From NCBI GenBank assembly GCA_001871015.1, contig MNUO01000128.1, forward strand, positions 1 to 28,565: DNA of 28,565 nucleotides, read 5' to 3'. The notes beneath the pieces were generated by a model. The model saw only the letters and a program-made list of their open reading frames with translations, searched no databases and had not been told where the DNA came from. The stretch's first letter is position 1, and each line of letters begins with the position of its first letter. The position numbers and the translations under genes are program-made. This DNA comes from Candidatus Desantisbacteria bacterium CG1_02_38_46 (lineage in GTDB: Bacteria > Desantisbacteria > UBA1551 > UBA1559). Shown here piece by piece: positions 1-28,565 of this stretch.

Positions 1-74
1 ATAATCCCTTGCCAGAACCGAAGATATATCATCAATTTTATGCTCTATCCTCGTAGTGAGGAAGCATAATTGAA

Positions 75-107
75 GAGCCGAATCTGGGAAATCTGGACGT
101 TCGGTTC
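75..107 (+). ncRNA. Group II intron domain V-like hairpin
   Basis: A 33-nt stem-loop begins GAGCCG and ends CGGTTC. The lower stem GAGCCGAA pairs with TTCGGTTC (one G-U). A GAAA lies at the tip, and an ACG at 97-99 sits where domain V has its bulge. The AGC at 76-78 matches the catalytic triad position. This is the layout of group II intron domain V, which is normally 34 nt. A short palindrome at 115-127 follows where domain VI should be, but it is too short for a normal domain VI. The hairpin ends only 24 nt before the Shine-Dalgarno of the first gene. I infer the 3' end of a decayed or truncated intron. The reverse transcriptase, if any, would lie upstream of the window. Confidence 0.5.
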
Positions 108-144
108 TGTGAGGGGTATTAAATACCAAATGGAGGTATAAAAG

Positions 145-3100
145 ATGTCTACTCGACAAAAAAATATTATTCTCTGCTTTATTTTTATGATTGCTACCAA
201 TGCTTTTTCTTTCAATTACTGGAATATTGCTGGACAGGTAGATATTTCGAGGGTAAAAAATAATGTTGAATATTTTTCTAATTTAGGTTCGAGAGTTTGT
301 GGTTATGAAGGAGAAAGAAAAGCCGCTGAATACATCATAAGTGAATTGAAAAATTTAGGTTTAGAAGTCAGGGTTCAGGAATTTGATGTGGTAGTTCCAA
401 AAGATAAAGGAGCAAGTTTAAAAGTTATCTCTTCAAACAGGATACTCACCCTGCATTCTCTATGGCCAAATGGTGTCCGAACCTCTACTTTGCCAGAGGA
501 AGGACTGGATGGGCTCCTTATTTATGGTGGAAATGGAAATCTTGAAAATTTAAACGGAAAAGAAATAAAAGGCAGTATTGTATTGTTAAATTTCAATTCT
601 GGAGCAAATTGGTTAAATTTAGCAATGTTAGGAGCAAAAGCAATTGTTTTTATCCAGCCTCAGAAAACCAATCGTACAGAAGCAGGAAAAACTTTTACGA
701 CTGTTCCTGTCAATGTGCCAAGGTTTTATATTAAAAGCAACGAAGCAAAAATTTTAATTTCTGAAATTAATAAAAACAAAGAAAAAGAAATTCCTGTTCA
801 TTTAAAAGCAAGAATGGAATGGGAGAAAGTCCAATCAAAGAATATTTTTGCCACACTTCCCGGAAGAGATAAAAAACTTAAGGATGAAACAGTAGTTATT
901 CAATCTTTTTACGATGCAATTTCTGTAGTGCCCTCTATTGCTCCTGGAGCAGAAAATTCTACAGGAATTTCAGCTCTATTGGAAATAGCAAGAATTCTAA
1001 AAAATAATCCACCAAAAAGAAATGTAATCTTTTTAGCTAATTCTGCTCATTTTATTACAAGGAAGGGAATCTTTGCTTTTATTAATGAATTTGCCAGAAC
1101 AGATAAATATTTCAAAGATAAAATTAAAAATCCAATAAAAATTAGTTTATTTATTGGGCTTGACCTTTCCAGCCATAGCGATGAATTAGTTGTCTGGCAT
1201 AACAGTGAAGATTTTTACCATCAGAGATATCTTGCTCCTCTGGGTAAAAAGTTTATTGATTATGCGCAAGAAATATGTAACTCTCTGGGATATAAAATAT
1301 CTAATACTTTTTCCAATGGAATTACAGCAGAAAAAGGAATCAGTTTTTCAAGCCTGATTCCTGTGAAAATTATGGCTGATGGGGAAGTGCCATTAAAAGC
1401 CGGAAATCCGTCAATATCTATTATCACTGCCCATGATGCACGCATGCTTGTTGATACTCCTCTGGATAAAGCTGAATACATTAATTATGGAAATTTAGAA
1501 AAACAAATTAAGTTTCTTTCCTGTCTTCTAAAGAAAGCTATAGATGAAGAAGAAATTTTTCCAAAATTAGCAATGGAATTAAGAGATTTGCTCAGGGGGC
1601 TGAGAGGAGAAATTGTATCTTTTGACCCGAGGGAAAGTTTTGTTCCTGATAAGCCTATTAAAGGAGCAGTTACAGAAATTATTATGTCACAGGAGAAAGC
1701 AGTTGCTGGAGTAAGAACTACTTATTTCAATATAACTGATGAAAAAGGACGCTATTTTGAATTATTTCCTACAGTGACTGCTGTGGAAATTCATGCATAT
1801 GTCTTAGATAAAGACGGGAATATTGTTTATGCTCCAGATCGTGGAGTTAATGGGGCTGAAAATTACCCGATGAAAGCTTGGATTGATTGGTGGGAAAAAG
1901 CACAAATTACAGTTCTTTTTCCATGTGTTCCCATCGATATTTTTGAATTAATTGACCCCAGATATTTAACTTCAATGAACCGCATCGATATTTTTAATAT
2001 TAATAACAGTCTTCCCTATGCTTACGGTTATACTTTTATTGACCAGAAAATCCCGGTATGGATAGGGGCGACTTCTCTTAGCGAGCCGGTTGCAGTTATT
2101 TTTACTCATCCACAGGAAAAAATAAAAATTGCTTTCGGAACAGGGGCATTGGGAATGCGCCAGTTACTTCTTAATTCTCCAGGAAGTAAAAAGAAATCTT
2201 TGTCAGAAGGGGTGGGTTTTGAACCTACTGTAAAAAATATTGCAAATACTCCTTTCCAGGCAGCAAAAGATATGTATAACCTCGATGAATTTAGAATAAC
2301 GCAGTTGTATAAGTATGGAATTTCTAATGCCCGGCTTTTAGAATTACATCAGGAATCTGCAAAATTTTTAAAAGAATCAGAAAAAGCAAAAGAAGAAAAA
2401 AGATGGGATGATTTTGTCAGATATTCTCGTCGCAGTGCCGGACTTGAATCCAGAGCATATCCAGATGTAAAGGGAACAATGAACGATGTAATTTCCGGTG
2501 TAATATTTTATATGTTTTTAATACTGCCTTTTTCCTTTTTGTTTGAGCGTCTTGTTTTTGGCTTTTCTGACATTAGAAAACAAATAGTTGCTGTTTTTGG
2601 AATATTTTTAGCAACCTATTTAGTTTTAAGACTGGTTCATCCTGCTTTTTCTCTTACTTTTGCCGCAGAAATCATACTTTTAGCCTTTATTCTTCTGGCT
2701 TTGTCATTGCTTGTTATTTCATTTGTTTCTGGGAAATTTGAAGAATTAATGAAAAAGAGGAAAAGAGAGACATTAAAAGTAGAGGAAGCAGAAATATCCA
2801 GAGCAAGTGTTCTTTCCCGTGCTTTTTCTCTGGGTGTTTCTAATATGAAAAGGAGAAAAATGCGTACTTTTCTCACTGCTCTAACTTTAATTCTTTTGAC
2901 TTTTACTGTTCTTTCTTTTACTTCAGTTCGAGCCTATTTAAAATTTTATCAAATATATCGTTCAAATGTTCCTCCTTATCAGGGAATGCTCATCAGGGAC
3001 CGTGTCTGGTTTCCTTTAGAAGAAAAGACATGTGAATATCTAAAAGAAGATTTTTCAAAGGAAAATACAATTATTTCTTCGCGTTCCTGGTTTATTGTGA

Positions 3101-4581
3101 GGACTAAAGGAGAAAAAACTAATTTTAAGATAAGGTATCAAGATAATTCTTTTTATGCTTCGGGTTTAGTAGGATTAGAGCCGGCTGAAAGAGAAATTAC
3201 AGGAGTTGATAAAAGTTTAATAAGGGGGAGATGGTTTGAACAAGGGGAAGAGAATGTTTGTATTATTCCCGAGGAGATGGCAAAGTTATTAAAGATAAAT
3301 TTAGAAGAAGCAGGGAAAGCAAAAATTAAATTGTTTGGAGAAGAGTTTTTAATTATTGGAGTTTTTGATTCTAAGAAATTCAATCAATTTAAAGATATTG
3401 ATGACGAAGCACTCACTCCGGCAGAGTTTATGGGAACAATGGAAGAAATGCATGGAAAAACACTTCAGGAGAAAAGAGGTGGTGGATACCAGGCAGAAAA
3501 AGCAAAGATAGAATCTTTTCTCCATACCGATGGAGCAAATATTATTATACTTCCTTATCAGCAAGTAGTAAATTCAGGGGGAACCATTCAATCAATTGCT
3601 ATAAAATTTATTGATGAGAAAGATTTAAAGGAAAAAATAGAAAATTTTGTTTCTCGATTAGCATTAACTGTTTTTGCAGGAATAGGCAATAATTCTATTG
3701 TTTATTCCTCTCTTTCCGGAACTTCTTTTAGCGGTTTAACAAACCTTCTTATTCCAATTATTGTTGTTGCTTTAATCGTGTTAAACACAATGATGGGTTC
3801 GGTATATGAAAGATTCAGGGAAGTTGGAACTTATTCAGCTTTGGGGCTAGCTCCCACACATATTTCTATGCTTTTTATTGCCGAGGCATGTGTTTATGCA
3901 ATTGTGGGAGGAATATGCGGATATTTATTGGGGCAGATAATCGCTAAAATCTTTACAGTGACCGGAACACTTTCCGGATTAACCTTAAATTATTCTTCTC
4001 TTTCTGCAGTTTCCTCTACTTTAATGGTAATGGCAGTTGTTTTTCTTTCAACAATTTATCCTGCAAACAAGGCTTCAAAAATGGCTGTTCCTGATGTGAC
4101 CAGAAAATGGAAAATTCCTGCTCCAGTTGGTGATGACTGGAGATTTGATTTTCCATTTACAGTAAGTGAAAAAGAAGTTTTAGGGTTATTTGTTTTTTTA
4201 AGAAATTATTTTGCTTCCTATACAGAAGAATCAATCGGAGATTTTTATACTGAAGATACTCATTTTGAAACTTTTGAATTAGAGGGAAGGGAAGAAAAAG
4301 GATATTTAATAAAAATGAATGTCTGGATTGCTCCATTCGACTTAGGTGTAAGTCAAAAGATAGAATTAAGAGCCACTCCTACTGAAGATAAAGGGATTTA
4401 TTTGATTGTTGTTTTTATTAATAGAATGAGTGGAGAAGGAGAAGACTGGAAAAGATTAAATCGTCATTTTCTTAATTGCCTGCGTAAACAATTCTTAGTA
4501 TGGAGAACAATTGCTGAACAAACAAAAGAAGAATACAGGGAAGAAGGAAGAAAATTTTTATTTAAGGAGAATACCAGATGA
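145..4581 (+). CDS. M28-peptidase-like / FtsX permease fusion protein
   Basis: The 1478-residue protein starts with a signal peptide or anchor (about 1-22). A PA-like segment lies at about 110-215 and an M28 aminopeptidase-like fold at about 230-470. The M28 metal site is degraded: the usual HxD position reads SFYDA (254-258), the GADD position reads GAEN (268-271) and the EE position reads AH (301-302). A later D (IGLD) and H (ITAHD...DTPLD) are kept. Three TM segments follow at about 783-865. An FtsX/MacB-type permease comes next: the first TM at 908-932 after a KRRKMR motif, a periplasmic domain to about 1195, then three TMs with ERFREVGTYSALG after the first. A soluble tail of about 160 residues closes the protein. 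Shine-Dalgarno GGAGGT (132-137) supports the start. The end overlaps the next gene by 4 nt. It is probably an ABC permease subunit with a substrate-binding, rather than hydrolytic, peptidase-like domain. The ATPase is likely the one at 8672. Confidence 0.75.
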   Translation: MSTRQKNIILCFIFMIATNAFSFNYWNIAGQVDISRVKNNVEYFSNLGSRVCGYEGERKAAEYIISELKNLGLEVRVQEFDVVVPKDKGASLKVISSNRILTLHSLWPNGVRTSTLPEEGLDGLLIYGGNGNLENLNGKEIKGSIVLLNFNSGANWLNLAMLGAKAIVFIQPQKTNRTEAGKTFTTVPVNVPRFYIKSNEAKILISEINKNKEKEIPVHLKARMEWEKVQSKNIFATLPGRDKKLKDETVVIQSFYDAISVVPSIAPGAENSTGISALLEIARILKNNPPKRNVIFLANSAHFITRKGIFAFINEFARTDKYFKDKIKNPIKISLFIGLDLSSHSDELVVWHNSEDFYHQRYLAPLGKKFIDYAQEICNSLGYKISNTFSNGITAEKGISFSSLIPVKIMADGEVPLKAGNPSISIITAHDARMLVDTPLDKAEYINYGNLEKQIKFLSCLLKKAIDEEEIFPKLAMELRDLLRGLRGEIVSFDPRESFVPDKPIKGAVTEIIMSQEKAVAGVRTTYFNITDEKGRYFELFPTVTAVEIHAYVLDKDGNIVYAPDRGVNGAENYPMKAWIDWWEKAQITVLFPCVPIDIFELIDPRYLTSMNRIDIFNINNSLPYAYGYTFIDQKIPVWIGATSLSEPVAVIFTHPQEKIKIAFGTGALGMRQLLLNSPGSKKKSLSEGVGFEPTVKNIANTPFQAAKDMYNLDEFRITQLYKYGISNARLLELHQESAKFLKESEKAKEEKRWDDFVRYSRRSAGLESRAYPDVKGTMNDVISGVIFYMFLILPFSFLFERLVFGFSDIRKQIVAVFGIFLATYLVLRLVHPAFSLTFAAEIILLAFILLALSLLVISFVSGKFEELMKKRKRETLKVEEAEISRASVLSRAFSLGVSNMKRRKMRTFLTALTLILLTFTVLSFTSVRAYLKFYQIYRSNVPPYQGMLIRDRVWFPLEEKTCEYLKEDFSKENTIISSRSWFIVRTKGEKTNFKIRYQDNSFYASGLVGLEPAEREITGVDKSLIRGRWFEQGEENVCIIPEEMAKLLKINLEEAGKAKIKLFGEEFLIIGVFDSKKFNQFKDIDDEALTPAEFMGTMEEMHGKTLQEKRGGGYQAEKAKIESFLHTDGANIIILPYQQVVNSGGTIQSIAIKFIDEKDLKEKIENFVSRLALTVFAGIGNNSIVYSSLSGTSFSGLTNLLIPIIVVALIVLNTMMGSVYERFREVGTYSALGLAPTHISMLFIAEACVYAIVGGICGYLLGQIIAKIFTVTGTLSGLTLNYSSLSAVSSTLMVMAVVFLSTIYPANKASKMAVPDVTRKWKIPAPVGDDWRFDFPFTVSEKEVLGLFVFLRNYFASYTEESIGDFYTEDTHFETFELEGREEKGYLIKMNVWIAPFDLGVSQKIELRATPTEDKGIYLIVVFINRMSGEGEDWKRLNRHFLNCLRKQFLVWRTIAEQTKEEYREEGRKFLFKENTR

Positions 4582-6548
4582 AAGAAATTGAAGAAGAGAT
4601 AAAAATAGGGTATGAGGAAGAACCTTATAAGGATGGTTTTAATTTAAAAACAGTATTTGCTGCTCTATTTATTGGTTTTATTATTCTTCCTGGAGCAATA
4701 TATTTAGGGCTTCTCACAGGTCAATCTTTAGCCGGAGCAGCTGAATGGGTAACTATTATTCTTTTTATTGAAATTACTAAACGTTCTCTGGGTAAAATGT
4801 CCAGGCAGGAAATCTATGTTATTTATAGTATCGCTGGAGGATTGATTGCTCCTGGAGTAGTTTTGGGAGCAGCAACTCTTGTTCTTCACGGAGGATTTTT
4901 CAGCCAGAACATCTGGAATCAGTTTTTAAGACAATCGCCGCAGGCAGAAGCATTTGGTCTTACAAAACTTATCCCTAATTGGGTCGTTCCTGCACTTGGT
5001 TCAGAAGCATTGGCAAAAAGAACATTTTTTCATCAGGATTGGTTTGTTCCGGTAATCATTCTCGTTCTCCATCAATTCTTATTCATGGTGAATTCTATGA
5101 GTTTAGGATATGCTTTTTTCCGGGTTACCAGTGATATTGAAAAATTATCATTCCCGATGGCTTATGTAGCTGCTGGTGGTGCAACTGCATTAGCAGAAAC
5201 AACAGAAAAAAAGGAAACCTGGAGATGGGAAATGTTCAGCATAGGTGGAATGATTGGATTAGTTTTTGGTGCAATTTATGTCACTATTCCTACAATTACT
5301 GGTTTAATGATGGCAAAACCTTTAACAATTTTACCAATTCCTTTTATTGATTTTACACCCGGTTTAAGTAATTTCCTTCCGGCAGTAGCTTTTGCTGTAA
5401 GTACTGATCTGGGAGCATTATTAACCGGAATGATTATCCCTTTCTGGATGGTCGCCGGAATATTTATGGGTGGAGTAGTCACTAATTTTGCTCTGAACCC
5501 TGCATTTTATAAAGCAGGAATTCTTACTCATTGGAAACCAGGAATGGGGGTTCTTCCTACATCGCTTTCTAACAGCCTTGATTTGTGGCTCAGTGTTAGT
5601 ATAGGAATGTCAGTGATTGTAGCAGCTGTTGGGATTAGAAAAATATTTTCTATTTTTAAAGAAAAAAAATTAAGTTTTAGTAAAATTGAAGTTCCAAAAG
5701 GAAGAGGAGATATTTCTATTTCTTTTGCTCTTATTATCTGGGCAATTTCCACTCTTCTTTATATTATCTTATGCAATATTCTTGTTCCCGATTTTCCATT
5801 ATGGATTATCATTATCTTTGGATTTATTTTAACCCCTCTTTTGACTTATATTTCAGCTAGAATGTTAGGCCTTGGAAGTGTTGCAGGTATAAATTTTCCT
5901 TACCTGAAAGAAGGTTCTTTTATTTTAAGTGGTTATAGAGGAGCGGCAATCTGGTTTGCCCCTGTTCCATATTATAACCATGCCTGGACAGTGCAGGGAT
6001 GGAAGATGGCTGACCTGGTGCGGGTTAAATTTAAGAGCATCATCAAAGCATCCATTTTAGGATTTGTTGTTACTGCTTTTTGTAGTTTTATTTTCTGGGG
6101 AATAACCTGGAAATTAGGTTCTATTCCTTCAGCAATGTATCCTTATGTGCAGAAGATTTGGCCCTATGAAGCGACTTTTAAATGTTTATGGACCTCGGCT
6201 ACAATGGAAGGAGGAGCAAAATGGATGCTTCAGGCAATAAAGCCAGGGGTTATTATATGTGGAGGAGCAATTGGAGCACTTATTTATTTCTTGTTAAATT
6301 TATTTGGAGCTCCAACCTTAATTTTTTATGGAATTTTAGGAGGGATAGGAGGTTTACCTTTCAATGCTCCGGCGATGTTTATTGGAGCTTTAATGGGAAG
6401 ATATATTTTTAGTAGGAAATACGGGAAAATGTGGAGATCTTATACCCCAATTCTTCTTGCTGGTTACGGATGTGGAATGGGACTGGTTGCCATGGCTTCC
6501 ATTGCCATTGCTTTAATCGGGAAATCTATCTCCCAGCTGATATTTTAA
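4578..6548 (+). CDS. OPT-like polytopic membrane transporter
   Basis: The 656-residue protein is almost entirely hydrophobic, with roughly 14-16 TM segments after a charged 20-residue N-terminus. Glycine-rich repeats in the membrane spans (SIAGGLIAPG, GGIGGLPF) and large re-entrant-looking loops resemble oligopeptide transporter (OPT/YSL)-type proteins and related 'peptide transporter' families. I see no nucleotide-binding motif. The start ATG overlaps the stop of the M28-FtsX gene (ATGA), so translation is probably coupled. The pairing with a peptidase-like permease suggests peptide or amino-acid-conjugate traffic, but the substrate is unknown. The membrane-protein call is certain. The OPT assignment is from overall character and is only moderately sure. 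Confidence 0.6.
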   Translation: MKEIEEEIKIGYEEEPYKDGFNLKTVFAALFIGFIILPGAIYLGLLTGQSLAGAAEWVTIILFIEITKRSLGKMSRQEIYVIYSIAGGLIAPGVVLGAATLVLHGGFFSQNIWNQFLRQSPQAEAFGLTKLIPNWVVPALGSEALAKRTFFHQDWFVPVIILVLHQFLFMVNSMSLGYAFFRVTSDIEKLSFPMAYVAAGGATALAETTEKKETWRWEMFSIGGMIGLVFGAIYVTIPTITGLMMAKPLTILPIPFIDFTPGLSNFLPAVAFAVSTDLGALLTGMIIPFWMVAGIFMGGVVTNFALNPAFYKAGILTHWKPGMGVLPTSLSNSLDLWLSVSIGMSVIVAAVGIRKIFSIFKEKKLSFSKIEVPKGRGDISISFALIIWAISTLLYIILCNILVPDFPLWIIIIFGFILTPLLTYISARMLGLGSVAGINFPYLKEGSFILSGYRGAAIWFAPVPYYNHAWTVQGWKMADLVRVKFKSIIKASILGFVVTAFCSFIFWGITWKLGSIPSAMYPYVQKIWPYEATFKCLWTSATMEGGAKWMLQAIKPGVIICGGAIGALIYFLLNLFGAPTLIFYGILGGIGGLPFNAPAMFIGALMGRYIFSRKYGKMWRSYTPILLAGYGCGMGLVAMASIAIALIGKSISQLIF

Positions 6549-6564
6549 TAGCTAAGGAAATTAT

Positions 6565-6656
6565 ACGTAACTCAGACCTTCAGGTCTGACCTTCAGGTCT
6601 TCCACAACCTTCAGGACTAAAGTCCTGAGTTACGTAACTCAGACCTTCAGGTCTGA
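6565..6656. repeat. Cluster of palindromic repeats upstream of 6665 gene
   Basis: Two identical 25-bp copies of a unit reading ACGTAACTCAGACCTTCAGG then TCTGA lie at 6565-6589 and 6632-6656. Between them are a partial copy (CCTTCAGGTCT, 6590-6600) and the palindrome TCAGGACTAAAGTCCTGA (6611-6628). CTGAGTTACGT at 6625-6635 is the inverse of the start of the first unit, so larger nested hairpins can form. The same 18-bp palindrome recurs twice at 8591-8632. The cluster fills the whole gap between two genes and ends 8 nt before the next ATG. It resembles REP/MITE-like intergenic palindromes. Confidence 0.8.
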
Positions 6657-6664
6657 TTTTTTAA

Positions 6665-7555
6665 ATGATGGAAGAAAACTATAAAGTTTTTGGGTGGAGA
6701 GGAATCAGCTTTGAAATTCCTCAAAATTGGGAACTGGGAGCCATTCAAGATTCTGAAGAAAAAGGCTCTTTAAGATTTAATGACTTGAAGATTACAAGGC
6801 TTGAGCTTGAATGGAGAAAAGAACGCCAGGTTTTTTCTTTAGAAAAAATAGTTAATAGATATATTGAAACACTTAGAAAGAAAGCGAAGAGAACCGGATT
6901 AGAATTAGAGATAAAAAGAGATCTGAAAATTACTCCTCTTAAAGAAAAAGTAGGAGAATTTTTCTACTGGAAGGCTGATTATCAATCCTACAACCTGATA
7001 TCTTATTGTTTCAGAAGCAGTTACCTTATTTTTTTAAGAGTTCTTGCAAACCTAAAAGAAGATATAGAAGAAAAAGTAAAGAGGATTTATAAAACACTTC
7101 GGACATATTCTTTAGAAAAAAATTTATGGTCAGTTTATGATTTATGTGTTAAAATACCAAAAGAGTTCTATTTATTTGACTACTCTTTTAAAACGGGAAA
7201 TGTTGAGCTTTCTTTTAAGAGAAAAAAAGATTTTTTAAATGTCCGATGTATAAGTTTAGCCAGCATACTTCTTAGAAATAAAGATTTAAGGGAACTTTCA
7301 CCAGAATTGTGCAGAGGTTACTTGAAGGGTTTTAAATATAATTTTGGCGAAGAACCTTGTTACTCGCAAGATAAACGTCGGGGGTATGACGTAATAAAAA
7401 TAGAGGGGATGAAAAAAATATTTTTTAGAACTTTAAATAATGAAATAGTTTTAATCCATTCTCCTTATAAAAATAAAATTTTTGTTTTAAGGTTATTAAG
7501 TAAAGAAAAAAATTCAAAAATTTTAGACCAAATTTTAAATGAAATTAACTCGTGA
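6665..7555 (+). CDS. Hypothetical protein with two similar halves
   Basis: I do not recognise this 296-residue protein. It has no signal peptide or TM segment and is rich in Lys, Glu and aromatics. The N-terminal part (about 8-45) has GISFEIPQNWEL followed by strand-like charged segments. The C-terminal half (about 155-195) has a similar LCVKIPKEFYL opening. This suggests a duplicated small beta domain of the kind seen in PsbP/DUF1795-like 'x-IP-x-W' proteins. No clear Shine-Dalgarno precedes the ATG at 6665 (a second ATG follows at 6668), and the palindromic repeat ends just before it. The 3' end overlaps the PqqD-family gene by 17 nt. The context suggests an accessory cytosolic protein of the ABC/peptide block. 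Confidence 0.6.
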   Translation: MMEENYKVFGWRGISFEIPQNWELGAIQDSEEKGSLRFNDLKITRLELEWRKERQVFSLEKIVNRYIETLRKKAKRTGLELEIKRDLKITPLKEKVGEFFYWKADYQSYNLISYCFRSSYLIFLRVLANLKEDIEEKVKRIYKTLRTYSLEKNLWSVYDLCVKIPKEFYLFDYSFKTGNVELSFKRKKDFLNVRCISLASILLRNKDLRELSPELCRGYLKGFKYNFGEEPCYSQDKRRGYDVIKIEGMKKIFFRTLNNEIVLIHSPYKNKIFVLRLLSKEKNSKILDQILNEINS

Positions 7556-7913
7556 AGATTCTTTAAAAGCAAAGCCGGTAAGAAATCAAAAGCTTTTATG
7601 GGAAAAAGACGAAAAGGGAAATGTTCTTATTTATATTCCCCGCAGAAAAACAGCGTGGACACATCTGTTTTCTTTTATATTTAGTGAGAGCGGGAAGAAA
7701 ACAATTATTTTAGATGAAATAGGTTCAAAAGTATGGGAAATGTGTGATGGAGAAAAAACAGTTGAAGAAATAATCAGTTTTTTTTGTAAAGAGTATAAAT
7801 TAAACTTGAGGGAAGCAGAGGTTTCCATTTTCGCCTATTTTAAAAAATTAGCAGAAAAAAGGTTAATTGGTTTAATGATGACAAAGGAGGAAAAAAATGC
7901 AAGAAATATTTGA
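7539..7913 (+). CDS. PqqD-family (RRE-like) protein
   Basis: The 124-residue protein matches the PqqD layout. Early strands (LLWEKDEKGNVLIYIPRR, about 19-36) are followed by a helix region with IILDEIGSKVWEMCDGEKTV (about 53-72). The rest is a winged-helix-like tail ending near 112. PqqD domains are peptide-recognition elements that present precursor peptides to modifying enzymes such as radical SAM proteins. No radical SAM enzyme or evident precursor peptide sits beside it here. Instead it lies between an unknown protein and a permease, overlapping both (17 nt each). I infer a substrate- or peptide-recognition role for the transport block. The family call is good and the partner is unknown. 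Confidence 0.75.
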   Translation: MKLTREDSLKAKPVRNQKLLWEKDEKGNVLIYIPRRKTAWTHLFSFIFSESGKKTIILDEIGSKVWEMCDGEKTVEEIISFFCKEYKLNLREAEVSIFAYFKKLAEKRLIGLMMTKEEKNARNI

Positions 7914-8559
7914 TGAAAATGTATTTAAGAAAGGGATTGGCAGACAGATTAACCTTCCTTTTTTAAAAGCAGTTTCCACTGCCTTTAAAAATATAAGAGT
8001 AAGATTTGGCCGTTCTTTTATTACAATTGGAGGGATATTTTTTTCTTTAACTTTTTTAATGTCAACTTTTACTAATAATGTAATTGCCCAATCTCTTCTT
8101 GCCAGTGGAACAGACGAAGTAAAATTTTTATTACAACCAATGGCTCAAGAAGTACAGGCAAGACAAGTCTGGCTTATTTCTCTTTCTTTATTAGTTTGCA
8201 TAATCGGGATAATGAATGCAATGTTAACCTCAGTTACAGAAAGGTACAGGGAGATTGGAACCTGGAAATGCCTGGGAGCATTAGATCGCTTTATCGTTGA
8301 ACTTTTTTTATTAGAGTCAACTTTTCAGGGATTGATTGGTTCAATTGGAGGAGCAATTTTAGGGTTTCTTTTTCCTTTATTTGTTAATATTGGAAAATAT
8401 GGAACACAGGTAATTGAAGTTTTGCCATGGCTGGAAATTTTGAAATATGGAGCAATCACTATTGTTATTGGGCTTGTATTATCTATTGCTGGAGCAATTT
8501 ACCCTGCTTATCGGGCAACGCAAATGGTTCCTGCTGATGCAATGCGTCAGGAAATGTAA
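7897..8559 (+). CDS. Minimal FtsX-family ABC permease
   Basis: The 220-residue inner-membrane protein has the FtsX/MacB TM pattern. TM1 is at about 40-60 after a basic FKNIRVRFGRS segment. TM2 (about 92-112) is followed by the family motif TERYREIGTWKCLGA. Two further TMs lie at about 132-160 and 185-205, before a conserved IYPAYRATQMVPADAMR end. The periplasmic loop between TM1 and TM2 is only about 30 residues, while MacB/LolC-type proteins have 200 or more, so the extracytoplasmic domain is essentially missing. Shine-Dalgarno AAAGGAGG supports the ATG at 7897, which overlaps the PqqD-family gene. It is the natural second permease half for the M28-FtsX fusion, with the ATPase that follows. 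Confidence 0.85.
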   Translation: MQEIFDENVFKKGIGRQINLPFLKAVSTAFKNIRVRFGRSFITIGGIFFSLTFLMSTFTNNVIAQSLLASGTDEVKFLLQPMAQEVQARQVWLISLSLLVCIIGIMNAMLTSVTERYREIGTWKCLGALDRFIVELFLLESTFQGLIGSIGGAILGFLFPLFVNIGKYGTQVIEVLPWLEILKYGAITIVIGLVLSIAGAIYPAYRATQMVPADAMRQEM

Positions 8560-8561
8560 AG

Positions 8562-8656
8562 AGGTGTCAGGTCTTGACAAATGACAAATATCAGGACTAA
8601 AGTCCTGAGTTATATCAGGACTAAAGTCCTGAGTTACATGTCAAGACCTGACACCT
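8562..8656. repeat. Nested inverted repeat with two inner palindromes
   Basis: Outer arms AGGTGTCAGGTCTTGACA (8562-8579) and TGTCAAGACCTGACACCT (8639-8656) are perfect 18-bp inverted repeats. Inside them are two tandem copies, 24 bp apart, of the palindrome TCAGGACTAAAGTCCTGA (8591-8608 and 8615-8632), the same palindrome as at 6611-6628. The structure fills the gap between the mini-FtsX and ATPase genes and ends 4 nt before the ATPase Shine-Dalgarno. It could fold into a cruciform-like multi-hairpin RNA. No T-run follows, so it is not a classical terminator. It is most likely a non-autonomous palindromic element or an mRNA processing/stability structure. Confidence 0.85.
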
Positions 8657-8671
8657 AATAGGAGGTGGATA

Positions 8672-9412
8672 ATGGCTGAACAAAACGTGGTAAGGACAAG
8701 AGGAGTTAAAAAAGCATTTGATCTTGGGAAAGTAACTGTAGAAGCTCTGCGCGGGATTGATTTAGAGATTGCCAAAGGTGAGTATATTTCAATTATGGGA
8801 CCTTCTGGTTCTGGAAAAACTACTCTTTTTAATGTGATAGGAGGTTTAGACAAGCCCACTGAAGGAAGAGTTTACATAGACGAGGTGGATGTTGCACAGC
8901 TGGATGCTTATGAACTTGCATGGCTTAGATGCAGGAAGATAGGGTATATATTTCAGACATTTAATTTAATTCCGGTAATGACCGCTTTAGAAAACATAAC
9001 TTTACCAATGATTTTTGCCGGATTAAGTGAGGACGACGCCAGGGATAAAGGAGTAGAACTTCTTAAATCAGTAGGATTGGGAGAACGAGTCCATCATAAG
9101 CCCAATGAACTTTCTGGAGGTCAGCAGCAAAGAGTAGCCATTGCCAGAGCATTCGCAAACGACCCCGCAATTATTCTGGCTGATGAACCAACAGGAAACC
9201 TTGATTTAAAAACAGGAAAAGAAATTATAGGTTTATTGAAAGAATTAAATAAGGAAAAGGGAGTAACTATAATTTCTGCTACCCATGATTTAAAAATGAT
9301 TGATGTCTCTGATCGAATTTTCTGGATTAGAGATGGGAAAGTTGAAAGAATTGAGAGAAGAGCGGATGTTCAATTAGAGGTAGGTACAGTAGAAGGAAAG
9401 CAAGCAGGCTAA
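8672..9412 (+). CDS. ABC transporter ATPase (LolD/MacB type)
   Basis: The 246-residue ATP-binding subunit is complete. It has Walker A GPSGSGKTT (43-51), Q-loop Q95 in FQTFNLIP, signature LSGGQQQR (147-154), Walker B IILADEPTGNLD (167-178) and H-loop H206. The FNLIPVMTALENITLPM stretch is typical of the LolD/MacB/FtsE group that pairs with FtsX-type permeases. A strong Shine-Dalgarno (GGAGGTGG, 8661-8668) sits just after the palindromic repeat. It probably energises the mini-FtsX and the M28-FtsX fusion. The stop codon shares one base with the next start (TAATG). Confidence 0.92.
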   Translation: MAEQNVVRTRGVKKAFDLGKVTVEALRGIDLEIAKGEYISIMGPSGSGKTTLFNVIGGLDKPTEGRVYIDEVDVAQLDAYELAWLRCRKIGYIFQTFNLIPVMTALENITLPMIFAGLSEDDARDKGVELLKSVGLGERVHHKPNELSGGQQQRVAIARAFANDPAIILADEPTGNLDLKTGKEIIGLLKELNKEKGVTIISATHDLKMIDVSDRIFWIRDGKVERIERRADVQLEVGTVEGKQAG

Positions 9413-10626
9413 TGATATGGTTTCTTTTATTAATTCTTTTTTTGTTAAATTTAGTGATTCGTCAGAAGATAATTCCAGATTCTTGGAATATTATTTTTAT
9501 TTTTAATATATTTGCTGGTTTTTTGATTGTTTCTTTTTATGTGTATATGCGAAGTTTTAAAAGTAAAATTAGAATTCTTGAAATAAACTATGAAAAGGAG
9601 GAATTACGCTTAAGTGATGAAGAAGAATCTACTACTATTCTTGAATATTTAAGAAAAATAGTTGATGTTCTCGGAGAAGAGCCAGATCTGGAAGTGGTTC
9701 TTAATAAATTTGCGGAAATGGTTTCTGATTTATTAAAAGTAGAAAATGTTATTTTGCAACTTTACAGCGATGAAGAAAGAAAATTTTTTATGCGTGTTTT
9801 AAAAGGAAGAAAAGAAATAGAGCTGGCTGACCGGATTCTTAAGGAAGACGTGATTGAAGAAGGAAGGTCCCACTTAATAAATAATCTTATTTCTTTTCCT
9901 TATTATAAGGTACTATATGAACAGGGCTTTCGTTCCTTTATTGTTGCTCCTTTAAGAAGAAGAAACAGAATAATTGGATTAATTGCTGCTTTAAGTGAAA
10001 AAGAAGGAGAATTTACCAGTCAAAAATTAGACATTCTTACCATTATTTCTGCTGAAGCCGGCCTTATTGTAGAAAATGCTCATCTTTTGGAGAAAACAAA
10101 GTTGCTCTCTATCACTGATGGTTTAACCGAAATTTATAACCATCGTCATTTTCAGGAATGCATTAGAAAAGAAATTGAAAAAACAGAAAAGGCTAATTTT
10201 CCTCTTTCTTTAATTATGGGTGATATTGATAATTTTAAAAATTATAACGATACTAATGGGCATCCGGAGGGAGATAAAGTTTTACGTGAAATTGCCCAAA
10301 TTTTAAAAAGGAATACAAAAGGAAGCGATACAGTAGCAAGATATGGAGGAGAAGAATTTGTTATCATACTTCCAAATACAACCAAAGAAAATGCATTAAT
10401 AGTTGCGGAAAATCTTAGAAAAAAAATAGAAGAGAGTAAATTTCCTTTTGAAGAAAAATCGCAGCCAACTGGAAAACTAACCATTACTTTTGGAGTAGCA
10501 AATTACCCATTAGATGCAAAATCAGTTCGAGATTTAATTAAAGAAGCAGACCGCGCTCTTTATCGAGGGAAAGAAGAAGGCAAAAACCGAGTAGTTGAGG
10601 GTCAGACCTCAACATCTCACAACTAA
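9412..10626 (+). CDS. GAF-GGDEF diguanylate cyclase
   Basis: The 404-residue protein has two N-terminal TM segments (about 2-16 and 24-45), a short coiled coil, a GAF-like sensor (about 75-225) and a C-terminal GGDEF domain. The active-site motif is GGEEF at 312-316, as in catalytically competent cyclases that make c-di-GMP. The allosteric I-site RxxD, five residues before GGEEF, reads KGSD (303-306), so the key arginine is replaced and product inhibition is probably weakened. The protein should be anchored in the inner membrane. Its start overlaps the ATPase stop, so it is translationally coupled to the transport block, perhaps as its signalling output. Confidence 0.9.
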
Positions 10627-10649
10627 ACTTTCAAGGAAAGGAGTTCCAT

Positions 10650-11441
10650 ATGATAGGCAAAGAGATAAGGATTGAAAGAATTATAAATCGCAATACCGGA
10701 CGCACTGTAATTATTCCTATGGACCACGGTGTTACGGTTGGACCAATTAAGGGACTGGAGAATATGAAGAAGACAATTGATGATGTAGTAAATGGAGGTG
10801 CCAACGCAATTGTTTTGCATAAGGGACTTGTGCGCGGCGGACATCGCGGAAAGGGAAAAGATGTTGGTTTAATTATTCATCTCTCAGGAAGCACAAGTTT
10901 AGCACCTGACCCTAACTTCAAGGTTCTTGTATGCACAGTTGAAGAGGCAATTCAATTAGGAGCAGATGCTGTATCAATACATGTGAATCTTGGTGCAGAA
11001 GATGAAAGTGAGATGCTGCATGATTTAGGAGCGATTTCTAAAAAATGTGTGGAATGGGGAATGCCATTGTTTGCGATGATTTATACACGGGGAGCAAAAA
11101 TTAAGAATCAATTTGATGTTGCTGTTGTAAAGCATGCTGCGAGAGTTGGCGCAGAACTCGGTGCAGATATAGTGAAAGTCAATTATACAGGAAGCGCAGA
11201 AAGTTTTAAGGAAGTAACCAGTACCTGCCCTGTTCCTGTGGTCATCGCAGGTGGAGAAAAGATGGAAACTGACAGGGAAATCCTTGAGATGATTGAGGGT
11301 GCAATGAAAGCAGGTGCTGCAGGTGTTTCTATTGGAAGAAATGCATTCCAGCATAAAGACCCTGTGGCAATAGTAAAAGTAATTTCTTCAGTTGTCCATA
11401 AGAATGTTACCATTGAAGAAGTTCTTAAAATCTTAAAATGA
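10650..11441 (+). CDS. aroA': 2-amino-3,7-dideoxy-D-threo-hept-6-ulosonate synthase
   Basis: This 263-residue class I aldolase-type TIM barrel is of the ADH synthase (MJ0400) family. MDHG (24-27) supplies the conserved acidic residue, YTRG (145-148) the tyrosine, and K176 in [10 protein letters not shown] is the likely Schiff-base lysine. The C-terminal phosphate-binding region is [10 protein letters not shown] and [12 protein letters not shown]. In archaea and some bacteria this enzyme condenses an aldehyde-level sugar with aspartate semialdehyde, the first step of the alternative route to 3-dehydroquinate. The next gene encodes the matching second enzyme and overlaps by 4 nt, which makes the assignment firm over the related fructose-bisphosphate aldolase or LsrF. 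The spacer carries a Shine-Dalgarno (AAAGGAG). Confidence 0.9.
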
Positions 11442-12403
11442 AAAAGTTCTGGGTGAAAATTATTCCATATAATAAGAATCTGGTGACCACTGCGCTCGAG
11501 AGCGGAGCAGATGCAGTGTTAATTCCATCCGGCTGCACGAAAAAGGTTAAGGAATTAGGATTGATTGCTACTATTGCCGGCGATGGAGATCTGAAATTAG
11601 GCGGGGATGTTATTGAAATTGTCATTAATAGCAAAGAAGATGAGGAAAGAGCAGCGAAATTAAACAGGGATAAATTTCTAATAATTCAGACAGGCAACTG
11701 GAAAGTTATTCCACTCGAAAATTTAGTTGCACAGCGCAGAGGCTTGATTGCACTTGTTAAGAATGCACAGGAAGCAAAACTTGCTCTGGGAATTCTTGAG
11801 AAAGGTGTGGACGGGATTCTTATGGATACCAGGGATGTAAATGAGATAAAAAGAACTTCCAGAATTATCAAGGAGGGAATGGAAAAACTTATTCTGTGCA
11901 GGGCAAAAATTATTAACATCAGACAAGTGGGCATGGGAGACAGGGTATGTATTGATACCTGCACCAATATGAAAATAGGACAGGGGATGTTAATTGGCAA
12001 TACTTCAAGTGGTATGTTTCTTGTCCATTCTGAAAGCGTAGAGAATCCGTATGTTGCTTCTCGTCCTTTCAGAGTAAATGCAGGAGGTGTTCATGCATTT
12101 ACCCGCATTCCTGATGGCAAGACCAAATATCTTTCAGATTTAAAAAGTGGTGATGGGATTTTAATTGTAGACCATAAGGATAATACACAGGTTGGAATTG
12201 TTGGCAGGATTAAAGTTGAAAAACGCCCGATGATTTTAATTGAGGGGGTACCCGCTGAAAGTGGGTCAATTGAAAAACACCCGATATCATTGGTTATGCA
12301 GAATGCTGAGACAATCCGCCTGACAAAACCCGGTGGAAAGCCCATTTCAATTGTAAAATTAAAACCAGGAGATGAAGTTCTTGGTTACGAGGAGGAAAGA
12401 TGA
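11438..12403 (+). CDS. aroB': 3-dehydroquinate synthase II
   Basis: The 321-residue protein is of the archaeal DHQS-II (MJ1249) family. The N-terminal part ([20 protein letters not shown], about 11-30) is followed by the conserved central block [11 protein letters not shown] (about 166-176) and [18 protein letters not shown]. The C-terminal block includes [17 protein letters not shown]. This enzyme oxidatively deaminates and cyclises the product of the preceding enzyme to 3-dehydroquinate with NAD. It is unrelated to bacterial AroB. The start overlaps the aroA' stop (ATGA), and the end overlaps the next gene the same way, so the three genes are one transcript. Confidence 0.93.
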
Positions 12404-13698
12404 AAAATTATTGTAGCGGTTCGATGTTAAATTGGACTATTTTGATGGTTATGGTTATTTTTAGTTTTAGCAATTCTTTGTGTGCTGTAGAGGAAAAAAT
12501 GACTGCGGCTGTTCTGGATTTTGAAGCAGGAGAGGGTGTGAGCAAGGGAACTGCTATGACACTTTCAGATTACCTGCGAACACAATTGGTTAATTCGGGA
12601 AAATTTAATCTTGTTAACCGGGAGAACGTGGAAAGTATTCTTAAAGAACAGAAATTTCAGATGACAGGTTTTACTGAAAAAGATGTAGCACAGGCAGGTA
12701 AATTACTTGGCGTGAATAAAGTTTTTGTCGGTTCTCTGGGCAAGGTGGGGTCAACCTATCTTGTTAACCTGAAAATAGTAGATGTGCAATCCGGAAGAAT
12801 TGAGCGCGCCGAGACAGAAGAGTGTGAAAGCGAGAACCAGTTGTTAGCGGGGGTGCGTAATCTTGTAAATAAAATGATAGGTCTGCCAACTCAGCCGATA
12901 CCAAAAGTTGCTGAGGCACCGAAGCCTGCTCCAGCACCAGCACCACCTCCTCCACCAGCATACACATACACTCCTCCAAAACAATACCTTCAAGTTTCAG
13001 CTCCTGCTGGGAAAAATTATAGTTTTATTGATGTTTTAGTTGGTTATTCTTTATCTACTACTATGGACCTTAAATTTAAAAGGAGCACCAATATGTACGC
13101 TCATTGGATTGGTATTACATTAAATAACAATGCCAATTATGTTCTTGGGTCAATAAGCTGGAAGAATTTGAAAACCAGTGGGACTATACCATTTGGTTTA
13201 AGAATAGGAGGATTCTTCAATAGTGTTCTGGGAGCGGATGTTGAATTTTCTTATGAATCTCATAATATCGTCCCGCAGAGTGTAAAATGCACGGTAGATG
13301 GTAATCCGAACTGGACATTTAATTTTACTACATCTGATTATCTGACAGTAAAATCTATTCCGATATGGATAGATTTACTGATAAGAGCTCCTCTGGACGT
13401 GGTTGAACCTTATTTCGGGGCGGGTTTTGGTTTTTCTCTGAATTTTATTGATGGTCCGACTCTGAAAGGATATACTAAATCCAGTACATTTTCAGCTCCT
13501 ACATATGAGATGGAACTCGGGTTTGGAGTTCGTTTTCCTTTCGGATTAAGGATTCACCTGGGGAATAACACAAGTATTTTTGTGGAAGGAAGATACCAGA
13601 TTAATGAAGTTTCTTTTGACAGAGACATAAAAAATGAGAATGACAGCGTAAGTACAAAATCTTTACAGTTTCTGTGCGGCATTGGTTCTTTATTTTAA
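12400..13698 (+). CDS. CsgG/TolB-N-like domain fused to outer-membrane barrel
   Basis: The 432-residue protein begins with an N-terminal signal peptide (about 1-28, ending near SLCA). A domain at about 32-165 resembles CsgG/FlgO/TolB-N proteins: TAAVLDFEAGEGVSKG, LVNRENVESILKEQ, and LLGVNKVFVGSLGK. A Pro/Ala-rich linker (about 166-195) spans the periplasm. The C-terminal region (about 205-432) has alternating aromatic/polar strands (YFGAGFGFSLNF, FVEGRYQINEV) and ends in Phe, the usual signature of an outer-membrane beta-barrel. It probably sits in the outer membrane with its N-terminal domain in the periplasm. Shine-Dalgarno GAGGAGG lies inside the end of aroB'. The co-transcription with shikimate genes has no obvious functional logic. 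Confidence 0.75.
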   Translation: MKNYCSGSMLNWTILMVMVIFSFSNSLCAVEEKMTAAVLDFEAGEGVSKGTAMTLSDYLRTQLVNSGKFNLVNRENVESILKEQKFQMTGFTEKDVAQAGKLLGVNKVFVGSLGKVGSTYLVNLKIVDVQSGRIERAETEECESENQLLAGVRNLVNKMIGLPTQPIPKVAEAPKPAPAPAPPPPPAYTYTPPKQYLQVSAPAGKNYSFIDVLVGYSLSTTMDLKFKRSTNMYAHWIGITLNNNANYVLGSISWKNLKTSGTIPFGLRIGGFFNSVLGADVEFSYESHNIVPQSVKCTVDGNPNWTFNFTTSDYLTVKSIPIWIDLLIRAPLDVVEPYFGAGFGFSLNFIDGPTLKGYTKSSTFSAPTYEMELGFGVRFPFGLRIHLGNNTSIFVEGRYQINEVSFDRDIKNENDSVSTKSLQFLCGIGSLF

Positions 13699-13718
13699 CT
13701 TAAGTGAAAATATATGGT

Positions 13719-13741
13719 ATCCTATAATATATTCATAGGAT
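13719..13741. other. Short inverted repeat after the barrel gene
   Basis: Arms ATCCTAT (13719-13725) and ATAGGAT (13735-13741) flank a 9-nt AT loop, 21 bp after the stop of the barrel gene. The TATAAT in the left half could instead be a -10 box for the short gene at 13759, but the -35 region is poor. The structure may be a weak terminator or an operator; the sequence cannot decide. Confidence 0.3.
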
Positions 13742-13758
13742 GAGTGTTACACATAAAT

Positions 13759-13920
13759 ATGGAAATTATTCGAGATAAAATTAAATTATTTGAACTTAAA
13801 GAGAGGGCTGGGAATATATACGGCAGTATGGTGAAGGTGGTAGTTGATGTAGAAAAAGGATTAATGGCTATTAGTGGCGAGCTTCATAGTGATGAGTTAT
13901 CAAAACGGAGAATTAGCTAA
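13759..13920 (+). pseudogene. DUF5674-family protein, C-terminally truncated
   Basis: This short ORF encodes 53 residues. The N-terminus MEIIRDKIKLFELKERAG, then VKVVVDVEKGLMAISGELHS, follows the start of DUF5674 proteins. Those are small proteins of about 100 residues, often near toxin-antitoxin-like genes. The family's second half should follow GELHxDE, but here it is replaced by LSKRRIS and a stop. In-frame reading beyond the stop continues for 17 codons without matching the missing half. I infer a truncated, probably non-functional copy at the junction where the GC-richer block begins. Confidence 0.55.
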
Positions 13921-13942
13921 GGAAGGAAAATAGCAAGACCTG

Positions 13943-14563
13943 ATGATCTGGAAGAGGCAAAAAGAAATGGATAACGAGCTCGGAATTTCAAGAATGAAAG
14001 AACCCTTAATTTCAAAGGTGATTGTCCTTTGCGTGCTAATGATTGGCATACTGGCGTGGTGTCCCAATGCTGGTTTGAGGAAAGGTGATGCTGGTGAAAA
14101 AACTGCCACTACGGTTAAAGTGGAGAAGGTTTCCTCCGGCAAGATAACAAAATGGGGTGATGCTCCGGATTTCGTCCTGCCGAAGTTGGGAGGGGACAAA
14201 TTTAAGTTGTCTTCTCTGAGCGGAAAGGTTATCATACTTAACTTCTGGGCTACGTGGTGTTCTCCCTGCCGCACAGAGATTCCCGATTTCATAGATCTCA
14301 AAAAGAAGTACGGGGGAAAAGGACTGGAGATTGTCGGGGTATCGCTAGACAAAGATGGGGAGCGAAAGGTTGGCCAGTTCGCCGGCAAGATAGGTATAAA
14401 CTATATTATTGTATTCGGCAGACAGGAAGTCACGGACAAATATGGGGGTATACGCGGAATTCCCACGACTTTCATAATTGACAGGAAGGGAAATATTGTT
14501 AAGAAGTATGTTGGTTTCAGGCCGCTGGAAGTTTTTGAGAAAGATGTGAGGGAATTGCTGTGA
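13943..14563 (+). CDS. TlpA-like membrane-anchored thioredoxin
   Basis: The 206-residue protein has an N-terminal signal anchor (about 18-40: ISKVIVLCVLMIGILAW) and a periplasmic AhpC/TSA-TlpA type thioredoxin fold (about 70-206). The redox motif is WCSPC (C106 and C109) after FWAT, with the cis-Pro motif GIPTTF further on. TlpA/ResA proteins reduce periplasmic disulfides, for example in apocytochromes. The CcdA gene that follows would supply the electrons. The start is uncertain: ATG 13967 has a better Shine-Dalgarno (GGAAGAGG, spacing 9) than ATG 13943, and both give the same mature domain. Base composition is GC-richer than in the genes before it. Confidence 0.88.
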   Translation: MIWKRQKEMDNELGISRMKEPLISKVIVLCVLMIGILAWCPNAGLRKGDAGEKTATTVKVEKVSSGKITKWGDAPDFVLPKLGGDKFKLSSLSGKVIILNFWATWCSPCRTEIPDFIDLKKKYGGKGLEIVGVSLDKDGERKVGQFAGKIGINYIIVFGRQEVTDKYGGIRGIPTTFIIDRKGNIVKKYVGFRPLEVFEKDVRELL

Positions 14564-14575
14564 TGGAGAACGAAG

Positions 14576-15271
14576 GTGAATGACATTTCCGTTTTTCTCG
14601 CGCTGGGAGCGGGTATCCTGTCCTTCTTCTCTCCCTGCATCCTGCCGTTAATTCCTGCATACCTGTCTTTCATAACGGGCATGTCCGTTGACAGGCTGCA
14701 GGAGGATAGCAGTGGAAAAGGGGTTTCCGGTAACTGGAAGAAGGTACTTCCTGAGACCATTCTATTCATCCTGGGTTTTTCCTTCATTTTCATTTCCCTG
14801 GGTGCTTCGGCCACCTATTTTAGCAACCTCATCTTTACGAATCGTAACCTTATAAAAACAATTGGAGGAATAATAGTAATCATCTTCGGCCTGCACCTCG
14901 CCGGCGTATTCAATATAAAATTTCTGCAGGTTGAGAAAAAGGTGCACTTGAAGAGCAGGCCCGGCGGAAGAATGGGGTCTTTTGTCATCGGGGCGGTTTT
15001 TGCGTTCGGCTGGACCCCGTGTCTGGGTCCCATCTTGGGGGGTATCTACACAATGGCTGCTACGAAAAGCACGGTGGGCGAGGGGATACTGCTTCTAAGT
15101 TTCTATTCACTGGGGCTTGCGATACCTTTTGTGGTTACCAGCATATTCGTGGGGTGGATACTGGGGGAATTCTCCAGGATAAGAAAATATTTCAGGCTGA
15201 TTTCAGTTGTGAGTGGGTTGCTACTTGTCATTATAGGGATGGGCATGCTCGCGGGGTTCTTTCGTTTTTAG
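14576..15271 (+). CDS. ccdA: CcdA-type thiol:disulfide transmembrane protein
   Basis: The 231-residue protein has six TM segments and the two CcdA/DsbD cysteine motifs: SPCILPLIPAYLSF (C21) and GWTPCLGPILGG (C149). Such proteins carry electrons from cytoplasmic thioredoxin across the inner membrane to a periplasmic thioredoxin. It starts at GTG 14576, with GGAG 9 nt upstream. The next in-frame start would cut into the first TM. It lies between its expected acceptor (TlpA-like) and, two steps upstream in electron flow, a thioredoxin reductase. About half its bases are G or C, clearly above the 1-10 kb region. Confidence 0.93.
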   Translation: MNDISVFLALGAGILSFFSPCILPLIPAYLSFITGMSVDRLQEDSSGKGVSGNWKKVLPETILFILGFSFIFISLGASATYFSNLIFTNRNLIKTIGGIIVIIFGLHLAGVFNIKFLQVEKKVHLKSRPGGRMGSFVIGAVFAFGWTPCLGPILGGIYTMAATKSTVGEGILLLSFYSLGLAIPFVVTSIFVGWILGEFSRIRKYFRLISVVSGLLLVIIGMGMLAGFFRF

Positions 15272-15301
15272 AACGGGAGCAATCTTTTTGGTGATTATTG
15301 A

Positions 15302-16261
15302 ATGAGTCAAATATACGAGGTGATAATTATCGGAGGAGGACCGGCAGGGCTGACTGCCGGTATATATTGTGCGCGGGCAAGGATGAAATCACTTTTGTTG
15401 GAAGATATTTCCCTTGCGTCACAGGTTCTGCTTACCGAAAGAATTGAAAATTATCCCGGTTTTCCTGAGGGAGTATCCAGTATACCGCTGATGGAGAAAT
15501 TTAAGGAGCAGGCAAGCAATGTCGGTTTGGAATTTGCACCAGGGAAAGTGGAAAAAATCGAGCAGGAAGAAAAACAGGAAGGGAATTTGGCAAGGGTGTG
15601 GAAAACTACCGTTGATAATAAGGTATATCATGCCCTCTCGTTAATCGTGGCAACCGGTGCAGGACCAAAAAAGCTGGGGCTTCCCGGAGAAGAAAGATTG
15701 ACCGGCAAAGGTGTTTCCTATTGTGCTATTTGTGACGCCACTTTTTTTAAGGGGAAGGATGTTGCGGTTTTGGGAGGGGGAGATACGGCAGTGCAGGAGG
15801 CGTTGTATTTGGCGAAATTTGCCTCAAGGGTAATCCTTGTTCACCGGCGCAGCCGACTGCGGGCAACAAAAATCCTGCAGGAAAGAATAATGGCAAACGA
15901 AAAGATAGAGTTTTCCTGGGATTCGCTTGCAAAAGAGATCCTGGGCAGGGGAATGGTAGAAGGAATACGGGTGGAAAATGCCAAAACGAAAAAAGAGAAG
16001 CGTATCCCCTGCCAGGGGGTATTTATTTTTGCAGGGTACCTGCCCAATACCGCTTTTCTCGGGGGAATATTAAGCATGGATGAATCCGGTTATATAATTA
16101 CCGATGAGAATATGAGCACTTCCCGTGAGGGCGTTTTTGCCTGCGGTGATTGCCGAAAGAAAATATTACGCCAGGTTGTAACTGCCTGTGGCGAGGGGGC
16201 AACGGCAGCATTTTCCAGCCAGCAGTATGTGGAAAAACTGAAGGGAGTTGCCTATAAATAA
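15302..16261 (+). CDS. trxB: Thioredoxin reductase (NADPH)
   Basis: The 319-residue flavoprotein has a complete low-molecular-weight TrxR layout. FAD-binding GGGPAG is at 11-16, the redox pair CAIC at 141-144, NADPH-binding GGGDTA at 158-163, the 2'-phosphate contact HRRSRLRA at 181-188, and the terminal FAD motif GDCRKKILRQVVTACGEG. The usual GGQ before the ENYPGFP segment reads ASQ, a minor variation. It reduces thioredoxin with NADPH. With the upstream ccdA and tlpA-like genes it forms a full route for exporting reducing power. No thioredoxin gene is adjacent; the nearest is at 27488-27829. Confidence 0.92.
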   Translation: MSQIYEVIIIGGGPAGLTAGIYCARARMKSLLLEDISLASQVLLTERIENYPGFPEGVSSIPLMEKFKEQASNVGLEFAPGKVEKIEQEEKQEGNLARVWKTTVDNKVYHALSLIVATGAGPKKLGLPGEERLTGKGVSYCAICDATFFKGKDVAVLGGGDTAVQEALYLAKFASRVILVHRRSRLRATKILQERIMANEKIEFSWDSLAKEILGRGMVEGIRVENAKTKKEKRIPCQGVFIFAGYLPNTAFLGGILSMDESGYIITDENMSTSREGVFACGDCRKKILRQVVTACGEGATAAFSSQQYVEKLKGVAYK

Positions 16262-16407
16262 AACAAAGGAAAAAGGCGAATGAAGATTAAGGAGCAGGTC
16301 AGATTAAACAGAACTACGAACTATACCAAAAGTTTCTCGTGAATCGAAAATCATCTCCTCGAGGTGCTTAGCAAAATTTAATAAAGTTCTGAACTAAAAT
16401 ATTTAAC

Positions 16408-16430
16408 ACATTATATTTTTACTATAATGT
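16408..16430. terminator. AT-rich hairpin between convergent genes
   Basis: Arms ACATTATA (16408-16415) and TATAATGT (16423-16430) are a perfect 8-bp inverted repeat with a T-rich loop. They lie just before the end of the convergent MBL-fold gene and 147 bp after trxB. The position fits a bidirectional termination site, but the stem has little GC and no long T-run, so the call is weak. The rest of 16262-16433 holds nothing I recognise. Confidence 0.3.
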
Positions 16431-16433
16431 CTA

Positions 16434-17171
16434 CTAAAATAGTATGAATAGTAATAATTTAGAGAGTATGACCAAACCGACCTTAATGGACAAAAAGTCG
16501 TTCTTGTACTCTTTCTTAAAAATCCTTTCTGCTTCTTTTCCACTGCAATGGCAGGGTCCAACTTTCTTTACCCCAATCTTTTTAAATTCTTTAGCAATGA
16601 TTTCAATTAATCTTTCGTCATGGTCCATTAAATGAAATCCACCAAAAACCATATATATCCGTTCATTAGAAAATTGTCTTTCAACTTTCTGAATAATTTC
16701 AATTATTCCTGGATGAGCACAACCGGTCATAATAACCAGTCCCTCGGAAGTTCTCGCTATAAGTGCTTGTTCTGGCATAAATTCACCTTCATATTCTCCA
16801 GGAATTTCGCCAGTAATGTAAATATTTTCAGAAACTTTAAGGACCCTCGCCGATTCAATTAACTCATTACCAAAAGATTTGATTTTATCTTTGAAATTCT
16901 GACTAAAACCAGGGCAGGCATAAACCCTTATCGCTGGATTTTTCTTTAATATTTCCCATAGTCCTCCAGTATGGTCCCAGTGGTCGTGCGAAATAACTAC
17001 ATTTCTTATACCTGAGACTGCCACACCCATATTTTCCATATTCTTTAACAGCGGTTCGGGTTTTTCACCAGTGTCAAACATAGTGTGTCCATTAACCAGA
17101 AAAGAAACACCCCATCCTATTGAAAATTTTTTCTGCAAGGCTTGACTATCAAACAGGGCTTTAATCTGCAT
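16434..17171 (-). CDS. MBL-fold metallohydrolase
   Basis: This 245-residue metallo-beta-lactamase-fold protein has the metal motif HDHWDH (62-67), preceded by MFDTG (31-35). Later ligands are in TGCAHPG and GGFHLM. It resembles the COG1237 group, which includes 7,8-dihydropterin-6-methyl-type beta-ribofuranosylaminobenzene-phosphate synthase relatives; the exact substrate is not evident. I chose the ATG at 17171 because a strong Shine-Dalgarno (AAAGGAGG) lies just upstream. Upstream in-frame codons run into the methyltransferase. The start overlaps the methyltransferase stop by 11 nt, so the two are coupled. Confidence 0.82.
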   Translation of the reverse strand: MQIKALFDSQALQKKFSIGWGVSFLVNGHTMFDTGEKPEPLLKNMENMGVAVSGIRNVVISHDHWDHTGGLWEILKKNPAIRVYACPGFSQNFKDKIKSFGNELIESARVLKVSENIYITGEIPGEYEGEFMPEQALIARTSEGLVIMTGCAHPGIIEIIQKVERQFSNERIYMVFGGFHLMDHDERLIEIIAKEFKKIGVKKVGPCHCSGKEAERIFKKEYKNDFLSIKVGLVILSKLLLFILF

Positions 17172-17793
17172 GATTCCTCCTTTTCTTTCCCAAAACAACC
17201 ACGAATCCACCCTTTCCGTATCCCCTTTTGTGTTTTTCAACTTTTTTTATATTTTCTGGTAAATCAAAAATAGTTTGAAAAGTGACAATGCTTTTGAAAC
17301 CATTATTTTTCAGTAGATTTATTACTTCTTCAGGAGAGAAAAAATTAGCCACCCTGTAAAATACACTCTTTTTCTTTTGATAAAACTTCCCTAATTTACT
17401 ATTTTTGTCAATAATGCCGATGATTAATTTTCCTTTATCCCTGAGGACTCTTTTTGACTCAGCAATAACCTTTTCTGGATTGTCCACAAAACATAAGGTG
17501 ATGACAATCAAAATAAAATCAAATTCTCCATTCTTAAAAGGCAGGTGTTCCCCTTTACCAACAAATGTTTTTATGTTGCGCCTGAAAGCAAACTTAAGCA
17601 TCTTTTTTGACGGGTCTATGCCAACCTTTATGCCTAAAGGTTCTGCAAACCTTCCTGTGCCAACACCAATCTCTAATCCTTTACCCTTTTGAGGAATGAC
17701 ATATTTCAGAACCTTTAATTCTGATAGATAGGCAAATTTATTTTTTTCATACCAATCGTCGTATCTCTTTGCATAAACATTAAATATATCCAT
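17161..17793 (-). CDS. Class I SAM-dependent methyltransferase
   Basis: The 210-residue protein has the Rossmann methyltransferase motifs: motif I LEIGVGTGRF (40-49), the acidic residue D60 in VGIDPSKKML, and post-motif region GEFDFILIVITLCFVDNPEK. These belong to the UbiE/methyltransferase-11 group. The N-terminal YAKRYDDWYEKNKF is typical of that family. The C-terminus is short and basic. The substrate is unknown. It is cytosolic and translationally coupled to the MBL-fold hydrolase. The Shine-Dalgarno is CAGGAG. Confidence 0.83.
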   Translation of the reverse strand: MDIFNVYAKRYDDWYEKNKFAYLSELKVLKYVIPQKGKGLEIGVGTGRFAEPLGIKVGIDPSKKMLKFAFRRNIKTFVGKGEHLPFKNGEFDFILIVITLCFVDNPEKVIAESKRVLRDKGKLIIGIIDKNSKLGKFYQKKKSVFYRVANFFSPEEVINLLKNNGFKSIVTFQTIFDLPENIKKVEKHKRGYGKGGFVVVLGKKRRNHAD

Positions 17794-17838
17794 TTTATGC
17801 TCCTGTTTTTATTCCAGGAATGACTTCAACCTCACATT

Positions 17839-17922
17839 TTATAGAATTTTTATAAATGAACTTTCTAAACATTTTTTCCTTAAAATTCTATTCGGATATT
17901 TTTTAATTTTTAATGGGTCCAT
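17839..17922 (-). pseudogene. Peptide deformylase N-terminal remnant
   Basis: The 206-bp gap 17794-17999 contains a 27-codon ORF starting MDPLKIKKYPNRILRKKC. This matches the conserved opening of peptide deformylases (xxxLxIxKYPDxxLRKK). The reading then becomes unrelated and stops, and no deformylase active-site motifs (GxGLAAPQ, EGCLS, HExDH) follow. I infer a gene reduced to its first 18 or so codons by deletion. The segment between it and the methyltransferase start shows nothing else I can name. Confidence 0.45.
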
Positions 17923-17999
17923 TTTAAAATTATCTCATCCTGTCGGAATTTCTATAATTTCCATATGTAAAAAAATACCTCTCCTACGACTGTCACAAG

Positions 18000-19586
18000 T
18001 CAAAAGTACATTTTCTCTGCCACCAAATAAGCAAAATCTTTTTCCCTTTCGTTTGGTTTTATATGCTCTATTTTAGTGATTATTTCTTTTGCTTTTGTTC
18101 CAATCTCCAGTGAAAGGAGCAATTCTTTTGCGCCAGCTAAAGCACCATTGCCAATTTTAACTATTTTTTCTGGCACTGGAGGAATAAGTCCGATAGCAAT
18201 AGCATTTTCTGGATTTATGAAGTTCCCAAACCCGCCCGATAAATAAATTCTTTTTACTTTATCAAGCGTTATTCCGTAATATTTTATCAAAAGGTCCTGG
18301 TCGGCCCTTAAACCAGCCTTAGCGGTTATGAGTTGATAAATATCCTGTTGAGTGATGCTTATCTTTTCGTTAATAAAGAATTCTTCTTTTATTTTTGCTT
18401 TTTTATCCATAATTCCATTGCGAAGCATCTCTGCAAGCAAATCAATCAGACCCGAACCACAAATTCCCACCGCTGGTTTGCCACCTATTGTCTGAAAATT
18501 TATTTTCCCGTCACTTATCCAGACATTGCTTATCGCGCCTTCAACAGCACCTACTCCACATTTGGTAGATGCTCCTTCATAAGCACCCCCGGCAGCGCAG
18601 GAAGCGCTCATCATCTTATCTTTATTTCCAATCACAATTTCACCATTTGTACCGATATCAATAACCATAATTACATTTTCGCTTTCGTACATCTCGCAGG
18701 CTAAAATATTTGCTAAGGCATCAGCGCCAGCATGTCCTCCAATCAACGGGGGTCCGTATGCATTGCACTTTGGATTAACTATCAATCCCACATCTACAGC
18801 TTTTTTGCATATGGCTTTGGGATGGGGTGGCTCAAAAGGAATTACTCCTAACGTATCTACAGGTAAACCGAAAAAGAGATTTCGCATAGTAGGGTTACCA
18901 ACTGCAACTATGTCATAAATATATTTTCTAATTTCTCCCTTCTTCTTTTCCATTTGTTCAAGGCTATCATTTATAGATTCTATAATACATTTTTGCAATC
19001 TCTCTAAGCCATCTTTGTTACGCATAGTATAATCTATTCTGGAAATCACATCATTCCCGTAAGCAATTTGAGGATTTTTTCGTGAAGCTGCATCAACTAT
19101 ACGACCGTCTTCAAGGTCAACCAGTTCCATTACCAGGGTAGTTGTACCTATATCAATGGCTAAGCCGAATATTTCTCCTGAATACTTTCCCAGGTCTTCG
19201 CCGGAACAGTGAATTACCCTGTCGTTTTTCCGCCTGACAAAAGGGTCTAAGTGGACTTTTGTCTGCATGGTCTGGGTTAGAATGGAATATTTGCCAAAAT
19301 CTTTTATAAAAACATAGAGGTCAGTATGTGGGTCAACAATTTTTGCCTGACAGGCTAATCTCTCATTTCTATCTAACGAATGTTTCTTTTCCTGTTCTGT
19401 TTTTTCATTAAGACATTCCATACTTCCATCAATTCTGACTATACATTGGCCGCATTTACCCAGACCTCCGCATTCAGAAGCTATTTCAATGTCAGCAGTT
19501 TGGACATAATCAAGAATGCTTTTGCCCTCGGTCATTTCAATTCCGTCTTTTCCTTTTTTATACTGGGGAAAAAATATTTTTGCCAC
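18000..19586 (-). CDS. Ferredoxin-ASKHA (DUF4445/RamA-like) activator
   Basis: The 528-residue protein has an N-terminal plant-type 2Fe-2S domain with cysteines C39, C45, C48 (CGGLGKCGQC) and C79. The rest is an ASKHA-fold ATPase: phosphate motifs LAIDIGTTTLVMEL and MVIDIGTNGEIVIG, then GICGSGLIDLLAEML and LSGGFGNFI. The family contains reductive activators of corrinoid proteins such as RamA, which use ATP to re-reduce cob(II)alamin. It starts at GTG 19586 with AAGGAGA upstream. It ends the run of iron-sulfur ATPase genes, 35 bp after the second MinD. No corrinoid protein or methyltransferase partner of that type is visible in the window, so the client is unknown. Confidence 0.87.
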   Translation of the reverse strand: MAKIFFPQYKKGKDGIEMTEGKSILDYVQTADIEIASECGGLGKCGQCIVRIDGSMECLNEKTEQEKKHSLDRNERLACQAKIVDPHTDLYVFIKDFGKYSILTQTMQTKVHLDPFVRRKNDRVIHCSGEDLGKYSGEIFGLAIDIGTTTLVMELVDLEDGRIVDAASRKNPQIAYGNDVISRIDYTMRNKDGLERLQKCIIESINDSLEQMEKKKGEIRKYIYDIVAVGNPTMRNLFFGLPVDTLGVIPFEPPHPKAICKKAVDVGLIVNPKCNAYGPPLIGGHAGADALANILACEMYESENVIMVIDIGTNGEIVIGNKDKMMSASCAAGGAYEGASTKCGVGAVEGAISNVWISDGKINFQTIGGKPAVGICGSGLIDLLAEMLRNGIMDKKAKIKEEFFINEKISITQQDIYQLITAKAGLRADQDLLIKYYGITLDKVKRIYLSGGFGNFINPENAIAIGLIPPVPEKIVKIGNGALAGAKELLLSLEIGTKAKEIITKIEHIKPNEREKDFAYLVAEKMYF

Positions 19587-19621
19587 TTTATCTCCTTGCT
19601 TCTAATATCTTTTCTTTAAGA

Positions 19622-20491
19622 CTATTTGAGTTCATTCTGCAGAACCTCCCAGACACTTTTAATCTGCTGTGTAATTTCTCCATCTGAACACTCTACGACA
19701 ATTTTCCTGTTTACTATTGCTTTAGTTACTCTAACATCGTACATAATTTTACCTGCTAAATCAATTCCATTTTTTTGACAATAATCCTCTATTTTCTCAG
19801 TCATTTCAGTATTCAGGTCATATTTGTTTATAACTACAAAAGTTCTTATTTTGAAATGCCCTGCCAACTCTATTACCCTTACCATATCGTGGACACCAGA
19901 AAGAGTCGGTTCAGTTACTACTAAAACAGCATCTGTTCCAGTGATTGAAGAGATAACCGGACAACCTATCCCTGGTGGACCATCAATGATAATCATCTCG
20001 CGGTTTTCTTTTTCTGCTATTAATTTTGCACTTTGCCTTACTATGGTGACGAGTTTTCCTGAATTTTCGGAAGCTACACCAAGTTTTGCATGAACAAATG
20101 GCCCATATTTAGTGTCTGATATAAACCATTCTCCTGAAAGATTTTCCTCCATCCTGATTGCACCTTCAGGACAAACATAAAAGCAAACTGCACAACCCTC
20201 ACAGGAAATCGGGTCAATTATAACTCCTTTTCCATTTTTCCTTATGGCATTAAATCTGCATACTTCAATACATTTGGCGCACTGGCTGCATTTATCCATG
20301 TTGACTACTGCGGTCTTTCCACCGCTAAAATTATGCCTCTCTTTTACTTCTGGGTGAAGAAGGATATACAAGTCCGCAGCGTCCACATCGCAGTCTGCAA
20401 TGACTGCATTTTTTGTCATAGCAGCAAATGACGCTGTTAACACGGTTTTTCCAGTTCCACCTTTTCCGCTGATTACAACCATTTGTTTCAC
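19622..20491 (-). CDS. MinD-family ATPase with inserted ferredoxin domain (copy 2)
   Basis: The 289-residue protein is a deviant Walker A ATPase (GKGGTGKT, 9-16), with switch DCDVDAADLYILLHP. It carries an inserted pair of 4Fe-4S motifs: C68/C71/C74/C78 and C97/C100/C103/C107. A Walker B-like IIIDGPPGIGCP follows. These COG1149-type proteins occur in tandem pairs in anaerobes and are partners of the orange protein/NifX-like proteins. It starts at GTG 20491 (an in-frame ATG lies three codons later), one base after the stop of the first copy, so it is coupled. It probably forms a heterodimer with copy 1. Confidence 0.9.
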   Translation of the reverse strand: MKQMVVISGKGGTGKTVLTASFAAMTKNAVIADCDVDAADLYILLHPEVKERHNFSGGKTAVVNMDKCSQCAKCIEVCRFNAIRKNGKGVIIDPISCEGCAVCFYVCPEGAIRMEENLSGEWFISDTKYGPFVHAKLGVASENSGKLVTIVRQSAKLIAEKENREMIIIDGPPGIGCPVISSITGTDAVLVVTEPTLSGVHDMVRVIELAGHFKIRTFVVINKYDLNTEMTEKIEDYCQKNGIDLAGKIMYDVRVTKAIVNRKIVVECSDGEITQQIKSVWEVLQNELK

Positions 20492-20492
20492 T

Positions 20493-21347
20493 TTATTTTT
20501 CCTTCGCTTTCTGTTGGCGCAAATTTTCTATCAACTTAAACATATCAAGAAACTTTGTAGTATATTCTTTCTTTTCCTGAACCATCGGTATGCCCCGTGA
20601 ATACAAAGATGCAATTTCCATATCAAATGGTATAAGCATCAATATCGGAATTTCATTCTCTTTGCAGTATAAATCTACTTTATCGTCACCAATATCAAAG
20701 CGATTTATAATCACCCCAAATGGAATTTCTAATTTTTTTACTACCTCAACTGCCAGAATCAAATCATTGAGGCCAAATGGAGTAGACTCGGTGACTAAAA
20801 TACAAAAATCACTATTCTTGATTGATTCTATAACAGGGCAGGAAGTTCCTGGAGGAGCGTCAATGATGGCAATCTTACCATTGGCGATACTTTTCTTAAC
20901 TGTCCTGATAAGTGGAGGGGACATTGCTTCGCCTACATTAAGTTTTCCATTGATAAACTCAATTGGTCCAACCTTGCCGATTTGTATTATTCCTATTTCT
21001 TTGTCTACTTCTCTAATTGCTTTCTCTGGACAGAGTAAACTGCATCCTCCGCATCCATGGCAGAGTTCAGGGAAGATTAAAACCTTGTTTTTTATTACAG
21101 CAATTGCATTAAAGGCACAAATCTCCTGGCATTTACCACAATGGGTACATTTTTCCTCATTGACTTCAGGGACGGGAATGCCTACAGATTTTCTTTGCTC
21201 AATCTGTGGCTTCAAAAATATATGGGCGTTTGGTTCTTCCACATCGCAATCTAAAAACTGGACAGTGCGGTCCATAGAAAGAGCCAAATTTGTAGCAACC
21301 GTAGTTTTTCCTGTCCCACCTTTCCCGCTTGCGACTGATATTATCAT
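20493..21347 (-). CDS. MinD-family ATPase with inserted ferredoxin domain (copy 1)
   Basis: The 284-residue paralogue of the following gene has Walker A GKGGTGKTT (9-17), DCDVEEPNAHIFLKP, and two 4Fe-4S motifs with C67/C70/C73/C77 and C96/C99/C102/C106. IIDAPPGTSCPVI is the Walker B region. The tandem pair probably works as an ATP- and redox-driven scaffold or carrier for metal-cluster or cell-positioning functions. That fits what is reported for the ORP complex of Desulfovibrio. It follows the radical SAM gene by 59 bp. Confidence 0.9.
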   Translation of the reverse strand: MIISVASGKGGTGKTTVATNLALSMDRTVQFLDCDVEEPNAHIFLKPQIEQRKSVGIPVPEVNEEKCTHCGKCQEICAFNAIAVIKNKVLIFPELCHGCGGCSLLCPEKAIREVDKEIGIIQIGKVGPIEFINGKLNVGEAMSPPLIRTVKKSIANGKIAIIDAPPGTSCPVIESIKNSDFCILVTESTPFGLNDLILAVEVVKKLEIPFGVIINRFDIGDDKVDLYCKENEIPILMLIPFDMEIASLYSRGIPMVQEKKEYTTKFLDMFKLIENLRQQKAKEK

Positions 21348-21406
21348 AATTCCCTTATTATTTTCGTTCTGCTACGATTTCCTGGTAATAAAAATCCAGT
21401 GGTATT

Positions 21407-22819
21407 TTAATCAACTACTTCACCTGTTCTCTTTTTTCTTGTCTCTTCCCTCATAAACGCCCACAGTCCTTTTTCAACATCCTCTTCCCACACTTTTTTG
21501 TAAAGTGCTCTTACCTCACTTGCATATTTATCAAGTTCCCCCATTATTTTTTTATCTTCAACAAGAGCTTTTATACCTTCGTGTGTTGGATATGCCTTTG
21601 TTTTTTCAACAGCATCTCTTAAAACCCATGGGTTGTCAATTATAGTGCAGGGAAGGTATAGATTCTCATCGTATGGCTGGAGATTCTTGATATATTTAAA
21701 AAAATTAGACTTAACAGCGTCTTTTATAGTAGAAGTTTTTATATTGTGTGATGCATAATGTATGAATATGCATGGCTCTATATCGCCCCTTGAATTTATG
21801 TGGATAAATTGCCTTCCTGCAATACATCCCCTGACAAACGGAGCGTCGTTCCAGAAGTCTATAATGAAAAGTGGTTTATTGTCTCTGATGTAATCTCTCC
21901 TTAATTTCAAATACAACCTTTGTTGTGGAGTAGGCATAAATTCTGTCGTCGGATTTTTTCCTACCGGCATACACAGGAAATACCAGCCAATAAAGGCACC
22001 TTTTTGCACCATCAGGTCAATAAATTCATCGCTTACGATGGTTTCGACATTATGCTTTGTAGCATAGCAGGAATAACCGAACAATATCCCTGCTTCTCTT
22101 ACCTTGTCCATTGCAGTCATTACTTTTTCATAAACACCTGGAGCGCGTCTCTCATCAGTATCTTTTTTAAATCCTTCAAGACTGAACATAAGAGCAGCAT
22201 TCCCAAATTTTGCTAATTTCTTTATTGCTTCATCAGTCAACAATGTCCCGTTTGTGTAAATCTGGAAATAGCAGTCTTTATGCTTTTCAAGCATTTCAAA
22301 TAGATGCGGATATATAAAGGGTTCTCCGCCAAGGATAGTAAAGAACGAACAGCCGATTTCTTTACCTTCCTTAATTATTTTGTCTATTATTTCCGGACTC
22401 AAGCCCTCTTCTTTCTCATATTCTGCAGCATAGCATCCCTGGCAGCGAAGATTGCATTTCATGGAGGGGCTTATTAGAATTGTTGTGGGTGGCTGGAATC
22501 CTTCTTTCCTCCTGAAATTTTCTCTTATTCCATTATTTATAAGAAGATGGTTAGTTACAAGATTAACAGCGAATTTATCCCTGCAATTCGGATGCAGTTT
22601 TCCCAGGACCTTCTTGGAATAAATCAGACTGGGGTGGTCATTTTGAAACATCTCTCCAACTATCCTTGCTTTTGCCTTATCTTCTGGAAGAGCAGCAATT
22701 TTCTCCGCCATTCTTGCAAGACCTACAAGATTTTCCTTTGAAGCATTTGGCAACTTCTTCACTATCTCCTTGACCGTCTGTCTCTTTACAAAATTCCCGA
22801 TAAAATCTCCAAATCCCAT
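21407..22819 (-). CDS. Radical SAM protein with SPASM-like C-terminus
   Basis: The 470-residue protein has an N-terminal helical region of about 115 residues and a radical SAM core with CNLRCQGC (CxxxCxxC). Typical following motifs are ILGGEPFIYPHL and QIYTNGTLL. After the core, CIAGRQFIHINSRGDIEPC, then CTIIDNPWVLRDAV, look like auxiliary-cluster (SPASM/twitch-type) cysteines. Proteins of this build modify peptides or small metabolites; I cannot name the substrate. Shine-Dalgarno GAGGAGG lies between the mrp tail and the ATG at 22819. The gene sits inside the MinD/Mrp/NifX series and is now downstream of the insertion sequence, whose promoter could influence it. Confidence 0.85.
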   Translation of the reverse strand: MGFGDFIGNFVKRQTVKEIVKKLPNASKENLVGLARMAEKIAALPEDKAKARIVGEMFQNDHPSLIYSKKVLGKLHPNCRDKFAVNLVTNHLLINNGIRENFRRKEGFQPPTTILISPSMKCNLRCQGCYAAEYEKEEGLSPEIIDKIIKEGKEIGCSFFTILGGEPFIYPHLFEMLEKHKDCYFQIYTNGTLLTDEAIKKLAKFGNAALMFSLEGFKKDTDERRAPGVYEKVMTAMDKVREAGILFGYSCYATKHNVETIVSDEFIDLMVQKGAFIGWYFLCMPVGKNPTTEFMPTPQQRLYLKLRRDYIRDNKPLFIIDFWNDAPFVRGCIAGRQFIHINSRGDIEPCIFIHYASHNIKTSTIKDAVKSNFFKYIKNLQPYDENLYLPCTIIDNPWVLRDAVEKTKAYPTHEGIKALVEDKKIMGELDKYASEVRALYKKVWEEDVEKGLWAFMREETRKKRTGEVVD

Positions 22820-22828
22820 TTTCCCTCC

Positions 22829-22945
22829 TCATGACTTTCTGATTTTTCCATCAATCGAACTACAAATTCTGTCCAGAATCTTTGCTGCTTCAGAATCAGG
22901 ATAGGTTTCTATAAAAGATTTTCCATTATCAGTTGTTTCTACTAT
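22829..22945 (-). pseudogene. Displaced 3' end of mrp
   Basis: This segment encodes IVETTDNGKSFIETYPDSEA, then AKILDRICSSIDGKIRKS and stop, the canonical C-terminal helix region of Mrp/NBP35 ATPases. It begins with the second copy of the 4-bp target duplication and abuts the left end of the insertion sequence. Joined to the 5' part at 24926-25643, minus one CTAT copy, the frame is restored: ...FDPHI then VETTD... A small ORF can open inside the element (ATG 22987, 52 residues), but its first 14 or so residues are element-encoded and it has no reason to be a real gene. Confidence 0.88.
22942..22945. repeat. Target-site duplication, left copy (CTAT)
   Basis: CTAT lies directly outside the left terminal repeat. 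The same four bases lie directly outside the right one (24926-24929). Removing one copy with the element restores the mrp frame. Confidence 0.85.
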
Positions 22946-22964
22946 CCGATGTTTGTCATGAAAC
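22946..22964 (+). repeat. Left terminal inverted repeat
   Basis: CCGATGTTTGTCATGAAAC; its exact reverse complement is at 24907-24925, giving a perfect 19-bp pair that bounds the transposase gene. Confidence 0.9.
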
Positions 22965-23009
22965 AACCGTTTATCGACGGGAGCCATTTTATTTTTGTCA
23001 CCACATTGC

Positions 23010-24752
23010 CTAATTTACCCTATTATTTCCTGTATATGAACCTACCTGTGATGGCAGAAGATATCTATTATCTAATCCCACCGCCGCATTAAGAACACTT
23101 CTTGCATATCGCTTATTTATTCCCATTACTATTTGATGAGTCTCTCCTTTTAATCTTAGGTTTGCTATGGTTATTTGTTTAAGAGCATTAATCGCTTCCT
23201 CTACAGTAAGATAGACATTATTTCTTTTCAGTGCCTTACGTAGAGCAGTGTCCAGAAGATAGCCCAGTGCCCGGACAAATGTATGTGCTTTTACTCGATT
23301 GGGAGTCTGATGCCAGATTGGCCGGCCCTCCAAAACATCTTTAAATTCCCGAAATGCTCCCTCTACATCTGATAGTTGTTTATAGGCCTTCACTGCCTCT
23401 ACCGGCTTTATTGTTTCCTCATTACTTTTAAGTAGGTAAGTACCTTCAATCAGTTTTTCCTTTTTCATCTTTTCGGGATCTTCCCAGTAATCAAACTTCT
23501 CTTCCTTTGTTATTCTCCAGCTGAAATATCGATATCCTTTAACTTTGTTCAAAATACTGGAGGCACTGTATCCTATTTTTTCTGGTGTCTTTATTTTTCC
23601 TTTCTCGGCTCTTTTTTTAAGTGCCTCAAGATCTTCCCTGGTAGTTTTCATATTGGTTATTCTTATTGCCTGCTCATATTGCTTTCTTTCCTCACTTCTG
23701 GCAACAAAATACCTTGGACCTTTTTTAATTTCTATTTCCTGCACTTCTGTTTGATTTCCGCAGTCTTGCCATCCAGTCTCTTTTACTTCTTTTAGTACCT
23801 TTTCTACTTCTTTACTACGGCGCCGCTTCATTACTACCAGATATTTGTATTCATTATCGGTGATATATTTTAGATTTTCCTCACTGACAAATCCGCTATC
23901 GCTAACAAACACAAGCCTTTCAATTTCAAATCTCTGTTTCAGGTCATCTATTATTCCATAGAGGGTAGTTTTCTCACTGGTATTTCCAGAAAAAACATGA
24001 TGGGCAACAGGCCATCCACTTGCCATTACTACTCCCAATAGTATCTGCTTATTTCTGTTCTTTCCATCTTTTGATTTTCCGAATTCAGCAAATCCTTCAG
24101 GACCCTCTCCTTCAAAATACAGGCTGGTGATATCATAGAAAACAATATCTACCTTTAGCCCGAATAAATCTCTTAATCGCAGGTAAATATCCTTCTCTAT
24201 TTTTTCCTTTGCCAGCAAGAGTCTATCCAGAGTTCGATACCACACATCCAGCTGCCTCCATTCCACCCTTACACGTCTTTCTTTAGTTACATTATTTTTC
24301 CATTGGGGAAGAAAACGCTTTCCCTGGCGGTCACAGACAAAGCTATTATCCAGCCACCAGCTCAGGCCATGCTCACTGGAAGGATTTACAAAACTACTTG
24401 CTACCAATACAAAAGCCGTTTCCTCTATTTCTATTATATCCCTCTTTTTTCTGCAATTCCTTCTGATTATTTCTCCCAATCCCAGATCATTCCATAACTT
24501 CCTTGCTACCAGAACTGTACCCCATGTTGGTGATTCTTCTCCTTTAATCTCTCCGGGCTTTACAAATTTTTGCAGGCAGTGTTCACGAAGACCATCAACC
24601 AGTTTATCTATCTTACCTGGAAGGGAATCTACCGTACCAAGGTTTGCAATTACTCTCTGATGCCTCTTTCCTTTCTCTCGGTAATTTTCTACAATGCGCA
24701 CATATTCATAGACCTTATTGCCTACTTTAAACCGTGTGATTCTCTTAAACAC
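23010..24752 (-). CDS. IS1634-family DDE transposase
   Basis: The 580-residue transposase has D207 in FYDITSLYFEGEG, D285 in SDSGFVSEEN, and E464 inside a YREK-type motif, here Y-x2-L-x3-E-x6-K in YKQLSDVEGAFREFK. The N-terminal YVRIVENYREKGKRHQRVI is typical of this family. It starts at GTG 24752, with GGAGG 6 nt upstream. No frameshift or stop interrupts it, so it should be active. It makes no sense as part of the surrounding operon and defines the mobile element. Confidence 0.95.
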   Translation of the reverse strand: MFKRITRFKVGNKVYEYVRIVENYREKGKRHQRVIANLGTVDSLPGKIDKLVDGLREHCLQKFVKPGEIKGEESPTWGTVLVARKLWNDLGLGEIIRRNCRKKRDIIEIEETAFVLVASSFVNPSSEHGLSWWLDNSFVCDRQGKRFLPQWKNNVTKERRVRVEWRQLDVWYRTLDRLLLAKEKIEKDIYLRLRDLFGLKVDIVFYDITSLYFEGEGPEGFAEFGKSKDGKNRNKQILLGVVMASGWPVAHHVFSGNTSEKTTLYGIIDDLKQRFEIERLVFVSDSGFVSEENLKYITDNEYKYLVVMKRRRSKEVEKVLKEVKETGWQDCGNQTEVQEIEIKKGPRYFVARSEERKQYEQAIRITNMKTTREDLEALKKRAEKGKIKTPEKIGYSASSILNKVKGYRYFSWRITKEEKFDYWEDPEKMKKEKLIEGTYLLKSNEETIKPVEAVKAYKQLSDVEGAFREFKDVLEGRPIWHQTPNRVKAHTFVRALGYLLDTALRKALKRNNVYLTVEEAINALKQITIANLRLKGETHQIVMGINKRYARSVLNAAVGLDNRYLLPSQVGSYTGNNRVN

Positions 24753-24778
24753 TTGACACCTCCATCTTTTTGCATATT

Positions 24779-24807
24779 ATTATAGCATATTTCGAGAGAA
24801 ATGTCAA
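24779..24807 (-). promoter_or_regulatory. Consensus sigma-70 promoter of the transposase
   Basis: On the minus strand TTGACA (24802-24807) and TATAAT (24779-24784) are separated by exactly 17 bp, a perfect match to the housekeeping consensus. It lies inside the element, 27 bp before the transposase start codon, and points at the transposase and at the interrupted operon beyond. It may restore transcription of the radical SAM and MinD genes downstream of the insertion. Confidence 0.85.
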
Positions 24808-24906
24808 GTAAAAAATGCAACTAACTTAAATTATTTGACACCACGACAATCAACTTTCCAGAAAGTTTATAGAGGATAACTGCCTAAAAAATGGCCAAAA
24901 ACGCCC

Positions 24907-24925
24907 GTTTCATGACAAACATCGG
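24907..24925 (-). repeat. Right terminal inverted repeat
   Basis: On the minus strand this reads CCGATGTTTGTCATGAAAC, identical to the left end at 22946-22964. It also encodes the first foreign residues (ADVCHET) of the truncated Mrp. Confidence 0.9.
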
Positions 24926-24929
24926 CTAT
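24926..24929. repeat. Target-site duplication, right copy (CTAT)
   Basis: CTAT abuts the right terminal repeat and pairs with the left copy at 22942-22945. Confidence 0.85.
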
Positions 24930-25642
24930 ATGAGGGTCAAATGGAATTCGCCCCAAAAATGGGACATTCAATTCTTTGGCTGCTTTTTCTCCACCGCCAG
25001 ATTTGAATATATCAATTTTGGTGCCACAATGCGGGCAAATTAAACCGCTCATATTTTCTAATATACCGAGAATAGGTGTAGAAAGTTGACGAAGAAAACT
25101 GACACATTTTCTTGAATCTAACAAAGCAACGTCCTGGGGCGTAGTTACTATAATCGCTCCGGTTAAATCACTAATCATCTGGCATATAGATAAAGGTTCA
25201 TCTCCTGTGCCAGGTGGAGAATCAACAATTAAATAATCTCGTTTTCCCCAATCCGCTTCTGCTAAGAACTGTCTCAATACATTCATTTTTAAAGGTCCTC
25301 GCCAGATTACCGCAGTATCTACGCTTTCAAGGAAAGAAGCCATGGAGATTGCACCCAGATTCGGGTTGACCGGGTAAGGAGAAATGCCATTTTGTCCCGC
25401 AGACAGTATTTTACCTTCAAAACCAAGCATTTTTGCTATTGAAGGTCCATGCATATCAGCATCCAATAAGCCGACATTCGCTCCTTTTCGGCTCAAACAG
25501 ACAGCAATGTTTACTGCTACAAAACTTTTACCAACTCCACCTTTATTACTGAGAACTAAAATCTTGGCATTGATTTGTGCCATATTTCTAACTAATAGTG
25601 TTTCCAAGCGTTTCAATTCATTTTCTTTATTATCTTTACTCA

Positions 25643-26419
25643 TTAGATTTTGCCTCTTCTTTTCAATGTATCTTCACTGCTAATTGGCATCACTTGCTTT
25701 TTTTTACTTTCGTACACAGAAATGGCGTTTATGCCTTTAAAATATTCTTTTATTTGGGAAACTTCTTCTTTTGATAATGGTTTCACGCCACAGGGTCTTA
25801 GAGGAGTATTCACCTGGACTTCATCAGGTTCAATCTCCCTGGCAAGATGAGCTAATTCTCTGGCGTTATTTTTATTTTCATCTATAAACATAATCTGCAA
25901 TGCAAACTTTCCTTTATATTCAGACCTGAATTGTTTTATACCTTCTAAAATCATATCAAAAGTTATTCCATTTACAGGTTTATTTATTGCTTCCAGAGAC
26001 CGTTGAGAATAAGCATCCAGTTTGGCTATTACAAAATCTCCTAATAATAAATCTTTTTTAACATCTTCCCTGAACATTAAAGATGAATTAGTTAAAACTG
26101 CTATCTTTTCTTTTCGTAGTGCCTTAATAGCCTTAATCATCTTACCTAAATTTTCGGTTAATGTTGGCTCGCCTCTGCCAGAAAATGTTATATAATCAAT
26201 CTTAACAGGAGGCAAAGAGCTTATTTCATCTATTATTTTATCTACAGGGACGTATATTCTTCTTTCGTCTGTAAACTTAATTGTTTTACCGAGTTGACAA
26301 TACACACAATCAAATGTGCAAATTTTTTCTTTTTCAGATATAGGGTCTATTCCTAAAGAAGCACCCAGTCTCCATGAAGGCACTGGCCCATAAATATATT
26401 TCAAATTTTTTCCTCGCAT
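25643..26419 (-). CDS. Radical SAM protein (COG0731-like)
   Basis: The 258-residue protein opens with YIYGPVPSWRLGASLGIDP and the cluster motif CTFDCVYC (CxxxCxxC). ITFSGRGEPTL (glycine-rich SAM site) and VLTNSSLM follow. This is the small Fe-S oxidoreductase group distantly like wyosine enzymes, found beside Mrp and NifX-like genes in anaerobes. I chose ATG 26419 (GGAAGG just upstream) because the opening motif starts there. The longer reading from 26494 adds 25 residues that overlap the upstream gene. Its substrate is unknown. Confidence 0.8.
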   Translation of the reverse strand: MRGKNLKYIYGPVPSWRLGASLGIDPISEKEKICTFDCVYCQLGKTIKFTDERRIYVPVDKIIDEISSLPPVKIDYITFSGRGEPTLTENLGKMIKAIKALRKEKIAVLTNSSLMFREDVKKDLLLGDFVIAKLDAYSQRSLEAINKPVNGITFDMILEGIKQFRSEYKGKFALQIMFIDENKNNARELAHLAREIEPDEVQVNTPLRPCGVKPLSKEEVSQIKEYFKGINAISVYESKKKQVMPISSEDTLKRRGKI

Positions 26420-26468
26420 AGTTCCTTCCACTTTTGTTATCCTCTTATCATTTGAGTTCCATTTAAAA

Positions 26469-27086
26469 TCACCTATCTTTTGAATTTTGCACAAACAAAA
26501 GAGGAAATACTATATCACTTACACAGCATGGTATCCAAACAGCAATAAACAAAAAGAAAAAAATAACAATGTAAGTCAGCCAGTTCAAACTTAGACCTGA
26601 AGCCATAATAATATGAAACAAAGAAGCCCAGGTACTTACTAAAACATGCATGCTGTGGGGAAATTTAGTTGTTGGCTTAAAATAAGCTATGACAATACCT
26701 ATCACTGCCAGAGGATTGATTAACCACCATTTTTCAATAAAACCTAAATGAAAATCTCTGTTTGGCATTTCAAGAAGCGATTCTCCTATGTAAGGAATAA
26801 TAGAATCACTAATTGTGGCAATTCCGACAGAACCAACATAGCCAATTATTAGAAGCACCCATATATTACATTTTATTCTTCCATCCTTGCATTTATGAAT
26901 TTTATACATTGCTGAAGTGACCAGCGCACTCAAAAGCACATGTAAGGGATGCAGGACATAAAAAATGTTGTGTGAAACTCTGTAAGGCAATTTCGAGAAG
27001 AATATCATAATTACTATTCCAGTGAATGCACCAAAAACCGTAAATGGAGCATGCGCCTTCAGCTCTTTTAAAATGCGTTTAATCAT
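26469..27086 (-). CDS. Conserved polytopic membrane protein of unknown function
   Basis: The 205-residue protein has about six TM segments. It opens with a short basic N-terminus and HAPFTVFGAFTGIVIM. Conserved-looking features are several membrane histidines (HNIFYVLHPLHVLLSA, TKFPHSMHVLVSTWASLFH), a GIATISDSIIPYIGE loop, EKWWLINP and a C-terminal IPCCVSDIVFPLLF with a Cys-Cys pair. The histidines and cysteines hint at metal or haem binding, but I do not recognise the family. ATG 27086 is one base after the stop of the NifX-like gene, so it is probably coupled and part of the same complex. Confidence 0.7.
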   Translation of the reverse strand: MIKRILKELKAHAPFTVFGAFTGIVIMIFFSKLPYRVSHNIFYVLHPLHVLLSALVTSAMYKIHKCKDGRIKCNIWVLLIIGYVGSVGIATISDSIIPYIGESLLEMPNRDFHLGFIEKWWLINPLAVIGIVIAYFKPTTKFPHSMHVLVSTWASLFHIIMASGLSLNWLTYIVIFFFLFIAVWIPCCVSDIVFPLLFVQNSKDR

Positions 27087-27087
27087 A

Positions 27088-27456
27088 TTATTTTCCCATT
27101 CCAAACTTTGAACCAACACTCGGGGCTTCTACAGGTTTAAGTTCTCCTGATTTGTATTTTTCTATCGCTTCTTTAATTGTGCCTGATACGCCCACAATTA
27201 CATTTATTCCTGCTGCCTGTAATGTCTGAAAGGCATTTGGCCCTACATTGCCAGTCAGCACCGCTTTCGCTTGTTTTTCTACCATGAGTTGACCTGATTG
27301 AATACCAGCACCACCTGAAGCCTCAACACCTGGATTTTTAATTGCCTCAAAGTCTGATGTGTCCAAATCTACGATAATAAAATACTGGCATCTTCCAAAT
27401 CTCGGGTCAACCTGTGCATCTAAATTATCTCCCTGCGAAGTTATGCAAATTTTCAT
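27088..27456 (-). CDS. NifX/NifB-C-like (orange-protein family) protein, second copy
   Basis: The 122-residue protein has the dinitrogenase FeMo-cofactor biosynthesis fold: MKICITSQGDNLDAQVDPRF, then GRCQYFIIVD, GIQSGQLMVEKQAKAVLTGN and VGPNAFQTLQAAGINVIVG. Homologues bind Mo- or Fe-containing clusters; the orange protein of Desulfovibrio holds a Mo-Cu-S cluster. Start ATG 27456 follows a good Shine-Dalgarno (GGGAGG); a longer reading would add 20 unrelated residues. It ends SKFGMGK. With the MinD pair it is the main argument for an ORP-type complex here. Confidence 0.85.
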   Translation of the reverse strand: MKICITSQGDNLDAQVDPRFGRCQYFIIVDLDTSDFEAIKNPGVEASGGAGIQSGQLMVEKQAKAVLTGNVGPNAFQTLQAAGINVIVGVSGTIKEAIEKYKSGELKPVEAPSVGSKFGMGK

Positions 27457-27487
27457 CTCATCCTCCCCCTTAATTCCAAATTTTCCT

Positions 27488-27829
27488 TTAAGGTAAAACA
27501 ATGCTAACACAACCATTTCTTTCTAAAAAATTTACTATCTCTTTTTCAGGAAGTACCCCTACAAACTCATCAACCATTTCCCCTTCTTTAAACAATTTTA
27601 CATTGGGAATGGACATAATCCTGTACTGGGAAGCAAGTGCTTGATTTTCATCAACATTCACCTTCGCCAGGATGAATTTTTCCTTATACTTTTTTTCCAA
27701 TTTTTCCAGAGTTGGACTAAGCATTATACAGGGTGCACACCATTCTGCCCAGAAATCTACTAAAACTGGTTTTTCTTTTGATTTTTCCAAAACTTCCTTT
27801 TGAAAATTTTCTCCGTTTACCTCTACCAT
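27488..27829 (-). CDS. trxA: Thioredoxin
   Basis: The 113-residue thioredoxin fold has VDFWAEWCAPC; the active-site pair is CAPC rather than the usual CGPC. The cis-Pro region is MSIPNVKLFKEGE. It is cytosolic. The C-terminal extension GCVSIVLP adds a third cysteine. It lies between two NifX-like genes with short gaps (15 and 31 bp), so it likely serves that cluster, perhaps keeping cluster-binding cysteines reduced. The thioredoxin reductase at 15302 could be its donor. Confidence 0.88.
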   Translation of the reverse strand: MVEVNGENFQKEVLEKSKEKPVLVDFWAEWCAPCIMLSPTLEKLEKKYKEKFILAKVNVDENQALASQYRIMSIPNVKLFKEGEMVDEFVGVLPEKEIVNFLERNGCVSIVLP

Positions 27830-27844
27830 TTTTTATCCTTTTCC

Positions 27845-28228
27845 TTATTTTTTATTATGGTCACAGGTAGTTTTGTCTAAGCCATATCCCTTTCCTGCAC
27901 CTGGTTTGCAAAGACTTTCTCCGCCTCTAAGTGTTCCTTTTAAAATCTGGCTTATCACATCATCAATGCTGTCTGTTATTCCCATAATGGTCTTTATCCC
28001 TGCGCTGTCAAAAAGTTCTTTTGCGCGCATCCCCATTCCTCCGGCAATAATGCATTCCACTCCCATCTCATGCAGAAATTGAGGTAGAAAACCAGGTTGA
28101 TGTCCGGGATTATCAATAACTTCTTTTTTGACGAGTTTGTTTCCGTCAATTTCCAAAATAGTAAAAGTTGGACAGCGCCCAAAATGAATGGATACGCTAT
28201 CTCCATCTGTGGATATTGCTATTTTCAT
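27845..28228 (-). CDS. NifX/NifB-C-like (orange-protein family) protein, first copy
   Basis: This 127-residue protein is of the same family as the 27088 gene: MKIAISTDGDSVSIHFGRC, then PTFTILEIDGN, FLHEMGVECIIAGGMGMRAK and AGIKTIMGITDSIDDVI. It adds a tail with two cysteines and GAGKGYGLDKTTCDHNKK. The Shine-Dalgarno is CGGAGG. Such proteins carry or scaffold Mo/Fe-S clusters. It follows a DUF5320-type gene, an arrangement common in anaerobes. Confidence 0.85.
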   Translation of the reverse strand: MKIAISTDGDSVSIHFGRCPTFTILEIDGNKLVKKEVIDNPGHQPGFLPQFLHEMGVECIIAGGMGMRAKELFDSAGIKTIMGITDSIDDVISQILKGTLRGGESLCKPGAGKGYGLDKTTCDHNKK

Positions 28229-28257
28229 ATTTTCCTCCGCGTTCGTGCTCGCAGGAT

Positions 28258-28286
28258 GGGGGCGGATGTTTTAAACACCCACCCCC
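28258..28286 (-). other. Strong GC hairpin in the DUF5320/NifX-like intergenic region
   Basis: The minus-strand RNA can form a stem of about 14 bp in which GGGGGTGGGTGTTT pairs with AAACATCCGCCCCC. All positions match if two G-U pairs are allowed, and the reverse orientation would have mismatches there. It begins 9 bp after the DUF5320 stop. No U-run follows the stem, so it looks more like an mRNA-stability or attenuation structure than a full terminator. Confidence 0.6.
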
Positions 28287-28295
28287 TGACTGTCT

Positions 28296-28565
28296 TTACT
28301 TCTTTTCTTTTTCCAGTTCTGCGAGGCGCCCATTGATTGCCTTGAGTTCCTCCTGGATTGCCTTTGCCTGTTCCTTGAGAAATCCCGCCTCTTCTTTCGG
28401 GGTTATCTCTGCTGCATAATAAGGATCCATATAGGGCGCTGCATAAGGTACGCCATATCCCACATATGGAACTCCTCCCCAGAACCCTCCTCCACGACCG
28501 CGACCAAAACTACGGCCCCATCCGCGGCCAAATCCACGCCCACGTCCTCGTCCCCCTCCGAATCC
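28296..28565 (-). CDS. DUF5320-like Gly/Arg-rich protein, partial
   Basis: The open frame of 89 residues runs in from the window edge, so the N-terminus is missing. A Gly/Arg/Phe-rich region (GFGGGRGRGRGFGRGWG) leads to a Tyr/Pro segment (VPYVGYGVPYAAPYMDPYY). A charged coiled-coil end follows (EEAGFLKEQAKAIQEELKAI, NGRLAELEKEKK). This is the build of DUF5320 proteins, which accompany NifX-like and Mrp genes in anaerobes and have no known activity. The stop is at 28296-28298. It is the most upstream gene seen of the minus-strand series. Confidence 0.75.
   Translation of the reverse strand, partial: GFGGGRGRGRGFGRGWGRSFGRGRGGGFWGGVPYVGYGVPYAAPYMDPYYAAEITPKEEAGFLKEQAKAIQEELKAINGRLAELEKEKK

Follow-up and report, generated by a model that had tools for sequence, protein, structure and literature searches.

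MacAB-TolC, LolCDE, FtsEX and YbbAP-TesA are Type VII ABC systems, whose general idea is the ATP-driven movement of an extracytoplasmic domain. The arrangement of LolC/LolE and of MacB has been reviewed (PMC5985334), and FtsEX is described as a Type VII ABC system that transmits a signal and does not transport (PMC11627006). By analogy, the nearest precedent for the locus described here is YbbAP-TesA, in which a Type VII ABC is coupled to an enzyme-fold partner (PMC12646458).

The present locus is best read as a previously undescribed variant of the MacB/LolCDE/FtsEX class. Like the systems named above, it encodes PF02687 permeases, a MacB_PCD domain in the large permease half and an ATPase of the LolD/MacB/YbbA class; in relation to LolC/LolE and MacB, it is an asymmetric version. 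It differs from them in that one permease half has no ectodomain, whereas the other is a giant protein with fused PA and pseudo-M28 domains and three extra transmembrane segments (TMs), in its linkage to OPT-like, PqqD and PsbP-like proteins, and in having one motor for several large permeases. A literature search returned no paper that pairs M28 with FtsX or combines three of M28, FtsX, PqqD and OPT, and none that mentions DUF6785, in agreement with an initial sequence-only reading of the locus as a possible undescribed system.

The window, i.e. the whole stretch of 28,565 nucleotides that was analysed, makes up contig 33 in a draft genome of 1.73 Mb (G000). Seven co-oriented ORFs occupy positions 145–10626 of the plus strand. 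In order, they encode M28-FtsX, a permease half with PA and pseudo-M28 domains (145–4581); OPTb, an OPT-like multi-TM transporter (4578–6548); a soluble protein with a predicted tandem PsbP/Mog1 fold, here called PsbP-like (6665–7555); a PqqD-family protein with an N-terminus that is extended in the alignment (7539–7913); mini-FtsX, a four-TM permease half (7897–8559); an ABC ATPase (8672–9412); and a GAF-GGDEF protein with two TMs (9412–10626). The layout of seven co-oriented, mostly overlapping genes that had been read from the sequence thus holds: all ORFs were recovered, four of the six junctions overlap by 1–17 bp, and the remaining two are gaps of 116 and 112 bp, both with short palindromic repeats. 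The first ORF starts 144 bp from the edge of the contig, which leaves the genes upstream of it out of view. The block is followed by shikimate genes of archaeal type (ADH synthase, DHQS II) and a gene for a CsgG-like protein, none of which was seen as a neighbour in related loci.

A recurrent gene set and its two modules

We searched the proteins of 386 genomes for relatives of this gene set; the source phylum is represented by two genomes, and the comparison therefore rests on distant relatives. M28-FtsX was found in 17 genomes from 13 families, and a profile search (E<=1e-30) recovered a mini-FtsX ortholog in exactly these 17. The boundary of this ortholog group is clean, since its members score between 1e-53 and 1e-119 and the next FtsX proteins only reach about 1e-22. 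The PsbP-like protein occurs in 12 genomes, all 12 of them within the M28-FtsX set, and is consequently absent from 5 of the 17. The PqqD protein of the system is found in 14 of the 17 genomes, with one weaker match (5.7e-16) elsewhere among the 386. Hypergeometric log10 p values for these co-occurrences are −29 (mini-FtsX), −21 (PqqD) and −18 (PsbP-like); these naive values take no account of kinship among the genomes, which makes them optimistic, although 13 families are involved nonetheless. The ABC ATPase gene adjoins mini-FtsX in all 35 genomes examined for it.

Gene neighbourhoods were compared in the 17 genomes and in 80 named M28-FtsX loci, a biased sample in that these are the 80 best-scoring ones. 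The full operon reads [DUF6785]-[two-TM protein of 60–77 aa]-[TPR protein]-M28-FtsX-OPTb-PsbP-like-PqqD-mini-FtsX-ABC, and this order occurs whole or in part across both samples; the loci closest to the set in the window are G337/L071, G217, G075, L101, L112 and L149, and TPR proteins are encoded upstream of M28-FtsX in 24 loci. The one other genome of the source phylum (G001) has the same gene set in permuted order, DUF6785 included. Elsewhere the second half sits apart, as [PsbP-like]-PqqD-mini-FtsX-ABC or as mini-FtsX-ABC alone, so that the set splits into two modules: M28-FtsX with its OPT-like neighbour, and [PsbP-like-PqqD]-mini-FtsX-ABC. Beyond the operon there is no steady metabolic theme among the neighbours (GlyQ, an FtsY-like SRP GTPase, ETF, RecD2 and a sugar-isomerase-like protein). 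The named loci come from Latescibacterota, Omnitrophota, Gemmatimonadota, Zixiibacteriota, Armatimonadetes, Ratteibacteria and other phyla.

Given the co-occurrence over 386 genomes and the recurring gene order, the association of these genes is not due to chance, and the block is one locus of one conserved system. In this respect the sequence-only reading was right: the core genes have matching profiles in 17 of 386 genomes and are recurrently linked. It had proposed to check whether the order of the seven genes is conserved; the order is not fixed, and the set divides into the two modules. It had also named homologous loci without PqqD, or with unrelated neighbours, as its refutation, and here the outcome is mixed: genomes without PqqD exist (G125, G262 and G347, i.e. 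3 of 17), but 14 of 17 retain the gene, and PqqD is therefore a frequent rather than an obligate partner.

The permease halves and their partners

M28-FtsX matches the Pfam models FtsX (56.1 bits), Peptidase_M28 (PF04389, 35.4 bits) and MacB_PCD (28.2 bits, cut-off 27). It begins with a secreted ectodomain of PA and pseudo-M28 type, followed by a β-rich middle domain and three extra TMs; the C-terminal half comprises TM1, MacB_PCD, TM2–4 and a conserved C-terminal domain (residues 1318–1478). Hydropathy accordingly gives seven TMs, three extra ones and then the four of FtsX. Neither the C-terminal domain nor the middle domain has a profile match that would make it kin to the PsbP-like protein or to TPR proteins, respectively.

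The M28 fold with its PA domain, indicated by PF04389, is also seen in a structural model of residues 24–790 (pLDDT 93, pTM 0.91). Its best match is the Aneurinibacillus aminopeptidase 2ek8 (E 1.8e-27), and VIA Z scores are 29.7 for 3b35 (rmsd 2.3, 263 aligned), 29.6 for 1amp, 29.5 for 2ek8 and 26.9 for the transferrin receptor 3kas. In sequence, phmmer aligns residues of M28-FtsX to BSAP and Aneurinibacillus aminopeptidases, and there is a weak match to nicalin. In an alignment of 95 homologs longer than 1300 aa, the first zinc-ligand histidine is replaced by tyrosine or phenylalanine in 93, the general-base glutamate by histidine in 94, the glutamate that follows it by F, H, Y or R in all 95, and the last histidine ligand by aspartate in 93; the aspartate of the HxD type and that of LDLSS are still present. 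By these residues, the M28 domain is a predicted pseudo-peptidase that has lost its zinc site, and we rejected an active peptidase, as at least 93 of the 95 homologs have other residues at most metal and catalytic positions. The peptidase-like permease fusion of the sequence-only reading thus survives as a fold, M28 with PA fused to FtsX, but not as an enzyme. The residues that replace them at the dead site are conserved in turn, and this speaks for a binding function that has been kept. There are eukaryotic parallels: in the transferrin receptor, nicastrin and nicalin, the M28 fold serves in binding or as a scaffold without catalysis. These proteins share the combination of PA and M28 folds with M28-FtsX, a match computed here for the transferrin receptor, but they are not fused to an ABC permease.

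Profiles of defence and phage proteins were considered as well. The PADLOC profile CARF_m8--CARF_LolE_TM reaches 208 bits on the FtsX half of M28-FtsX, well beyond what a generic FtsX protein scores (mini-FtsX, 34 bits). The CARF_m8 LolE_TM proteins are labelled with a CARF sensor, whereas the best-matching stretch here lies in the FtsX part and the modelled residues 24–790 resemble M28. PADLOC matched the ABC ATPase, which is generic, and in CARF_m8 LolE profiles their FtsX part, and on these grounds we rejected a role in anti-phage defence; a phage origin was likewise rejected, with no PHROGs match for three of the proteins.

Mini-FtsX passes the PF02687 cut-off of 25.5 bits as clearly as its large counterpart (57.3 against 56.1 bits). 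Where M28-FtsX has the MacB_PCD domain between TM1 and TM2, mini-FtsX has about 31 residues and, by hydropathy, four TMs and no periplasmic domain. With an FtsX domain in both halves and a LolD/MacB/FtsE-type ATPase (ABC_tran 119.4 bits) encoded alongside the permease and fused to neither half, the set displays two features of a Type VII ABC; a third, an extracytoplasmic domain between TM1 and TM2, is seen in the large half alone. Co-occurrence suggests that M28-FtsX and mini-FtsX would form a pair.

The numbers of these genes differ within genomes. Among the core genomes, two M28-FtsX loci stand against a single mini-FtsX in each of four (G112, G249, G377 and G282), and 13 named genomes with two or three M28-FtsX among the best-scoring 80 loci have a single mini-FtsX gene each, one of them being a 6.5-Mb chromosome record (OX638329.1). 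Three named genomes with two mini-FtsX matches were counted as single, as one gene is matched there in two neighbouring pieces. Consequently, one mini-FtsX-ABC engine probably serves several units of receptor and OPT-like transporter. Sharing of the ATPase is not universal and may be partial, since G039, G184 and G317 hold an additional ABC copy beside M28-FtsX. A comparable copy-number logic is known from group II ECF transporters, in which one energy module is common to several substrate subunits. The likeness is limited to one motor gene and several receptor genes; we claim no relation in sequence, and the motor here is an ABC of the FtsX/MacB class.

An OPT-like gene, OPTb or DUF6785, adjoins M28-FtsX at 60 of the 69 loci with both flanks visible and is absent from the other 9; OPTb lies directly downstream in 53 of 89 loci. 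The OPTb protein of the window scores 19.7 bits with the OPT model, below the Pfam cut-off of 25.8, but the OPT model does pick up 6 of 20 OPTb homologs (E<=0.01, the best at 5.5e-6). By profile comparison in hhalign, OPTb and DUF6785 are related to each other over their full length (92%, E=5e-7, 558 columns).

The third gene had been described as a two-repeat unknown. No Pfam family matches it, and the two repeats are real, but it is no longer without a predicted fold: the model (pLDDT 83) consists of two PsbP/Mog1-fold domains, with Z scores of 14.3 (9grx) and 13.4 (2xb3) for repeat 1 and 8.9 (4n7s) for repeat 2. The PqqD protein exceeds the cut-off of PF05402 (40.3 against 23.4 bits), and its setting in transport without a radical SAM enzyme, as first noticed, recurs: a CxxxCxxC motif scan detected no radical-SAM-type protein beside the system PqqD in 18 loci, whereas the other PqqD gene in the genome is immediately followed by two Radical_SAM genes.

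The diguanylate cyclase that was seen as the end of the block has a GGDEF domain (168.3 bits) with an intact motif (GGEEF, in RYGGEEF), preceded by GAF, but the gene is optional. In three genomes of genus g76, relatives at the corresponding place share 43–48% identity with its sensor half; G337 has a weaker one on the opposite strand, and no GAF-GGDEF gene was seen beside the other loci. It occurs in few of the lineages seen and is therefore a lineage-specific regulator.

Candidate modes of action

We favour, with a probability of about one half, a conserved envelope system around a Type VII ABC, with an asymmetric permease pair, a dead-peptidase receptor, an OPT-like path, cytosolic helpers and a shared engine. 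M28-FtsX, with its very large extracytoplasmic region, and mini-FtsX, with no ectodomain, would form the pair, which the ATPase encoded beside mini-FtsX would drive by mechanotransmission. The PA and M28 domains, devoid of the zinc site, would act as a receptor that captures the ligand, the OPT-like permease or permeases beside M28-FtsX would give it a path across the membrane, and its binding or presentation on the cytosolic side would fall to PqqD and the tandem PsbP-like protein. The ligand would most likely be peptide-like; the M28 fold, the OPT-like partner and PqqD make peptide recognition plausible. In short, a huge dead-peptidase protein, a tiny membrane partner and an ATPase, with transporter-like and peptide-binding helpers, probably serve at the cell surface to catch peptide-like molecules and move them. 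We infer the physical assembly of these parts, the peptide-like cargo, the direction in which it moves and what PqqD and PsbP-like do. More tentatively, and at somewhat less than even odds, the design may be ECF-like in full, with a single mini-FtsX-ABC engine of Type VII serving several pseudo-peptidase receptors, each with its own OPT-like transporter, and with PqqD and PsbP-like as cargo handlers.

If the favoured reading holds, an envelope ABC system exists in many largely uncultured phyla, proteins annotated as 'M28 peptidase' would be recast as receptor domains, and PqqD proteins would be used outside peptide modification. The DUF6785 and OPT-like families would gain concrete partners, and the fixed mini-FtsX-ATPase pair with its one-to-many copy ratio makes a shared-engine ABC design open to direct test.

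As in FtsEX, the motor might instead move the dead-peptidase ectodomain in order to switch a process of the cell wall or envelope, with no cargo at all. Some M28-FtsX homologs carry F5/8C or LysM inserts, which suggest contact with wall or glycan rather than peptide capture, LysM being of the peptidoglycan-binding type; the upstream TPR proteins and the attachment of a GGDEF gene in some lineages would also suit a signalling role. Yet LysM was found in just two of the long homologs scanned, and the OPT-like neighbours and the several copies of M28-FtsX fit substrate specificity better, so that we regard signalling as a possible but unlikely account.

Somewhat less probable still is an extraction in the manner of LolCDE or YbbAP, in which a lipid-anchored or hydrophobic molecule would be taken from the inner membrane and passed to the dead-peptidase ectodomain, with PsbP-like acting on hydrophobic segments as EagR chaperones do. 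The nearest models of the ATPase are indeed LolD (TIGR02211, 235 bits), MacB (221) and YbbA (217), but no NCBIfam equivalog cut-off is reached (LolD 235.4<307.75, YbbA 216.7<336, FtsE 206<264.85, MacB 221<966). Likewise, the PsbP-like model resembles SciW and EagT6, two chaperones of the EagR type (Z about 10.8), and in YbbAP-TesA a Type VII ABC is coupled to a periplasmic hydrolase (PMC12646458), but the present system has its enzyme-like domain within the permease protein itself and without catalytic function, and the OPT-like proteins would be left unexplained.

We consider it improbable that the locus matures and exports a ribosomal peptide, with PqqD recognizing a so far unseen precursor and the ABC machine as its exporter. 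Besides its PF05402 match, the PqqD protein of the window is weakly similar to the PqqD models of lasso, GeoRSP and PQQ systems, but it reaches none of the RiPP PqqD cut-offs. The 18 system loci without a radical-SAM candidate led us to reject a RiPP cluster, and no conserved precursor peptide was found among the clustered ORFs of at least 60 aa, the only conserved small genes being those for the two-TM membrane protein of 60–77 aa. Finally, a chance neighbourhood of unrelated transport genes, with which the non-conserved GGDEF and downstream shikimate genes and the differing gene orders among lineages would agree, is refuted for the core genes by their matching phylogenetic profiles and by linkage that recurs in many lineages, and is barely conceivable for the block.

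An intron tail at the start of the first gene

A separate observation concerns the start of the M28-FtsX gene. Its ATG at position 145 belongs to the tail of a group II intron, whose 3' end forms the first 157 bases of the window, with domains V–VI at 73–157 of the plus strand (RF00029, 47.6 bits). The intron tail thereby provides both the Shine-Dalgarno sequence and the ATG of the ORF. Further copies of this RF00029-type intron are found elsewhere in the genome, and all five near-identical copies end in GGAGGTATAAAAGATGTCTACTCGAC, which combines a Shine-Dalgarno sequence with an ATG in the reading frame of the gene that follows; as all five lie at or near contig ends, the 5' half of the intron was not seen. 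A literature search found no description of an intron tail that supplies a gene start. The resulting fusions join MSTRQ or MSTRH to M28-FtsX, an OmpA-like protein, an S2P-type protease and two other proteins, as named by sequence inspection. A sixth, diverged intron tail (85%) is likewise in frame, and in each gene the point of insertion is consistent with the second codon.

Intron tail and palindromic repeats

The 3' end of a multicopy group II intron occupies positions 1-157 of the window and reaches into the gene for M28-FtsX, the permease with a pseudo-peptidase ectodomain that opens the block at 145. Tails of this intron are found at loci L151-L156 of the source genome (contigs 33, 70, 85, 76 and 98). 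In all five near-identical copies, a Shine-Dalgarno sequence and an ATG lie within the intron 3' end, in frame with the downstream gene, and the same holds for a diverged sixth tail. The intron looks like an element that targets gene starts, rebuilding the translation start and adding MSTR(Q/H). Further downstream, short palindromic repeats occupy both intergenic gaps of the block (6568-6656 and 8591-8636), with three copies of TCAGGACTAAAGTCCTGAGTTA and two of TAACTCAGACCTTCAGGTCTGA, where none would be expected by chance.

Variation and probable additional subunits

The FtsX half of M28-FtsX (145-4581) matches the PADLOC profile CARF_m8--CARF_LolE_TM over residues 1126-1354 with 208 bits, hinting that this permease may have relatives bearing other ectodomains. 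Some M28-FtsX proteins carry inserted LysM or F5/8C domains, and the OPT-like transporter OPTb of several records titled Latescibacteria has an additional insertion of ~140 residues; loci with one or other of these insertions are L059, L063, L018, L111 and L129. In many genomes, a conserved two-TM protein of 60-77 aa and a TPR protein are encoded directly 5' of M28-FtsX (L101, 2893-3816; L112, 373-1288; L080, L081, L082 and others). Known from loci other than the window, these two proteins are probably additional subunits of the system.

Genes outside the block

A conventional second PqqD, followed by two Radical_SAM proteins, is encoded on contig 73 of the source genome (L216, 6896-9484), which thereby holds, apart from the block, a locus that resembles peptide-modification loci. 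Within the window, the GGDEF gene is directly followed by archaeal-type shikimate entry genes (10650-12403), namely those for ADH synthase (411 bits) and 3-dehydroquinate synthase II (443 bits). The minus strand of 18000-28228 encodes a RACo-like ferredoxin activator, two 4Fe-4S ParA-like ATPases, a radical SAM protein, an Mrp-type ATPase and a NifX-like protein, a stretch broken by a DDE transposase gene (23010-24752).
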